Source: Pirellula sp. SH-Sr6A (GTDB lineage Bacteria > Planctomycetota > Planctomycetia > Pirellulales > Pirellulaceae). Taken from it: DNA of 64,000 nucleotides. The stretch is from assembly GCF_001610875.1 (NCBI RefSeq), contig NZ_CP011272.1:849988-913987 (forward strand), read 5' to 3'. Below the pieces are notes generated by a model. The model was not told where the DNA came from. It saw only the letters and a program-made list of their open reading frames with translations, and searched no databases. Positions 1-64,000 of the stretch are shown here, one piece after another. The translations under genes and the position numbers were made by a program. Numbering within the stretch: the first letter of the stretch is position 1; the number at the start of each line of letters is the position of its first letter.

Positions 1-984
1 CTTATCCCACGACAGACCTCGTATGCCGCCTGGCACAGGAACACCACGTCCCATCAACCGAAGCGTGCCAGGCGCGAAGACTTGCTGGACGCTTCCATCC
101 CTTCGCGTCGCTCGCCCGCTATTGAGAACCATCTGTGCGTATTGACTGATATCCTCGGCAGTTGAAAAAAGGCCCGCATGGCCGGCGATGCCCCCCAACT
201 CGTACGCGCGAGGATCATGCACCTCACCTTGGATCCAAACTTCGTTTCGCTTTTCCGTCGGTGCAGCTCTCTGTTTAAGCGGCTCCGGGGGAAGGAACCC
301 GGATTCTTGCATCCCGCACGGTTCGAAGACTTCGGATCGGACGAATTGATTCAAATCTTTACCACTTAGCTTCTCGACAACCTTCCCGAGAACAATGAAG
401 TTCACATCGGAGTATTTGAAGGCCGTCCCAACGGGTGCGGTCAGAGGCAGATCGCAAATCTTCTGCCAAGCCACCTCCGGGCCACTTTTATAATCGGCGA
501 GCGCATTGTCTGGGATCAGACCACTTCGGTGCACCAAAAGGTCCAGAATGGTAATCTCGTCTTTGTCCTTCACTCCAAAATCGGGAAAGAAGTCCACCAC
601 TTTGTCTTGAGGTCTCAGTTTCCCCTGTTCGATCAACTTCATTATGCTCGAGCCGGTTGCAACAGGTTTGGTAATCGACGCCATATCGAACACCGTATCC
701 ACGGTCATCGGCTCGGGAGTAGGTTCCGTCCGCTTGTTACCGTAAGCGTGAAGGAAAAACAACCCTTTCGAGTCTCCGACGCCGATCACGCAGCCAGGCA
801 TTTTCTTGTCTGCGATAGCGATAGCCACGAGTTCTTCCACGCGTTTTGTAGCGGACTCGGATAACTGACGCGTTTCGGTTGCGAAGACGGCACGGGCAGG
901 GAGCGTCCATCCGGTCACGCTGGCGAGCGTGATCGCAACCCAACAGAAAAGGGGGAGTTGAATCCGTTTATGTCTGGTTTGCAT
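1..984 (-). CDS. Serine hydrolase of the class C beta-lactamase family, secreted (3' end cut by window)
   Basis: Reading frame runs open from an ATG at 984 to the window edge (328 codons seen). A basic start and hydrophobic stretch (residues about 8-32) look like a signal peptide, so the product is probably exported. The active-site S-x-x-K motif appears as MASITKP and the second motif as KYSDVN, matching the Y-x-N element of penicillin-binding/class C beta-lactamase-like hydrolases. A later GGIRGLSWD resembles a conserved block of beta-lactamase-related esterases and D-Ala-D-Ala carboxypeptidase-like proteins. The actual substrate (peptidoglycan peptide, ester or beta-lactam) cannot be told from sequence. 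Divergent from murQ, with which it may share a cell-wall theme; that link is inference. The C-terminus lies outside the window. Confidence 0.85.
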   Translation of the reverse strand, partial: MQTRHKRIQLPLFCWVAITLASVTGWTLPARAVFATETRQLSESATKRVEELVAIAIADKKMPGCVIGVGDSKGLFFLHAYGNKRTEPTPEPMTVDTVFDMASITKPVATGSSIMKLIEQGKLRPQDKVVDFFPDFGVKDKDEITILDLLVHRSGLIPDNALADYKSGPEVAWQKICDLPLTAPVGTAFKYSDVNFIVLGKVVEKLSGKDLNQFVRSEVFEPCGMQESGFLPPEPLKQRAAPTEKRNEVWIQGEVHDPRAYELGGIAGHAGLFSTAEDISQYAQMVLNSGRATRRDGSVQQVFAPGTLRLMGRGVPVPGGIRGLSWDK

Positions 985-1145
985 TGGAATTGAATGAGTG
1001 AAAGGTCTGAGTTGCGGAATCGACGATTCCCAGGTTGAATGGCTTCTGATAGTCTGGCCCCATCCTGCAGCGGAACGATCATTGCGATACCATGTGCGTC
1101 GCGGCATCTATGATAGACCAATTTGGTTTTTAATGGGATTCTACA

Positions 1146-2063
1146 ATGGAAATCGGCCACCTTACCACGGAACAAACCAATCCCGCTTCGATCGCCATCG
1201 ACACCCTCTCCAGTTTGGAAATTGTCCAACTGATGAATCAGGAAGATCGCCGTTGCGCCGAGGCCGTCGAGAAAGAATCTGCCGCGATCGCCAAGGCGGT
1301 TGACTTGATCGCCGATCGAATGAAGCGAGGTGGTAGGCTGTTCTATATCGGGGCTGGAACGTCGGGCAGGCTCGGTGTGCTCGATGCTTCCGAATGTCCT
1401 CCGACATTCAATACACGCCCTGAGCAAGTCGTCGGGATTATCGCCGGGGGCTCCACGGCATTGACAACCGCAGTCGAAGGCGCGGAGGACGATGAAAACG
1501 CGGCTGCCGCGGATCTACAGAAACATCACTTCGATTCCGGGGATGTTCTGGTTGGGATCGCAACGAGCGGCCGCACACCCTATGTCGTGGGTGGTCTGCA
1601 GTACGCTCGATCGCTCGGGGCGATATGCATCGGATTCACTTGCAATCCCGAATCGGCGTTGGAGCGACATTGCGATTTCGTCATCGCCCCAGTCGTCGGT
1701 CCCGAAGTCATCAGCGGATCGACACGATTGAAATCGGGCACGGCTACGAAAATGGTTCTCAACATGCTCACAACCGGCACCATGATCCGCCTCGGCAAAA
1801 CGTATGGGAACTGGATGGTCGACCTCAGAGCGACCAATATCAAACTCAAGGCGCGGAGCATTCGGATCGTTTCAGCCCTAACACAGCTTGATTCCCATGC
1901 AGCTTCCATTCTGCTCGATCGGTGCAACGGTGAAGTGAAAGTGGCGATCGTTGCCAGCCAATGCAATGCTCCACCCGACAGAGCCCGGGAACTTCTTCGC
2001 CAGGCAGATGGCTCTCTACGACGTGCTTTGCAACTTGGGAGCAGCGAATCGGCGAACCCCTAG
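1146..2063 (+). CDS. murQ: N-acetylmuramic acid 6-phosphate etherase
   Basis: 305 residues, the usual length for MurQ. The enzyme cleaves the lactyl ether of MurNAc-6-phosphate to give GlcNAc-6-phosphate and D-lactate in peptidoglycan recycling, in the cytoplasm. Family blocks visible are LTTEQTNPAS at the N-terminus, the sugar-phosphate-binding SIS stretch YIGAGTSGRLGVLDASECPP (residues about 67-86), and the second SIS block GIATSGRTPYVVGGL, followed by GSTRLKSGTATKMVLNM, typical of MurQ. The small C-terminal helical domain is present. No kinase (anmK), PTS (murP) or regulator (murR) gene adjoins it. The start is the first ATG and has only a weak purine-rich upstream stretch. Confidence 0.95.
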   Translation: MEIGHLTTEQTNPASIAIDTLSSLEIVQLMNQEDRRCAEAVEKESAAIAKAVDLIADRMKRGGRLFYIGAGTSGRLGVLDASECPPTFNTRPEQVVGIIAGGSTALTTAVEGAEDDENAAAADLQKHHFDSGDVLVGIATSGRTPYVVGGLQYARSLGAICIGFTCNPESALERHCDFVIAPVVGPEVISGSTRLKSGTATKMVLNMLTTGTMIRLGKTYGNWMVDLRATNIKLKARSIRIVSALTQLDSHAASILLDRCNGEVKVAIVASQCNAPPDRARELLRQADGSLRRALQLGSSESANP

Positions 2064-2088
2064 CCACTCTCCCGCAGAGGCTCGGCCT

Positions 2089-4125
2089 TTAAGCGGCTCG
2101 CCTGTCATCTTGTTGACGCCGCAATCGCTTGCGTTCGGCTTTGCTCATCGGTCTCGCACCGGAGTCGTCCTCGTCGTCGTAGTCACGTGTGCTTGGTACA
2201 GCAGCCCCCGTTTTGACCGGTGTCGGTCCCGAGTTTGGTTTTGGAGAAGTGGACGGAGGCAAGTCGCGAACGGACTCGTCGTCATTCCTAGCCTTCGGCG
2301 GTTTCAACGCCAGGCCATCGAACATACCGAGCCACGATTTCTTTTCTTTGGGCTCAGCGCGGCCCTCTGCCTTCTCTTTCCGGCGCAGTGACTTGTTCGG
2401 TGCATCAGCTTCCACGGATCCTGGATCCTCACTTCGGTTCCGCCGAAACAGACCGCCGCGAGCTGGCTGGTTATGGTCTTGGCTTTCTCCCGATTCTTTG
2501 GCTCCCGATTTGCGAAGCGAAACCTTGGGGATCGATGGTAGAGTTGGCAGCCACTTTCGCTTGGCAGGTGCACCGGATGTTTCGCCGTCGCCTCCCCCAT
2601 GACCTCGATCCTCGGGATGAGACGTCGGTCCCTTTCGGCCCCACCATGATCCCCTCTTCTTCGAAAGAGGCTCAGCATTCGGATCGTCTCGATGGCCATT
2701 ATCTCGACTGGCATTGTCGCGTTCAGCCCTGTTCGCGCGCTTGGCTTCTTTCCCGGAACGCCTCGCTTCTCGGTCCGCCCGTTTGTTGCCACCGATCCCG
2801 AACCAGCCAGATGTTTTCGTAATTCCGGTGTCGACCTCTCCCCCGTCATCTTCGGCAATCGGTTCGTATTCAAGCTCTTCGTTTCGAACCTGGCGATTGG
2901 GGATCCAACCAAACAATCTGCGCCCTTGCGGAGCACTTTCCATTTCGCTCGAGGCGGATCGTTCCTGACCTTCATCTTCGGCCAGATCTTCTTGTCCATC
3001 ATCACGTCGACGACGCCAGAATTTCCAACTGCGGCGAGATGGCACGTCTTGCTCGACGTCTGGATCGGGTAACTCGGCTTGCGGTTTCTTCCTTCGCTTG
3101 GTGGATACGACTTCGGATTCGCCCGCTTCGACTGTCTCATCTCTTTGGCGACGGGGTAGCTTGAGCGCCGGTACCTTCCATCGTATTGGACCAAGCTCGC
3201 AGCCTTGGCGTTGGAGAAATCGCTTTTGCGCTTGAATGTAGGTCGTGCGCAAATACATGGCTGCCGATTGAAACACAGCCAGGATGCCCCCTAACCAGAG
3301 GCCACCCACCAGCAAATCGAGCTGCTGAGGCGGCATAGCGACTTTCAAAAGCCCTGTCCCTAACAACGCAGAAACCGCCCAAGCAATCAAGCCAAATATC
3401 CAACTCGTCACACTGCTCGGCACACTTCGCAACTCGCTGCTCAATCGAATGCCGAGAACACCGATCAACGATGCAAAGGACGCGAGAACCAACGGCCACC
3501 CACCATACCCAATCTCCTTGCGCGCCCATCCATCCATGCTCATACCGATCAGTTGAAGGACCGATGTCGAAGCATCGAAGCTGGAGAACAACGCCGCCAA
3601 CGCTATGAACACCCAAATGCGATACTTCGCCCGATAGTCATCTAGCTTGTGACGGCGGAGATTGAAAATCATCCAGCTCGCCAGCGAAGTCAAAAGCCAA
3701 AGCTGGCTGGTGAGCCAATGCGCAATTCCATGCGGGGAACGGAGATGAAACAAATACCCGATCGGGAGATTCGTCAATGCGGCCGTTGCAGGTGCCGAAA
3801 TCGACGTGTGGATCCAATAGTGCGTGAAAAGCAACAGTCCATACACGAGCCACAGCCCGGTCAAGAGAATCGCTACGGTTCCTCTGCGAACGGGAATGAA
3901 CTGCACCAGCCGCTGCTGACACGCGGATCGGACCGCTTGGCTATACCCGGGATCGCGATAGGTGCGATCGTAATTCTCGTCCTCGTTGTCGTCCGCTGAA
4001 CGCGACTTCGCCCGCCGACGCGCTCGGACGTTCTCAACTGCAAGCTCCGTATCTTGAGCCAGCGAATCGAGCATCACTCGTCGTCGACGATCCTGGCGAT
4101 GATTTCGAGACAGCGGCATACGCAA
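2089..4125 (-). CDS. Multi-pass membrane protein with long charged low-complexity C-terminal tail
   Basis: 678 residues. The N-terminal 75 residues are highly charged, then about six hydrophobic segments (roughly residues 80-300, with a stretch beginning RRGTVAILLTGLWLVYG) form a membrane domain. The remaining half is extremely rich in K, R, D, E and S, repeatedly placing W/G patches such as SWKFWRRR, GWFGIGG, SWWGRKG and SWLGMFDG in a charged background. I recognise no family. The tail is predicted from composition to be disordered and cytoplasmic or periplasmic; it could bind nucleic acid or protein partners through its repeated aromatic-glycine islands. It is convergent with murQ (25 bp apart) and lies downstream of the TOPRIM gene on the same strand. 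Confidence 0.7.
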   Translation of the reverse strand: MRMPLSRNHRQDRRRRVMLDSLAQDTELAVENVRARRRAKSRSADDNEDENYDRTYRDPGYSQAVRSACQQRLVQFIPVRRGTVAILLTGLWLVYGLLLFTHYWIHTSISAPATAALTNLPIGYLFHLRSPHGIAHWLTSQLWLLTSLASWMIFNLRRHKLDDYRAKYRIWVFIALAALFSSFDASTSVLQLIGMSMDGWARKEIGYGGWPLVLASFASLIGVLGIRLSSELRSVPSSVTSWIFGLIAWAVSALLGTGLLKVAMPPQQLDLLVGGLWLGGILAVFQSAAMYLRTTYIQAQKRFLQRQGCELGPIRWKVPALKLPRRQRDETVEAGESEVVSTKRRKKPQAELPDPDVEQDVPSRRSWKFWRRRRDDGQEDLAEDEGQERSASSEMESAPQGRRLFGWIPNRQVRNEELEYEPIAEDDGGEVDTGITKTSGWFGIGGNKRADREARRSGKEAKRANRAERDNASRDNGHRDDPNAEPLSKKRGSWWGRKGPTSHPEDRGHGGGDGETSGAPAKRKWLPTLPSIPKVSLRKSGAKESGESQDHNQPARGGLFRRNRSEDPGSVEADAPNKSLRRKEKAEGRAEPKEKKSWLGMFDGLALKPPKARNDDESVRDLPPSTSPKPNSGPTPVKTGAAVPSTRDYDDEDDSGARPMSKAERKRLRRQQDDRRAA

Positions 4126-4218
4126 TCACTCGAAGGGAATAAGGACGCAGCATATCGCGCGACCGGAAAGGAAGATGGACAGTCCCATCGATTCGAATCT
4201 CAAAACGACAGCAATTTG

Positions 4219-4809
4219 TCAAGATCGATTCCATCCGAGCGTTGCGTCCTCCGGTGTTAACACCACTTTCTTTCGACGTGACGAATGCAAGCAATAGTTT
4301 TCCAGCAAGTCGGCTGGAAGGGCCGCCGTTCCGCGGACCTTGGCAATGCGGACTTGGCCCGGAAGCCGCGTCGTTCGCAGCTGATTGGCCATCCGCTCCG
4401 CCCCCGCCTCGGTGAACGCGTAATGACAAAGCGTATCGCCATGGACTCTTATTTCGAAACGAGGCAACATCAGTTGGAAGATATGCCCCCCTCGCAACCA
4501 ATCTGGCATGAACTGGTGAAAAAACCAAAGGAGTAACAAACTGCAATGCATCCCATCCGCGTCGGGATCCATCACCATGCCGATTTGATCATAGCGTTTC
4601 CCAATCGCTCGATTGACTTCTTCCCACCCCTCGCTGATCTCCAAGACAATTCCTTGCAAAAACGGATTCGACTGAACTGCCAAAGTTGAAAGACCTTTCA
4701 CATTCGGTGGCTTGCCCTGCAAACACAATATCGACGTCCCCTGGGGAAGTGGGCAGCGTCGGATTGCATTGGCCGCCGATTCGCCTTCGACAATGAGCAA
4801 TTCGCGCAT
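4219..4809 (-). CDS. Stand-alone TOPRIM-domain protein of GyrB/ParE type
   Basis: 196 residues. It aligns by eye only with the TOPRIM segment of type IIA topoisomerase B subunits: LLIVEGESAA matches the catalytic-Glu block (usually EGDSA), LQGKPPNVKG the LRGKI-N region, and MVMDPDADGMHCSLLLLWFF the metal-binding D-x-D-x-D-G block followed by the leucine-rich helix. The catalytic Glu and all three Asp positions are present, but the GHKL ATPase and transducer domains are absent. An in-frame stop (4822-4824) sits directly upstream of the ATG, so no longer start exists in this frame. Possible roles: a subunit pairing with an ATPase encoded elsewhere, or a repurposed TOPRIM nuclease. Followed on the same strand by the membrane-protein gene after about 90 bp. 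Confidence 0.75.
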   Translation of the reverse strand: MRELLIVEGESAANAIRRCPLPQGTSILCLQGKPPNVKGLSTLAVQSNPFLQGIVLEISEGWEEVNRAIGKRYDQIGMVMDPDADGMHCSLLLLWFFHQFMPDWLRGGHIFQLMLPRFEIRVHGDTLCHYAFTEAGAERMANQLRTTRLPGQVRIAKVRGTAALPADLLENYCLHSSRRKKVVLTPEDATLGWNRS

Positions 4810-4955
4810 CTTTCCGTTCCCTCAATTCTGCCCGTGCCATCATTTGCGTCTGTGGTCACTTCGTAGCGCCGCATTGCGGATCTCGTATGGATCCATTATG
4901 AACAGCCGACTGCGATTCGACACCCTCCATGTTATTGACGAAAGCGAATAAGCGA

Positions 4956-6302
4956 ATGTCCACCATCGCGATTCATGCGGACTGGATCTTCTCGTTGACC
5001 TCGACTCCAATACCCAATGGATGGCTCGTCGCTCACGAAGGAGTCATTGAGTTTCTCGGCCGGGAACTCCCACCCCGCTTTCAATCGGTCCCTATCCGGA
5101 AACTCCCTAACACGGCACTCCTTCCAGGACTCATCAACGCGCACTGCCATCTTGAATTCAGCGACATGGCAAATCCGATCGAATTCCACGGTTCCTTCAT
5201 CGCATGGATTCAGTCGGTCGTAAGACACCGGGCACAAGCGAACGGGGAAGAATCCATCGAACGTCGACGAATGGCGGTAGCCCGCGGAATCGAGGAAAGC
5301 TATCGGTCCGGAACGCGCATCCTGTTCGATACGATCACGGCTCCTTGGTCGCCCGACTGGATTCAATCGCCTTCGATACCACAAGAATTAGCCAGCTCTC
5401 CCGAGGTGGGGATTCTCCGCCATGCCTTGACCGGCCTCTCGAGGTTCTATGTCGTCCCCATTCCGGAAACCCTCGATATCCATCAATCAAGGGGAGATGA
5501 AACGATTGCGTTTGCACGACGCGTTCATGAACAAATGGGTGAGCCTAAAAATCGGCAATCGAGTCCAACTTCCTCGTCATCCATTATGCCTCGATTGGCG
5601 ATCTCTCCGCACGCCCCCTACACGGCATCGCGGAACTTGGTCCGAAATTGGACCGCATGGTCGCAATCCAATCATGGCCTCGTTTCCATGCACCTTGCGG
5701 AGTCGCGGGAAGAAATGGAATGGCTTGCCGAACGCGCCGAACCGATCGAATCAGCGCTTGGGCGCTTTCGTGATCAAGCTTTCGCGCGTCAATCCTCGAC
5801 GATGCAGGACTATGTGGACGCGATGCTCGAGGCTTGGCTCGGAATCATCGCGCATGGTAATTACCTCGACGAGTCACTCCTCACGAACCTCTCTGCCCAT
5901 AGAAACCATGTCGCGATCGCTCATTGCCCTCGCACCTACCGGCACTTCCATCCGGACCGGTCTACTCAGAATTACCCGTTGGCGGAACGATTGCGAAGGG
6001 GTGTAAGACATCTTGTGGGAACCGACTCGCGTGCATCCAACCCCGACCTCTCCGTTTGGAGTGAAATGCAGACGATGCTGAATTACCCAGGAATTTCAGG
6101 CGAAGAAATCATCGCGATGGCAACCAGGGAACCGGCTGATCTTCTAGGTCTCGCCGATTTCGGGACCCTCGCGGTGGGCAACCGTTCCCTCTGCACGGCC
6201 ATCCCGCTCAGCGGGACGCTGGAGCAAGAAGATATCTACCGTTCGCTCTTAACCGTGGGAAAGTCCGCCGTTCCACTCGAATCCATGATTGTGGAATCGT
6301 AA
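4956..6302 (+). CDS. Amidohydrolase, cytosine/SAH-deaminase-like (metal-dependent)
   Basis: 448 residues from the ATG at 4956; an ATG 27 bp earlier is possible but lacks a ribosome site. The order of metal-site blocks is that of amidohydrolase superfamily deaminases: LLPGLINAHCHLE near the N-terminus (H-x-H), SPHAPYTAS, MHLAESREEMEWL (His plus Glu), IIAHGNYLDE, VAIAHCPRTYRHF and the Asp block VGTDSRASN. This resembles the chlorohydrolase/adenosylhomocysteine-deaminase (MtaD/TrzN-like) group that hydrolytically deaminates ring substrates with one Zn or Fe ion. The substrate is not predictable here. Cytoplasmic; no signal peptide. Stands alone between a minus-strand cluster and an M61 peptidase gene. 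Confidence 0.85.
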   Translation: MSTIAIHADWIFSLTSTPIPNGWLVAHEGVIEFLGRELPPRFQSVPIRKLPNTALLPGLINAHCHLEFSDMANPIEFHGSFIAWIQSVVRHRAQANGEESIERRRMAVARGIEESYRSGTRILFDTITAPWSPDWIQSPSIPQELASSPEVGILRHALTGLSRFYVVPIPETLDIHQSRGDETIAFARRVHEQMGEPKNRQSSPTSSSSIMPRLAISPHAPYTASRNLVRNWTAWSQSNHGLVSMHLAESREEMEWLAERAEPIESALGRFRDQAFARQSSTMQDYVDAMLEAWLGIIAHGNYLDESLLTNLSAHRNHVAIAHCPRTYRHFHPDRSTQNYPLAERLRRGVRHLVGTDSRASNPDLSVWSEMQTMLNYPGISGEEIIAMATREPADLLGLADFGTLAVGNRSLCTAIPLSGTLEQEDIYRSLLTVGKSAVPLESMIVES

Positions 6303-6428
6303 TTGCCATTGCTCTCTCAAACGCCTCACCCTATTCACCGAGGGCATGGATACCGGCTGCATTTATACCGATGGCAATTATACTGAGCGTGCCTCTCGTT
6401 AGCTCCCAATCAACGAAACGACTCTGAG

Positions 6429-8300
6429 ATGCTCGGTCCACGAATTGCCAACTTTTTGCCTCTTACACTTCTGTTCCTGCTCACGCACTCAAGCGTTGCT
6501 GAAACTATGCCAGAAAAAAACTTGGCCCCCGTCCAATATCGCGTCTCCTTTCGACAAGCTGAGAATCATCGCTGCGACGTCGAAGTCACCGTGCCGGCGG
6601 AGGGGGCGGACTCCATCGAACTGATGATGCCGGTTTGGACGCCCGGTAGCTATTTGGTTCGCGAGTACGCACGCCAAATCGAGACGATCCAAGCTCGCGA
6701 TGGCGTGACAAACCATCCCTTGGTAATGGAGAAATCGACGAAGAACCGTTGGGTTGTCACCACCAAAGGGGTTTCCGAAGTTGCGGTGCGTTATTCGCTC
6801 TACTGCCGAGAACTCGGGGTCCGGACGAATTGGATTGAACGCGACTTCGCATTCCTTACCGGTGCGGCTACGTTTCTCACCCCCGTCGATCGTTTGGATC
6901 GAAAACACTTGGTTCGAATCGAATCGCTCCCTCATTGGCCGAACGTCGCAACCAGCCTTGCCAAAGTGGATGAAGACGTTTGGACTCGCGTGGCAGAGAG
7001 TTTTGATGAACTCGTCGATAGCCCCATCCTCATCGGGGATATCGACATCCAATCGTTTGAAGCGGGAGGGGCAAAGCACCATCTGGCCACAATCGGTACC
7101 GACGGCCTTTGGAACACCGCGAAGGCAGCGGAAGACGTCAAGAAGATCGTTGAAACCGAACAAGCCTTTTGGGGAGTCGTCCCCTATCGCGAGTATTGGT
7201 TTCTCAACTTGGCCACCGAGTCAGGGGGAGGATTGGAACATGACAACAGCACCGTCCTCATGACCAGCCGCTGGGCCATGAAGCAAAAAGCAAAGTACAC
7301 CGATTGGCTAGGGCTCGTCTCCCACGAATTCTTCCATACCTGGAATGTCCGCCGACTTCGCCCAAAAGTCCTTATGAAATATGACTTCGAAGGTGAACAA
7401 TACACACGCGAGCTGTGGGTCGCCGAAGGGGTGACCAGCTATTACGATGACTTGCTTCTAGCAAGAAGCGGACTTTGCAGCCCGAAAGATTACTTGGAAC
7501 GCATTAGCAAAGGGATATCGGGCGTTCAATCGGCGCCAGGCCGATTGATCCAGCCGCTCAGCGAAAGCAGCTTTGACACTTGGATCAAGTTCTACCGTCC
7601 TGACGAAAATGCCATTAACAGCCGCGTCAGCTACTACACCAAAGGAAGTATCGTCGCCATGCTCCTCGATGCCGAGATTCGATCGGCGACCCAAAATCAA
7701 AAGTCGCTCGACGACGTGATGCGAATGCTCTGGAAAGAACACCTGCAGTCTGGCTACACGACCGCGGACGTTTTGCGAGCGGCAAATGCTACCAGCGGGA
7801 AGGATCTCTCGGAGTGGTTTCACCGATCGATTGAAACCACGGAGGAACCAGACTTTACGACCTTCTTGAGCTGGTATGGCCTAGAATGGAAAGCCAAGGA
7901 ATCAGCAGAAGCGAAAGACAAACCGCTACCTCCTTTCCATGGTATGGATGTGAGCAATCAACAGGGAAAAGCAATCGTTGACAAAGTGGCAAAAGATAGC
8001 CCCGCCGCGCAAGCGGGCATCAATGTAGGAGATGAACTCCTGGCTATCGATGGCTATCGCGTCGGTGCGGAAAACCTGACCGAGCGAGTGTCGCTCTACG
8101 AAGCCGGAACCATTGTAGAATGCACAATGGCCCGACGCGGAAAACTGCTGCCGATCAAGCTCAAGCTCGGCGTTCAACCGGCGCAAAGCTGGACGCTGCA
8201 GCGCGTCGCGAAGCCAACCGATGAGCAGGAATCCCATTGGAAAGATTGGCTACGAATCCGAGAGCCCGTTCAAGTCGTTGCTCCTGACAAACAGCCATAA
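6429..8300 (+). CDS. M61-family metallopeptidase with C-terminal PDZ domain, secreted
   Basis: 623 residues. Residues about 6-25 form a hydrophobic signal sequence (ANFLPLTLLFLLTHSSVAE), so the enzyme is exported. An N-terminal beta domain is followed by the M61 pattern: GGLEH at about 267-271, the zinc ligand motif HEFFH at 299-303 followed by TWNVRRLRP, and the second-shell Glu in WVAEGVTSYYDDLLL near 333. A PDZ domain occupies about 505-600 (KDSPAAQAGINVGDELLAIDGY). This is the glycyl-aminopeptidase-like group of Gluzincins; the natural substrate of most bacterial members is unknown. No gap or broken motif was seen. birA follows after about 30 bp and may be co-transcribed. Confidence 0.9.
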   Translation: MLGPRIANFLPLTLLFLLTHSSVAETMPEKNLAPVQYRVSFRQAENHRCDVEVTVPAEGADSIELMMPVWTPGSYLVREYARQIETIQARDGVTNHPLVMEKSTKNRWVVTTKGVSEVAVRYSLYCRELGVRTNWIERDFAFLTGAATFLTPVDRLDRKHLVRIESLPHWPNVATSLAKVDEDVWTRVAESFDELVDSPILIGDIDIQSFEAGGAKHHLATIGTDGLWNTAKAAEDVKKIVETEQAFWGVVPYREYWFLNLATESGGGLEHDNSTVLMTSRWAMKQKAKYTDWLGLVSHEFFHTWNVRRLRPKVLMKYDFEGEQYTRELWVAEGVTSYYDDLLLARSGLCSPKDYLERISKGISGVQSAPGRLIQPLSESSFDTWIKFYRPDENAINSRVSYYTKGSIVAMLLDAEIRSATQNQKSLDDVMRMLWKEHLQSGYTTADVLRAANATSGKDLSEWFHRSIETTEEPDFTTFLSWYGLEWKAKESAEAKDKPLPPFHGMDVSNQQGKAIVDKVAKDSPAAQAGINVGDELLAIDGYRVGAENLTERVSLYEAGTIVECTMARRGKLLPIKLKLGVQPAQSWTLQRVAKPTDEQESHWKDWLRIREPVQVVAPDKQP

Positions 8301-8333
8301 TTCGCTTTTCATTCTTACTTGACTAGGGATTTC

Positions 8334-9149
8334 ATGGACGCGATTTCCTCCGTCCGCCGAGCCAGCGCTCTGGCGGATATCGAAGCGATGAACTGGTTTA
8401 CCAGTATTCGATGGCTCGCGGAAACCGAATCGACCAATAAACAGTTGGCGGAGGAACTGCGAAACGCGTCCATTATGCCACCTGCCATTCTGGTCGCGGA
8501 CCGGCAGACGGGGGGCGTAGGGCGAGGAGGCAATCGATGGTTTTCTCCCGACGGTTGCTTGATGTTCTCCATGGCAATTCCATTCGATCCGAAAGCATCT
8601 TCCCTTCTTCCGCTCGAGGTGGGAATGGTGATCGCTCGGACCATTGCACCTGGATGTTTTTCAAGGCCGCAGGTCAAGTGGCCGAACGATGTCTACATCG
8701 ACGGCCGCAAGCTTTGTGGCGTTTTGATCGATGTCATTCAGAGTTCGTCGGTGGCAATCGTCGGCGTCGGGATCAATTGCTCGGTTTCGTTCGAATCGGC
8801 TCCTGAGCCGATTCGGCAGACTGCGATCAGTCTCCACCAATGCCGACCGAATCGCCTCGCCTCCGACACATCCCCCGAATCGATCCTAACCCAATTTTTA
8901 TCGGCGTGGAGCGAATGGGAGATGAACCGAGCCGAGAACCAAACGCTCTTATTAGATCTATGGCCCGAATGGAGCCTGCTGGATCGCATGTGGGTGACGG
9001 TGGAAAACGCTGTCACCCTCTCGAATCACACCCATATCGAGGGGCTGTGTCTCGGTATCGACGGCTCGGGTGCGTTGAAGATTGCAGAGCCCAGCGGAAG
9101 AGTCATTTCGGTCATTGCCGGAACTGTCGCGTCGTTTCGAAGCCTTTGA
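8334..9149 (+). CDS. birA: Biotin--[acetyl-CoA-carboxylase] ligase
   Basis: 271 residues from the ATG at 8334, chosen because AGGGA lies just upstream; a TTG 15 bp earlier is the alternative. The enzyme makes biotinyl-AMP and transfers biotin to carboxylase carrier proteins. Visible motifs are TESTNKQ, GGVGRGGNRW (biotin/ATP loop, normally GRGRxGRxW), and KWPNDVYIDGRKLCGVLID with the catalytic-site Lys and the GVLIE-like strand. The short C-terminal SH3-like domain is present. The N-terminal helix-turn-helix of repressor-type BirA is absent, so this is a monofunctional ligase that should not regulate biotin genes. Confidence 0.9.
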   Translation: MDAISSVRRASALADIEAMNWFTSIRWLAETESTNKQLAEELRNASIMPPAILVADRQTGGVGRGGNRWFSPDGCLMFSMAIPFDPKASSLLPLEVGMVIARTIAPGCFSRPQVKWPNDVYIDGRKLCGVLIDVIQSSSVAIVGVGINCSVSFESAPEPIRQTAISLHQCRPNRLASDTSPESILTQFLSAWSEWEMNRAENQTLLLDLWPEWSLLDRMWVTVENAVTLSNHTHIEGLCLGIDGSGALKIAEPSGRVISVIAGTVASFRSL

Positions 9150-9269
9150 CGGCCTCGACGGCACGTCCCTAGCAATTCCATACCGTTGCCAACGAACTCA
9201 ACTGTCCATCGATGCTTTTTTGTCGGTATCATGGCTCGATTCTGAACTCTTATTTCATCCATCATCACT

Positions 9270-10103
9270 ATGAAGCTTGCAAAAAACCTGCTCCTTCTCC
9301 TCTTAGGCACTTTGATTTCAGACTGGGGAATCGCAAGCTTCTTGTTGCCCAATCAGTTCATCGATGGCGGAGTCACAGGTATTTCCATGCTCCTCGCCAA
9401 CTTCGTGGGTTTGCCATTGGCGTTCTGGCTGGTGATTGTAAATCTGCCCTTCGTCATCATCGGCTACCGTCACATCAGCCGAGAGTTCACCATCAAGACC
9501 GCAGTGGCGATCGTCGCGGCAGCATTATGGCTCCTCATCATCCCCTTTCCCGTATTGACCAACGATCTGCTATTGGCCTCGGTCTTTGGAGGTATCTTCG
9601 TCGGTGCAGGAGTTGGTTTAGCTATGCGAGGAGGCGGAGTTACCGACGGAACGGAAATCTTGGCACTCATTCTCAGCAAACGGATGGCGGCCACGGTCGG
9701 CGAAGTGATTTTGATTTTGAACGTCGCGATTTTTCTGGCGGCGGCTCTTTTTGTAGGAACGGAACCCGCACTTTACTCGGTGTTAACTTATTTTGCGGCG
9801 TCAAAAACGATCGACTTCCTGCTGCACGGTATTGAGTCGTACAACGGCGTCATGATTGTATCGAGCCAAAGTGAAAAGGTGAGAGCCATGATCCTGTCCC
9901 AGTTGGGACGTGGTGTCACCATTTTGAAGGGGATCGGAGGCTACACAGCGACCGAACAAAACATCCTCTACTGCGTGGTGACACGATTAGAACTCACCCG
10001 ATTACGGAACATCGTGAAGGAAGTCGACTCCCAAGCCTTCATCGTGATCGAGCCGGTCCACGAAGTCATCGGCGGTGTGATCAAACAACGCAACTACCCC
10101 TGA
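9270..10103 (+). CDS. YitT-family membrane protein (DUF161/DUF2179)
   Basis: 277 residues. About five to six hydrophobic segments fill residues 5-190, beginning LLLLLLGTLISDWGIASFLLP. The sequence FIDGGVTGISMLLANFVGLP and FVGAGVGLAMRGGGVTDGTEILAL are the glycine-rich conserved blocks of the YitT family. The soluble C-terminal part from about 190 on (MIVSSQSEKVRAMILSQL, then RGVTILKGIGGYT) is the DUF2179 domain, proposed to be a small-ligand-binding cytoplasmic module. Function is unknown in most bacteria. The ORF start lacks a clear Shine-Dalgarno sequence, as is common here. Confidence 0.9.
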   Translation: MKLAKNLLLLLLGTLISDWGIASFLLPNQFIDGGVTGISMLLANFVGLPLAFWLVIVNLPFVIIGYRHISREFTIKTAVAIVAAALWLLIIPFPVLTNDLLLASVFGGIFVGAGVGLAMRGGGVTDGTEILALILSKRMAATVGEVILILNVAIFLAAALFVGTEPALYSVLTYFAASKTIDFLLHGIESYNGVMIVSSQSEKVRAMILSQLGRGVTILKGIGGYTATEQNILYCVVTRLELTRLRNIVKEVDSQAFIVIEPVHEVIGGVIKQRNYP

Positions 10104-10117
10104 GGCAACTCCTCGTC

Positions 10118-10822
10118 TCACGTCCCTCGTGTATTGCCGAACCAATAGATATGCTGTCTGTCGCAATAACGAACCCCATGCGTTCGGCACCAGCTAGGCA
10201 ACCAAGTGCTATGAAGTTGCAGTTCTTCTGCAGTGGTCCCCCGCGGCATCATCATCACGCGGTCCCGATCCCATGCGTGCAGTTCACCTAAATACTCAAG
10301 CACTTCTTCGGCATCCAAGATGGATCCCACCACAAACTTGAGTTGGTAGTCAGCTTGTCGATTCAGACTGGATTCCATTAGGCTTTCGACAACCTGCGGG
10401 GCATGCCGTCTCAGGTCGTGGTTGCGAACCCATTCATCGCTCGCCATGCCGATCGGCGTGGAGTTGCTCAGTTTGGGGCTGATAGACCAGAGATCGCAAT
10501 CCCAGTCGCGATCGACAGTTCCAGCTGTCTCAATCGTTACGTGCTTTCGTCTCGCCTTGCAACTCTGCACCACTTCTCCAATTTCGTCGAAGATCGCCGG
10601 CTCGCCTCCGGTGATGACGACATGATCACAGGGAAACGCATCGACCCGATCGAGGATGCTGGAAACCGAAAGGGTGTCCCCCTCGGGCTCCCACGATGCG
10701 TAGCGTGTGTCGCAGAACCAACATCGCAGATTGCAGCCGCTCGTCCGGACAAAGACGCTCGGGGTTCCCGAGAGCTTTCCCTCGCCCTGGATGCTATGAA
10801 AAATCTCCGAAATCCTGACCAC
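10118..10822 (-). CDS. queE: 7-carboxy-7-deazaguanine synthase (radical SAM)
   Basis: Second dedicated step of preQ0/queuosine synthesis: ring contraction of 6-carboxytetrahydropterin to 7-carboxy-7-deazaguanine. The protein begins VRISEIFHSIQGEG, the standard QueE N-terminus, and carries the radical-SAM cluster motif CNLRCWFC with C-x3-C-x2-C spacing, then ITGGEPAIF, the GGEP SAM-binding block. I chose the GTG at 10822 (234 residues) because it has AGGT upstream and places the start at the family's usual point; a TTG at 10879 would add 19 residues without homology. It is divergent from queF, giving a two-gene queuosine locus. Confidence 0.93.
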   Translation of the reverse strand: MVRISEIFHSIQGEGKLSGTPSVFVRTSGCNLRCWFCDTRYASWEPEGDTLSVSSILDRVDAFPCDHVVITGGEPAIFDEIGEVVQSCKARRKHVTIETAGTVDRDWDCDLWSISPKLSNSTPIGMASDEWVRNHDLRRHAPQVVESLMESSLNRQADYQLKFVVGSILDAEEVLEYLGELHAWDRDRVMMMPRGTTAEELQLHSTWLPSWCRTHGVRYCDRQHIYWFGNTRGT

Positions 10823-10982
10823 TTCAATACGACCTGATCGAGAGGGGAACGCCGGAAGATGCCCAAGCCTATCAAGCAACTAGCGGGGATAGATATTTCC
10901 GACGGGAAAGGGAATTAGCCCTGTTAAGTCCCCTCCAATTTAGCAGAATATCTGCATCCATTCACCACCAGGAGTTGAGACA

Positions 10983-11345
10983 GTGCCAGGAACCCCTTTT
11001 CAAGACGAACTTGAGTGCTTTGACAATTCTTTTCCGGATCGCGATTACCTTATCGAGATCGTTTGCCCAGAGTTTACGTCGATGTGCCCCAAAACGGGAC
11101 AACCCGATTTCGGCGTTTTGACCTTCCGCTATGTCCCTGATCAAAAGTGCGTCGAACTCAAGAGTTTGAAGCTCTACCTGCAAAAGTTCCGCAACGAAGG
11201 TATCTTCTACGAGAACATCACCAATCGCATCCTCGATGACTTTGTCAACGTCGTCCAACCGCGAACCGTCACCCTCGAAAGCAAGTGGGGTCCGCGAGGT
11301 GGCATCAGCTCGATCATCACCGTCACACACAATCAAAAAGCCTAA
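10983..11345 (+). CDS. queF: NADPH-dependent 7-cyano-7-deazaguanine reductase
   Basis: 120 residues from a GTG start with AGGAG about 9 bp upstream. QueF reduces the nitrile of preQ0 to the aminomethyl of preQ1, before insertion into tRNA. The sequence is the short, unimodular QueF type: SMCPKTGQPDF contains the nucleophilic Cys (about 35) and catalytic Asp (about 42), and ELKSLKLYLQKFRNEG is the family's substrate-binding signature. The Glu before the KSLK stretch that pairs with the base is present. Divergent from queE with about 160 bp between starts; no preQ1 riboswitch-like fold was noticed in that gap. Confidence 0.95.
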   Translation: MPGTPFQDELECFDNSFPDRDYLIEIVCPEFTSMCPKTGQPDFGVLTFRYVPDQKCVELKSLKLYLQKFRNEGIFYENITNRILDDFVNVVQPRTVTLESKWGPRGGISSIITVTHNQKA

Positions 11346-11405
11346 CGCTAGGTTTCCCTCCTCCCTGGTTCCGCCTCCATCCTCCCTTGCTCAAAGTACT
11401 CAGCG

Positions 11406-12419
11406 ATGAAACCGATCCTCCTCAGCGGATTTGCCGACGAAGCCGCCAACGACAAGACCGTCGAACAACAGTTCTGCGCCTTCGCCGCCATGGGCCTCAA
11501 GTACTTCACGCTCCGTTTCATCGACGCCGGTGAAGGCATCCAAAACGTCATGATGCTATCCCCGGCATCGATCGAAAAGGTTATTGCAAAGCAGCAGGAG
11601 TACGGGCTTCAGGTCTCCTCGATCGGCTCCCCGATCGGCAAAGTGAAATTGCTCGATGTCGACGATGGAACCAGCAACCGATTCGTTCCCTTCGCCGAGT
11701 ACTTGGAGAAAGATGTCCAACGCGCTTGCGATTTGGCGAACCAATTCGGTACCAAACTGATTCGTGGTTTCTCGTTCTACCATCCTCGTGGCACAGATCC
11801 AGAACGCCATCTCACGCAGGCCATCGACCAACTTGGGGCGATCGCCTCGCAATGTGACAAGCACGGTCTCACCTTCGGCCTCGAAGTCGAAGCGAACTTG
11901 ATCGGCCAGTCGGGCCGACTACTGCAAAAGATCTACGAAGGGGTTCACCACCCTGCCATGGTTCTCATTTTCGATGGCGCCAATTTGGTTTGCCAAGGAA
12001 TGTCGACCGATCAAGTCTTCGAAGAATACTTGGCCATGAAAGATGGGCTCGGGTGGGTCCACATCAAAGACTACTGCCGCCCCGCAGAAAAGACGGATCA
12101 CGTCGACGAAGAGTCCCTCGCTGCATTTGTTCCAGCCGATGAAGGGGACTCGGGGCACGAAGCGATCCTGCGAGACATCAAGCGGTCACACACCGAAATC
12201 GAAGCCCGTTTGGCACAACGCGGGATTCCCGGCTTGTTCTTCGACTTGGAGCCCCACGTCAAAGGTGGCGGTCAGTTCGGCGGCTTCAGCGGCCCAGACG
12301 GATTCGGCATCGCACTCCGCGCGTTTTGCAAGGTCTTGGACTACGTGCAAGTTCCTTACTCGCTCCGAACGTACGAAGATATCCGGTCGACGCGAGTCAA
12401 ACACGCGACACCCACGTAA
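11406..12419 (+). CDS. Sugar phosphate isomerase/epimerase-like TIM-barrel protein
   Basis: 337 residues. The fold of the AP-endonuclease-2/xylose-isomerase-like superfamily is suggested by ILLSGFADEAA at the N-terminus, GTKLIRGFSFYHP, then FGLEVEANLIG, LIFDGANL and GWVHIKDYCRP, which supply the acidic and His ligands at strand ends of the barrel (Glu about 163, Asp about 189, His about 216). FFDLEPHVKGGGQFGGFSG is a planctomycete-style C-terminal block. Such proteins isomerise, epimerise or otherwise act on sugars with a divalent metal; the precise substrate is not predictable. Cytoplasmic, no signal peptide. The hydrolase gene begins 18 bp after its stop, so the two are probably co-transcribed. 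Confidence 0.8.
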   Translation: MKPILLSGFADEAANDKTVEQQFCAFAAMGLKYFTLRFIDAGEGIQNVMMLSPASIEKVIAKQQEYGLQVSSIGSPIGKVKLLDVDDGTSNRFVPFAEYLEKDVQRACDLANQFGTKLIRGFSFYHPRGTDPERHLTQAIDQLGAIASQCDKHGLTFGLEVEANLIGQSGRLLQKIYEGVHHPAMVLIFDGANLVCQGMSTDQVFEEYLAMKDGLGWVHIKDYCRPAEKTDHVDEESLAAFVPADEGDSGHEAILRDIKRSHTEIEARLAQRGIPGLFFDLEPHVKGGGQFGGFSGPDGFGIALRAFCKVLDYVQVPYSLRTYEDIRSTRVKHATPT

Positions 12420-12437
12420 CGAAGAATCCATTCAAGC

Positions 12438-13337
12438 ATGTCGCATCCTGATTGGCGATCGGAGTACCCGTTCGTATCCCACTGGCTGACGCTACCGGAT
12501 GGGATGCGTATGCACTATCTGGACGAAGGCCCGGATACGAAGAGGCATGCGGCCGAGAACGGGTCTACCATCCTTGCAGTCCACGGCAATCCGACTTGGT
12601 CGTTCTATTACCGCTCCATCGCATCGCGATTTCGCGAGAGCAACCGAGTCCTGGCAATCGATCATATCGGTTGTGGATGGAGCGATAAACCGCAGGATTA
12701 CCCGTACACCTTATCCCAACACACATCCAATCTCGTGCAGTTCCTCGACAGACTGGATCTGCAGGATTTGGTCTTAGTCGTTCACGATTGGGGTGGAGCG
12801 ATTGGCCTTGGTGCCGCCGTGCAGCGGCCAGATCGGTTCGCCAAGATCTTGATCCTGAACACGGCAGCATTCCCTCCCCCTTACATACCTTTCCGTATCG
12901 CCGCATGCAGATGGCCTTGGATTGGAACTGCCGCGATGCGATACGGAAATCTATTCGCACGAGCGGCCACTTGGATGGCAATCGATCGATTGCCGCGGCT
13001 TGCTCCTGCCACCCGTGCTGGCCTTTTAGCACCGTACGATTCTTATAAGAATCGCGTGGCGATCGATCGGTTTGTTCATGACATACCGATGCACCCAAGC
13101 CATCCGACGTATGCGGTATTGAAAAAGCTGGAACAAGAACTGCAGGTATTGGCCGACAAACCAATTCATTTCGTCTGGGGAATGAAAGATTGGTGTTTCG
13201 TTCCTGGGTGCATGACGCGATTGCTGCGAGCATTTCCCCTAGCGACCCGAACCGAATTAAGCGATGTGGGGCATTACGTTATGGAAGAAGCCCCCGACGA
13301 AGTCGAAGATGCCCTTCGACAATTGCTTGCCAGATAG
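12438..13337 (+). CDS. Alpha/beta hydrolase, haloalkane dehalogenase-like
   Basis: 299 residues. The alpha/beta-hydrolase motifs match haloalkane dehalogenases rather than serine esterases: the oxyanion segment VHGNPTWSFYYR (residues about 48-59) and a nucleophile elbow HDWGG in which the nucleophile is Asp (about 117) followed by Trp. In that family Asn of HGNP or Trp after the nucleophile binds the halide. A later WGMKDWCF offers the acid and VGHYVMEE the catalytic His. It could release halide from haloalkanes, but many marine and soil homologues have no known substrate. It follows the sugar isomerase-like gene closely. Confidence 0.83.
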   Translation: MSHPDWRSEYPFVSHWLTLPDGMRMHYLDEGPDTKRHAAENGSTILAVHGNPTWSFYYRSIASRFRESNRVLAIDHIGCGWSDKPQDYPYTLSQHTSNLVQFLDRLDLQDLVLVVHDWGGAIGLGAAVQRPDRFAKILILNTAAFPPPYIPFRIAACRWPWIGTAAMRYGNLFARAATWMAIDRLPRLAPATRAGLLAPYDSYKNRVAIDRFVHDIPMHPSHPTYAVLKKLEQELQVLADKPIHFVWGMKDWCFVPGCMTRLLRAFPLATRTELSDVGHYVMEEAPDEVEDALRQLLAR

Positions 13338-13427
13338 GCCCCGTCTTCGTCACCAATTCCGTATCCACTACCCCCTGCGCCCCGCATGCTCGCCCACTGC
13401 CAGCCCAGCATGGGTCTCAATTAGAGA

Positions 13428-13487
13428 CTATCCGAAAACCTTCGGAAACCGCGTCTATTCCCAGAGCGGTTCATGGTTTTCGGATAG
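13428..13487. repeat. 60-bp imperfect palindrome (possible MITE or terminator)
   Basis: A 13-bp outer stem (CTATCCGAAAACC at 13428-13440 and its complement at 13475-13487) encloses an inner stem (GAAACCGC paired with GCGGTTC). It lies 90 bp past the hydrolase stop codon and has no T tract, so a simple terminator is less likely than a remnant of an inverted-repeat mobile element. The rest of 13338-13655 shows no gene. Confidence 0.5.
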
Positions 13488-13655
13488 GCGCATAGTCGCA
13501 GAAATTATGGTTCGAAGCCCGCGCAGCATGGCGCCAATCGCACTTGAGACCACATGATCTTACCCCGCGAATGGGCCCAACTCCCCCGCAGGGCAGATTT
13601 GCTTCCACCTTCATTCCGACAAGAGCCACCATAGCTCTGGTCCCGATAGTGACGA

Positions 13656-14032
13656 CTTGGTCTAGTCCCGGCAGGGACGCCTGGTTTAGTCCCGCTAGGG
13701 ACGGCATAAAATAGCACAGCCCTTTAGGGCTGGGACGATGCGCCCGATACGCCAGTCCCGGTAGGGACGAAAGATGGTTTTCCAAGCCCGCGTAAACTTC
13801 TCGTCCGAAGGCAATCTTCAATTCGGCCGGTACGTCGAGAAGACGCTTAACCATCGATCGACCATTCTACTTATCCCCGTGATGCGAACCGATCACGCTC
13901 AAACGTTCTTTCGTCCCTACCGGGACTTCGAACATGGGTGGTACCCCAACCCAGCCTTGAAAGGCTGGGCTATTCTATGCCGTCCCTACCGGGACTAAAA
14001 CCACTCGTCCCCCGCCCTACACCACCTGCTAC
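13656..14032. repeat. Nested palindromic repeat element, copy 1
   Basis: 377 bp, an almost exact duplicate of 14986-15362 in the same orientation. Its body is a set of nested inverted repeats: 48-bp outer arms (13687-13734 and 13950-13997), each containing the small palindromes GTCCC-N4-GGGAC and CAGCC-N6-GGCTG, and 20-bp inner arms (13755-13774 and 13907-13926) again centred on GTCCCGGTAGGGAC. The core between (13775-13906) is unique sequence. The whole could extrude as a branched cruciform or be transcribed as a structured RNA. Short open frames inside it, on both strands, are by-products of the repeat and are not called as genes. Confidence 0.85.
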
Positions 14033-14159
14033 TCCCCACTCACTACTCTCCACTCCCCACTCACTACTCTCCACTCTCCACTCTCCACTCTCCACTCACT
14101 TCTCACTTCTCACTTCTCACTTCTCACTTCTCGCCACTCGCCACTCGCCACTCGCTACT
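14027..14159. repeat. 7-bp tandem array 1 (19 units)
   Basis: Nineteen consecutive heptamers, in order of types TGCTACT/CCCCACT/CACTACT, CTCCACT, CACTTCT (five), CGCCACT (three) and CGCTACT. The array directly follows palindromic element copy 1 and its last units include the CTA (14155-14157) that is the TAG stop of the minus-strand transposase gene. Confidence 0.85.
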
Positions 14160-14601
14160 CAAGCATCCATTCTTCAAAATCCATTCCGTGCTTCTTGAGA
14201 ATGGCTTCAAATTCTTGCCTGAAAGAAACTCGTTTGTGATGACTGGCTTGATTTTTGATATACGCAATGGTGTCATCGACACCCGAGATTCCAATGCTAA
14301 AAGCGCCGTAGCCTTCTTGCCACGCAAATCCCTGGAGATGAGGAAACGATTCGTGCAACCATTTGGAGGAATTGCCTTTCAGGATCTGTAATGCCTTGGC
14401 GATTGGAACGGTCGATGGAAGTGAGAGGAGAATATGAACATGGTCTTCGACTCCTCCCACTTGAATCGCTTTCATTTTGGATTCGCGCGCGACGCCACCC
14501 AAGTACGGCCAAAGCTGGTTGGCAATATCCGCAGAAAGCCAGGGAGTTCGATCCTTCGTGGCAAACACAACATGTAGAAGACAACTGATGTAAGAGTGCA
14601 T
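14155..14601 (-). CDS. tnpA: IS200-like HUH (Y1) transposase
   Basis: 148 residues, standard length for IS200/IS605 TnpA and for short REP-associated transposases. It carries the metal-binding H-x-H in VEDHVHILLSLP (His 54 and 56) and the probable nucleophilic tyrosine in AYIKNQASHHK (Tyr 114). Such enzymes cut and rejoin single strands at hairpins, acting without inverted terminal repeats. Here the gene lies between two copies of a hairpin-rich 377-bp element, the likely substrate. The C-terminal sequence ends with the stop codon supplied by a heptamer array. No TnpB/IscB partner or omega-RNA-like end was seen. The catalytic residues look intact, so it may be active. Confidence 0.88.
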   Translation of the reverse strand: MHSYISCLLHVVFATKDRTPWLSADIANQLWPYLGGVARESKMKAIQVGGVEDHVHILLSLPSTVPIAKALQILKGNSSKWLHESFPHLQGFAWQEGYGAFSIGISGVDDTIAYIKNQASHHKRVSFRQEFEAILKKHGMDFEEWMLE

Positions 14602-14840
14602 GAATGGGCGTTCTCGTTCTTCCAGCGTTCAAGCCGGAATTCGGGGTGAAATTGCAGCCGATCCTTCCGTTACGAAAGTAGAAAGATCGTCAATCGGGGC
14701 ACGTTCTCCGTCATTCTAAGGATATTACTCCGCCGGTTGGAAATCCCGAACTGGAACCGCGCCGCTCTTAACCCGGTGGTGACGCCAAAGCCTTGTTACG
14801 CAAGTAGCGATATTGCGGTAATCCCGGTAGGAGCCATCAG

Positions 14841-15034
14841 AGCCTTAGTCTCGGCAGGGATGGCTTGGCATAAGTCCCAGCAGAAGCGCTTGGTCTAGTC
14901 CCGGCAGAGACGCTTGGTCTAGTCCCGATAGAGACGCTTGGCCTAATCCCGGCAGGGACGGCTTGTTCTAGTCCCAATAGGGACGCTTGGTCTAGTCCCG
15001 GCAGGGACGCTTGGCTTTAGTCCCGCTAGGGACG
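14841..15034. repeat. Tandem array of about 24-bp units carrying GTCCC-N4-GGGAC palindromes
   Basis: About eight units with the shared phrase GCTTGGTCTAGTCCCGG followed by CAGGGAC; the first two are degenerate and the last merges into palindromic element copy 2. Each unit contains a 14-bp hairpin-forming palindrome. Copy 1 has only two or three corresponding units (13640-13703), so the array has expanded or contracted between the two loci. The stretch 14602-14840 before it shows no gene or recognisable signal. Confidence 0.8.
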
Positions 15035-15362
15035 GCATAAAATAGCCCAGCCCTTTAGGGCTGGGACAATGCGCCCGATACGCCAGTCCCGGTAGGGACG
15101 AAAGATGGTTTTCCAAGCCCGCGTAAACTTCTCGTCCGAAAGCAATCTTCAATTCGGCCGGTACATCGAGAAGACGCTTGACCATCGATCGACCATTCTA
15201 CTTATCCCCGTGATGCGAACCGATCACGCTCAAACGTTCTTTCGTCCCTACCGGGACTTCGGACACGGGTGGTACCCCACCCAGCCTTGAAAGGCTGGGC
15301 TATTCTATGCCGTCCCTACCGGGACTAATACCACTCGTCCCCCGCTCTACACCACTTGCTAC
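14986..15362. repeat. Nested palindromic repeat element, copy 2
   Basis: 377 bp, same length as copy 1 and differing at only a small number of scattered positions. Nested arms correspond to 15017-15064 with 15280-15327 (outer) and 15085-15104 with 15237-15256 (inner). Followed immediately by heptamer array 2, just as copy 1 is followed by array 1. Confidence 0.85.
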
Positions 15363-15530
15363 TTGCTACTTGCTACTTGCTACTTGCTACTTGCTACTTG
15401 CTACTTGCTACTTGCTACTTGCTTCTCTCTTCTCTCTTCTCTCTTCTCTCTTCTCTCTTCTCGCTTCTCGCTTCTCGCTTCTCGCTTCTCGCTTCTCGCT
15501 TCTCGCTACTCGCTACTCCCTTCTCGCCTA
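15356..15530. repeat. 7-bp tandem array 2 (25 units)
   Basis: Twenty-five uninterrupted heptamers: nine TTGCTAC, one TTGCTTC, five TCTCTTC, six TCGCTTC, two TCGCTAC, then TCCCTTC and TCGCCTA. The final unit supplies the CTA that is the TAG stop of the minus-strand pseudopilin gene. Because seven is not a multiple of three, TAG recurs in all three minus-strand frames. Confidence 0.9.
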
Positions 15531-17531
15531 ATCTTTCAAACTCTCGATCAAGGAGACTTGCTGGATCACGCCAGCGGTGATGTCTTCCACCCGAATATTG
15601 GCTTGAATCGACTTGAGGTCGGCGGGGAAAGGAGGGGGAACATCTTCGATCGTAGGATCAGTCCCAAGCACGGGAACGGTCATACCATATCGACGAAGAC
15701 CATTGGGATAGTAACGGGTATTAGCAATGACCCCGGCAATTTCTCCATCGGAATCGAAATTGTCGGTGAATGTGTCGAACGCCGTTTGGCAAACGCGAAC
15801 ACCGGGCGAAACGGAAACGGAACCAGAGCGGAGCAAGTAATACGACAACTGATTGGTCGCCTCAATCCCGCTGTAATCGCTCACAATGAACGGCGCCAGT
15901 GCCGTTAATGTTGCACCGGAAAGTTTTGGATGGCCGATCCCCTTGATACCCCATCCCATGTCGACATAAGCACCTCGGCTCGCTTCCACGAGTGCCACAT
16001 TGTTTCTCGCGAAATTATTCGCTACTTCCCAAAATCCAGGGTCGCTTGGTGTCAGCGCAATGTCATCCGACGCGGGCCATCCGGCTTCGGTGACGTTATC
16101 CGTCGTGCTATCGACATCGTCATCAAAGCCTGCTGTTCCCCATCCTCCGTCTCGACCGGGATGATACAGTTGTACCGCAGTCGCATCAAAAGCCCTCAAA
16201 TCAAACGAAACAACGTTCGTTGCGATGATCTCCTCGAGCGTAAAGTCCAACGTAGGAGGCGTGATCAAACTTCCGTCTGTGGTCTTCAAATAGCGAATTC
16301 GCATAAAACTAGAGGGCAAGAAGCCGCCATCGGGTTCTACGGATTCGGGAGAAGCCCCCGCTAATCCAATTCCCGCGTTGTACCCCCCCAAAGACATTCC
16401 CAATCCATTCGAACGAAAGACCAAGGGAAATGTGGAACCTACAAAATTGTTGCCATCTGTGACCGGGTAGACCCCGTGCGCAAACCGATTGACAGGATCT
16501 TGTAGGGAAGTGAGGCTATTGGTTTGATAAACCAACAAATTTCCCGATGACGATGAAATCAAATCCGTCCTCAAGCTCAAATCGCACCGACGGTAAGCAT
16601 TGGCACCGACACCTCGAAAAGACGCTGGATTACCGGTAGCGGGAGGATCTGGCTGCATTCGAAACAACCGATCTTCTGCAGTCCCCAGCGCGACGCGCAA
16701 ACCACTTGTGTCAGGTGGCGTAATGTCCAAATCGTCGCGAATTAATAATACCCTTCGGCAGAGGGCCATCTTGTCTGGCATTCCGTCTGCATCCGGAATT
16801 CCGTCTCCATCTCGATCGACAACAGGAATCACGTCTGGCCATATATCGGACGGTGCCACAACTCCAGAATCCAGGCCATTGCCATCCGGTAAATTACTGA
16901 GCGGGACCATAAACCAAACGATTTCGGCTAACTCCGACGTGATCACGACGTCTGTCGCCCATTCTTCTACCCAGTTCACATTCATCGTTGGATATTGATT
17001 ATTTTGCTCAAAGTACTTGTTCATTTCGTGATACCGAAGCAACGCTCTTGGGATCTTCCCTCGAAAGACTTCACCCGGCTTGGCGCGCGCCGTGAACATC
17101 AACATATCATCGACATCCCCCCATTTGCTCGCCAGCAACAGCATCTCATTGCTCATCGATGTCGCATCAAAACCGGCGGGTCGATTGAAATTCGTTGCGG
17201 TGAAGTCGGTCAAGCTGCCATCGAGATATTTGAAGTAACCTCTCGGCGCAACCTGTTGTTGTGGCGTCGTGCCGTCCGCCGTTCGTTGGCTCAAATCCGC
17301 CTTGAGCAACGTGACAATCCCACGCAGTTGATCGCTCAGATTGATTTTTGATCGCCCCTCGCTCACCCCGTCACTCAAAGTCTTAAAGCCTTGAGCGAGC
17401 GCGAGCATCATCAAGAGCGTGAGCGTGGTCGCAATCAATACTTCGATCAGTGTCAATGCGCGACGCGACACCACCCTGCGCCATCTTGAGTCATTGAATG
17501 CATTCGTCATCGCTTTAGTAATCCTGTTCAT
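15528..17531 (-). CDS. Large pseudopilin, GspJ/PulJ-like, prepilin peptidase substrate
   Basis: 667 residues. After a basic leader (residues 1-25) comes SRRALTLIEVLIATTLTLLMM, a prepilin-type cleavage and methylation signal with Glu at +5 followed by one transmembrane helix. The next part, FKTLSDGVSEGRSKINLSDQLRGIVTLLKADLSQR, is the amphipathic helix of GspJ-like minor pseudopilins. The body is three times longer than ordinary GspJ and contains Asp-rich loops (DRDGDGIPDADGMPDK and FDDDVDSTTD) that resemble calcium sites. Last gene of the minus-strand pseudopilin run; its start lies 18 bp after the stop of the K-like gene. Its stop codon lies in a heptamer repeat array. Confidence 0.85.
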   Translation of the reverse strand: MNRITKAMTNAFNDSRWRRVVSRRALTLIEVLIATTLTLLMMLALAQGFKTLSDGVSEGRSKINLSDQLRGIVTLLKADLSQRTADGTTPQQQVAPRGYFKYLDGSLTDFTATNFNRPAGFDATSMSNEMLLLASKWGDVDDMLMFTARAKPGEVFRGKIPRALLRYHEMNKYFEQNNQYPTMNVNWVEEWATDVVITSELAEIVWFMVPLSNLPDGNGLDSGVVAPSDIWPDVIPVVDRDGDGIPDADGMPDKMALCRRVLLIRDDLDITPPDTSGLRVALGTAEDRLFRMQPDPPATGNPASFRGVGANAYRRCDLSLRTDLISSSSGNLLVYQTNSLTSLQDPVNRFAHGVYPVTDGNNFVGSTFPLVFRSNGLGMSLGGYNAGIGLAGASPESVEPDGGFLPSSFMRIRYLKTTDGSLITPPTLDFTLEEIIATNVVSFDLRAFDATAVQLYHPGRDGGWGTAGFDDDVDSTTDNVTEAGWPASDDIALTPSDPGFWEVANNFARNNVALVEASRGAYVDMGWGIKGIGHPKLSGATLTALAPFIVSDYSGIEATNQLSYYLLRSGSVSVSPGVRVCQTAFDTFTDNFDSDGEIAGVIANTRYYPNGLRRYGMTVPVLGTDPTIEDVPPPFPADLKSIQANIRVEDITAGVIQQVSLIESLKD

Positions 17532-17549
17532 CTCTCGATCGATCCCGTT

Positions 17550-20500
17550 CTACAATTGCGACTGAAGCATAATGGTTCGATCTGCATTGAGCGTTTCCCC
17601 GGGCTTGTAGCCAACAGGAACTGACCGATCGATAATAAAGAACTTGCGATCGCGAACAGGACGCCCATCCGCCCCCAAGTACTCGTTACCAAATTCATTG
17701 ATAGGGTCATACTCAAAAAGGGAAACGGTAACCCACACGGCGAATACGTTCGATTGATTCGTTACCATATTTGGTAACCGCATCGCACGCTGCATTCGGT
17801 CAAAAGGTTGAGTGACACTGACTTCATCCGAGGTGTTGTTGTTGAATAGGAGGGGACTGTTCGACTGTGTTACCACATCGTTCGCCGCAATATCTGCAGA
17901 ACGAAGCAACGTCGTCTCGACACCATAACGACTCCGCATTCGATTTGTTGCTAAGGCATCGATTGTGTTGTTTTCGGGATCACCGAGGACTGGTGCCAAG
18001 TTGGCGGACATGGCAGGCCGAAACGCCCCAACGAACTCGGTCGGAAATTCTGGGTGGAATGTACCAATCGGTGCTCCGAAGAAATTGTTGTTCGGGATGT
18101 TGCTCAAATCGTAACCATGACGGGCTTGATTAAAAGCGCCTGCCACATTCGCCCCTCGCGAGAATGCGAAGTCAATCGATTCAAGTGCCCTGCTGCGCCC
18201 CTGCTCGTTGAATGCGATCGTATTCAAATTAATCTTTCCGGAAGCAACATAGCTCGGGATTCGATTGAACGGCGCGAGCAAAGTTGGCCCGCGTGTTGTC
18301 GCAGGATTGGCGGAGGGGGGAGCACCTCCTGAATAGTAATTCTGCGGAAGGAAGGAATTGATGTACCGAGCCGCAATGGGAGAACTCGCGGATAAAGCCA
18401 ACACCTGATCGGGAGGCAAATATTTGTTGGCATCCAGAAACGGTGGTTGGGTTTCGACGAATTCCAGCAGCAGCGGCCAATCGGCAGCCAGTACATTATT
18501 CGGATCTAGTGGTGGCACCGCCCAAAAGGACTTGTCGTGTTCCGCTACCTGGAGCGAGGTGTGGAACGTACTCCACGCATTGACAGCTTGGAAGCTTGGC
18601 ACAAACAGAAATGGATTGAACTGTTGCGTGCCTAGCCCCGAATGGAACACTCCAAAACTCCCTGCATCGGTCGATGGAACCAGAGATAGCTCATAGGGAC
18701 TAGCGAAAGGTCGATTGAGCCAAAGTAAGCCTTGACGATGTGCGGTATGCCCTTGGTACGCTGGTGCCGCATTGGAAAACGGCCTCCCAAATCCAGCAAA
18801 GTCGGTAGAGATCGTCGACGTAGTTGCCTGTTGCGGCGATATAGGAGGTGTTGCCGTCGGATTACCACGCGCCAGGCGATGAAATCCTACGTTGGCGTAT
18901 CCAAACGTCGTGGCGCTCACCTGCGTCAACGGTGTTCCATTTGGCGGCCAAGATATGTCTAGATTGAATCCTAGCTGGTAGGGGAAATAAGACTCATAGT
19001 TCAATCCGTTTTGCCCGGTTGGGGGATTCGTTTGCGGCTTAAACGCATTGATGTCTCGTATCAGCTCATGTGTTCTCGGGGAATATAGGCTCACACCGTA
19101 CTGAGGTGCACCGAGGTTGGGAGACAATGGCGAAAGGCGACCGTCCTTGTAACGCGAATGAAATGCAATCTCAAGCTGCGAAGGAGTAGATGAATCGTCG
19201 TTCGATTCGCTTCCGATGTTCGCCTCACCATTGAACACCGTCAGATCAATCGACATCCAGTCAACCGTGATGTATGGGTTTGTCACTGGATCGTAACCGA
19301 ACTCTGGATCAGCCAGACGCTGGAGATAAGCCATGCGAACATTCTCGTACGTTCCTGTTCGGTACCGTCCCACCGATCCCAGGTAAGGGTTTCCTTTGTC
19401 GATCGGCTCATCAGGAAAATTCCCGACAATTGGCGTAGCCGATGTATCAAGGTAACTGTCGGGAGGGATTTGCGTATTTCCAAATCCTGGCGTGCCATCC
19501 GTACGATTCGAATTCAAATCCATTCCATTCAATCGGTACAAAGGTCGATTCGCGTCGGCCCACACATTTTTGTCGTTGGTCCGTGTATGAATTGGGTGAG
19601 TCACTCCACCGTTTGCTGCTCGGTAAGGTACCGGCAAACTGACGTTAATCCCAATTCCATCCGGGAAGGGTTCCGCCCAATCCAACTCGGCGGCCAACAT
19701 GGGGTCATCAGGTGCCAATGTTGTGCAAATCAAGCTCTGAGGAGCCTTTATATTGCTGTTGCCACTGACCCACGCTTCGTTGGCAAGGCGGTTGTTCAAT
19801 AGATAGGTATTGACGGTACCGCTCGAAAGTTCAATGCGTTGGTAGCTTGGAGACAAGATTGGCCGATTTGCTGCCTGTCCCATCTGCGTCACATCAAAAA
19901 CAGAGGGATAAGCATTGTTCGTGAATTGATTGTGTTTCAATGATCCGAAACTTGTCTGATTACGTGGTCCAATAACCAAATAACCTCCCCCAGGTAACAA
20001 GGCATTACCAGTCGTTGCACAGTAAACACTTTGCTGCTGCAGACTGTTGCTGCGGAGCGAGGACATGATGTCCGGAATATTTTGCGCCGCTGTAGGTCGA
20101 GTGCTGGTGAACCAGATGAATCGTTCAAAACCATCGAGCTTACCTGTGTCCGGAGATAGGATCGAGGGATCGTTGACAGCGTACTGCAAGCCATTGCCAA
20201 TGTGCTGTTCCAGGTTCGTCACATTGGTGTCGTTGATGTTTGGATTTCCCAACCTAGCAGGTTGCGAATTGATTTGCTCGAACGATTGTTGATGCGTCGT
20301 GAGCCCGATTTCCGGATAGGAAGTGATGGGGGACGGCAATGGATTGGTGTTTTCCAAGATCCGATTTGGATGGCGATCCGCTGTTACTTGAGCAACACTG
20401 TAGTCTTGAGAAATAGCGATGCGCCAAACGGGCTGAGATCCCCAACCGGGTGTTGCCGGAGCCATCTTCGCTAAATTCAACGCGAGAAGCCCGTTGGTCA

Positions 20501-23500
20501 ATGTTGGCGTGACATTGTCGTTTTCGGTGTACAAACTGCTAGGTACACCTGGCAACCCCATCGAACCAGCGCCCACCGTGTTGTTAGGAGAAGTAGTCGT
20601 TCGAGGGTTGGTAACTTCGATAAACAACGACGCCTCTGGAAATCGGTACTGATCGAAGTCATCATCGGGATCGGTATCGGTCGTTAGCTTGCCTGTAAAA
20701 TCTCGATTCGTATCGCGTACACGTTTGTCATGGATGGCCAACGTTTCGGAAAGCAACGCTTCTGGCATCTCCATCCCCCAAACAACACCCGTATAGACGC
20801 GGTTTGGGATCCCATTGACGGAATTGGATATCCTGTCCGGTGCCCAATAGGCTGGCCGGGCTCCGATGGGAGATTGGGCGTTCGTTGGTCCGACACCGAA
20901 TGGAACAATGTCGTATTCGAATCGAGTCATCGCACCATCGGCGTCTCGGAAGTCGACCACATTCACGGCCCATTGCGCCAAGGCACGTGCGCGAATTTGT
21001 GACCGTTCCCAATAGGTCGCCGGGGTGATGGCGATTCCTTGCATCCCCGGAAACTTATAATCTCGCGGGACGATCAATTGAGCCAAACAGTACAAGTTGC
21101 GAGCCAGAATTTGACGCGATCCGAGTCGGCGACGTGTTTCACTCGGCTTCACTCCATCCACCTGATTCTCCCTTGTATAGGCACCCGCCGTCGGCGCACT
21201 TCCCGGAAAAAGTTCTCGGTCGTTACCCAAGAGTATCTCTTGCGGCTCGTCGACTTGACCATCCCCGTCATTATCAAAACCATCGCCGAAGGGGCGATTC
21301 AAATCCATGCGAAGCCCCGAGGCAAAATCGACAGGGAACAACTCCGCGAGAGCTGCATAACTGATTTCAGGATCCGTAGCAACTGTCCGATGCCGCTGGG
21401 TGTGCAACCACTGCAGATAACGCAAATAGCTCGGTGGCTGGTGCTCGATCGATACGGCGTTGGAACTGGTTCCCACTCGCATCGCTGCTGCAATGTTTGG
21501 GTACCGCAACTCGCCACTGCGCGTCGTGATCTCGTCGAAGATAAAGTCATTGACATTTATAGAAACATTGTCATTCGTAAAGCCCGCTCTTAAAAAGACT
21601 TGCTTCAATCGGTCCGGTAATGAATTCGTGTCCTGACTGTATCGACGAAGAATTGCCTCCAAATCGGTGAGCGCGATGGGATCATCCGAATTGGGACGGG
21701 ACGCAACAGAAGACTCATACGGGTCATCTGCGAGTTCATCTGCAACTGGGTTCCCCGTCGGTGCGAGAGCTGGATTTCCATGCAGATCAAAACTAATTCC
21801 AGTCGATCCCCGTCGCTCCAATGGCAAACCCGGCAGCCGATTATGCTGATGGGGTGCGTGAAACTCGCGCTCAGCGATCTGGCTAAGCGGGTCATTCGCA
21901 TTCCGGACCCCAGGGAATCGATCGAGCAAAATGTTCGAGTAATCGATCGGACGAAGACGGTAGAAAGGGAACCGTCGAGCGCCGTAACGCTCATCGAAGA
22001 ACGAGAAATGAGTTGGACTTGAAACCAAGACTGGGGAAATTGCCCCAGCATTGGCTGGGGGTACCCCACCCGGCCCAAAGAAACTCGCCAACGAGATTTC
22101 CGCAGGTCCATACCCGAACCCATTCGTCAACGACATACCGCTTCGTTTGAAAGCACCCGCAATAGGGATGAACGCGTCGGACGTCGCTTGCGTTCGATCC
22201 CCCGCCGTGTTGAGATTCACACGACCATCGAGATCTTGAATCATAATCGCAGCCAACGGCTTCAGTCGACGTCCCTCCGGTGAGTAAACGACAGGCAAAT
22301 TGGGATCGATCCAAACACTGTCGGGAGCCCCATCCCCGTCGTTGTCGACATCCCAAGGACCTTCGATCTGACGACGAACATAGGCGACCAAATCTGCGGT
22401 AGTTGGCGTAGCCGATAGTCGGGGGTAATTCGGGTCGTTCTGCATAAACCCAGGATTGACCGCCCCGTAACTCATCACCCGCGCTGATGACATGTCGATC
22501 AACTGCAACAACTGTTGCGCTTGAGCGGCTGTGAGACCCGAAGCAGATCCCATCTTGTGTGCTATATGCTGAATAACAGCCGGCCGATGGTAAGAGGGAA
22601 TGACCGAGGGGGGAGTGGTGGGCGTGGGAGGTACGGTGAAGTAGCTCTTGTGGGCAAGCCAAGCGTCGCGGAAGTCAGGTACGTCGTACCCTTCGTTGCT
22701 ATTGCCATTCAAACGGAACTCAAGAAGGTTATTTCTCGGGATCCCAATGCCATCCACTCCCACCTTTCCATCGGAGAGATTGGTGGCCATAACCGAAGAG
22801 TTTTGTAGATAATCATAATCCGTGAGAAGCATCGGCGAGAATTTCGTACCCGTCGATGGAATCGAAAAAAGTCGACGACTATCGATATTTCCGTAGCTGG
22901 GACTTGGTACCATCGGCCCGGAACCGCTCGGGAGATAAGCGACCTCTTCAATACCGATACCAAAGCTATTGAACGGAGCACCATTGATCAGGACGCTGTA
23001 ACCTTCAAATGGCGAACCCGCCGTTGGACGGGGCTGATAAAACAGAGATTCAATCCCGTTCGTAGCAATCCAATTAGGCAAGGTCATCGTGACCGATCGC
23101 AATCGGCCACCCGAGTAAATTTGCCCTTGAAACTGTTCTCCCCGAATGTCGTTCAAGTCGATCAGAATGGAGTAGGCGGTCTGCGAAGCCTGAGCGTCGG
23201 CATAAACCTTGCTCGACCATGGTGTGTTATCCACATTGGGATCCGGCTTTACATTGGTCCCGCCTACTTGACCAACATACTTCAAGATACGAAACGACTG
23301 TCCCGCTAAAGGACCTTCGCGAACGGTCAGAATCCGCGAGTTATAGTCGTTCTCGAAATCCGACAGCGCATTGACAGTACCCAATTGAGGACTGAGCGTG
23401 ACCTTCACCAACGCAACATCAGGTAAATTCCGAGTTGCAGCCGTGATTGGATTCACCGTAAAAAGTTGAGCACTTGATGTTGTGGTGAATGCACTGAAGG

Positions 23501-23795
23501 TCGTCTCGATGGGCCGACTATCGTAGATGTCCCCCAACATGTCGTTCTTATAAAACGGCGACTGGGTGTCATTCGTACCCCGAACCGCCCCTAATACGAC
23601 TTTCAACGCGGAGCCTTCCACATCGAAGTTCGAGCGACGAGCGTTTTGCAACATCCCTCGACTCCCGGTGCGGGAGGCACTGGCAGCGACGACATAAGTC
23701 ACCGCCAGCAAACTGAACATGGCCAGCATGCCCAACGCGATCAAGAGGATCAATCCGTTGGCTCTCTGACGAGATTGCATTTGTTTACGTTTCAT
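17550..23795 (-). CDS. Giant GspK/PilX-like pseudopilus-associated protein
   Basis: 2,081 residues from the ATG at 23795 (a TTG 18 bp upstream is possible). A basic leader and one hydrophobic segment (NGLILLIALGMLAMFSLLAV) resemble the N-terminus of GspK or PilX, without the classic FTLxE form; the body is largely extracytoplasmic. Two strong Asp loops occur, WDVDNDGDGAPDSVW near residue 485 and DGFDNDGDGQVDEPQE near 840, like type-3 thrombospondin or dockerin Ca sites. IQDLDGRVNLNTAGD after the first loop is a block I associate with planctomycete homologues. GspK itself is about 325 residues, so this is some sixfold larger. Position among G, H, I and J pseudopilins supports a tip or surface role; that role is inference. 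Confidence 0.8.
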   Translation of the reverse strand: MKRKQMQSRQRANGLILLIALGMLAMFSLLAVTYVVAASASRTGSRGMLQNARRSNFDVEGSALKVVLGAVRGTNDTQSPFYKNDMLGDIYDSRPIETTFSAFTTTSSAQLFTVNPITAATRNLPDVALVKVTLSPQLGTVNALSDFENDYNSRILTVREGPLAGQSFRILKYVGQVGGTNVKPDPNVDNTPWSSKVYADAQASQTAYSILIDLNDIRGEQFQGQIYSGGRLRSVTMTLPNWIATNGIESLFYQPRPTAGSPFEGYSVLINGAPFNSFGIGIEEVAYLPSGSGPMVPSPSYGNIDSRRLFSIPSTGTKFSPMLLTDYDYLQNSSVMATNLSDGKVGVDGIGIPRNNLLEFRLNGNSNEGYDVPDFRDAWLAHKSYFTVPPTPTTPPSVIPSYHRPAVIQHIAHKMGSASGLTAAQAQQLLQLIDMSSARVMSYGAVNPGFMQNDPNYPRLSATPTTADLVAYVRRQIEGPWDVDNDGDGAPDSVWIDPNLPVVYSPEGRRLKPLAAIMIQDLDGRVNLNTAGDRTQATSDAFIPIAGAFKRSGMSLTNGFGYGPAEISLASFFGPGGVPPANAGAISPVLVSSPTHFSFFDERYGARRFPFYRLRPIDYSNILLDRFPGVRNANDPLSQIAEREFHAPHQHNRLPGLPLERRGSTGISFDLHGNPALAPTGNPVADELADDPYESSVASRPNSDDPIALTDLEAILRRYSQDTNSLPDRLKQVFLRAGFTNDNVSINVNDFIFDEITTRSGELRYPNIAAAMRVGTSSNAVSIEHQPPSYLRYLQWLHTQRHRTVATDPEISYAALAELFPVDFASGLRMDLNRPFGDGFDNDGDGQVDEPQEILLGNDRELFPGSAPTAGAYTRENQVDGVKPSETRRRLGSRQILARNLYCLAQLIVPRDYKFPGMQGIAITPATYWERSQIRARALAQWAVNVVDFRDADGAMTRFEYDIVPFGVGPTNAQSPIGARPAYWAPDRISNSVNGIPNRVYTGVVWGMEMPEALLSETLAIHDKRVRDTNRDFTGKLTTDTDPDDDFDQYRFPEASLFIEVTNPRTTTSPNNTVGAGSMGLPGVPSSLYTENDNVTPTLTNGLLALNLAKMAPATPGWGSQPVWRIAISQDYSVAQVTADRHPNRILENTNPLPSPITSYPEIGLTTHQQSFEQINSQPARLGNPNINDTNVTNLEQHIGNGLQYAVNDPSILSPDTGKLDGFERFIWFTSTRPTAAQNIPDIMSSLRSNSLQQQSVYCATTGNALLPGGGYLVIGPRNQTSFGSLKHNQFTNNAYPSVFDVTQMGQAANRPILSPSYQRIELSSGTVNTYLLNNRLANEAWVSGNSNIKAPQSLICTTLAPDDPMLAAELDWAEPFPDGIGINVSLPVPYRAANGGVTHPIHTRTNDKNVWADANRPLYRLNGMDLNSNRTDGTPGFGNTQIPPDSYLDTSATPIVGNFPDEPIDKGNPYLGSVGRYRTGTYENVRMAYLQRLADPEFGYDPVTNPYITVDWMSIDLTVFNGEANIGSESNDDSSTPSQLEIAFHSRYKDGRLSPLSPNLGAPQYGVSLYSPRTHELIRDINAFKPQTNPPTGQNGLNYESYFPYQLGFNLDISWPPNGTPLTQVSATTFGYANVGFHRLARGNPTATPPISPQQATTSTISTDFAGFGRPFSNAAPAYQGHTAHRQGLLWLNRPFASPYELSLVPSTDAGSFGVFHSGLGTQQFNPFLFVPSFQAVNAWSTFHTSLQVAEHDKSFWAVPPLDPNNVLAADWPLLLEFVETQPPFLDANKYLPPDQVLALSASSPIAARYINSFLPQNYYSGGAPPSANPATTRGPTLLAPFNRIPSYVASGKINLNTIAFNEQGRSRALESIDFAFSRGANVAGAFNQARHGYDLSNIPNNNFFGAPIGTFHPEFPTEFVGAFRPAMSANLAPVLGDPENNTIDALATNRMRSRYGVETTLLRSADIAANDVVTQSNSPLLFNNNTSDEVSVTQPFDRMQRAMRLPNMVTNQSNVFAVWVTVSLFEYDPINEFGNEYLGADGRPVRDRKFFIIDRSVPVGYKPGETLNADRTIMLQSQL

Positions 23796-23844
23796 AAGGA
23801 CACTTTCTCTCAATTGTGGTGTGTGTGAGAGATGCTCGTTGACT

Positions 23845-25359
23845 TTAGTAGGATACCGTCATGGTGCGTTCGAAGACGTGAACAACGTTGGGGATCAACG
23901 TCGCCGATGTCTGCTGGTAATAGGCCGTCGATGAATCTCCCACGGAGTTCAACGACAGACCTACCCTCGCAGCACTTTGAATCTCATCGGTCGTCCAAGT
24001 CCACGCGCCGCCGCTCACGCGCACCGAAAGTGGAAACACGTCGGAGTTCGGAGCCGATACCACGCGATACCATTTGTGTTTCTGTCGCATAACAGCCGCT
24101 GCAGGCAAGTTGGCTGCGTCGCGATAAAAATGAACGACGTGCCGGGACAACATCAACCAATCCCCCGCCTTCAACTTCGCCTCCAAGGCATCCGTAATCG
24201 CAGGTGGCTGGGTCAACGTAATTTCAAAGGTTCCCGATTGACTTGGTTCGTCGGTCGTGATGTCCCACGTAACCCCAAAGATGCGTTCCCCTTCGACCGT
24301 CGCAGGTGTTTGAGCCAGCGGCAGATAGATCTCTCGAAGCAACCGCCTCTTTTGAACCACAATCGCTAAATCATAGGCTTCTACAGCCATGGGGATGACA
24401 TAGTTTCGCATCGCCGCTCGAAAAGCTGCGGGGGTCGAATAAATCGCGCGGGACGGCAGCTTGGTTTTTTCTAAGATCGGTGTCGACTCGGCTGGACTAA
24501 TCAACGCAGACCACATCGGAGCCGTCGGAACCAGTGTCCCTTGAATCGGCAACATGGAGTTTGGATTGCTGGGATCAGCGGGATCTGGCGTAAGCAACAT
24601 TTGCCTTCGCATCGCAAAACCCTGCGAATTATCCGGTTTGATCGACACGACGTCCCCACCCGGCGTTACCGTCGACCGAGAAATCGGCTGCTTCATCCAC
24701 CCGCCATTCAATCCTACGTGGTTCGCATCATGAAGCGTCACACGCAGCGCACGGGGCGTGTTGGGGCCAAAGCCATCGGCATAGTATGGAAATCGCGTTC
24801 TGCGAAACGGTAGCCAATTGGCATCGTTCTGCATCACCTTGCCACCCGAATCCTGCGTGCCCCAAAAACTCGGGTCCATATAAAAACTGGTCCCCAATGT
24901 TTGGTTCACAGCAAGCCATGCGGCATCCTCCATCCCTTGCGTGCTCCCCATGCTATCAAAGCCGAGCAAATCAAGATTCTTCGAAAGCAGATCGTACTGA
25001 TACTTGGGATTGGCCGGAGAAGGGTCCCCTTTACGGCCATTATTGTTGTAGAGGTCTGTAAAGGAATAGAAGAATGTCTTGTTCGAATCCCCAATGGTCG
25101 ACAACTCATCGTCGATGACTTGCCAAGGTTTCTCGAATGTCGGTTTGAAAATGGCTTGCGATTCCGCCATCGCGACGGCGCTATCTCCAGCGACGACCGA
25201 TTGAACGGTTGCATAGCTCTCGTTGGCCTGCCGTGCAGCAAATGGGACCATCGCGGCAATTCCAATCAGACCGACCAGAATAATGGACAGTGCAAAAAGA
25301 ACTTCAACGACAGTCAGGCCGCTTCGAGTGTTTTTAGATCCCGTTGGGTGCATCGTCAT
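23845..25359 (-). CDS. Pseudopilin, GspI-like (long form)
   Basis: 504 residues from the ATG at 25359, which has GAGGAG nine bases upstream; a longer frame to 25428 would overlap the preceding gene. The leader MTMHPTGSKNTRSG precedes LTVVEVLFALSIILVGLIGI, a prepilin-type sequence with Glu at +5 and a transmembrane helix. The following FAARQANESYATVQSVVAGDSAVAMAESQ helix is typical of GspI/PulI-like minor pseudopilins. The C-terminal body is long and of unknown fold, rich in W and P. Located between the H-like and K-like genes, with 14 bp from the H-like stop. Confidence 0.82.
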   Translation of the reverse strand: MTMHPTGSKNTRSGLTVVEVLFALSIILVGLIGIAAMVPFAARQANESYATVQSVVAGDSAVAMAESQAIFKPTFEKPWQVIDDELSTIGDSNKTFFYSFTDLYNNNGRKGDPSPANPKYQYDLLSKNLDLLGFDSMGSTQGMEDAAWLAVNQTLGTSFYMDPSFWGTQDSGGKVMQNDANWLPFRRTRFPYYADGFGPNTPRALRVTLHDANHVGLNGGWMKQPISRSTVTPGGDVVSIKPDNSQGFAMRRQMLLTPDPADPSNPNSMLPIQGTLVPTAPMWSALISPAESTPILEKTKLPSRAIYSTPAAFRAAMRNYVIPMAVEAYDLAIVVQKRRLLREIYLPLAQTPATVEGERIFGVTWDITTDEPSQSGTFEITLTQPPAITDALEAKLKAGDWLMLSRHVVHFYRDAANLPAAAVMRQKHKWYRVVSAPNSDVFPLSVRVSGGAWTWTTDEIQSAARVGLSLNSVGDSSTAYYQQTSATLIPNVVHVFERTMTVSY

Positions 25360-25373
25360 GTTATGTACTCCTC

Positions 25374-26765
25374 TTACTGCCCGGTCGCAAACTGTGCAAA
25401 GGCACGCTTGCGCGAAAGGGAAACGCAATCACCCAAACTCGGAGAGCCACCAAGCAATCCGCCCGCCACAAGATCTTCCGGACGTATGGCCCCTATGGGG
25501 GAGGCGGCCACGGCGCCCGACCGAGGACTAACGCGCACGACATAATTTGACGGATCGGCCAAAGATCCTGCATATGGAACCGTCGTCGACACGTTGACTT
25601 GATCAATGCGCCCAATATGCAAATACAAGTCTTCCGCGGCATCGATCATCTTCAAGGTTGCTGGTGGGCGATTGGAAGGAAGACATTGGTTGTTCGCATA
25701 AACACGCCCAAACGAACCGTCAGGATTGAAGACAATGTAAATAGGGCGTAGCTCTCCCGGCTGAGGTACAGGTGCCAAAGCCGTAGGCGATGGTGCCATG
25801 GATATGGGACTCACCCATGCGCTAGAAAAACGCAATCGATAGTCGCGCGCTGATGCCAGAGGGTCCGGGGTAATCCCCGCGCTCGAATCAAAGTGATAAA
25901 GCTTTCTAGGTTCAGAAAAACCACTCACCGATAAGTCGATACAGATCCCCCGGGGCAGCGTGACGTTCTGCACCGCGATCGGTCTTGGTTTCGGATACAG
26001 TGTGAAACTTTCCGCGCTCATCGGCGTCAAATTGTTAATTGCAATTTCAGTCGGGTTTAACGTCACGTTCCCCGAAAGGAAGTAGAGTACCAACATCTGC
26101 AACCCGTTTTGCGTCGTAACGCCAGTCTCGGCTATCACAAACTTTGCCTGCGACAAACCGAAACTGATTTCATTGCCTGCGACCAAGTTATTCACAATGA
26201 AGGATCGCGTAGCATGATCTTGAATGGCATTTGAGGAGGTTCTCGTCTGAAGATAAATTCCGACGCGGTAGAACGGTGCAATCGGTGTTAATTCCTGAAT
26301 GGTTGCCTCGCGAGTTTCCACGGCCGGCATTCCGGAAACGCTCGTGATAACAGTCGATGGCAAACCCATGCTGTCGCTGGATACAGGCATGGGCGACTCC
26401 GCCATGCTCAATCGGATACACGCGTTGTAGGGAATGTAGTTGATGAAGGGATCCACATCCGAAGTGACCGGGGAAGCTGTCCCCGACACCCCTACTTCTA
26501 CACCCTCGATGCGACCGTTTTCGTCGGCGTCGAATGGTCGCGAAGACAATCGCTCCAACACCACCGCAACCGGCTTGCCCGATGCAATGGCTCGCGACCG
26601 AGCAGCCTCCAAATAGTTCTTCACGATGATTGCGGATTGCGAACCCCTGCGATCCGACAACATGGTCTTTACGCTCGGCAAGACGATCACTGCGAGTGCA
26701 GAGACGACCGCCAGGGTCACAAGCAATTCAACAAGGGTAAATCCTCGGCGATGATTCGTTATCAT
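25374..26765 (-). CDS. Pseudopilin, GspH-like
   Basis: 463 residues. The N-terminus MITNHRRGFTLVELLVTLAV is a textbook prepilin signal: short basic leader, Gly at -1, Phe +1, Glu +5 and a hydrophobic helix. The stretch SQSAIIVKNYLEAARSRAIASGKPVAVVLE is characteristic of GspH, where the helix leads to a beta domain. An Asp-rich loop (FDADENGRIEGVEV, about residues 74-87) resembles an EF-hand-like site. Longer than usual GspH (about 170 residues). Its ATG overlaps the stop of the upstream G-like gene by four bases (ATGA), indicating translational coupling. Confidence 0.88.
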   Translation of the reverse strand: MITNHRRGFTLVELLVTLAVVSALAVIVLPSVKTMLSDRRGSQSAIIVKNYLEAARSRAIASGKPVAVVLERLSSRPFDADENGRIEGVEVGVSGTASPVTSDVDPFINYIPYNACIRLSMAESPMPVSSDSMGLPSTVITSVSGMPAVETREATIQELTPIAPFYRVGIYLQTRTSSNAIQDHATRSFIVNNLVAGNEISFGLSQAKFVIAETGVTTQNGLQMLVLYFLSGNVTLNPTEIAINNLTPMSAESFTLYPKPRPIAVQNVTLPRGICIDLSVSGFSEPRKLYHFDSSAGITPDPLASARDYRLRFSSAWVSPISMAPSPTALAPVPQPGELRPIYIVFNPDGSFGRVYANNQCLPSNRPPATLKMIDAAEDLYLHIGRIDQVNVSTTVPYAGSLADPSNYVVRVSPRSGAVAASPIGAIRPEDLVAGGLLGGSPSLGDCVSLSRKRAFAQFATGQ

Positions 26766-28051
26766 AGCGACGACGCATTCCCTTCAAGATTGGTAATGTT
26801 GTCCGAAGCTTGCCTCGGGAAGATATACGAACCGAGCTGAAACCCGGTATTGTTGCGGGGGTACCAAGGATCGGGCATGGCACTCTTGCCGCCGAGCACG
26901 CTGATGTTTGCATTCGCACCGTAATTCCAGGAGCAATCGGCGGACGACCGTGTGTCAATCGCAGAGGAGAATCGCTGATCCCCCGCAGGGAGCGTGTCCA
27001 ACTCCAAACGGATGCCAAACTGACCATCGATCCCTGCACTCACCACCAACGGCACACCCAAAGGCCCCGACTCGAAGGCGGTGTTCCGCCCCGGATCTCG
27101 CCCCATGCGATCATAAGGCTCGTCGCCAATCGACAATCGAGCCGTAGCCCCACTACCGCGCACTAGCAATGGATCCAATGGATCGGGATGGGCTTGAACA
27201 GCCCCAGGAAACCCGGCAGGCCAACGGAGCCAAGCAATCGGTCGCCCCCAAGCATCCACGAACTCCTTCAAGCCGTCGGAATCGGTGTCCCCAATCTCCG
27301 ACGCACCGAAGACCTCCATGGCGCTCGAGCCGTCGTAGTTCGCGTCCTCAACAATCAAATAAAGGAGCTCGGCGTTAGCGTTACTGATTTCCCAACCAGA
27401 TGCCGGAATGAAGTAGCCACCCTGAAGAACACTAAGCTTCCGCAACAATCGGATCGCTCGCGAGGAAGGTTGATTCCTCGCAACCAATGGTCCAGCAGGA
27501 ACGGCTAATCCCGTCACGATCGGAGAGGCGTAGGTTTCCAGATGCCTGCGAATATAAAAATCTGGATCCGGCCCCGTTCCTCCAGAAACATTCGCACGGC
27601 CGTCATACCACTTGATGTCGTCCTTGTGGTCCGGCATCTCAAAGCGAAGCCGATCGCGAATCGCTAAAAGCAATGACTGCTCGACGCGGTCACCGCGAGT
27701 CGAAACATTGGTCGGAAATCCATCTAGCCCTGCTGTCGGAGGTATCCCGCTGCCGACCCGATTGGGAGACGACGCACCCGGACCTGGCGGGGGAATCGGG
27801 TAGCCTCGGTACATGTTCCATCCCAGAGGCTCTTGCGAATACTCTTCTACACAGTCGATCAGCACATTGCTGATCTTCTGAATCGTCGTTCGCGTTTTCT
27901 GCGTGAACGACTCTTGCTGCGCTCCGCGATAAGCGATCGTTAGCATCCCCGCCAACGTCCCGATAATCGAGATGACAACGAGAAGCTCGACCAAGGTAAA
28001 ACCTTGGGTGCAGTTTCTTGTTCGCATTCGTTGGGTTTGCATTTTCAACAT
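26762..28051 (-). CDS. Major-pseudopilin-like protein, GspG type (second of two)
   Basis: 429 residues. After a leader of about 16 residues comes GFTLVELLVVISIIGTLAGM, the class III prepilin signal of GspG/PulG. The early body (TRTTIQKISNVLIDCVEEYSQEP) matches the amphipathic helix region. The segment DTDSDGLKEFVDAWGRPIAW resembles the Ca-binding C-terminal loop and the DPWG-N-P block of GspG, although GspG is only about 140 residues. A long insertion of unknown fold sits between. Preceded by the other G-like gene by about 40 bp, and overlapping the H-like gene by 4 bp. Confidence 0.87.
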   Translation of the reverse strand: MLKMQTQRMRTRNCTQGFTLVELLVVISIIGTLAGMLTIAYRGAQQESFTQKTRTTIQKISNVLIDCVEEYSQEPLGWNMYRGYPIPPPGPGASSPNRVGSGIPPTAGLDGFPTNVSTRGDRVEQSLLLAIRDRLRFEMPDHKDDIKWYDGRANVSGGTGPDPDFYIRRHLETYASPIVTGLAVPAGPLVARNQPSSRAIRLLRKLSVLQGGYFIPASGWEISNANAELLYLIVEDANYDGSSAMEVFGASEIGDTDSDGLKEFVDAWGRPIAWLRWPAGFPGAVQAHPDPLDPLLVRGSGATARLSIGDEPYDRMGRDPGRNTAFESGPLGVPLVVSAGIDGQFGIRLELDTLPAGDQRFSSAIDTRSSADCSWNYGANANISVLGGKSAMPDPWYPRNNTGFQLGSYIFPRQASDNITNLEGNASSL

Positions 28052-28093
28052 GGCTTGCTTCTCGATTCCCGCGGGCCAACTGAGGTGCTGACG

Positions 28094-29161
28094 TTACTGA
28101 TTCACCGTGGTATCGCGGAATGTCGGCGGCTCAATGCAGCTCGCGACGTTATCCCACATGGGTTGCTTGTTGTTGTGCTCCGGCAACCTATATTTCGAAG
28201 CACCACTCACGGGCGACCATCCCGTCGGGGAAGGCTCGTACCCTTGTCCCGTCGAACTAAACAAAATAAAAGGCGACCCACCTGGACGCATCCATCCGTA
28301 GAAACCATCGATTCCAGGACTTATCACTTGGAACGTCTTCGCCGATTCGTAGCCAGCCGTCGGCATCGTAGCCAATGTCGCGGCCAAAAGCGGACGGGCG
28401 GCACCATACAAAGCATCGTTAGGATCGGAGGAGGGAGTGGCCTTGTGATAGTTGAAGAAGACCGTGCCGCCTCTTACAAATTGATACGTGCGATGATCAA
28501 AATAGACGTAGGGCGTTGATGAAGCGTACGACCCGTACACCGGCAGCAAATCATCGGATCCATGCCCTGCAAACGAATCATCGAAGAAGTTCAACCGACC
28601 GTTGTTGAATTCGTAAAAGGAATTCTCTCTCTGCGGGTTGTATTGATAGACAGGAGAAGCTGGCGTACCCGTGTTGACAAAGGGACCACCCTTGCCAGTG
28701 AATGGCTTTTGACCATCGGTGCTGAAGCCCCCCAAGAAAAACACCAACGCCTCCGCTGGGTCCATCACTCGACTGTCGTAGTCATTGCGAACCGCCGAAC
28801 TCCCAGGCAAACTTGGATTGAGCAAATTGAGCTCGCTCTGCAAGATGCTCGGGAACGCCTTGCGAAGATGCGTCTCCATGATCCGCCAATCGCTTCCATC
28901 TGGCGGGTAATCGCCGTATTTGGTGCGATACTTCTCCACGGCGTCGGCCAACGACTGAACCTCGAACTTGACCATACCGTTATTCATGGTCCTTCGAACC
29001 GCGAACACGGCTGGGACTAAAAGACCAACCAGAACCCCGATGATGGATATCACCACCAACAGCTCCACCAAGGTGAAACCGGATCGGTTCGCCATCCCGC
29101 CGCGGGCGAATAAGCCTCCTGCGCCCAAGCTCTGCAATCCCTTGTTTCGGTGCTTCTTCAT
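28094..29161 (-). CDS. Major-pseudopilin-like protein, GspG type (first of two)
   Basis: 355 residues from the ATG at 29161, chosen for the AAAGGAAAG upstream. An unusually long basic leader (about 27 residues, KKHRNKGLQSLGAGGLFARG) precedes SGFTLVELLVVISIIGVLVG, the prepilin cleavage site and helix. The next segment, GMVKFEVQSLADAVEKYRTKYGDYPPDG, is the GspG-like helix and start of the beta domain, used here for the pilus-like shaft. First pseudopilin gene after gspF, so it may head the pseudopilin operon; a palindrome lies about 90 bp upstream. Confidence 0.87.
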   Translation of the reverse strand: MKKHRNKGLQSLGAGGLFARGGMANRSGFTLVELLVVISIIGVLVGLLVPAVFAVRRTMNNGMVKFEVQSLADAVEKYRTKYGDYPPDGSDWRIMETHLRKAFPSILQSELNLLNPSLPGSSAVRNDYDSRVMDPAEALVFFLGGFSTDGQKPFTGKGGPFVNTGTPASPVYQYNPQRENSFYEFNNGRLNFFDDSFAGHGSDDLLPVYGSYASSTPYVYFDHRTYQFVRGGTVFFNYHKATPSSDPNDALYGAARPLLAATLATMPTAGYESAKTFQVISPGIDGFYGWMRPGGSPFILFSSTGQGYEPSPTGWSPVSGASKYRLPEHNNKQPMWDNVASCIEPPTFRDTTVNQ

Positions 29162-29250
29162 GGCTACTTTCCTTTCGCTTCCCACAACAGGGTGATCATC
29201 CCCCTGCCGCTCGCTTTTTCCGCCTCTTCCTGTCCCTATCTAACTCCCTC

Positions 29251-29269
29251 GCGATAAACCATTTATCGC
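29251..29269. promoter_or_regulatory. Perfect 8-bp palindrome upstream of the pseudopilin genes
   Basis: GCGATAAA (29251-29258), three bases, TTTATCGC (29262-29269). A partial half-site TTGTCGCAA follows near 29291. The site lies about 90 bp upstream of the first pseudopilin start, in the 372-bp gap 29162-29533, where no gene is seen. It could be an operator; without a T tract on either strand it is a poor terminator. Confidence 0.45.
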
Positions 29270-29533
29270 AAGTCTCAATTCAAGTTGATTTGTCGCAATC
29301 TGAAACAAAATCAAACGATCCGGAAGCTTTTCTTTAACACTCGACTAGCGATGCAAAAGGAGTTCCACGTTTGCTATTATTCCATGAAATCTGAAAAGTA
29401 ATCGTCGACCCACCCATTGAATTCTCAGCCGCCATGGCGCCGCCTCTTGTTACCAACGACCCAGCAGAGCGTGCGTCAATATCTGCTGGAGACGGCTAAC
29501 AAGCGCTCGCGTCCATGCGCGGATGCCATGCGG

Positions 29534-31000
29534 TTAGCTCAAGCTGGTGATCAAGGAGATCAACGGCATGAACAACGAGATCACGATGAACCCGACCGCC
29601 ACCCCTAGGAATACGATCAACATCGGTTCGATCAACTTGGTCAAACCTTCTGTCATCACGCGCACTTCCTCGTCGTAGTTGTCAGCGATCTTGTAAAGCA
29701 TCGTATCGAGCTCCCCAGTCTCTTCACCGACATCGATCATGTTAACAACCAAGTCATCGATGACTCGGGTCTTCATACGCAGGAGATACCAAAGGGCCAT
29801 GCCAACCACCCCAGCACCGATCGTGATGCCGCTGATGACCACGAGCTGATCGCCGGCGCTGGCTGCAGCCGCTTTCGAGCCCGCCTTCCCTCCTTGCTTG
29901 ACCCCCTTACCGGCCGTCAAGGCGACCGACATCATCATGATCCCTGGAAAGGCACCCATCCAACACCAATAAAACAAGGCCATAGGATGGAACCCAGGCG
30001 ATGAATGCTCCTTCATCGGCTTGGCGATCACATCCCCCTCTCGAATCGCGTCGATCACTTTATTGAAGATGCGTTCGAACATTGCGTTCCCTGCTGTCTC
30101 CCGCGTGATGTTGAGGGCTTCCAGAATAGGAACGCCTGAAGTAATCAACGTACCGAGCGTTCGAGTCGTTCTCGCCAGAATATTTCGCTCAATCAAACTT
30201 CCGAAAACCGGAACCTTGATGATGAACTGATCAAACCCCATACGCCCATGCTTGAACTTTCGGATGATCTTTCCAATCAACCAACAACAAATCGGCAACA
30301 AGAACATCAACCAGAAATAGTTCACGACGTAGTCGCTCATCGCCATGAGCAACAACGTGGGAGGGGGTAGCTTCAATTCGAACTCATCGAACATCTTCTT
30401 GAACGTCGGGACGATAAAGAACATGATCCCCGCGAGAATGGCGATCGCCACCAACACAACCGCAATCGGGTAAATCAGAGCCCCCTTCACCTTTCGCTTA
30501 AGCGATTCGGCGCTTTCCAAGAACTCTGCCAAACGCTGAAGGATCGTTTCCAACGCACCCCCGGCCTCACCCGCCTTGATCATGTTGACATACAAGCGAC
30601 TGAATACCTTGGGGGCCTTCGCCATCGCCTCGGAAAGAGTCAAGCCCGTTTCAATCTCTTCGCAGACATCCTGCAACGTGTACTTCAGTTTGCCTGGCTT
30701 TTGATTGTTCTCGAGAATCTTGAGCGAACGCAGGATCGGCAAACCTGCATCCTGCAGAATCGACAACTGCCGGGTGAACGTACAGATATGCTTGGTCTTC
30801 GCACCACCAATGGAGAAGCCACGCTTCTTCTTTGCCTTGGTGCCCGCCGCCGCTGCCGTCCCCTTCTTGAGGGATAGCTTCGTGACAAAGTACCCCATCT
30901 GCCGAATGGTATTCTGTGCTTCTTCTTCGCTCGGTGCCTCGATCACGTCTCGGATTTCTTGTCCGGTCCGATCCATGGCTTCGAATTGATACATTGGCAT
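29534..31000 (-). CDS. gspF: Type II secretion/type IV pilus inner-membrane platform protein (GspF/PilC)
   Basis: 488 residues. N-terminal YQFEAMDRTGQEIRDVIEA is the GspF opening. The two cytoplasmic four-helix domains are visible: FTRQLSILQDAGLPILRSL with VNMIKAGEAGGALETIL (residues about 75-153), and LARTTRTLGTLITSGVPILEALNITRETAGN (about 275-304), then MIDVGEETGELDTMLYKIAD (about 421-440). The platform protein links the ATPase to pseudopilin assembly. An oddity is an extra stretch of about 80 residues (332-417) between the two halves of the second domain, carrying two hydrophobic segments and an Ala/Gly/Lys linker. The AAAGGACACC upstream supports the ATG used. It lies about 115 bp after the second ATPase gene. 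Confidence 0.93.
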   Translation of the reverse strand: MPMYQFEAMDRTGQEIRDVIEAPSEEEAQNTIRQMGYFVTKLSLKKGTAAAAGTKAKKKRGFSIGGAKTKHICTFTRQLSILQDAGLPILRSLKILENNQKPGKLKYTLQDVCEEIETGLTLSEAMAKAPKVFSRLYVNMIKAGEAGGALETILQRLAEFLESAESLKRKVKGALIYPIAVVLVAIAILAGIMFFIVPTFKKMFDEFELKLPPPTLLLMAMSDYVVNYFWLMFLLPICCWLIGKIIRKFKHGRMGFDQFIIKVPVFGSLIERNILARTTRTLGTLITSGVPILEALNITRETAGNAMFERIFNKVIDAIREGDVIAKPMKEHSSPGFHPMALFYWCWMGAFPGIMMMSVALTAGKGVKQGGKAGSKAAAASAGDQLVVISGITIGAGVVGMALWYLLRMKTRVIDDLVVNMIDVGEETGELDTMLYKIADNYDEEVRVMTEGLTKLIEPMLIVFLGVAVGFIVISLFMPLISLITSLS

Positions 31001-31114
31001 GTTTTCGGTGTCCTTTGATGGTGGGCCCGCTGCTTGTCCACTCGAATTCTCGGTCCGGCGGCGACCAAGGCAATTTTTTGAATAGAAAAAAGTGTAAGGA
31101 GAAAAAAATCGATC

Positions 31115-32830
31115 TTAGCCGTCGTGCACGGTTTCCCGCACAATCTCTTCGGCCGTCGTCAAACCTTGGAAGACGAACTGCCGTCCGTAATCGCTCAAAG
31201 TGATCATGCCGAACGATTGAGCCTTGCGACGTAAATCGTCGGTGGTGGCGTTTTCCATAATCATGTCGCGAAGCGTGTCGTTCATGATCATCAATTCAAA
31301 CAATCCGATCCGGCCTTTGTACCCGGTGTTGTTGCAATTATCGCAGCCGCGCCCGCGATAAAACTTGTGCTTGCGCAACTCCTCGTCGCTCACCCCCAAT
31401 TCCGTCAACATCTCGACCGGTGGCTCGGTTTCCTCGCGGCATTTGGTGCAAATGCGCCGAACAAGCCGCTGAGCAAGAATCGCTTCCACCGTCGCTGTGA
31501 TCAAGAACGTAGGAATCCCCATGTCCTTCATCCGAGTGATCGTGCTCGGAGCATCGTTGGTGTGCAACGTGCTAAAGACCAAGTGACCGGTAAGAGAGGC
31601 TTGGACCGCGATCTCCGCCGTCTCCAAATCCCGTATCTCCCCGACCAAGATGATGTCGGGATCCTGACGCAAAATCGCTCTCAAACAGGACGCAAACGTA
31701 ACTCCAATGTCGTGGTCGATCGGAATCTGTACGATGCCGTCGATGTCATACTCCACCGGATCCTCCGTGGTAACCAACTTCTCGGTGATCTCGTTCATCT
31801 CCGACAACGCCGAATAGAGGGTCGTTGTCTTCCCCGATCCGGTCGGACCAGTCACCAAAACGATTCCATTGGGACGGCGCATCACCGTTCGAAAACTGTT
31901 CATGGTGTGCTCGTCCATCCCGACCTTGGTCAAGGACAAATTCACCACCGTCCGGTCCAAGATCCGCATAACGACGCTTTCACCAAACATCGTCGGCAAT
32001 ACCGAAACGCGCAAGTCAACCGGGTGACCACCGACCATCAATTCGATCCGTCCGTCCTGCGGAAGACGACGCTCGGCAATGTCCAAATTCGCCATGACCT
32101 TGATACGAGTCGTGATGGCAAAGGCCAAGTGCCTCGGCGGTGGCACCATCTCATAAAGCACCCCCTCCGCCTTGATCCGTATCCGGAACTCGTCTTCAAA
32201 TGGCTCGAAGTGAATATCGCTCGCGTGGTCCTTGATCGCCAAAAGCAAAACCAAGTTGAGCAGCTTGCGAACCGGAACACTGTCAGCCAAAGCTTCAGCA
32301 CCGTCCAAGTCAAACTTCTCTCCCTGCAGCATGCTCGCTTGCTGAAACAACTCTTCGTCGTTCGCTAACTCCGCAACGATCTTCTCAACGCTAAGAGATT
32401 CCGAAGAGTAAAACCGCTCCAAGGCCGCTTTGATCTCGCGCTCGGTACAAACCATCATTTCGATGTCGTACCCCAAGAACGTTCGCAACTCGTCTTGAAT
32501 GCTCAAGTTTTGCGGATCGCACGTCGCGACGGAAAGAGTATGACCGTCGAACCGAACAGGAATGACGCGGTAAAGCTGGGCCATCGTTTCCGACATCCGC
32601 TCCAACAACTCCTTCGGAACCGGCTGCTCGCTTAACGAAATCACCTTCATGTTCATCTGTTCGCCAAGCGCTTGCGCCAACTGATCATCGGTGATCAAGG
32701 CCATGTCTTCGGCGATTTTTCCAAGCAATGCACCAGGCTGCTGCTGCTGCTCTTCCAGCAACAACTGCAACTGTTCGTCGGTGATGAAGCCCATATCGAC
32801 AAAAATTTGTCCGATACGACGAGCTACCAT
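31115..32830 (-). CDS. Secretion/pilus assembly ATPase, GspE/PilB family
   Basis: 571 residues from the ATG at 32830 (AGGAACG upstream); a longer frame to 32899 is possible. The N-terminal domain (ARRIGQIFVDMGFITDEQLQ) is an MshEN/GspE N1-type c-di-GMP-binding-like module seen in PilB and GspE. Hexameric ATPase motifs follow: HASDIHFEPFEDEFRIR, Walker A GPTGSGKTTTLYS, the Asp box EDPVEYDIDG, Walker B ILVGEIRDLETAEIA and the His box FSTLHTNDAPSTI. A tetracysteine zinc site (CTKC about residue 480 and CDNC about 515) is characteristic of GspE/PilB. It powers addition of pseudopilin subunits. Another paralogue lies at 34589-36343. Confidence 0.93.
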   Translation of the reverse strand: MVARRIGQIFVDMGFITDEQLQLLLEEQQQQPGALLGKIAEDMALITDDQLAQALGEQMNMKVISLSEQPVPKELLERMSETMAQLYRVIPVRFDGHTLSVATCDPQNLSIQDELRTFLGYDIEMMVCTEREIKAALERFYSSESLSVEKIVAELANDEELFQQASMLQGEKFDLDGAEALADSVPVRKLLNLVLLLAIKDHASDIHFEPFEDEFRIRIKAEGVLYEMVPPPRHLAFAITTRIKVMANLDIAERRLPQDGRIELMVGGHPVDLRVSVLPTMFGESVVMRILDRTVVNLSLTKVGMDEHTMNSFRTVMRRPNGIVLVTGPTGSGKTTTLYSALSEMNEITEKLVTTEDPVEYDIDGIVQIPIDHDIGVTFASCLRAILRQDPDIILVGEIRDLETAEIAVQASLTGHLVFSTLHTNDAPSTITRMKDMGIPTFLITATVEAILAQRLVRRICTKCREETEPPVEMLTELGVSDEELRKHKFYRGRGCDNCNNTGYKGRIGLFELMIMNDTLRDMIMENATTDDLRRKAQSFGMITLSDYGRQFVFQGLTTAEEIVRETVHDG

Positions 32831-33056
32831 GATGTTCGTTCCTAACTGCGTTGGAAATGGTTGAATCTGTTCTACCAGCTGCGGCCCTAAAAGCCGCAAC
32901 GCTCTATCTCAGGTCGATCCATCGACTGTCCTTCCGATCTACTGCCTTCGCGGTCTACGGGCTTCGCGGTCCAGCGAATCGCCGATCAGCCTCGGATTGG
33001 CTTCTGTCCCTCAGCCAACTAGATCGCTCGACCGTTTTTGCAACGATCGAAGGCAA

Positions 33057-34193
33057 CTAGTGGCCGCCGCCCCCGCCCCCGCCCCCGTGATCGAAATCTT
33101 CGTCGGCCGGTTCGTCTGCAATCCCCTTCCGGGCATTGACGATCCGCTTGGCCAAATCGTCCGGCCGGTGTGCCTTGGCCAAGATATCCTCGATGATCAC
33201 CTTGTTGTCTTTCCACAAGTTGAACAACGCATCGTCCATCAATTGCATGCCGAACTTCGCTCCCGTTTGGATGGCGGATGTGATTCGGAAGGTCTTGTTT
33301 TCCCGGATCAAGTTGGCAATACCGTTGGTGACGACGAGAACCTCATACGCAGCACATCTCCCGCCCCCAATCCTGGGAATCAAGGTCTGCGCGACCACCC
33401 CCAGCAAACTGGAAGACAACTGCGTTCGGATCTGGTCCTGCAAGTTCCCTGGGAAAGCATCGATGAGACGGTTCACCGTTCCCTGCGCACTATTGGTGTG
33501 CAACGTGCCGAACACGATGTGCCCCGTTTCCGCTGCCGAGATCGCAGCAGAAATAGTCTCCAAGTCACGCATTTCCCCAACCAGAATACAATCGGGATCC
33601 TGCCGCAACGCCCGGCGAATCGCTTCGGAGAAGCTCGGCACATCCACCCCCACTTCGCGCTGATTGATCGTCGACTTTTTGTGGTCGTGATAGAACTCGA
33701 TCGGATCCTCAATCGTGATGATGTGGTGGTCGTGGGTCTCGTTGATGTAATTGATCAAACTCGCGAGTGTCGTACTCTTCCCAGAACCGGTCGGGCCGGT
33801 TACCAAAACCAACCCCCGAGGTCTCAGCACCATCTTGATCACCGCCTCGGGCAACCCAAGCTGCTCGGGAGTCAGCTTGTCGTTGGGAATCTGACGCAGA
33901 ACCATCGAGATGTTCCCACGCTGCTTGAAGATCGAAACCCGGAACCGAGCGAGCGTTCCGAACGCGAACCCGAAGTCGGCACTTCCCGATTCCTGCAATT
34001 CACGCTGGCATCGCTCCGGTGCAATACTTTTCATCAACTGAACCGTATCGTCCGCCTCAAGAACCTTCGTCTCCAATTTTCGCATTCTGCCGTGCAGACG
34101 AAAAACCGGCGGCTGGCCAACGACAATGTGAATGTCGCTCGCCCCCTGCTTCACAGCAGCTTGAAGGAGTTTATCGATGAGAACTGTTGCCAT
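33057..34193 (-). CDS. pilT: Twitching/retraction ATPase
   Basis: 378 residues. The start at 34193 gives MATVLIDKLLQAAVKQGASDIHI, the usual PilT opening; upstream frame extension has no homology. Motifs: VLVTGPTGSGKSTTLASLI (Walker A), TIEDPIEFYHDHKKSTINQREVG (Asp box), DPDCILVGEMRDLETISAAI (Walker B) and TLHTNSAQGTVNRLID (His box). The AIRRAL and GVDVPSFSEA blocks are PilT-like, and no zinc cysteines are present, unlike the GspE/PilB genes beside it. PilT disassembles pili. The extreme C-terminus is DEDFDH followed by eight glycines and a His, a likely flexible tail encoded by GC-rich repeats. Confidence 0.93.
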   Translation of the reverse strand: MATVLIDKLLQAAVKQGASDIHIVVGQPPVFRLHGRMRKLETKVLEADDTVQLMKSIAPERCQRELQESGSADFGFAFGTLARFRVSIFKQRGNISMVLRQIPNDKLTPEQLGLPEAVIKMVLRPRGLVLVTGPTGSGKSTTLASLINYINETHDHHIITIEDPIEFYHDHKKSTINQREVGVDVPSFSEAIRRALRQDPDCILVGEMRDLETISAAISAAETGHIVFGTLHTNSAQGTVNRLIDAFPGNLQDQIRTQLSSSLLGVVAQTLIPRIGGGRCAAYEVLVVTNGIANLIRENKTFRITSAIQTGAKFGMQLMDDALFNLWKDNKVIIEDILAKAHRPDDLAKRIVNARKGIADEPADEDFDHGGGGGGGGH

Positions 34194-34588
34194 ACATGTT
34201 CCGATAAGACAGCGTAATGAAGCCCTGCCTGCCGCAGGAAAACGGATGCGATCCACATCTCCTACGTCAGGACTGAGAATCCACGGAAGACCGGACCCGG
34301 AGATCGGAGGAGCTGGAAAAGCAAGATTTGTGAAAAGGAACCCATCAACCAGTGTTGGGTGGGCAGATCTATCCTACTTGTTTGCTGGCAAAAAGCGAAG
34401 TTTTCCCAGGGAAAAGAGAGGGACAGTAGGGAAAATGGAACGGTCGTGCGTTACCCAGGCAGGGAACGACTTCCCCTCACAGCAGCGCGCGGGTGCGTGA
34501 CAAAAGAAAAGTCGCCTGGAACCCCCAAACCGACCTATTGCGTGAACAGTACCGCAACCTCCCCCTGCATCGCCCAGAAAGAGCGCTG
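34194..34588. other. 395-bp gap between pilB-like and pilT genes
   Basis: No ORF with family features, no RNA gene and no clear terminator was seen. It presumably holds the pilB-like 3' region and the pilT promoter. The sequence is purine-rich around 34390-34440. Confidence 0.4.
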
Positions 34589-36343
34589 CTAGGTCATGAA
34601 CTCCTTGATCACCCGGTCAATAGCGATGTGCTCCTGCTCCGTCTTCTTCGCACAGCGATAAACCTCGTCGAGCGTCGAAATGCCATTTATCACTTTTCTT
34701 AATCCGTCGCAGTAGAGGGTGGTCATCCCCTGCAGGATCGCTTCCGTTCGAAGCTCCGCCGACGACTTGGCAGCAAACATGAACTCCCGGATACGACCGT
34801 TGACGACCATCATTTCGTAAATCCCAATACGCCCCCGATACCCCTTCTTCTGGCAGTAAGGGCACCCCTTCCCCTTCGAGAATTTCGCAACCTCCACGAT
34901 CTCCTTGGGCAATCCAGCCTCGGCCAACACGGCATCGGACAAACCGGACTGGTACCGACATCGCGTGCAGATTTTCCGCACCAGCCGCTGCGCCATCACC
35001 GCAATCACCGAACTGGCCACCATGTAACCCGGCACCCCCATGTCGGTCATACGCGTCACAGCACTGGGCGCATCGTTCGTGTGCAGAGTACTGAATACCA
35101 AGTGTCCAGTAAGACTAGCTTGGATTCCCATCTGTGCGGTCTCGGTATCTCGCATTTCCCCGACGAGAATAATATTGGGAGCTTGTCGGAGCATGGCTCG
35201 AATGATGCGGGCGAAGTCGAGTCCAATGTTGTGCCGAACTTCCACTTGATTGATACCGGGCAAGTAGTATTCGACGGGGTCTTCGGCCGTGATGATTTTC
35301 CGGTCCGGTCGATTGAGAGCATTGAGGGCCGCGTAGAGCGAGGTTGTCTTTCCGGACCCGGTAGGACCGGTGACCAGAAAGATACCATTAGGACGTTTGA
35401 TGAGACCGGTGAAGATTTTGAAATCGCGATCTGCGAGCCCAAGTTGCTTGATCCCGACCTTGATATTGTCCTTGTCCAGTAGCCGCATAACTGCTGACTG
35501 GCCATGATTCGTCGGAATAATACTTACCCGCAGATCAAGTTCCTTTTCGCCGACCGTGATTTTGATCCGGCCGTCCTGAGGACGCCGGCGTTCGGCGATG
35601 TCCATTTTCGCGAGGATCTTAATGCGGGAGAGGAGAGCCCCCAGCAATCTTCGCGGAGGACTGTCCCGTTCGACGAGCACGCCGTCGATCCGATAGCGGA
35701 TGCGGACGCGATCTTCAAAAGGCTCGACGTGGATATCGGATGCACGAAGCTGGACCGCTTCGGAAATCATGTAATGAACCAGCCGGACGACCGGAGCGGT
35801 CTCGTCTCCGTCCCCTTCCTCGGCCGCGATTTTGTCTTCTTCGGTTTCGGTGAAGTCGATTTGGGTGTCGGTAAACTCTTGCAACATCGAGTCGGCCGAC
35901 TCCCCTTCCACCTGCCCGTAATACCGGTTGATCGCTTCGATGATTTGTTCTTGCGGGGAGAGCGCTGTTTCGACCTTTCGGTTGAGGATAAACCGAAGTT
36001 TTTCGATGGTTTCAATATCGAATGGGTCGGTTACAAGAACTTTGATCGTGTCGTCTTCTTCGGAGACGGGGATAATTTTGTTTTCCCGAGCGACCGATTC
36101 CGGCACCAGCTGGATGACATGGTCGGGGATCCGGATGCTTTGCAAATCGATATATTCGAACTTGTGAAACTCCGCCAGCGCCTGCGTAACCTCTTCGCTG
36201 GAGGCGTATCCCAAGTTGATGAGAGCCTTGGCGATCTGGATATCGTCCTTTTTGGCGAGCGCTTTCGCTTCATTGAGTTGCTCGAGCGAAATCACCCCTC
36301 GAGTGAGGAGCAGATCGGTAAAGTCTCGCATCGGTTGATCCAT
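34589..36343 (-). CDS. pilB: Type IV pilus assembly ATPase, PilB/GspE family
   Basis: 584 residues from the ATG at 36343; the frame upstream to 36457 is unlikely to be translated. N-terminal MshEN-like domain (MRDFTDLLLTRGVISLEQLNEAK), then RASDIHVEPFEDRVRIRYRIDG, Walker A GPTGSGKTTSLYAALNAL, Asp box EDPVEYYLPGINQVEV, Walker B NIILVGEMRDTETAQM and His box FSTLHTNDAPSAVTRMTDM. Four Cys (ICTRCRYQ and GCPYCQKKGYRG) form the PilB/GspE zinc site. It would drive pilus or pseudopilus extension and lies first in the apparent run pilB-pilT-gspE-gspF-pseudopilins. Having two extension ATPases plus a retraction ATPase in one locus suggests alternating or dedicated use. Confidence 0.92.
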   Translation of the reverse strand: MDQPMRDFTDLLLTRGVISLEQLNEAKALAKKDDIQIAKALINLGYASSEEVTQALAEFHKFEYIDLQSIRIPDHVIQLVPESVARENKIIPVSEEDDTIKVLVTDPFDIETIEKLRFILNRKVETALSPQEQIIEAINRYYGQVEGESADSMLQEFTDTQIDFTETEEDKIAAEEGDGDETAPVVRLVHYMISEAVQLRASDIHVEPFEDRVRIRYRIDGVLVERDSPPRRLLGALLSRIKILAKMDIAERRRPQDGRIKITVGEKELDLRVSIIPTNHGQSAVMRLLDKDNIKVGIKQLGLADRDFKIFTGLIKRPNGIFLVTGPTGSGKTTSLYAALNALNRPDRKIITAEDPVEYYLPGINQVEVRHNIGLDFARIIRAMLRQAPNIILVGEMRDTETAQMGIQASLTGHLVFSTLHTNDAPSAVTRMTDMGVPGYMVASSVIAVMAQRLVRKICTRCRYQSGLSDAVLAEAGLPKEIVEVAKFSKGKGCPYCQKKGYRGRIGIYEMMVVNGRIREFMFAAKSSAELRTEAILQGMTTLYCDGLRKVINGISTLDEVYRCAKKTEQEHIAIDRVIKEFMT

Positions 36344-36501
36344 GGTGTCTCTTTGCTTGGGGCCGCTGGGATGAGGAAAAGAGGACGCAAAGGGAGGTTG
36401 ATTTGCATTACGCGTGAAATTCAAGTATATCGCACCAGTTGGAACGATCACAAACATGTTTCGTCAAGTTCAGCCTTAAAACCTTGCAAAACAGGACCAC
36501 G

Positions 36502-37263
36502 ATGACTTCTACCTCCTGGGCACTTATCACCGGCGCGAGTTCTGGAATCGGTCAGACGATTGCGATCCGACTCGCGCGCGCAGGCTTCCGGATCGTCGTG
36601 AACCATTTTCGCGATATTACCGGTGCAACCCGCACGCTGGAATGGGTCAAGGAAGCAGGTTCCGACGGAGTGGCGATCGATGCCGATGTCGGATCGGGAG
36701 CCGAAGTGGCACAGATGTTCGAGCAATTCGACGAAATTGGCGGGGCCCTTCGGGTGCTGGTCAACAATGCAGGGGTTCAGACATGGGCAGGCCTGCTCGA
36801 TCTTCAAGAATCCGACTTCGACCGGACGATACGCACCAATTTAAAGGGTACGTTTCTTTGCATGCAGCAAGCCGGACGTAGGATGCGAGACGGAGGAGCG
36901 GGAGCCATCATCAATATTGGCTCTGGCGCAAATCGCATTCCCTTTCCCAATCTATCGGACTACTGCGCGAGCAAGGGGGGGATCGAAATGTTGACCAAAT
37001 GCGCTGCCACCGAATTGGGGCCCATGGGCATCCGCGTTAACTGCGTCGCGCCAGGTGCGATTGAGAACGAGCGAACGAAGGCAGAGAATCCCGAATACGC
37101 AAAAACGTGGGGAAGCATCACTCCACTTCGACGTTGTGGCGTGCAAGACGACGTGGCGGAGGCTGTATTGTATTTTGCCACCGATGCATCCCCGTTCGTC
37201 ACCGGCCAAATCCTTTACGTCGACGGCGGCTTATGGACTCGAAATCAATGGCCCTACGAATAA
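36502..37263 (+). CDS. Short-chain dehydrogenase/reductase
   Basis: 253 residues from the ATG at 36502, preceded by AGGA. Rossmann dinucleotide motif TGASSGIGQTIA (about residues 10-21), NNAG (about 86-89), catalytic Ser in NIGSGANR and the YCASK block (Tyr-x3-Lys) are all present, as is the C-terminal GQILYVDGG. The GSGANRIP segment is close to the glucose 1-dehydrogenase-like or 3-oxoacyl-ACP-reductase-like SDRs; the substrate is unknown. The next gene begins inside its 3' end (overlap of about 30 bp), indicating translational coupling. Divergent from the pilB-like gene. Confidence 0.9.
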   Translation: MTSTSWALITGASSGIGQTIAIRLARAGFRIVVNHFRDITGATRTLEWVKEAGSDGVAIDADVGSGAEVAQMFEQFDEIGGALRVLVNNAGVQTWAGLLDLQESDFDRTIRTNLKGTFLCMQQAGRRMRDGGAGAIINIGSGANRIPFPNLSDYCASKGGIEMLTKCAATELGPMGIRVNCVAPGAIENERTKAENPEYAKTWGSITPLRRCGVQDDVAEAVLYFATDASPFVTGQILYVDGGLWTRNQWPYE

Positions 37264-38768
37264 AATCGACTCAATCAGCGTCCGATTGTTGGTTCAATGG
37301 AGTACGCCTACTTCTGTTCTGCGTGGGAGCGTCTCTCGCGTTCGGCGGCGATCCTGATGACAAATCTTCACAGGACAGTCAGCGTCACGCACCACCTCGA
37401 GTATTGGCGGATGCTTACCACTCCCACACGTGGATCGAGACACTCCCCGCACCAGGCATGAACAATTACCATTTGCTTCATGGCCCTGCTCGAGCATTCT
37501 CTGCTTTGAGGCAGCAGGGGTGGGAATGCAAATCCCAGCTGGGTCCTTGGACCGACGACGCGCTCCGTAATACCGATGTTGTTTACATCAATTTAGTTTC
37601 CGCAGATCTGCCCCCCTTTCATCCGGACGAAATCGACGCGCTTGAGCGTTTTGTTTCACAGGGTGGCGGATTGTTCCTGATCATCGATCACAGCAACTGC
37701 TACTTTCATAATCATGTCCTCGGGAATTTGGCCGATCGATTCGACCTGAAACTGCATCAAGAGACGCTTTGTGATCGACCTCCTCACACCGTGGGGGACG
37801 GAAATGCTTGGATTGTCCTTTCTGATATTCGCCCCCATCCAGCTACGCATTCGGTGCAACAATTTGTCATGATGACAGGAGGGATAGTTGATCAACGAAT
37901 GGGGGTGGTTTACTCAAGTTCCGATTCGTGGGGGGACGCTGCGGTGATTCCTCCATACGGTGAGTCGAACGGTCCCGGTTTTTACGGTGATTTTCAGAAG
38001 CAGCCCGCAGAGGTAACTGGCCCACACGCGGCAATTGGTGCGAAAGAATGGGGCAAGGGTCGGGTCTTCCTCGTAGGGGATCAAAATGCGTTCGGAGCAT
38101 TCGCGTTCAATTACTTGGACAATCGTCAACTTTGGTTTTCCGCCATGCACTGGTTGGCCAAACAAGAAGTAGGGAGCTCCTCCGACAGCCACCGTCAGGA
38201 AGCATTACCAGGCCTGGCACTGGTTTGGTGTCGAGAACCCGGTTCGGACTCACCACTTCGTTTTGCGGATGGAGGAAAGAATGGACTCTATCACTTTTTT
38301 GCGTGGATAAACAAGATCGCGGATGCCCGAGGGACACAACGCTCCTTGAGAGAATCGAAGGTCTTGATTTTGCCGGACGAACATGTCTTTCGGACTCACA
38401 AAGACACTCGGGAGATCCTCGATTACATGCAGCAGCCTGAGCGAACGGTGGTGATTCTCAGCAATACGCCTTCTAGTCCGGAACAAGTCGTTGCACTACC
38501 ATGGTCGGAGTGGCGACAAATCTCGATACCAAGCCTCAATGAGACGCTTGGTACTCACCACGCATGGGAGCATCCGTCGGGTTCGAAGCTGGTGTGGTTT
38601 CAGAACGACAAATTCCTCAACTCCAACTTCCCTGCTCCCGAAATTCCAATCCCGCCCCCTTCCCAGCCATTTGTCGATTCCCTCATGAACTTCCTCGCCG
38701 AACAAGGTGTGGAGTGGGGGGGAGATAGCAGCACATCAGCCGATTGGCTTGATGAACTGGATCGATAA
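37233..38768 (+). CDS. DUF4350-like, glutamine-amidotransferase-fold secreted protein
   Basis: 511 residues from the ATG at 37233, with a second ATG at 37248; both overlap the SDR gene end. Residues about 20-40 (VRLLLFCVGASLAFGGD) look like a signal sequence or N-terminal anchor. The segment DEIDALERFVSQGGGLFLIIDHSN is the typical 'open a panel' beta-strand of DUF4350/class I GATase-like sensors, followed by KGRVFLVGDQNAF, which resembles the C-terminal part of that fold. The catalytic Cys of true amidotransferases is not evident. The C-terminal third is unrecognised. In bacteria such proteins often sit in gene neighbourhoods of MoxR/VWA complexes, but no such genes are next to it here. Confidence 0.65.
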   Translation: MDSKSMALRIKSTQSASDCWFNGVRLLLFCVGASLAFGGDPDDKSSQDSQRHAPPRVLADAYHSHTWIETLPAPGMNNYHLLHGPARAFSALRQQGWECKSQLGPWTDDALRNTDVVYINLVSADLPPFHPDEIDALERFVSQGGGLFLIIDHSNCYFHNHVLGNLADRFDLKLHQETLCDRPPHTVGDGNAWIVLSDIRPHPATHSVQQFVMMTGGIVDQRMGVVYSSSDSWGDAAVIPPYGESNGPGFYGDFQKQPAEVTGPHAAIGAKEWGKGRVFLVGDQNAFGAFAFNYLDNRQLWFSAMHWLAKQEVGSSSDSHRQEALPGLALVWCREPGSDSPLRFADGGKNGLYHFFAWINKIADARGTQRSLRESKVLILPDEHVFRTHKDTREILDYMQQPERTVVILSNTPSSPEQVVALPWSEWRQISIPSLNETLGTHHAWEHPSGSKLVWFQNDKFLNSNFPAPEIPIPPPSQPFVDSLMNFLAEQGVEWGGDSSTSADWLDELDR

Positions 38769-38790
38769 GCACTACCGGAGTCTACGCGAA

Positions 38791-39816
38791 ATGACCAAGA
38801 TCAATGCCCTTTCGTTCGGACGCACCGATAAGGGCAAAGTACGGACGGAGAATCAGGACCAATTCTTTATTGCCGATCTCTCACGATCCATGCGAGTGCA
38901 AACCAATTCGCTGGATATGGATCGATATTCGCGATTGCACGGTGGGGCATTAGGACATTTGTTCCTTGTCGCCGATGGTATGGGGGGGCATCGAGGGGGG
39001 AGGGAGGCAAGCCAATTAGCGATTCAGTACTTTATCACCTCCATCCTCAATAGCATGCGATGGATCGTGAGGATTGATGCCGGAGCGGAAGATCGGTTTC
39101 TCGACGATCTACAACGTTTGCTTTCCAACGCGCACAAGACACTGCAAACTTATTCAGCTCAAGAGCAGGAACTCAAGGGAATGGGGACAACGCTCACCAT
39201 GAGTTATGTTTCATGGCCACGCATGATCGTGGTCCACGCAGGAGATACACGCTGTTATGTAATGCGGAAAGGTGAGTTGCGATTGATTACCCGCGATCAC
39301 ACCGTTGCAAATCAATTGATTCGTTCAGGACAGCTTTCTCCCGAAGCAGAAGATCGATCGCCCTGGGCAAACGTTCTCGTGAATGCTTTGGGAGCCGGGG
39401 CATCAGATGTCACGGCGGACATCTACAAGGTCGACTTGGAAATCGGAGATCGGCTGATGATGTGCAGTGATGGGTTGAACAAACATTTGAAGGAGGACGA
39501 GATCAGAGAGATTCTCATGCAACAGACGTCGGTAGAGGATGCAACCAATGTGCTAGTCCATCGCGCGATCGAGGAGGGTGGGACAGACAACGTCACCGTT
39601 ATTGTCTCGGATTTTATTGGAGAATCAGAAGAGAGTCGCATGCCCATCTGGCTATCGCCACGCACGGCTGAGCAATCGTTATTCGAAGCCCCCGTACCGG
39701 ACGAAGAACAAGACACGAATGTGGACGAGCCTCTTCCCAAAGAAACAACTTCTCCATCTGGCGGAACGGGTGGTTCGAAAGTCACCACCGACGACACTCC
39801 AACCCTGGACTACTAG
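38791..39816 (+). CDS. PP2C-family protein serine/threonine phosphatase
   Basis: 341 residues from the ATG at 38791 (GGAG upstream). The Mn/Mg-dependent motifs of bacterial PP2C are complete: RTENQDQF (about 18-25), FLVADGMGGH, GMGTTLTMSYV, VVHAGDTRCYV, CSDGLNKHL and GGTDNVTVIV near residue 272. A disordered Thr/Glu-rich tail (about 290-341) follows the catalytic domain. It dephosphorylates Ser/Thr proteins and would oppose a Hanks-type kinase such as the tubulin-like fusion kinase encoded at 44256-47708; that pairing is inference. Its stop codon TAG (39814-39816) is part of the CTAG target duplication of the adjacent IS5-family element, so the insertion left the coding region intact. Confidence 0.93.
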   Translation: MTKINALSFGRTDKGKVRTENQDQFFIADLSRSMRVQTNSLDMDRYSRLHGGALGHLFLVADGMGGHRGGREASQLAIQYFITSILNSMRWIVRIDAGAEDRFLDDLQRLLSNAHKTLQTYSAQEQELKGMGTTLTMSYVSWPRMIVVHAGDTRCYVMRKGELRLITRDHTVANQLIRSGQLSPEAEDRSPWANVLVNALGAGASDVTADIYKVDLEIGDRLMMCSDGLNKHLKEDEIREILMQQTSVEDATNVLVHRAIEEGGTDNVTVIVSDFIGESEESRMPIWLSPRTAEQSLFEAPVPDEEQDTNVDEPLPKETTSPSGGTGGSKVTTDDTPTLDY

Positions 39817-40752
39817 GCTCTGTTTGAAAACTGGTGTTTTCGTAACTTTGCGAATTTGCGATAATCGACGGATCGCCAATCAAGGAGGATACGATGGCAC
39901 GTCACAGATTAACCGATTTGCAATGGGAATGCATCGAGGAACTGTTTCCGTCTCCGAAGACAACGGGGCGGCCTCCTACGAACTACCGCTTAGCGTTTGA
40001 TGCCATTCTTTGGATTCTGCGCACCGGATCGCCTTGGCGCGATCTCCCTGAAGAATTTGGGAAGTGGAGAACTATCTACGGCCTCTACGATAAATGGAAC
40101 GGTGATGGAACCCTTGACGCTGTTCTGAATAAGCTTCGTTCAGCTCGCATTGATGATGGTGCAATCGATAGTGATCTATGGTGTGTCGATGGGAGCGTCA
40201 TCCGTGCCCATCGATGTGCTTCTGGCGGTGGAAAAAGGGGGCGCCAGACGAGCCAGCTGATCATGCACTAGGCCGTTCGCGAGGCGGATATTCAACCAAA
40301 ATCCATCTTCTCGTGGATGGCATGGGCAATCCTCTGGCATTCACCATTACGGGAGGGCAAGCTCATGAGACCACAGCACTGCTCGAGGTCCTCGAGAAGG
40401 CCGACAACGATCTTCATGACAGCGAAGGTCGCCCGGTTGCTTGGCCAGTGAATCTTGCAGGAGATAAAGGTTATCGAGCCGAATGGATCGACGAGACGCT
40501 CATCGATCTTGGAATCAATCCGATCATCCCGTCGAAGTCGAATGAAGATCGCGACGCACGAACGGCACAATTCGACGGGGATTGTTATCGACGCCGGAAT
40601 ATTGTCGAACGCTCCATAGGTTGGCTCAAAGAGTGTCGACGCGTCTTTTCGCGATTCGAGAAGACCGCCATTAACTACGCTGGGATGATTAAAATGGCGA
40701 TGATCGAACGATTCCTCCGAATGATGTGTAGTTAACAGTTTTCAAACAGAGC
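39817..40752 (+). mobile_element. IS5-family insertion sequence (936 bp)
   Basis: Perfect 17-bp terminal inverted repeats GCTCTGTTTGAAAACTG (39817-39833) and complement (40736-40752) bound two overlapping transposase frames. CTAG is repeated directly at both ends (39813-39816 and 40753-40756), a 4-bp target duplication. The layout fits the two-frame subgroup of IS5 (IS427-like) elements. The intact ends and unblemished reading frames suggest a recent insertion. Confidence 0.92.
39894..40735 (+). CDS. IS5-family DDE transposase made by -1 frameshift
   Basis: Frame A (39894-40271) has a GGAGG ribosome site and encodes the helix-turn-helix-like start HRLTDLQWECIEELF and the first catalytic Asp in WCVDGSVIRAH. 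Frame B (open 40178-40735, -1 relative) continues with NLAGDKGYRAEW, the second Asp, and RRNIVERSIGWLKECRRVFSRFEK, the catalytic Glu in the classical Y-(2)-R-(3)-E-(6)-K region. The overlap carries the homopolymeric run A5G5 near 40232, a plausible slippery site, so the full enzyme of about 280 residues would be a fusion product. The alternative, a disabling indel, is less likely since this organisation is normal for the subgroup. Confidence 0.88.
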
Positions 40753-40756
40753 CTAG

Positions 40757-41232
40757 CCTGCGTCGTAGAACTCGTTGCCGACCAAAGTCAACGATCAACC
40801 AGTTATCAGGTAAGGTCATTGATCTACTCGTTACCAAACAAGTCCATCGGTCTTCGGGTTGCTAAGTGAGGTGCTCGAATAACCTATTGCTAGGCAAATC
40901 CCTTCATGATTATCTACCGTAATCGGTACGCTCCTGCATCGCCCAACTCATCCGCCCCCCAACCGGGGACACTCACCAACACTGGGGACACTCACCCCAA
41001 ACTGGGGACACTCACCAGGGGTGCCAAACTGGGGACACTCACCAGGGGTGGGGAGTGGCCCCCCGAAGGTGGGGGCGAGAGGGGGTGGTTCGAGGGGAAT
41101 GGGGGCCGAGGGGCGGTCAAAGACGGGTTTTTGGACCGTTTGACTCTCGAGGCGCGCAGCGGCGAACCCAGTGCCGCTCCAAGGGTCACTCTCAAAGAAG
41201 AAGATGCTCGCGGCCTGTACGGCTACAAGCTC
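40757..41232. other. 476-bp noncoding region between IS5 element and RAYT gene
   Basis: Contains the degenerate GGGGACACTCACC repeats (40965-41055) and a very G-rich stretch (41056-41130). No gene seen. Confidence 0.4.
40965..41055 (+). repeat. Degenerate GGGGACACTCACC repeats, 3' side of RAYT
   Basis: Four copies of GGGGACACTCACC begin at 40965, 40984, 41004 and 41031, with spacings of 19, 20 and 27 bp. They have the same orientation and core as the regular 19-bp array at 42505-42903 on the other side of the transposase gene. Confidence 0.85.
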
Positions 41233-42339
41233 TTAAGAAGGTCGCTGGAATCGCGGACAGTAGATCTGCCGCTGGGTGACCAGCGTTCGAGCCTCCTTCA
41301 TACTGCGCACACTTCCAGCCGCCAATGAGAACATTCGACTGAAATGGGTCGTGTAGTCGATCCAACGCTCGGGATCCAATCCCAACCGCTCCAACACCGG
41401 AGGCACCTCCTCGGGTGTAAACCCTTTCTTGCCTTCCCGGATAATCCTCGCCGTCGCATCCAATAGCTGGATATAGTTCATCGATGACAACGGTACCACG
41501 CCCTTGTCACTGCAACGCTTCTTCGTCTTGCTCGGTTTGCTCCCCTGGCTTCCTCTCTCATCGATCAGCTCTATCGGGGCTAAATACGCGTCTGGTAACA
41601 GACGCTGTGGCAAGGCAGGATCTTCGCTGGGCGCTGGGAACTGCGGCGATTCCGTTTGAGTTCCCTCCGGGGGCGGTTCCGGCTTGGCAAGCTCCTGCTT
41701 CAGGGCTGCGATTCGCTGGGCTACCGACGTGTACTGGGATGCCTCGAGCGTCTGGGCTACCTGGGCGCGGATGGGATTCAAATCCACATAGCTCACGCAG
41801 GCCAAGATGGCTTCGTCATCGAGCAACCGCACCGCCTTGAACCGGCCATTGAAGAGACGGCCCGTCTCTTGGAGCTCCAGGTTGGCGCGCTTGGCGACTC
41901 GCTGGCAAAGGATGCGCATCCACCACGAGATATCGCTGAGCCGCAATCGGATCTCTTTCAACTTCTCGGGCTTGGTGCGGATCGCATCGAGCTCCTTTTC
42001 GTTGGGCTCCGCTGGAGTCTTGTCTTTGTTCTTCCTCTTGGGACACATCAACATCCAGCGCCTGGCCACTTCGGTATCGTCCCACTCTTGGACAATGTCG
42101 GGGCGAGACCGCAAGACCGAGTGGAAGTGGTTGCTCATGATGGCATGACCTAGGACGTCGATGCCAAAGTACTGGGCTTGCTCCTCGATCTGCTTGGTGA
42201 TCCAGAGACCGCGATGGCTGTGATCTTTGCGGGTGAGAGCATCATCGCCGAGCAAGAAGTACTTGCGAACAATGGTGGCGATGGTGTGGACCGTAGCGAC
42301 TTCGTCGGGACGGTAGATATCGGCGCGGGCGCTGCGCAT
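41233..42339 (-). CDS. Long REP-associated tyrosine (HUH) transposase
   Basis: 368 residues from the ATG at 42339, chosen for AAGGA nine bases upstream; the frame extends in sequence but without homology to 42531. Hallmarks of RAYT proteins are visible: GHAIMSNHFHSVLRSRPD carries the H-x-H (71 and 73), and ACVSYVDLNPIRAQVA matches the Tyr-bearing YVHLNPVRA block that defines the group. It is more than twice the length of E. coli TnpA-REP, with a C-terminal half of unknown fold. Such domesticated nucleases cut short hairpin or tandem repeats rather than moving themselves. It lies between two sets of GGGGACACTCAC repeats. Confidence 0.83.
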   Translation of the reverse strand: MRSARADIYRPDEVATVHTIATIVRKYFLLGDDALTRKDHSHRGLWITKQIEEQAQYFGIDVLGHAIMSNHFHSVLRSRPDIVQEWDDTEVARRWMLMCPKRKNKDKTPAEPNEKELDAIRTKPEKLKEIRLRLSDISWWMRILCQRVAKRANLELQETGRLFNGRFKAVRLLDDEAILACVSYVDLNPIRAQVAQTLEASQYTSVAQRIAALKQELAKPEPPPEGTQTESPQFPAPSEDPALPQRLLPDAYLAPIELIDERGSQGSKPSKTKKRCSDKGVVPLSSMNYIQLLDATARIIREGKKGFTPEEVPPVLERLGLDPERWIDYTTHFSRMFSLAAGSVRSMKEARTLVTQRQIYCPRFQRPS

Positions 42340-42504
42340 GATCTGAATTCCTTGGGCGAAAGGGAAAACATCGGCAAAACAAGGGACGATTCGTTCGGGT
42401 TGCCGGGCACGATCCTGTGCATAGAAGTGATTGGAGCGTCTCGAGACCCCAGATACAAGAGTGGGGAAGGGGGCGCCAAAAAGATTTTTCAGGACACCGG
42501 AAAT

Positions 42505-42903
42505 GGGGACATTCACGCGCACTAGGGACACTCACGCGTACTGGGGACACTCACGCGTACTGGGGACACTCACGCGTACTGGGGACACTCACGCGTACTG
42601 GGGACACTCACGAGGACTGGGGACACTCACGAGGACTGGGGACACTCACGAGGACTGGGGACACTCACGAGGACTGGGGACACTCACGAGGACTGGGGAC
42701 ACTCACGAGGACTGGGGACACTCACGAGGACGGGGGACACTCACGAGGACTGGGGACACTCACGAGGACTGGGGACACTCACGAGGACTGGGGACACTCA
42801 CGAGGACTGGGGACACTCACGAGGACTGGGGACACTCACGAGGACTGGGGACACTCACGAGGACTGGGGACACTCACGAGGACTGGGGACACTCGTGGGG
42901 ACT
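42505..42903 (+). repeat. 19-bp tandem repeat array, 21 units
   Basis: Twenty-one contiguous 19-bp units: five of type GGGGACACTCACGCGTACT (first two with base changes), fifteen GGGGACACTCACGAGGACT (one ends GACG), and a final variant with CGTGGGG. The array lies in the 593-bp gap (42340-42932) upstream of the RAYT start and 30 bp from the end of the UvrC-like gene. The array has no stop on the + strand, but the resulting repetitive frames are not judged genes. Confidence 0.95.
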
Positions 42904-42932
42904 GCTTTAGTTGCGATTTCTACAACCGGTTG

Positions 42933-44210
42933 CTAGGCAGCGGGTTGGGACAGGGGAGGATGAAGCCTTTTTTTGGCTTCTTGCCACGTTCGAGGGAGGC
43001 TATCGATTGCGAAGGTTTGGGAGATGTACTCGGCTAGGGGAAGTTCCATACTGGATTTCTTGTGCTGCTTCTCTTTCTGAAACCAGGAGGTGACTAGACC
43101 TAGAGTGTCATCGGGGTTTTGTACATAGGTTCCTAACTCTGGTTGCGGCTGGTTACAAATATCAAGCTTTCGCAATGTTGCATTCCACTCCTTGCTTGTG
43201 TTCGGAGGCGCCAGCGATGCAATTACACCTCCTTCTCGAATCACATACCAGACGGCTCGAGCCTGCTTCGGGTAGATCGCGTAGATGGTTGGATTGGATT
43301 CTCGCGCCCTCTGAAACTGTTTCAAACGCTTGGTGATCCAACGTATGATGCTTAGGTCTTCGCGCAATCTCGCTGCATATTCGAAATGAAGTCCCGCGGC
43401 GGCTTTTTCCATTGCATTTTGAAGCTTCGATTCCAGGTCCGATTCCCCCGTTCGAAGGAACCGCACGGCCGCCGCAACACCTTCGTCATATCCGGATTTG
43501 CTGCAGACCGGCAAACAAGGAGCTAAACAGTTTCCAAGTTCATGGCGTACACAGCCTGCACGGTGCTCTAAATCAAATAAGGAAAGCTGGTTCGAAAAGT
43601 GCATGGGCGTTTTATGGCTACAGTCTCGCAATCGAAATGTGCGGGTTAAGATCTCGATTGCACGCGACAAATGGGTTACACCGCTCAACGGACCAAGTGA
43701 GCACTTGGCGGTCGGGTCATGATATCGAGAAAGATAAAACGCTTCGGCTGGCCCTTTGCCAAGACAGAGATAAGCCTGCCGTTGTCGATTTGGCATTCCA
43801 ACTACATTGAAGCGAGGTTGCCACCGCCGAATCAAACACTGCTCTCTTAGCAACGCAGCGAATTCGCTAGGTTGGGGCTCCCAGACAATCTTGTACGCTG
43901 CTTGTGCGATCCGCCCCGACTTGTCCTCATCGTTATTGGGCAAGTAGTAGCTCATCAACCGATTGCGCAACGCTTTTGATTTACCAACATAGATTAGACG
44001 CCCCGTCGCATCCAACATTCCATAAACGCCAGGCGAACGCGGGACCCCGCTGGCAATGGCTCGCTTCATGTGCGCAAGCCTATCCTCGTGGGGAATGCGA
44101 TCGGGAGCTATTTCCGGCGGAAGCTGAATCCAACTAAGATGCGGGCGCTCGAAAGGCAGGAACGGATCCTCTCCAAAATCCTCGAAACAGTCTATCCAAA
44201 CAACATCCAT
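42933..44210 (-). CDS. UvrC-like/Cho-type GIY-YIG protein
   Basis: 425 residues. The GIY-YIG domain is at about 58-135: SPGVYGML, RLIYVGKSKALRNRL and the catalytic Glu region FAALLREQCLIRRWQPRFN. A four-Cys region (CVRHELGNCLAPCLPVC, about 230-246) followed by a UVR helix pair (LQNAMEKAAAGLHFEYAARLRED) is as in UvrC. The RNase-H-type second nuclease and HhH domains of full UvrC (about 600 residues) are missing, as in Cho; the C-terminal 130 residues are unrecognised. It may nick damaged DNA or act on other branched DNA. It has GGAGG before its ATG and starts about 45 bp after the kinase-tubulin gene, hence probably the last gene of that operon. Confidence 0.85.
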   Translation of the reverse strand: MDVVWIDCFEDFGEDPFLPFERPHLSWIQLPPEIAPDRIPHEDRLAHMKRAIASGVPRSPGVYGMLDATGRLIYVGKSKALRNRLMSYYLPNNDEDKSGRIAQAAYKIVWEPQPSEFAALLREQCLIRRWQPRFNVVGMPNRQRQAYLCLGKGPAEAFYLSRYHDPTAKCSLGPLSGVTHLSRAIEILTRTFRLRDCSHKTPMHFSNQLSLFDLEHRAGCVRHELGNCLAPCLPVCSKSGYDEGVAAAVRFLRTGESDLESKLQNAMEKAAAGLHFEYAARLREDLSIIRWITKRLKQFQRARESNPTIYAIYPKQARAVWYVIREGGVIASLAPPNTSKEWNATLRKLDICNQPQPELGTYVQNPDDTLGLVTSWFQKEKQHKKSSMELPLAEYISQTFAIDSLPRTWQEAKKRLHPPLSQPAA

Positions 44211-44255
44211 GCGATCGCCCTCCGCGGCGCATTATCGCACGGGGGCTTTGGGTGA

Positions 44256-47200
44256 TCAAGATTCCGACGCGGGATGCGCGAACGGAATCCACTCGATATC
44301 GACACGCGACAATATCCGAGGAACAAGCTGCCAAGTTTCGCTGGTCGGCATCCAAAGTTTGTCGATCAATTCTTCAACGTCGATCTGATCCCCTACCGCC
44401 ACGACATAGCTAGCTATCCTGCGATCAGTTAAATGAATGCGACTGATTTTCGCCAACTTTCCTTTGAGCTCCTCGGGCAACTGGTACCAAATCATTTCAG
44501 AAACGAAGAGATGAAGGTGGACCGATTCTCCGTAGTCAGCCAGGAAGGGGATACAAGTATCGATTTTCGCATCGAGGTCTGCATCACCTTGAATGGCTGT
44601 TGCAACCCGGGCCGAGTCCAAGGCGATCGGCCCAGTAGAAATTTCCCCCAAGAGCGTCATGGAATTGCCTTCGGACAAATCAAAGTCCGACTCACTGGGC
44701 GAGGCACCTCCACGCATTTGAGTCAAGGTGTTGGTCGCTGCTGGTTGTGCTAACGCCGTTGCTTTCGAGCGAGGGATAGGTTCATGAGTCCTGCTTTGTT
44801 GAATAATCTCCTTTTGGATTTCGATCGTTAAAGCCTCTAGCATGTCGGCGATCGACGCAGTCTCGCCATTGACCGAATGATTCGCCGGGATACCCACCAT
44901 TGCCGCTTCGATAGCTTGGCACCCACACTCTTTGACCCAAATGCGAATGACAAGATCGGCGATCGATTCGCGGCTGAGCCGGTGGATGGCATCCGATTTG
45001 TCTTGTTGGTTCTGCGACAGAAAGCTCTCGATGGAGTATCCAAAACGACGCAAACAGAAGTCTTTGGAAAAGTGAAAGAACTCGCCCTGCAGGTCCCTGC
45101 TGCACCTTGCCCAGACCTGCTGAATTCCTCGTAGTCGATCGATGAACCTTAAAAGCATCGAACCACTGAGTTGATGGAAGATCGCTTCCATTCGAACCTT
45201 TCCTTCCAGATTCATGACACTTTGGCTGCGTACGACTTGCGATTCGCTCTCACTTAACTCAACCAGTTTCGCCTCAAGCTTCTTTGCGACGGAAAAAAGC
45301 GAATGCGCATTGACTTGGAAACGCTCTTCCAGGAGCTCCATGAGCTTAGGGAATATCGACCAATTCAAGGGGACGGCGATCCATCGGCTAGTGATCCATT
45401 CGAGGAGCCTTTCCCATCGACATTCAAACAGTTGTTGCGTCGCAATTGCGGCTTCCGAAAGATCCATCCCCAACGGTTCAACCAATCGCTTGAGATGAAC
45501 TGCATCATCGAGCATGCACGCACTGGGGCGGTAATTGGATCGGAAGTCTTGAACTTGGTTTCCGATCTCGGAAGGAAAAACGGAACGCATCACGTCGCGC
45601 ACCCACGCTTGCGCATTGAAATTGCAGACGCGAAATGCGTCAGTGATAAAATACTCAATCTTCTCAAGCATTTTTGGGGACAGCAGCAGGCATTGAGGAG
45701 ACTCAGCCGCTGAGACACCTTTATCCAACGCCGAAATCCAGGACATCAACCCGTGGAGCACAGTGGTTGCGCTGGCTTTTGCTGGCTGAATGCTCAACTC
45801 AAGTGGTAATGGTGTTACCTTGATCGTACTCAGCCATGGCGGAGCATCGAGTGCACTCTGACTGCCCGATTCAAAATCCTCGCATCGCGAGGCATCGTCG
45901 ATCGGATCTGCAATTTCGATATAGCGGACAACTTGCTCCATGACCTCTGTGTTATCCGAGGGATCCCCCATCTTCCCTCCATAGAACAATCGCACGCGAT
46001 CAAAGGGTGGTTTACTACTTGGGGCGGCAGGAATCCCCGGAAGCTCCGGGTGAAGGCCACCGGTTCGAAAGTAGTGATTGACCTCGAGCAAGCAAGCGAT
46101 GGAGCATGCGGTTGCGAGATCGCCAAGAGCCGTTGGACTGGGCGATGCGCATGTAAGAAGCAACTCGCATCGAATTGGAAGTTGCATGGACTCCGCAACT
46201 TGCTGAATCATAAATCCAAGTTCGCTTACAATCGAACTACCGGTTCCCCCCATTGTCGAGGCTACCAGTTTCACTTGAACGGGAACGTCCGGTTGTGAAT
46301 CCGCAGACAGACCTTCTAGCAAGACCATGAGATGCTCGAATACTTGCGGGGCATGATCGATCAAGGCGAGCATACCCAAGGGCCTTACTCCCTCTGTCAA
46401 TTGCGATCGAGGGATGTTGTACAACCATCTGCGGCTAAGTTGAGGAAATGCATGAGTTCCCTCACGATAGTAATGTGGGCTCTTTAGTGGCGTGTGAAAG
46501 ACCTGTCGGCTTGTCAACGGTTTGAGGTTGGATCGGTCTACTAAAGGAAGGAGCGTATTCGCATCCGTGTCGAGCACGAAAAGAAGGGACTGGTCTTCCA
46601 AATCGCTCGTAATATCCGAATTGCGTTGGTTAAGAGCGGCGACCACTCCGGCGCCGATGCCGCCAACGCCAATCACCACCGTCTTTGGCCGAACGGCTGC
46701 GACCGGTTGCGATCCGGCACCCGACGCGGGTTGGGTTGAGAGCCGAATGCGGTGGCGAGTGGGTGCCGAATGATCGACAGCAGAGGACGATGGAGATCGC
46801 GTAGTAATTTTGTTGGAATTAACTCGCGGATTCCAGCCTCGAACACGTGTACTCCTTTCTTTGCTGGCGGCTTCAACATTCGATTGAACTGCCGATTCGA
46901 TCGCGTGAATTAATTCCCTGCAATCTGAAAAGCGTTGATGCGGACGCTTTGAAAGAGCCTTCGCAATCACGGGTCTCTCGGCAGGCGGAAGAGGCTCGAG
47001 AATCGGCGCTTTGTGCAAGTGTTCGTTTGCGAGTTGAGCGGTTGTTCGACCACGAAACGGGAGTGTACCGGTCAACATCTCAAAGTAAACAATGGCGAGC
47101 GAATATTGATCGCTGAACCGACCAGGACGGCCATCAAACATTTCCGGAGCCGCGTAAGTCGGCGTCAACCCGCCCATCATCGACTGGGTCATCGAGTGAA

Positions 47201-47708
47201 GGTCTTTCACCAACCCAAAATCGGCGACCTTAATTCTATCTGAGACCAAAAGCAAGTTGCCCGGTTTGACATCGAGATGTTGTAGCTCGTGCTTTTGGCA
47301 GAGGAAATCAAGTCCATCGGCCGCATCCCTCAGGTAACTCAAAAGACGGTCTCGCGCAATTCCTGCAAAGCCTCTCTCTCGATACTCCACATAGCGATCA
47401 AATAACGATCCTTGGGCCAACTCCGTAACGATGATGAGCTGCCCCTCAATGATCTCAATCCGTTCGAGTGAAAGGATGAACGGATGATTGACTTGCCGAA
47501 TGCGTTGGAGGGATTTGAGTTCTGCAACGGCACGATCCTCATGGACCGCACCATGCACGAACTTGATGGCCTTCTTCAATCCACCAGGTGCATCGGCAGC
47601 CCAGACATCGCCATATCCCCCAGATCCAATTTTCTTGGTCAATACATAGCCTGGAATCGGTTCGAATCCGGCTTGAATTCGTGTACCCACCGTACTCATG
47701 TTTGGCAC
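44256..47708 (-). CDS. Ser/Thr protein kinase fused to a tubulin/FtsZ-like domain
   Basis: 1,150 residues. The N-terminal Hanks-type kinase (about 20-270) has a glycine loop KIGSGGYGDVW, a VAIK-like Lys in KAIKFVHG, the catalytic loop HLDVKPGN (Leu replaces the usual Arg of HRD), DFGLV and APEMFDG. After a Ser/Arg-rich linker (280-340), VVIGVGGIGAGVVAALN (344-360) and VASTMGGTGSSIVSELG (482-498) match the nucleotide-binding start and the GGTGSG signature of the tubulin-like (Tubulin_2) group; the remaining 650 residues have no recognised family. No transmembrane segment. It begins 19 bp after the AAA+ ATPase gene. Proposed role: phosphorylation-controlled assembly of a cytoskeletal or defence machine; this is inference. 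Confidence 0.85.
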   Translation of the reverse strand: MPNMSTVGTRIQAGFEPIPGYVLTKKIGSGGYGDVWAADAPGGLKKAIKFVHGAVHEDRAVAELKSLQRIRQVNHPFILSLERIEIIEGQLIIVTELAQGSLFDRYVEYRERGFAGIARDRLLSYLRDAADGLDFLCQKHELQHLDVKPGNLLLVSDRIKVADFGLVKDLHSMTQSMMGGLTPTYAAPEMFDGRPGRFSDQYSLAIVYFEMLTGTLPFRGRTTAQLANEHLHKAPILEPLPPAERPVIAKALSKRPHQRFSDCRELIHAIESAVQSNVEAASKERSTRVRGWNPRVNSNKITTRSPSSSAVDHSAPTRHRIRLSTQPASGAGSQPVAAVRPKTVVIGVGGIGAGVVAALNQRNSDITSDLEDQSLLFVLDTDANTLLPLVDRSNLKPLTSRQVFHTPLKSPHYYREGTHAFPQLSRRWLYNIPRSQLTEGVRPLGMLALIDHAPQVFEHLMVLLEGLSADSQPDVPVQVKLVASTMGGTGSSIVSELGFMIQQVAESMQLPIRCELLLTCASPSPTALGDLATACSIACLLEVNHYFRTGGLHPELPGIPAAPSSKPPFDRVRLFYGGKMGDPSDNTEVMEQVVRYIEIADPIDDASRCEDFESGSQSALDAPPWLSTIKVTPLPLELSIQPAKASATTVLHGLMSWISALDKGVSAAESPQCLLLSPKMLEKIEYFITDAFRVCNFNAQAWVRDVMRSVFPSEIGNQVQDFRSNYRPSACMLDDAVHLKRLVEPLGMDLSEAAIATQQLFECRWERLLEWITSRWIAVPLNWSIFPKLMELLEERFQVNAHSLFSVAKKLEAKLVELSESESQVVRSQSVMNLEGKVRMEAIFHQLSGSMLLRFIDRLRGIQQVWARCSRDLQGEFFHFSKDFCLRRFGYSIESFLSQNQQDKSDAIHRLSRESIADLVIRIWVKECGCQAIEAAMVGIPANHSVNGETASIADMLEALTIEIQKEIIQQSRTHEPIPRSKATALAQPAATNTLTQMRGGASPSESDFDLSEGNSMTLLGEISTGPIALDSARVATAIQGDADLDAKIDTCIPFLADYGESVHLHLFVSEMIWYQLPEELKGKLAKISRIHLTDRRIASYVVAVGDQIDVEELIDKLWMPTSETWQLVPRILSRVDIEWIPFAHPASES

Positions 47709-47727
47709 TTCTCAACGATTGTATCGG

Positions 47728-49293
47728 TCAGGATGGATTGATGATTGAAGACATCGGTGACTGCATGGGTAACGCACCCATGGTTCGTTGAGTCAAGGAT
47801 GGTTGAGGAACAGGCGTCTGAAGAGAGGAAGTTGCGGGACCATTCTGTGTCATTGGTTGCACCAACGGAGGCCGTTGCTGCGCTGGTATGGAAACTTGCC
47901 CCGCCCCCAAGCCTTGCGGCGCTGGCTGCGAACGCCGGATGGCAACTGGTTGATTCCCAAAGTAATTCTTACAGGCGATCTCAAGAAAATCGCTTCGCAA
48001 TTCGATTCGTTCCTCTCGATATGCGCACAGGCATTTTATTTGATACAAGAGATCGCGTGGATGACATCGGCGCAGCGGCCTGTTCTGCCGACGATAAACT
48101 TTCATGATCAACTCTTCAACTGCCTGCGGTCTCCAAGCGATTTCGAAAGATTCGCATGCGCGACGAAAGAGTTCGGTGAACTCTTCGGGGGAAGGGTCTC
48201 CGATGTGGATCTTGAACGGAACTCGCCTCAGAAATGCCTCGTCGACCAATGACTCCGGCTGGAGATTGGTTGAAAAAAGAATGATTTGCTCAAATGGAAC
48301 ACAGATCTTCTTTCCGGTCGGTAAGTTCAAATAGTCATGGCGATTCTCAAGAGGAATGATCCAGCGATTCAATAATTCAGCAGGCTCCATGCGTTGACGA
48401 CCAAAGTCATCAATCAGCAGGCACCCACAGTTGCTTTTCATCTGAATAGGTGCTTCGCACGTATTACTTCGTGGGTCATGTCGGATCTCCAGATTATCCA
48501 TAGTCAGCTCTCCGCCGACGACGACCGTTGGACGTCGCACTCGCACCCAACGCCGGTCATGCTCTTGGTCGGTCATGATCCCAGAACTCCCGGCAAGTTG
48601 TTTCACTGGCTGATGATAGGCCGCGTCAAAGAATTTGATGATGACACCATCATCGATGACCGCGTGAGGCACCCAGACTTCTTCGCCACGGCATGCTGCT
48701 AAGCACTTTGCCAGTGTTGTTTTACCATTCCCCGGAGGTCCGTAAAGAAAGATGCCCGCATTGCTATTGATGGCCGGTCCGATGAAGTCGAGCCAAGATG
48801 GTACGTAGGTTACATGACCAAAAGACGCGATGAGCTGCTTCTTAGTGATAGGCTCGAACGTGCTTGCCTGCGCTTCGACGCTAAGTACATAGTCGAGGAG
48901 CGGGACAGGGGCAGGCCCTGTATACGAGCATACCGCTTGATACTGCAACGCTCGCTTTTGGCCTGCTTCCGTAAGGCTATAGTAGAAATCGTTGAGAGGA
49001 GCAGGTCGCGCATGTGCAATCAACTGCCGAACGCGGAGTTGCGCGAGTACTTGCTCGATTATTCGAAACGACAGACGCACGCGGTCGGTAATACCTCTCC
49101 CAGTTAGCGTGCCGACTCCAAGGAAGACTTGGAGAATAATGGATTCGAGCACCATCTCCGAAATCCCGCACTCTTCCATCGACTTCGGCTCATAGGGCCA
49201 GAATGCATCTTCGTTGAGAACAGCAGGCAAGGCATTTTGGGCCAAGGAAGCAGTGTCAGGGGTCAGTTTGGTGAGCATGCCGAGGAAACCCAT
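47728..49293 (-). CDS. AAA+ ATPase with N-terminal winged-helix-like part
   Basis: 521 residues. Walker A GPPGNGKTTLAK (about 185-196), Walker B CLLIDDFGRQ (about 302-311), sensor-1-like FEQIILFSTNLQ, arginine-finger-like RRVPFKIHIGD, and a C-terminal helical lid. Residues 40-125 (LGVGTLTGRGITDRVRLS, then LREAGQK-like YYSLTEAGQKRALQY) resemble a winged-helix DNA-binding or protein-interaction domain. The C-terminal tail (440-521) is Pro/Gln-rich and disordered. The overall layout is similar to bacterial ATPases found beside tubulin-like genes, but I could not assign a named family. First gene of the three-gene operon. Confidence 0.8.
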   Translation of the reverse strand: MGFLGMLTKLTPDTASLAQNALPAVLNEDAFWPYEPKSMEECGISEMVLESIILQVFLGVGTLTGRGITDRVRLSFRIIEQVLAQLRVRQLIAHARPAPLNDFYYSLTEAGQKRALQYQAVCSYTGPAPVPLLDYVLSVEAQASTFEPITKKQLIASFGHVTYVPSWLDFIGPAINSNAGIFLYGPPGNGKTTLAKCLAACRGEEVWVPHAVIDDGVIIKFFDAAYHQPVKQLAGSSGIMTDQEHDRRWVRVRRPTVVVGGELTMDNLEIRHDPRSNTCEAPIQMKSNCGCLLIDDFGRQRMEPAELLNRWIIPLENRHDYLNLPTGKKICVPFEQIILFSTNLQPESLVDEAFLRRVPFKIHIGDPSPEEFTELFRRACESFEIAWRPQAVEELIMKVYRRQNRPLRRCHPRDLLYQIKCLCAYREERIELRSDFLEIACKNYFGNQPVAIRRSQPAPQGLGAGQVSIPAQQRPPLVQPMTQNGPATSSLQTPVPQPSLTQRTMGALPMQSPMSSIINPS

Positions 49294-49534
49294 TCTCGCG
49301 TAATAACCGGTCTAAACCACCTAGGTGGTAAGCTCTTCGCTTTCGAATGCTCGCTCCATCGGCCAACGCGCCGCGCAACTTTGTAGGCTTCCCCAAAAAG
49401 CGAATCGGTTGATAGAAAAGTTTGCCGAAAGATCCAATATTTCCGTTGCTGCGCCATTTTGTGGTTTAGAGTTCCTCGATGCGACCTGTCAGCCCCCTGG
49501 TCGGGATGATGCAACTAATAATTCCCATGACGCC

Positions 49535-50689
49535 ATGAGCACCGATTCCTCACTCCTAGCCAGATCGATGCCGAATAATTCGATCCGCAATCTTCGCGCG
49601 GACGGCTCGTCGGTTTGGTTGCTTGAAGCAGTCGGAAAGAATTTGAGCGACACGCTCACTGTGATTTACCCGATCCCCTTCTCGATCGGACGGAAAGCAG
49701 GATGTAGTCTCCAGCTACAATCCAAAACGGTTTCTAGTCATCACGCCGATTTGACCATTCGGGACTCAATCCTCTATGTCGTAGATCGCCAGAGCACCAA
49801 CGGCACTTATGTAAACGGAAACCGTGTTACTGGAATGATCGCGTTGAAGACGGACGATATTCTTCAATTCGCGGACGTCGCATTTCGGATCCGATGCAAT
49901 GACCACGCAACCTCGTCCAACACAGTGGCGGAAGATGTTTGCGACCAAGCGCTCGCGCTAGTGCAATTCGATCGCATGATGGAAAAGAGGCTCGTGACGC
50001 CGTTCTTCCAGCCGATCGTGCATGTCGATGGCTCGGCCACCATCGGTTACGAAGTGCTCGCACGTAGCCGAATGTTTGGTCTTGAGACAAGTGCCGCGAT
50101 GTTCGGCGCAGCTGCCAAACTCAACATGGAAGTGGAACTGAGTCAGATGCTCCGGTGGGAGGGCATTCGCGAGGGACTATCCCTTCCCAAGGGGAGTCAA
50201 ATCTTCGTGAACACCCATCCCCTAGAGCTTGGACGCCCTGATCTTCTCGAGTCCATGACCAACGTTCGCAACATGACTCCAGATACCCCCATCACCTTGG
50301 AAGTGCACGAAGCAGCGATCACCAATCCGTCGCAAATGTTCGAACTACGCAGCGCGTTACGAGACCTGCAAATCCAGTTAGCCTACGATGATTTTGGTGC
50401 TGGCCAAACCCGCTTGTCGGAATTGGGGAATGCTGCCCCGGACGTGATGAAGTTTGATATGGGGCTGATTCGAGATATCGATAAAGGGCCCGTGGACCGG
50501 ATCAAAGTGCTGAAATCGCTGGTGCACGTCGTTCGGGATCTCGGCGTCACGGCATTGGCCGAAGGGATCGAAACAGAGGCTGAGGCTCTCGTCTGCAAAG
50601 AGCTTGGCTTTCAGTTGGCGCAAGGTTACTATTTTGGCCGTCCCGCCCCTCCCAATCGCTTTACAGAACCACGCCTTTCTCCGATCTAG
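49535..50689 (+). CDS. FHA domain-EAL domain protein
   Basis: 384 residues from the ATG at 49535 (no clear Shine-Dalgarno site). The FHA domain (about 45-115) shows FSIGRKAGCSLQL, SSHHADLTI and STNGTYVNG, the phosphothreonine-reading loops. The EAL domain (about 145-380) has EVLARSR (E of EVL), VNTHP, LEVHEAAI, YDDFGAGQTRL, VMKFDMGLI, LAEGIETE and QGYYFGRP, so the metal- and c-di-GMP-binding positions appear intact and the enzyme may hydrolyse c-di-GMP to pGpG. FHA would link this to a phosphoprotein, conceivably one made by the divergent kinase operon, 240 bp away. Confidence 0.88.
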   Translation: MSTDSSLLARSMPNNSIRNLRADGSSVWLLEAVGKNLSDTLTVIYPIPFSIGRKAGCSLQLQSKTVSSHHADLTIRDSILYVVDRQSTNGTYVNGNRVTGMIALKTDDILQFADVAFRIRCNDHATSSNTVAEDVCDQALALVQFDRMMEKRLVTPFFQPIVHVDGSATIGYEVLARSRMFGLETSAAMFGAAAKLNMEVELSQMLRWEGIREGLSLPKGSQIFVNTHPLELGRPDLLESMTNVRNMTPDTPITLEVHEAAITNPSQMFELRSALRDLQIQLAYDDFGAGQTRLSELGNAAPDVMKFDMGLIRDIDKGPVDRIKVLKSLVHVVRDLGVTALAEGIETEAEALVCKELGFQLAQGYYFGRPAPPNRFTEPRLSPI

Positions 50690-50753
50690 CTTGTTCTCCA
50701 CAATCGATCGCGTATCTCCGCGCGGTTGACGATTCTCCGATGCGTTTCTCTTG

Positions 50754-52031
50754 CTAGGGACCAATGGGGATTTCGAGTTCGTTTTCAAGCCAATACTTGG
50801 CGTTCTTCACAACGTCGTCTGATTCATTCCCATCGTCCATCCGGGTGAATAGGCTGCAAAGCGGATAACTAGCCGCTAATTCTGTGTCAGCTTTTGGTAT
50901 GTCCGCGACCCAACAAGGCTCGGACGAAGTGAACGGTATCTGCCAGCGCCTTTCCCACATACCCGTAATGGCTCGCTCCGTTGCTCTCCAATGTTTTGCA
51001 AGATATAGGATCTCTTTGCGCACCGGTGCATCGATTTGCAAACGTTCTCGGAAGATCAATCGTTTCTGTTCATCCCAGGAAAGGGGCTCGAGTACGTTGC
51101 CACAAACGTTGTGATGATGCCATGCGATGGAGTGTTTCCAGTTCCGATCGAGTAATTCCATCCCTGCGCTCCACCGTGGGTTGATTTCAAGAAGAACCCA
51201 GCGATCGTCGGCGGTTCGAAGGAAATCGGCGTTCCAGACGCCCAGCCAGCCCGATTCCTGTGTAACCCTTTCCGCGAAATTGTCTAATCGTTCCCATTCC
51301 TGGGGCTCCAATGCCATCGGCCCAGACGAACCTCGATAGATAAAGTCACTCCAAGGATGTGGATGAAGAGGCAACGCGTTGACACCCCCAATTGCGATAG
51401 CGCCCCTTTTCCCGCTCAGAAATGAAACACCGACTCCCTCCCCTTCGATTCGTCGCTGCAAGAGAAGACGATCGCTCGACTCCCCCGCGTCCCTTCCGCG
51501 TTCGAAACTTCGCGTCCCCACAACTGGATTGAATCGAGAGACTCCGAGCCCCCCCGCCTGCCAGTGGTCTTTGATTAGCCATGTATCATCGGTTTCCCCC
51601 TCGGTCCACGGCAGCATTTGCCCGCTCGACTTCAGCCCGGCGATCGAGTGGGTTTCGGGGAATTCCATCCCGGATTGCAGGGCCCATCGCATCCACGTTT
51701 CCCAAGATCTCATGCGCGAAAATGAAATGGAACCTCTACTGACATTTGGTGCGAGATAAATCGAGGGAAGTCGCTCGATCCCACCGGCGAAGAACACACC
51801 CCCGAACTCGCCTTCCGACCGCCAAGAAGCAATGGTTTCGGTGAGCAGCGGGCAGTTATCGAGGGAGTCGATTGAAGAATAGCGAGTCGCGATGTGCAAG
51901 GTATCCAGATCGCCGCAACAGTCGATCACCCAGGGGTCCATGCCTGAACGTCGAACGGACTGAGCCAGCGCGCGGCACGAAAACCCAACCACCAGGGCTT
52001 TCCTACTCCCGAGCTGTGCAACAGAGGCCAT
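50754..52031 (-). CDS. ATP-grasp-domain protein (H4MPT-pathway type)
   Basis: 425 residues from the internal ATG at 52031; the longer ATG at 52082 would leave only 38 bp to the divergent fae start, too little for two promoters. Blocks of an ATP-grasp fold: KALVVGFSCRALAQSVRRSGMD, a nucleotide-binding-like N-terminus, then DTWLIKDHWQAGGLGVSRF and SDRLLLQRRIEGEGVGVSFLS, DRWVLLEINPRWSAGMELLD with the Glu and Asn metal ligands. I infer from genome neighbourhood patterns that such ATP-grasp genes beside fae take part in H4MPT cofactor or C1-carrier biosynthesis. Reaction not predictable. Confidence 0.8.
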   Translation of the reverse strand: MASVAQLGSRKALVVGFSCRALAQSVRRSGMDPWVIDCCGDLDTLHIATRYSSIDSLDNCPLLTETIASWRSEGEFGGVFFAGGIERLPSIYLAPNVSRGSISFSRMRSWETWMRWALQSGMEFPETHSIAGLKSSGQMLPWTEGETDDTWLIKDHWQAGGLGVSRFNPVVGTRSFERGRDAGESSDRLLLQRRIEGEGVGVSFLSGKRGAIAIGGVNALPLHPHPWSDFIYRGSSGPMALEPQEWERLDNFAERVTQESGWLGVWNADFLRTADDRWVLLEINPRWSAGMELLDRNWKHSIAWHHHNVCGNVLEPLSWDEQKRLIFRERLQIDAPVRKEILYLAKHWRATERAITGMWERRWQIPFTSSEPCWVADIPKADTELAASYPLCSLFTRMDDGNESDDVVKNAKYWLENELEIPIGP

Positions 52032-52120
52032 TTTGACGTGGCTTTCGCCTGGCCGCCGTTTAAAATGCTCGCCGTTGTTCATTCGCTTCTTACCTAAATC
52101 TTTCCGAAGTAAACATCGAC

Positions 52121-52714
52121 ATGGCCAAGAAAAAAACTACCGCGAAACCAGCCAAAACAAAGAGCAAGGGAACCGGTCGGATCATTCTTCGAACCGGGGA
52201 GGCGCTCGTCGAAGCCGAGCCAGCTTGGTCCGCAGCCGAACCGGAAGTCATTATTGGAGAATTTGACGGTCCCGTTGGATACGCTTTCGCCAACTTGATC
52301 GGAAACCAGGTTAAAGGTCATACGAAAGTTTTCGCCATTCTCAATAGCGACGTGCAGGTGAAGCCTGCGACGATCATGGTTAGCAAGGTAACAGTCAACA
52401 ATGAGAAGTACACCAACATTCTCATGGGAACGGTGCAAGCAGCGATTGCGCACGGCGTTCTCGACGCGGTCCGAGCGGGTTCGATTCCTAAAAACAAAGC
52501 GAACGATCTTGGGATCATCGTATCGGTTTGGCTAGATCCATCGATCGTCGATGTTGATTACGATCCAAAGCTCTTGTTCCAGACGAATCGCGAAGCCACC
52601 GCCAAAGCGATTGCGAAAGCCATGAACAATGAGCCGTCTATCGATTGGCTCCTCAAGAATCAGGAGTCCGTCCCTCACTTCTTCCATCAACTCGCTCTCG
52701 ACGGAAAACTGTAG
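52121..52714 (+). CDS. fae: Formaldehyde-activating enzyme homologue
   Basis: 197 residues. The motifs RTGEALVEAE, IIGEFDGPVGYAFANLIGNQVKGHTKVFAIL, VKPATIMVSKVTVN and the C-terminal FFHQLALDGK are of the Fae family, which joins formaldehyde to tetrahydromethanopterin. A Lys/Thr-rich stretch of about 18 residues precedes the domain. In methylotroph Fae a His of the segment just before IIG is the catalytic residue; here that position reads EPEVIIG without a His (memory-based comparison). It may therefore be a Fae-like paralogue rather than a canonical enzyme. Divergent from the ATP-grasp gene. Confidence 0.87.
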   Translation: MAKKKTTAKPAKTKSKGTGRIILRTGEALVEAEPAWSAAEPEVIIGEFDGPVGYAFANLIGNQVKGHTKVFAILNSDVQVKPATIMVSKVTVNNEKYTNILMGTVQAAIAHGVLDAVRAGSIPKNKANDLGIIVSVWLDPSIVDVDYDPKLLFQTNREATAKAIAKAMNNEPSIDWLLKNQESVPHFFHQLALDGKL

Positions 52715-52749
52715 AACGAGCGATACCTTGTTTTGCTCATCGGTTGTTG

Positions 52750-55700
52750 TCAATGAGCGGTTTGTATCGAACCGTTTGCCGGATCAAGTAAAGGACGGTT
52801 TGTGGGGTCCTGTTCGCGGGGCTCCAAATCGGTCTCCCAGATGCCTTGCATTTGCTCCTTCGTGAAGGCGAGCTTGGCATAAAACTGGTAGAGAAACGGG
52901 ACCATGAGCAAGACAAGGGCGGTGGATCCTAACAATCCAAAGGCAAGACTGGTGGCCATCGGGATAAGAACCTGTGCTTGAAAGGATTTTTCCAGCAACA
53001 TCGGAAGCAATCCGGCAACCGTCGTAACACTTGTTAGAAAGACTGCGCGCAGTCGGCGCGATCCGGCCGTTATGATTGCTTCACGAACAGGCATGCCCCC
53101 GCGCACGCTCTGATTGATGAAGTCGACGAGGACGATCGAATCGTTCACTACCACTCCCGCCAGCGTCACCATTCCAAACATACTGAAAAGAGTAAGCGAT
53201 AATCCCATAAGCGCGTGACCATAAATGGCCCCCACCATTCCAAATGGAACAATGGCGAGGATGATGAGAGGTTGAAGGTAGGAATTGAATTCGAAGACCA
53301 ACAGTAAAAACATGCAGGCCATCGCTAAGACAAAACCAACCGCAAGACTACCGAAGGACTCGGCCGTCTCCTGCTGTTGACCTTCCCAACGAAATCGCAG
53401 CGATGGGTATTGCTGCAAAAGTTTCGGCATCAAGTTGTCTTGAAGCGATTTTGCAACAACCGCTGCATTGGCCACTGCGGTATCCACTTCGGCGCTTACA
53501 GTAATGGATCGCATTTGATCCAATCGATTAATCTCCGAGTAGCCTCTCGTTTTCGCGATCTTGGCTACTTCGGTGATCGGCCTTTCGATTCCATCGGCAC
53601 CTCGAATGCGGAGTTCCTGCAAATCTGCGAGCGAGCGGCGTTGCTCTGGTGGATATCTCACCATCAATTTGACTTCGTGTCTCTCACGCTGCAGACGCAT
53701 GACCTCTGCCCCGTAATACGCGCTGCGAACGGTTTCTGAAAGATCTGCGACGCTAATTCCCAGCGACTGTGCGCGATCGAGGACAGAAAACTGGAACTCA
53801 ATCTTTCCAGGCGATGAATCGTCACGAATGTCGTAGACGCCAGCAAAATTCCCGAGGGCCTCTTTCGCTGTCTCGACGGCCGCTTCCAAGGCCACCACAT
53901 CTTTGCGCGGCGCGAGAATCTTGAATTCAAGGGGTTTTCCACCTGGACCGATGTTGGCGGACTGGAAGGTCACTCTCTCAGCGCCCGGAAAGATTCCTGC
54001 TTTCTCGCGCCAACGCTGGATAAGTTCATCACTCGTGACGTTTCGATCCGTTGCATCGTGTATTTCCACTTGGACCTGCGCCACATGCGAACCGGAGACA
54101 CGATCGCCCCCACCTGGATCTCCACTGGCTGCCGATCCGACTTGCAAGTAGGTCAGTTTCACTGGACCTCGCGGTGCAGTGGGATCGGAAGGTGGTGGGG
54201 TTTTGTTGGTGCCCGCTGCATCCTCTCGCTTCGCAATCGTCTCGCTTACATCGCGAATGGCGGTCTCCATTTGGCGAGCGGCCTCTCGAGTCACCGTTAC
54301 CGGAGTGCCATCTGGATAGATGACTTGACCGATAATTGTCTTTCCATCGAGCGCTGGAAAAAACTCGAATGGCACCGCACCGGATCGGACCAGCCCGACC
54401 GCAAGCAACACTGAAGTGAAACCCATGGCGATAGGGAGTGACGGGTAAGACAAACAGATGCGCAAAAGAGGCCCATAGAATCTCTCTCCAAACCAATCTA
54501 AAAATCGATTTGCAGGTCGGCCGAACCAGCAGAATACTTTTTCGAACTGATCCACCACGCGAGACCAAACGTGCAAAATGCGTTGGACGGTCGTCTTTGG
54601 TTCACGGTGTTCGTGAGACAAGTGACCTGGTAATGCGAAGGAAGCTTCGGCAAGCGAAAACAAAAGCATAGCGATGATGGCGGCTGGCATGACTGCGATG
54701 AATTTCCCCATCACACCCGATACATAGAAGAGCGGCATGAACGCGATGATTGTGGTCGCCACGCTCGAAAAGACGCTGGGAAGAACTTCGATGGCCCCGT
54801 CGATTGCCGCCTGAAGGTTCGATTTGCCCATCATTCGGTGCGCGAAGATGTTTTCACTAATGACGATTCCGTCGTCCACGACAATTCCCACTGCCATCAG
54901 GAAGGCAAACATGGACAGCATGTTCAGGGTTGCGCCGGTGGAGTACAGGACGATCCCTGCTCCCATAAGGCTTAATGGGATTCCCATTGCGACCCAAAAG
55001 GCAAGACGCAAATCGAGGAAGACCGCCAGGAGAAGAAACACAATAAGTCCGCCCTGCAATCCGTTCTCACGAAGCATGCGAATGCGATCGCGGACATCGA
55101 CACTTTCGTCCCCCCACGCCTTCAGTGCATACCCATGAGGCGCCTCGCTTTTGGCAACAAAAGCTGTGACTTCGTCGGAAATGTTTAGCAGATCTTCGTC
55201 GCTGGTGCGGGAAATCTCGATCGTGATTGCGGGCCTACCATTGATCTCGCTGATCGCGGTGACATCATCGAATTCGTCACGAACCTTTCCAATATCCCCT
55301 ACCGTAAGAACGACGCCGTTGGATTGAGTGATCACTGGGAGTTTTGCAATCTCCTGGCCGATGTCACGTTTGTTTTTCCCTCGAAGCAATATCTCTTGGC
55401 CATCGCTTTTGATTTGGCCACTCGGAAGTTCGATATTTTCTCTTCTTAAGATTTCGGCGATACGGTCGAGTGTTAGCCCATAACTGCGCAGTGTCTCTTC
55501 CTCTATCTCAACATCGATTTGATATGGTTTGATGTTCTGCAAGTTTGCTTGTGATACAGACGGCAATTCAAGCAATCGTTCCCGCACGATTTCTGCATAG
55601 TTCCTCAATCTTGTTTCGGCGGCACCGGAACGATCGTCGGGTCCAATCACCGCAACGCGAATCGCGGGCAATCGGAATGTAATCTGTTCGACAGTAGCTT

Positions 55701-56079
55701 TTTCACTTCGTTCAGGAAAGAAAACGGAGACACGGTCGACGGCCGAGCGAATTTCAGACAGGATCCTTTGCACATCTTTCACATTGGGATCCAATTGCAC
55801 CAATGTATAACCAGCTCCCTCCCGGCAAATACTGGTTAGTTTGTTGATCCCCGAGATAGATTGGACTGCCTCTTCGACCTTCTGCGAAATGCCGCTTTCC
55901 ACTTCGTCCGGAGTCGCTCCAGGGTAAGGAACGGCAATGGAAATCACTTCGAGCTGAAACTCGGGAAACGTTTCCCGTCGCATCGAAAAAAAGCAAAAGA
56001 GTCCGGCAACCAATATGATCAATTTGAGAACATTGACACCAGCGAGATTATTCACCGCCCATCGAATCGCGTTTTGCAT
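52750..56079 (-). CDS. RND-family efflux pump (AcrB/HAE-type permease)
   Basis: 1,109 residues from the ATG at 56079, which overlaps the stop of the membrane-fusion gene (TAATG) and is preceded by GGAGGAGCG. The first transmembrane segment is VLKLIILVAGLFCFFSM, followed by the classic porter-domain opening FQLEVISIAVPYPGATPDEVESGI. Proton-relay residues appear in GIVVDDGIVISEN (Asp-Asp in TM4) and the second repeat contains VVVNDSIVLVDFIN. Twelve transmembrane segments are expected. Exports hydrophobic drugs, bile-like compounds or metals with the adaptor and the TolC-like protein next door; specificity is not predictable. Confidence 0.93.
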   Translation of the reverse strand: MQNAIRWAVNNLAGVNVLKLIILVAGLFCFFSMRRETFPEFQLEVISIAVPYPGATPDEVESGISQKVEEAVQSISGINKLTSICREGAGYTLVQLDPNVKDVQRILSEIRSAVDRVSVFFPERSEKATVEQITFRLPAIRVAVIGPDDRSGAAETRLRNYAEIVRERLLELPSVSQANLQNIKPYQIDVEIEEETLRSYGLTLDRIAEILRRENIELPSGQIKSDGQEILLRGKNKRDIGQEIAKLPVITQSNGVVLTVGDIGKVRDEFDDVTAISEINGRPAITIEISRTSDEDLLNISDEVTAFVAKSEAPHGYALKAWGDESVDVRDRIRMLRENGLQGGLIVFLLLAVFLDLRLAFWVAMGIPLSLMGAGIVLYSTGATLNMLSMFAFLMAVGIVVDDGIVISENIFAHRMMGKSNLQAAIDGAIEVLPSVFSSVATTIIAFMPLFYVSGVMGKFIAVMPAAIIAMLLFSLAEASFALPGHLSHEHREPKTTVQRILHVWSRVVDQFEKVFCWFGRPANRFLDWFGERFYGPLLRICLSYPSLPIAMGFTSVLLAVGLVRSGAVPFEFFPALDGKTIIGQVIYPDGTPVTVTREAARQMETAIRDVSETIAKREDAAGTNKTPPPSDPTAPRGPVKLTYLQVGSAASGDPGGGDRVSGSHVAQVQVEIHDATDRNVTSDELIQRWREKAGIFPGAERVTFQSANIGPGGKPLEFKILAPRKDVVALEAAVETAKEALGNFAGVYDIRDDSSPGKIEFQFSVLDRAQSLGISVADLSETVRSAYYGAEVMRLQRERHEVKLMVRYPPEQRRSLADLQELRIRGADGIERPITEVAKIAKTRGYSEINRLDQMRSITVSAEVDTAVANAAVVAKSLQDNLMPKLLQQYPSLRFRWEGQQQETAESFGSLAVGFVLAMACMFLLLVFEFNSYLQPLIILAIVPFGMVGAIYGHALMGLSLTLFSMFGMVTLAGVVVNDSIVLVDFINQSVRGGMPVREAIITAGSRRLRAVFLTSVTTVAGLLPMLLEKSFQAQVLIPMATSLAFGLLGSTALVLLMVPFLYQFYAKLAFTKEQMQGIWETDLEPREQDPTNRPLLDPANGSIQTAH

Positions 56080-57830
56080 TACTGCGCTCCTCCATTCTGG
56101 AGATTCTCGCTCGCTGCGTTCGTAGACGAACGATTCGTTTTTTGGAATCGCGCGGTATCGGATCCATCCCCAACGAGTGTCGCCATCGGTGAGACCACGG
56201 TGAGCACTCCGGGAGCCAGCGCCGGGATCGACTCCGCGACCCAATATTCTTCCCCCTCAGGGCCAAGTGGTCGAATGGTCCGAATTACCTTTACACCATT
56301 CACAACCTGGATTTTCCCTGGTTCCCACTCCGAAACATTGATCTCGACGCCCTCCGACTTGGCTGGAAGACGCCCTGGCAATGCAACATCCTTATCGAAA
56401 GCCTTAGGTGCAGTATTTTGTTTCTCTTCTCGGGGCGACCGTTCGGATTCGTCTCGGATCAATTCCGGTGCGGGTTGGAACGTGAGGACTTGGTTTCCAG
56501 GAAGCAATGCGAGCTTGGGGAGCAGAACGAATTCACGGCTTGGTTTCGTATGGATTGCGAGATCCACGAACATACCATTTACCAAGGCTGGCAGTCCGCC
56601 GTTCGAATCTTCATCAATCTTTTCCTTGTTGCGATAGACTTCTCGAGGATTCTCGACCGTGACGCGCACGGGAACCGTACGACTCTTCGAATCGAGTCCA
56701 ATTCCTTCGTAACGACTGAGATGTCCCTCCCACGCGTATTCGATATCCTCGCGTCCAGGGACGCGGTAGCTGACGCTGACAGGGGTTCGAGGAAGTTCGT
56801 AGCTAGAAGCTTGAATGACACTTGAACCTGCTTTCCCCGTGCCCTGGTTTTGGTCTAGGACGAGGAGAAGCTGGTCGGTCCGCAGATTGCAAGAGACTTC
56901 GACGCGTTGGGTATCTTCAATCTGGCAAAGCGTTGCACCTTTTGCAACATAGGAATCCTCTTCGACCGATTCGCTCACAATCACTCCATCGATAGGAGAC
57001 CGGATGCTGGTGCGCTCCAAGTTGACGACAGCTTGAGCGAGTTGGGCGGCCGCTAACTTCTCGGCCAATTGAATTCGAGTCCGGCGAGTCTCGAGAACCT
57101 GCATTTGGTTTTGTATGGTAAGGCGTTGATTGGCGCTGGAGAGGCGTGTGCGGCGAGCTTGATCCAACTCGCTTTCGCTAACGAGTCCCGCTGGAAGCGA
57201 TTCCAATCGCTTGATTTCTTTCTCCTGCAATGCAACTTCTTCGTCGGCGAGTTCCAACGACCGCTTTGCATTGGAAACTTCTTGGTCTAGCTCTCTCTGC
57301 TGCGAATATTCGCTATCGCGAAGCGCCTGGAGTCTCTGGACTTCCAATTCAAAGTCGGTGGCATCGAGCTGAAAAAGTACCTCGCCCTTCTTCACAAATC
57401 GACCGAGCCTGCAATTGGCGCTCTTGGTTTTTATTTTCGAACCGACTTCGGCGGCGAGCGTTATGCGTCGAAACGGAACGACCGTACCGTTGAGGCTGAT
57501 GTCGAGCGATTTGTTACCCGAGTAGGCTTCAATAGGGGCCACCGAAACAATTTGTAGCCTTCCCAATTTGGACGCTGGGTCCATTCCATCCCGTCGCGCC
57601 TCGCGCGGTTCCTGAGTTCCCATGGAGACCAAAGCGCCAATGCCGATGGCAACAATGGCTGCTGGAAGAACCAACGCGTAAAGAAAAGTCTGCAAGGGGT
57701 TGGCAACGGGGGTCACAGATTTGAGCTTCGCAATGAGATAAGTGGGGAGAAGGCATGAAAAGGCCGGCTCGCAATTCCTAACAGTGTATTTCCCTGTCGA
57801 GTTCGACGCCAACCAGATCGGGAGTGGCAT
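56079..57830 (-). CDS. Membrane-fusion (HlyD/AcrA-like) adaptor of the RND pump
   Basis: 583 residues. A single transmembrane segment (LYALVLPAAIVAIGIGALVSM, residues about 48-68) anchors it in the inner membrane. The lipoyl half (VPFRRITLAAEVGSKI, GRFVKKGEVLFQLDATDF), a long alpha-helical hairpin (about 165-285) and the second lipoyl half (RTSIRSPIDGVIVSESVEEDSYVAKGATL) follow, then a long beta-barrel and C-terminal region. It bridges the RND pump and the outer-membrane channel. The exact start is uncertain, as 35-40 residues before the membrane segment have no homology. Overlaps the pump gene by one base. Confidence 0.88.
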   Translation of the reverse strand: MPLPIWLASNSTGKYTVRNCEPAFSCLLPTYLIAKLKSVTPVANPLQTFLYALVLPAAIVAIGIGALVSMGTQEPREARRDGMDPASKLGRLQIVSVAPIEAYSGNKSLDISLNGTVVPFRRITLAAEVGSKIKTKSANCRLGRFVKKGEVLFQLDATDFELEVQRLQALRDSEYSQQRELDQEVSNAKRSLELADEEVALQEKEIKRLESLPAGLVSESELDQARRTRLSSANQRLTIQNQMQVLETRRTRIQLAEKLAAAQLAQAVVNLERTSIRSPIDGVIVSESVEEDSYVAKGATLCQIEDTQRVEVSCNLRTDQLLLVLDQNQGTGKAGSSVIQASSYELPRTPVSVSYRVPGREDIEYAWEGHLSRYEGIGLDSKSRTVPVRVTVENPREVYRNKEKIDEDSNGGLPALVNGMFVDLAIHTKPSREFVLLPKLALLPGNQVLTFQPAPELIRDESERSPREEKQNTAPKAFDKDVALPGRLPAKSEGVEINVSEWEPGKIQVVNGVKVIRTIRPLGPEGEEYWVAESIPALAPGVLTVVSPMATLVGDGSDTARFQKTNRSSTNAASENLQNGGAQ

Positions 57831-57890
57831 TTTGCCCTCGCTTCCCGGCGAAGGTCATTGGCTCTTTAAGGGGTGAAGATTTCAAAACGT

Positions 57891-57912
57891 CCGTGAGCCA
57901 CCGTGCTCACGG
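57891..57912. repeat. Perfect 8-bp hairpin CCGTGAGC-N6-GCTCACGG
   Basis: Arms 57891-57898 and 57905-57912 with loop CACCGT. It lies in the 367-bp divergent gap between the fusion-protein and tolC-like genes (57831-58197), which contains no gene. Hairpins of this GTGAGC/GCTCAC kind recur in planctomycete intergenic DNA (recollection, not checked). It could be a repeat relic or an operator for both transcripts. Confidence 0.6.
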
Positions 57913-58197
57913 GCTGGAACGCTCCCCGACATCCAGTTGGGGAGCAGTCGGAGCAGCGGAGCGGTCGGATGCAGAATCCTTGGATTTTCCTTGCTATTTC
58001 GCCGCGATCGCCGGGAATTGGACTGCGAACAGGGGGGACGAACTTCATGGCTCCGCTGTCAAAATCGGCAAGTTTGGCAATTTCCGCAAATCGTGATGAG
58101 TTGGTATTCCCGGCATCAAGCACAAGATCCGCAAAAGCCGAAAGAGACAGAAGATCCCTTCAAACCCTAATTGTTCCTTTCCTTGAGGCGCTGGTTG

Positions 58198-61086
58198 ATG
58201 ATTACGAAAGCGGAAAAGCGACAACGGCTTGCTCGGTGGATTCGAGGGACCTTGATCGTCGCCACCCTACCGATCCTATCCATTCCGGCAGGTTGCAACC
58301 GCGCCCATTATCGCCAGCGAGCTGATCAAGAAGTTTGTGAGTTGGTGAACGAAAAAGTGGTGGATGCTTCCGCGCCTGCCATCCCAAGCGTGCAGATGCG
58401 GCGGGAGTCGCGAATGTTCGATCCGTTCAATCCAGATCGGCCTCCCATGCCCGAGGACGACGATGTAGCGCATCAGTACATGAAGGTGCTCAACGGAAAA
58501 AAGCACTATCCGCTTTGGGATGTGAATGGAAAGACGAACACGGCAGAGAATCCTGTTTGGTGGCAGTATCTTCCACTGGATGAACGCGGTGTTCTCGTTC
58601 TTGATGCCAATGCAGCCGTCCGATTGGCAACCTTGCACAACACCACTTATCAGCAGGAAATCGAGACGCTCTATCTATCAGCGCTCGACGTAAGCACCGA
58701 AAGATTCTTTCTTGGGAATCAGCTTTTCGCAGGTTATAGTGCGGCATACACCGCAGACGGAAAGCTGCGCCGAGGCGGGGGTGGCAATAGCAGTTCGACC
58801 CTTAGCAATGGCGTGTTTTCACGAGGAGCGCGAGGGATTGCTCTCCAACGTCAGTTCACAAACGGCGCCGAAATGATTGTTGGTTTGGCGAACTCGCTCA
58901 CTTGGCAGCTTGCAGGTCCCGATACGCAAACCGCCACCACAGTGATTGACTTCAGCTTTATCCAACCACTCTTGCGAGGCGGTGGTCGAGATGTTGTGAT
59001 GGAACGGCTGACCCTCGCCGAACGAACCCTGTTGTACAATGTGCGGGCTTTTGAACGATACCGCACAGGATTCTATCTAAACGTGACAGTCGGGCGTAAT
59101 AATGATGCTGGTCCGACTCGACGCGGTGGTTTGTTCGGCGGTGCTGGTTTGCAAGGCTTCACGGGGTTGGGTGGCGGATTCGGTACGGTCGGAAACGTGC
59201 AGAACAACGCAGGGGCTGGATTTGGTGGTGGTGGAGCGGTTCCTCAGGTCGGTGGCTTCCTCGGGTTGGTGCAAAACCAGCTCCAAATTCGGAACGCAGA
59301 GGAAAACGTAGCCCGTCTTCGCGACAACCTTGCGAGATTCGAAGACACACTCCGAGAGCAGCTGACGATTATCCCGGCTTCCCAAGACGCGATCCCGAGT
59401 CAACAGTTGCAAGTCGCGCAAGCACGGCAAGCATTGATCTCTGCGCAAGCGACGCTGTTGCAGTCACGATTCAGCTATGAGAACTCACTCGACAACTTTA
59501 AGGGAACACTCGGGCTGCCCCCTTATGTTTGCATCGAGATCAAAGACCCGATCTTGGACCAATTCAACTTGATCAGCGTCAATCTGCGTGATCGACGGGC
59601 CCAGATAGGGGATTTACGTGAAGACATCGGGGACGCGAATACAATTATTCTGGAAGAAAGTGTTATCGAAACAGACAAGTCCACTGGCGATAAGTTCCGG
59701 ACGCTTGTTTGGTCCGATACGACAGCGCAGGCGATCAGCGAAATTCGCAATCGAATTGAGCGGCTTCAAAATCTCCGCATGATCATCTTGCAACAAGACA
59801 TCCAAGAGATTCGCACCGATCTTGCTCGATTGAGGGAGGTTCTACCGGAGCGGGAACGTTCGCTCGCCAGGCTTCGTGAGATGTACGAGCAAGAGCGAAA
59901 CACCGTTTGTGCATTGTTACCCACCGATTCACTCGACATGGCATTGCTCGAATCCACGGATCTCCCAAGTCTTCCGGATTCGTTGCAAGCTGAGTTGGAC
60001 AAAATCGAAAATCGCTTCCTGCAGCGGGAAGAGATTCTCAAGAAGATCGACTCCGACATGCAAAGCGTTCTGGCTTCGGGACAGCAACAGGACAAACGCA
60101 AGCAGTACGAAACGCTTCGTGATCAAGCGATTCTGCCGAGCCAATCGTTGCTAGCCGAGTTTGCGGAAGATGCCTTGTCGTTGCAGGTGCTTCAGGCGCG
60201 AGCAAGAGTCGAAAGCGTTATTCTTCCTGAGGTGGATATCGCTCCCGAAGAAGCTGTCGAAATCGCTCGGGTGAATCGACTGGACTGGATGAACAGTCGT
60301 GCTTCGCTGGTAGACTCGTGGCGGGCCATCGAGATTGTAGCGGACAATTTGGAGAGCACGCTCGATGTTGTATTTAGTGGCGACATTCAAAACGCGAACG
60401 ATAATCCGTTATCTCTGCGTGGCAAAACCGGGCGGCTTCGAGCCGGATTGCAATGGGACTCGCCTCTCACTCGAATGCAGGAACGAAATCAATACCGTCA
60501 AGTATTGATCGAATACCAACAGGCAAAACGCAATTACTACCGATACGAAGACGCCGTCTGGCAGCAGCTGCGAAGCGAGATCCGAAACCTGCGTTACAAC
60601 CAGTACAATTTTGAATTGCAACGCTACGCCGTTCGGATCGCCGCCCAACAGATCATCATCAACGAAGACCTTCGACTGATTCGGGAAAATTTAAGTCTCG
60701 CTTCCGGTCCAACTGCAGCCCGGGACAGTGTTTCAGCCCTCCAAGACTTGCTCAATGCTCAAAACACATTCCTAGGTGTATGGGTCTTTTACGAGGCTCA
60801 GCGTCGGAACTTGGATCAGGACTTAGGAACCATCCGAGTGGATGGTGAGAATATCTGGGTTGATCCAGGCCCGATCACATCGGAAATGTACGGATTTCCT
60901 CGAGCGACTCCGGAAGTTATCCTCGAGCAAGAAACCCAAACCGCCAAGCCTTGGGGAGGCGGTGAAATCTTGCCCGTATCGGCCAGTGTGGCTCCTTCTG
61001 ATACCTTGTACCGTCCCGATAACAGATCCGCTAACGAGCCTCTGAGCGCGGGCGTGCAAGTCGCACCGCAGGTGCAGCTTCGTTAG
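58198..61086 (+). CDS. TolC-like outer-membrane efflux lipoprotein
   Basis: 962 residues from the ATG at 58198 (GAGGCG upstream). A lipoprotein signal ends in SIPAGC (LxxC lipobox, Cys about 33). Coiled-coil segments typical of OEP proteins are seen (LQIRNAEENVARLRDNLARFEDTLREQL; EEAVEIARVNRLDWMNSRASLVDSWRAIEIVADNLES and the C-terminal LQDLLNAQNTFLGVWVFYEAQR). About twice the usual TolC length (near 470), because of a Gly-rich insert (about residues 305-355, GGLFGGAGLQGFTGLGGGFG) and a long helical insert (about 480-640). It forms the outer channel for the divergent RND pump pair. Confidence 0.85.
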   Translation: MITKAEKRQRLARWIRGTLIVATLPILSIPAGCNRAHYRQRADQEVCELVNEKVVDASAPAIPSVQMRRESRMFDPFNPDRPPMPEDDDVAHQYMKVLNGKKHYPLWDVNGKTNTAENPVWWQYLPLDERGVLVLDANAAVRLATLHNTTYQQEIETLYLSALDVSTERFFLGNQLFAGYSAAYTADGKLRRGGGGNSSSTLSNGVFSRGARGIALQRQFTNGAEMIVGLANSLTWQLAGPDTQTATTVIDFSFIQPLLRGGGRDVVMERLTLAERTLLYNVRAFERYRTGFYLNVTVGRNNDAGPTRRGGLFGGAGLQGFTGLGGGFGTVGNVQNNAGAGFGGGGAVPQVGGFLGLVQNQLQIRNAEENVARLRDNLARFEDTLREQLTIIPASQDAIPSQQLQVAQARQALISAQATLLQSRFSYENSLDNFKGTLGLPPYVCIEIKDPILDQFNLISVNLRDRRAQIGDLREDIGDANTIILEESVIETDKSTGDKFRTLVWSDTTAQAISEIRNRIERLQNLRMIILQQDIQEIRTDLARLREVLPERERSLARLREMYEQERNTVCALLPTDSLDMALLESTDLPSLPDSLQAELDKIENRFLQREEILKKIDSDMQSVLASGQQQDKRKQYETLRDQAILPSQSLLAEFAEDALSLQVLQARARVESVILPEVDIAPEEAVEIARVNRLDWMNSRASLVDSWRAIEIVADNLESTLDVVFSGDIQNANDNPLSLRGKTGRLRAGLQWDSPLTRMQERNQYRQVLIEYQQAKRNYYRYEDAVWQQLRSEIRNLRYNQYNFELQRYAVRIAAQQIIINEDLRLIRENLSLASGPTAARDSVSALQDLLNAQNTFLGVWVFYEAQRRNLDQDLGTIRVDGENIWVDPGPITSEMYGFPRATPEVILEQETQTAKPWGGGEILPVSASVAPSDTLYRPDNRSANEPLSAGVQVAPQVQLR

Positions 61087-61117
61087 GAAGTGACTGGGGA
61101 TCCCTTCGCTTTGGGCC

Positions 61118-62449
61118 TTAAGCGAATAGCTTAGCGATGGGGATTCCCCCGTCGGTGATAGGAACGGGTCGATCGCCATCGAATAAGTTCTTCGACGGAT
61201 CGATTTGCAAGGCTGCGCAGATAGTCGCAAAAAAGTTGGGGACGCTTACAGGACTGGAAACGATCTTCTTGGAGAACTCATCCGTTTCTCCGTATGCGCC
61301 GCAATGTTGGAGGCCTCCCCCAGCTAGTACGCACGTGAACGCCTTCCCTTGATGTCCACGTCCGCCGCCGCTATCGAACTCTGGCGGCCTCCCGAATTCG
61401 GTCGTGATAACAACCAGCGTTTTATCGAGGAGTCGTTTCTCGTTCAAGTCGTGAAGGAGCGCCCCCATCGATTGCCCCAATTCACGTATCAAAGCGTGCT
61501 GTTGCAGAATTCCTTCGTTATGCACATCCCAACCTGCGCCGTTTAGAAAATTCAAGTTGTGGGAGACTTCGACAAATCGTACCCCGCGCTCGATCAGACG
61601 ACGACCGAGTAAGCAACGCTGTCCAAATTCGCTCCCATACCTATTTCGCAGGGCATCAGGTTCTTTCGCCAGATCGAAGGTCGACATGAAATCCGGACTG
61701 CTCAGTTTGCGACTCTGCATCATGGCGGCTTCATATTGCCGCACTTTACTGGCAGTTTCAACGCTGTCTGATAGGTGGTTCGAAGCGGAACGGACAAGAT
61801 TCTGCATGCGCGATCGCCGTGCTTCTCGATCGGTCGTCACCTCGGGAGGACGGGATAGACCCGATGGTCCTTTGCTCGTGTCGGTCAAGTACAAGTAACC
61901 ACTGGATGCACCTAGGAATCCGGGTCCTCGCGTCGGGTTGGGATAACCGATCAAGACGTACGGAGGGGCAAGATCGCTCGCAGCCCCGCGCTCGTGTGCG
62001 ATGATCGAGCCGATCGAAGGATAGATAACCGTGTTGGTAACGGGCCGCCCCGTGTGCATGCGATTCGTCGCCGCGGCGTGCTCGTCGATGACCTCGTGAT
62101 GAACCGTTCGGACCGCCGTGATGCGATCCATCCAAGGTGCAATGTCGGCCAAATGCTCGCAGACCTTTACATTAGGAACAGCCGTCTCAATGGCGTCGTA
62201 ATAGGAACCAGGTTTCTTTCCCTTGGGATCTCCCTTGGCCTTCGGATCGAACGTGTCGATTTGGCCCATTCCTCCACCGAGCCAGATGGAAATGACATGT
62301 TCTGTCTTGCCAAACGGCATCGCGGAACCGCCCTGAGACAATGCACGGGCGACTCGAGTAGGACCAAACGCTTGCATCGCGCAGGTCGCGGCGGTACCAA
62401 TCGTGGCCATGGCAGAGCGACGGTGCATGAATGGGGAAGGAAACTGCAT
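61118..62449 (-). CDS. DUF1501 protein (sulfatase-like fold), Tat-exported
   Basis: 443 residues. The N-terminus [21 protein letters not shown] is a twin-arginine-like signal, here HRRS. DUF1501 blocks: [19 protein letters not shown], then [64 protein letters not shown]. These contain Asp/His ligands of the alkaline-phosphatase/sulfatase-like core. Planctomycetes encode many such pairs with DUF1549/1553 proteins; the biochemical reaction is unknown, though a role in polysaccharide use is suspected. An excellent ribosome site, AAGGTGAAAC, precedes the ATG, 18 bp after the upstream gene's stop. Confidence 0.92.
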
Positions 62450-62467
62450 GTTTCACCTTAAGGTTGA

Positions 62468-64000
62468 TTACGGATACCAAACCAATTCGGGCTGATTGAC
62501 CAAAGTCCAGAGAAAATCTTCGTAGACCTCTCGCCACGAAGTGCTGAGTCGCGGATCGACCGACGGGCCCTCCACGACTCTGCGTTCATGCTCTAGTTGG
62601 ATGGACGATGTTTCAGGGACGAGGTGGTTAAACCAAGTGACGAGAGGGAGTGGTTTCGGCGCTTCAGGCCTTGGGGAATCAAGGGAAATCACGCGTCCAT
62701 CAAATCCCTGGGCGAGCTCACCGGCTAGAGCGGTACGTTCCTCGGGAGTGGGTAATCGATTGAGGATACGAAGGTACCAGGTATCGACGAGTTCTTCGGG
62801 TGACCTAGCTTCGATCGCGATTCGCGATACGGGACTGTTCCATGCAGATCGTGTTAGATTCTTCACCATGACGCCGTTGGCGATCATGCCAGGCTGAAGT
62901 AGATTCGCATCGTGATCCCGTTGGCTAATAGGTTTTTGCCGCGAGCCCGTCCAACCAAACGCCTCCAGCACATCGACGATCGCTGCAGCTCGTGGCAAAG
63001 ACAAACTCGGTCGATCGCGCTCATTGTTCAAGCTTGTGAACATCCACGCTCTCGTGGGAACACCGAGAGTCTGACGCTGTCCAAGTGTCCGTTGTCCGTC
63101 ATGAACGAAGGTCAATTCTTCGCTGTCGATCGGGAGCTCAAAAGAGTGGTGCAAGGCGTCCACGATTTGTTCTGCAGACAGTCGCCGTTGATCCGGAGCA
63201 AGAAAGAATCGTTCCGCCGGCGCGGCTTCATGGTTGCTGCTAACCGCTTGTCGCTGGTAGGCATCTGAAAGCATGATCTCTTTCACGACTTCCCGCCAAT
63301 CGTATTCGGATTGCACCAATCGGTTCGCGAGCCAGTCGAGTAGTTCGGGGTGGCTGGGTTCCTTGCCTTCCCAATCGTCAGCGGGTTCGACCAACCCGGC
63401 GCCCATCAATCGCATCCAAATGCGATTCACGAAGACCCGGGGGAAACGTTTGTTTTGAGGTGCGGTCACGATCGCTGCCAAGAGGTCTCGGGAGTCGTCC
63501 GAATCGAATTGCCAACCGCGGCAATCCGACGCTTGCGGTAACCCCTGATCAGGACCGAAGGGCCAATCACGTGCGATCGATTCATCAGGCCGGAGCGTCA
63601 CTTTGATCAAAGACTCTCGCCCCTTCTTTTCAAAGAAAGCATCGGGAACCCGACTTGTCTTTGGTACCGTTGTCGCTTTCCGATCTAGCATGGCGGCCAA
63701 TGCGTAGAGGTCGCGTTGTTTCGTGCTGTGATAGGGTGAATCGTGACATCGAGCGCATTGCAGATCGATTCCAAGGAATGCCGACGAGATGATCCCTGCT
63801 TTGGCAGCCATGGGGGAATCTGATTCACCAGCCAGAGCGAACGCGGCACTCCCTCCGGTTTGACTGCTACCTCGCATCAAGATCAATTCCGTGACCATGC
63901 GATCCAGAGGCTTTTGATCCACAAGGGCCTCGTAAAGGAACCAACGAAATGGGCCGGTGCTTCCCATCGATTGATTCAGGAGGGTTGGGTTCTCCGCCAA
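62468..64000 (-). CDS. DUF1549/DUF1553 protein with cytochrome-like CxxCH motif (5' end cut)
   Basis: 510 residues seen, N-terminus beyond the window. DUF1549 part: LGIDLQCARCHDSPYHSTKQRDLYALAAML with a CARCH motif that may bind heme c. DUF1553 part: NKRFPRVFVNRIWMRLMGAGLVEPADDW, HPELLDWLANRLVQSEYDWREVVKEIMLSDAYQR, and FLWTLVNQPELVWYP. This protein pairs with the DUF1501 protein on the same strand as a typical planctomycete exported two-gene unit. Function unknown; homologues often sit near sulfatases and polysaccharide-use genes. Confidence 0.92.
   Translation of the reverse strand: MAENPTLLNQSMGSTGPFRWFLYEALVDQKPLDRMVTELILMRGSSQTGGSAAFALAGESDSPMAAKAGIISSAFLGIDLQCARCHDSPYHSTKQRDLYALAAMLDRKATTVPKTSRVPDAFFEKKGRESLIKVTLRPDESIARDWPFGPDQGLPQASDCRGWQFDSDDSRDLLAAIVTAPQNKRFPRVFVNRIWMRLMGAGLVEPADDWEGKEPSHPELLDWLANRLVQSEYDWREVVKEIMLSDAYQRQAVSSNHEAAPAERFFLAPDQRRLSAEQIVDALHHSFELPIDSEELTFVHDGQRTLGQRQTLGVPTRAWMFTSLNNERDRPSLSLPRAAAIVDVLEAFGWTGSRQKPISQRDHDANLLQPGMIANGVMVKNLTRSAWNSPVSRIAIEARSPEELVDTWYLRILNRLPTPEERTALAGELAQGFDGRVISLDSPRPEAPKPLPLVTWFNHLVPETSSIQLEHERRVVEGPSVDPRLSTSWREVYEDFLWTLVNQPELVWYP

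Follow-up and report, generated by a model that had tools for sequence, protein, structure and literature searches.

The window, a 64,000-nucleotide stretch of the Pirellula sp. SH-Sr6A genome (a single contig of 6.5 Mb), carries three neighbouring genes on the minus strand and a fourth gene that diverges from them (Table 1). The preliminary description had read the three as an apparent operon with gaps of 19 and about 45 bp, and the open reading frames at 42933-44210, 44256-47708 and 47728-49293 confirmed this arrangement: by ORF coordinates, 45 bases separate the GIY-YIG gene from the kinase-tubulin fusion gene and 19 bases separate the latter from the AAA+ ATPase gene. Because relatives of the fusion suggest an ATG four codons downstream, its likely start is at 47699, and the second gap would then comprise 28 bases. 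The divergent FHA-EAL gene probably starts at 49535, because several relatives align from residue 71. The ribosome site GGAGG assigned to the GIY-YIG gene was recovered as GGAGGG upstream of its ATG. Promoter-like sites (4 versus 5.1 in shuffled sequence) and terminator-like sites (9 versus 7.3, sd 2.7) were about as frequent as in shuffled sequence, and no Rfam family matched within positions 38000-53000. Operon status is still suggested by gene spacing.

Table 1. Genes and features of the locus, in positions of the window
Feature	Position	Strand	Basis
GIY-YIG nuclease, similar to the N-terminal half of UvrC, 425 aa	42933..44210	-	Pfam, profiles, linkage; judged a neighbour, not a member
Hanks kinase + FtsZl1/Tubulin_2 domain + long helical C-terminal region, 1150 aa	44256..47708	-	Pfam, predicted fold
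Kinase domain, residues 21-266	46911..47648	-	Pfam Pkinase, kept catalytic residues
Tubulin_2 match, residues 344-596	45921..46679	-	Pfam PF13809
T4-like loop GGTGSS, residues 487-492	46233..46250	-	Sequence, conservation among relatives
AAA+ ATPase, 521 aa, winged-helix-like front, module-linked clade	47728..49293	-	Pfam, Foldseek, model, tree
FHA-EAL protein, divergent from the ATPase gene	ORF 49325..50689, likely start 49535	+	Pfam, linkage, RocR alignment

The fusion protein combines a Hanks-type kinase with a tubulin/FtsZ-like domain, as had been proposed: both Pkinase (PF00069, E 1.5e-31, 110.2 bits versus a cut-off of 31.7) and Tubulin_2 (43.1 bits versus a gathering cut-off of 27) matched above their thresholds in one protein. 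The catalytic loop of the kinase reads HLD, not HRD, and the catalytic residues are retained among the relatives (Lys in 77/77, Asp of HLD in 78/78, Asn in 78/78 and Asp of DFG in 79/79 sequences). The GGTGSS signature was found where it had been placed, its first glycine being present in 81 of 81 and its second in 79 of 81 sequences; as the 80 loci were collected via one motif of the tubulin part, conservation of that motif among them is given by construction. A T7 catalytic loop was not located in the fusion.

In an AlphaFold2 model of residues 341-1150 (mean pLDDT 81.9), a long helical region comes after an alpha/beta core, and the chain ends in a small alpha/beta unit. The nearest solved folds to the model were CetZ (E 1.1e-6), TubZ, tubulins and FtsZ, and the tubulin/FtsZ fold is thus assigned from a predicted, not a solved, structure. 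Compared by sequence with solved structures, the tubulin part had only weak matches of a coiled-coil type. Across 49 loci, this part changes fastest of the four pieces compared, with a mean identity of 22%, whereas the kinase averages 60%, the AAA+ protein 57% and the FHA-EAL protein 47%.

The kinase is fused to the tubulin part in 78 of the 80 loci, the contig ending at the gene in the remaining two. Among these loci, which are the best 80 of 171 relatives, the nearest come from Pirellula metagenome-assembled genomes, and all are planctomycete except one assigned to a Candidatus Nealsonbacteria bin (L119), perhaps mis-binned. One locus labelled Fuerstiella (L143) groups with Planctomycetaceae in the AAA+ tree. 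When 246 genomes of the phylum were searched with the fusion, E values below 1e-200 were obtained in three, all of the same family as the window; since three candidates were scored per genome and most other matches were kinases, absence of the fusion outside Pirellulales is weakly supported.

The expectation that this planctomycete lacks FtsZ was borne out, as no PF00091 (FtsZ/tubulin) match was found in the host genome, whereas 13 of 14 control genomes did match. The reading as a canonical FtsZ was rejected. Tubulin_2 occurs in one further protein of the genome, in which Pfam finds no kinase; this protein adjoins an MlaD protein and a PKD protein that also matches vWA weakly (20.6 bits, cut-off 27).

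The ATPase shows a conserved P-loop (GPPGNGKTT) and matches Pfam AAA with 20.2 bits, just below the cut-off of 21.2. Its model, built from 23 sequences (mean pLDDT 71.5), retrieved AAA+ structures as top Foldseek matches, the best being 8p49, 4zpx and 1g8p. These comprise LonB, BchI and the P. furiosus AAA+ protein Q8U0N8, which we take to belong to the helix-2-insert clade. They share 13-16% identity with the ATPase of the window, which differs from them by an additional winged-helix-like front and a disordered tail and has no protease domain. The front is predicted with high confidence as three helices (residues 46-60, 65-72 and 76-88) and two strands (92-98 and 102-107), the order that a winged helix would have and in agreement with the preliminary description. 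Searched by sequence against solved structures, the ATPase matched over short stretches of the P-loop in the alignment shown.

When 94 AAA+ rows (92 different) were placed in a tree, a branch with 99/99 support separated 66 rows linked to the fusion and 7 further copies from fusion-bearing genomes from 21 paralogue rows, whereby the root is unsure because three paralogue rows have long branches. By this tree, the linked AAA+ proteins form a clade of their own. The other AAA+ type occurs alone in at least 56 of the 111 genomes of the order with any match. In several genomes the linked type sits among other genes; where it lies away from the fusion (L068, L069, L071 and L073), its neighbours match none of the profiles of the module described below.

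The flank of the ATPase gene that faces away from the fusion carries a conserved gene that the preliminary description had overlooked. Its product matches FHA (PF00498, 62.3 bits versus a cut-off of 20.7) and EAL (PF00563, 121.1 bits versus 31.3). The binding residues R, S, H, N and N of the FHA domain are kept in 75 of 75 sequences. Alignment of the EAL domain with RocR (3sy8) revealed all eight residues at what are presumably the catalytic positions, and the protein is thus a putative c-di-GMP phosphodiesterase with an intact EAL domain. A census of 75 non-identical FHA-EAL proteins, which counts sequences and not independent events, separated two groups: 50 of the 52 proteins from loci that have the AAA+ gene but lack a GGDEF gene contain all eight residues, whereas the 22 proteins from loci with a receiver-GGDEF-CBS gene retain 0-4. 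The two exceptions in the first group are L109, which lacks two residues through truncation, and L142, which carries a substitution. The locus L173, with neither AAA+ nor GGDEF gene, keeps two EAL residues. The GG[DE]EF motif is absent from all 26 best-scoring GGDEF proteins (one per locus, some genomes being counted twice); a second GGDEF gene of L058, outside the 26, reads GGEEF.

Linkage was analysed in 146 Pirellulales genomes, 60 of which carry the fusion (E <=1e-60), at 65 places in total. As the fusion occurs in 60 of 146 genomes, it is dispensable. Of the 65 places, 59 have an FHA-EAL match (E <=1e-30) no further than 8 kb away, which is on the same strand and upstream in 38, on the same strand and downstream in 12, and upstream but on the opposite strand in 9. 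The remaining six, in G422, G339, G419, G401, G348 and G407, have no such match in this range. Both genes are present in 57 genomes, only the fusion in 3, only FHA-EAL in 6 and neither in 80. The linked-type AAA+ gene is found on the contig of the fusion in 46 of the 65 places and absent from it in 19; in 45 it lies upstream on the same strand within 6 kb, and in 21 within 500 bases. Counted by genome (both, fusion only, ATPase only, neither), the distribution is 54/6/1/85. The sole ATPase-only genome, G040, has its ATPase next to a tubulin-like protein without kinase.

The suggestion that fusion and ATPase form one unit is borne out by these counts, with a linked ATPase in 54 of 60 fusion genomes versus 1 of 86 others, and because the pairing recurs across an order it is more than chance. 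Homologues of the fusion without the ATPase had been named as evidence against such a unit; the linked type is missing from 6 of the 60 genomes.

A second set consisted of the best 80 of 171 relatives and overlaps the 146-genome sample. Among 55 loci with at least 4 kb of upstream and 2.5 kb of downstream flank, FHA-EAL was present in 53 (missing in L131 and L161), AAA+ in 44, a GGDEF gene in 14 and GIY in 4. Pairwise distances of the four domains correlated across 49 loci (0.27 to 0.75, with 0 of 500 permutations as high), a result that shared descent alone can produce. On these sequence data, we consider the fusion, the linked AAA+ protein and the FHA-EAL protein to be a conserved Pirellulales module, a unit that we judge much safer than the mechanism proposed for it below.

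The GIY-YIG gene behaves differently. Its product matches the GIY-YIG family with 24.1 bits (cut-off 22.6), and residues 55-137 align with the UvrC structures 1yd6 and 1ycz. The profile matches cover the first half of UvrC, and the profile search gave no match to the second half. The UVR motif scored below its cut-off (17.8 versus 21.5 bits), and this 425-residue protein differs from both UvrC and Cho in falling below all equivalog cut-offs (TIGR00194, 129.4 of 285.45 bits; Cho, 33.4 of 367). Judged by these profiles, it is a short UvrC-like nuclease. Among 60 relatives searched (E <=1e-90), every one of the 27 genomes sampled from the genus has an orthologue. The fusion is carried by 15 of the 27, and the two genes adjoin in five of these 15: the genome of the window, G026, G022, G024 and G011. 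In the AAA+ tree, where the four relatives are entered under their named contigs, the five group as a single clade (support 100/98). In the order sample of 146 genomes, GIY-YIG (E <=1e-40) occurs in 22, the fusion in 60 and both in 10 (10/50/12/74 for both, fusion only, GIY-YIG only and neither; Fisher p 0.65), and in 9 of the 10 genomes with both they lie on different contigs. The preliminary description had placed the nuclease in one machine with the fusion and had itself stated that a lack of linkage in most relatives would refute this. Such linkage is indeed missing from the majority of relatives, and across the order the two genes show no co-occurrence; we therefore rejected the nuclease as a member of the module and regard it as a local neighbour confined to a single small clade. 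A point against this is Rubripirellula obstinata (L130), where a GIY-YIG relative adjoins the FHA-EAL gene on the other flank, a second and separate juxtaposition.

Other neighbours were considered as well. The ATP-grasp gene at 50754-52082 was rejected as a partner of the EAL protein, as it is found in none of the loci L031-L063; its other neighbour is a formaldehyde-activating enzyme. In the profile search, the EAL part scores best to RimA. A PP2C gene at 38707-39816 adjoins the cluster among loci L031-L063 in G026 only, and its part as an eraser phosphatase is a hint. When 98 proteins from the flanks of 16 of 34 loci were scanned, 25 of 137 families being listed, 15 families matched at least two proteins; vWA, GTPase, OmpA and recurring effector genes were not seen among the matches listed. 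Of the PADLOC families, two for kinases, PD-T4-6 (E 1.4e-42) and mad6 (E 1.5e-41), hit the kinase domain of the fusion, and IetA matches 28 residues of the ATPase P-loop (E 1.9e-9); PADLOC detected no complete anti-phage system at the locus and no match for the GIY-YIG protein.

The recurrence of a kinase, a phosphothreonine reader, a c-di-GMP part, an FtsZ-like protein and an AAA+ protein suggests a cytoplasmic signalling device on an FtsZ-like assembly. We propose that a cytoplasmic kinase on an FtsZ-like scaffold is read by the FHA domain, coupled to c-di-GMP and remodelled by the AAA+ protein, a reading to which we give an even chance. Accompanying phospho-control, as previously suggested, is likely; the active residues of the kinase and FHA domains are kept. 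The tubulin-like part would bind nucleotide and self-assemble, and the assembly would gather the kinase domains, which might then phosphorylate themselves or partner proteins. The FHA domain could dock on phosphothreonine and bring the EAL domain to the assembly, where it would hydrolyse c-di-GMP locally. In sister lineages, the eroded EAL domain and its eroded GGDEF-CBS partner may merely sense c-di-GMP. The AAA+ protein would dismantle the assembly, and the device may have a role in attachment, budding or membrane shape. In a bolder form of this proposal, which we put forward as doubtful, attachment or budding would be governed by a c-di-GMP-gated cytoskeletal switch. In these bacteria without FtsZ, an FtsZ-like polymer would carry its own kinase, be marked for FHA-EAL, which would couple the polymer to the c-di-GMP level nearby, and be taken apart by its own AAA+ protein; in some lineages, an eroded GGDEF/EAL pair that senses would have taken the place of the enzymatic EAL.

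A realistic, if less probable, alternative to the signalling device on an FtsZ-like assembly is a scaffold that does not polymerise. The tubulin-like domain would then be a nucleotide-binding switch or an oligomer platform, and the AAA+ protein would remodel a client other than the fusion. The retention of the T4-like loop in a part that is otherwise only 22% identical on average is consistent with such a role, as is the statement, in the portion of Makarova and Koonin (2010, PMC2875224) covered here, that T6-H7 elements are unidentifiable in the FtsZl1 family and that absence of filaments is possible. The predicted core, however, resembles the filament-forming CetZ, TubZ and FtsZ, though a fold does not show filaments.

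Membrane remodelling, proposed by the same authors for FtsZl1 in general (PMC2875224, portion covered here) and here possibly concerning the endomembranes of planctomycetes, appears improbable. Membership of the fusion in the Tubulin_2 family and the location of the second Tubulin_2 protein beside the weak vWA-PKD and MlaD proteins would fit, but vWA, GTPase and OmpA are absent among the flank families listed and the conserved partners at this locus are signalling proteins. Defence had also been considered in the preliminary description; a system for phage defence or conflict in which the GIY-YIG nuclease would be the effector is very improbable indeed. The PADLOC matches and the second juxtaposition in R. 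obstinata speak for it, but the former reflect a generic kinase domain and a short P-loop stretch, the nuclease is independent of the fusion and the flank families listed include neither vWA nor recurring effector genes.

The signalling device on an FtsZ-like assembly, if correct, bears on cell organisation in planctomycetes without FtsZ and on the job of the FtsZl1 family. Because the module names concrete recurring genes, this question becomes open to testing with a small number of gene deletions and with purified proteins. The state of the EAL domain corresponds closely to the presence of the GGDEF gene, which represents a natural experiment on the ways in which enzymes of signalling may become sensors.

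The fusion of kinase and tubulin-like domain has been described before. In the portion covered here, PMC2875224 defines the FtsZl1 family, reports four planctomycete members with an N-terminal kinase, describes vWA, GTPase and OmpA genes as partners of the family and contains a reviewer comment on a diguanylate phosphodiesterase beside FtsZl1 in Pirellula staleyi, for which signalling was suggested. The kinase fusion is mentioned again in the part of PMC9871819 considered. The preliminary description had called the gene combination uncommon; part of it is already in print in the portions of PMC2875224 and PMC11032199 covered. The set of FHA-EAL, AAA+ and fusion was not found in the literature considered (mostly titles, articles without their supplements); some of it may be contained in PMC2875224, Additional files 5 and 6. 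Within the same scope, the linkage across the order, the EAL/GGDEF pattern, the FHA domain and the clade of linked AAA+ proteins were not encountered either.

Comparison with known systems places the module as follows, each source being taken in the portion covered. The GAP1-N2 GTPase systems with tubulins and the ternary MoxR-vWA systems (PMC7159879), whose tubulin versions come from firmicutes and actinobacteria, combine an NTPase and a tubulin-family protein in one neighbourhood, as here; they carry vWA genes, whereas none were seen among the flank families listed. A tubulin-like domain is reported, in one survey, as the commonest partner domain of purely cytoplasmic planctomycete kinases (PMC11032199), which are presented there without their gene neighbourhood. 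The FtsZl1 family (Tubulin_2, PF13809; PMC2875224) shares with the fusion protein both the domain and the N-terminal kinase fusion. Its vWA, GTPase and OmpA partners, however, were not seen among the flank families listed, and the fusion is instead accompanied by an FHA-EAL protein and a linked AAA+ protein.

In the relative's genome G026 (locus L031), the PP2C gene directly follows the GIY-YIG gene. In the window, an insertion sequence separates the PP2C gene from the cluster formed by the kinase-Tubulin_2 fusion module and the GIY-YIG gene. Its DDE transposase is broken across two frames (39894-40271 and 40178-40735), and terminal repeats identified by eye read GGCTCTGTTTGAAAACTG. The 19-base repeat array lies immediately 3' of the GIY-YIG gene. 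The ORF located between this array and a similar shorter one gave no Pfam match at an E-value of 0.001; on visual inspection it looks like a REP-type transposase.

Features in the window and related proteins encoded elsewhere in its genome (L066 and L067 are separate loci with their own coordinates)
Feature	Position	Strand	Remark
Long gene run	15528-36457		includes a 2087-aa protein
Insertion sequence	39816-40753		DDE transposase (PF01609)
Short array	40956-41050		similar to the 19-base array
ORF	41233-42531	minus	between the two arrays
19-base repeat array	42504-42894		20.6 copies of TGGGGACACTCACGAGGAC
ATP-grasp gene and formaldehyde-activating enzyme (Fae)	50754-52714		beside the FHA-EAL gene
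Second FtsZl1 protein	L066:7762-14594
AAA+ ATPase paralogue	L067:8544-10466

The ATP-grasp gene, which lies on the other side of the module, did not turn up in loci L031-L063. Components of the long gene run resemble, as judged by eye from the sequence, parts of a type II secretion system or type IV pilus.

The second FtsZl1 protein, which had no Pfam kinase match, adjoins an MlaD protein and a PKD protein whose vWA match falls below threshold, and a DUF4129 protein is encoded two genes from the AAA+ ATPase paralogue.

In Rubripirellula obstinata (L130:2594-3952), the FHA-EAL gene is adjoined by a GIY-YIG relative, so that this nuclease stands beside the module for a second time.
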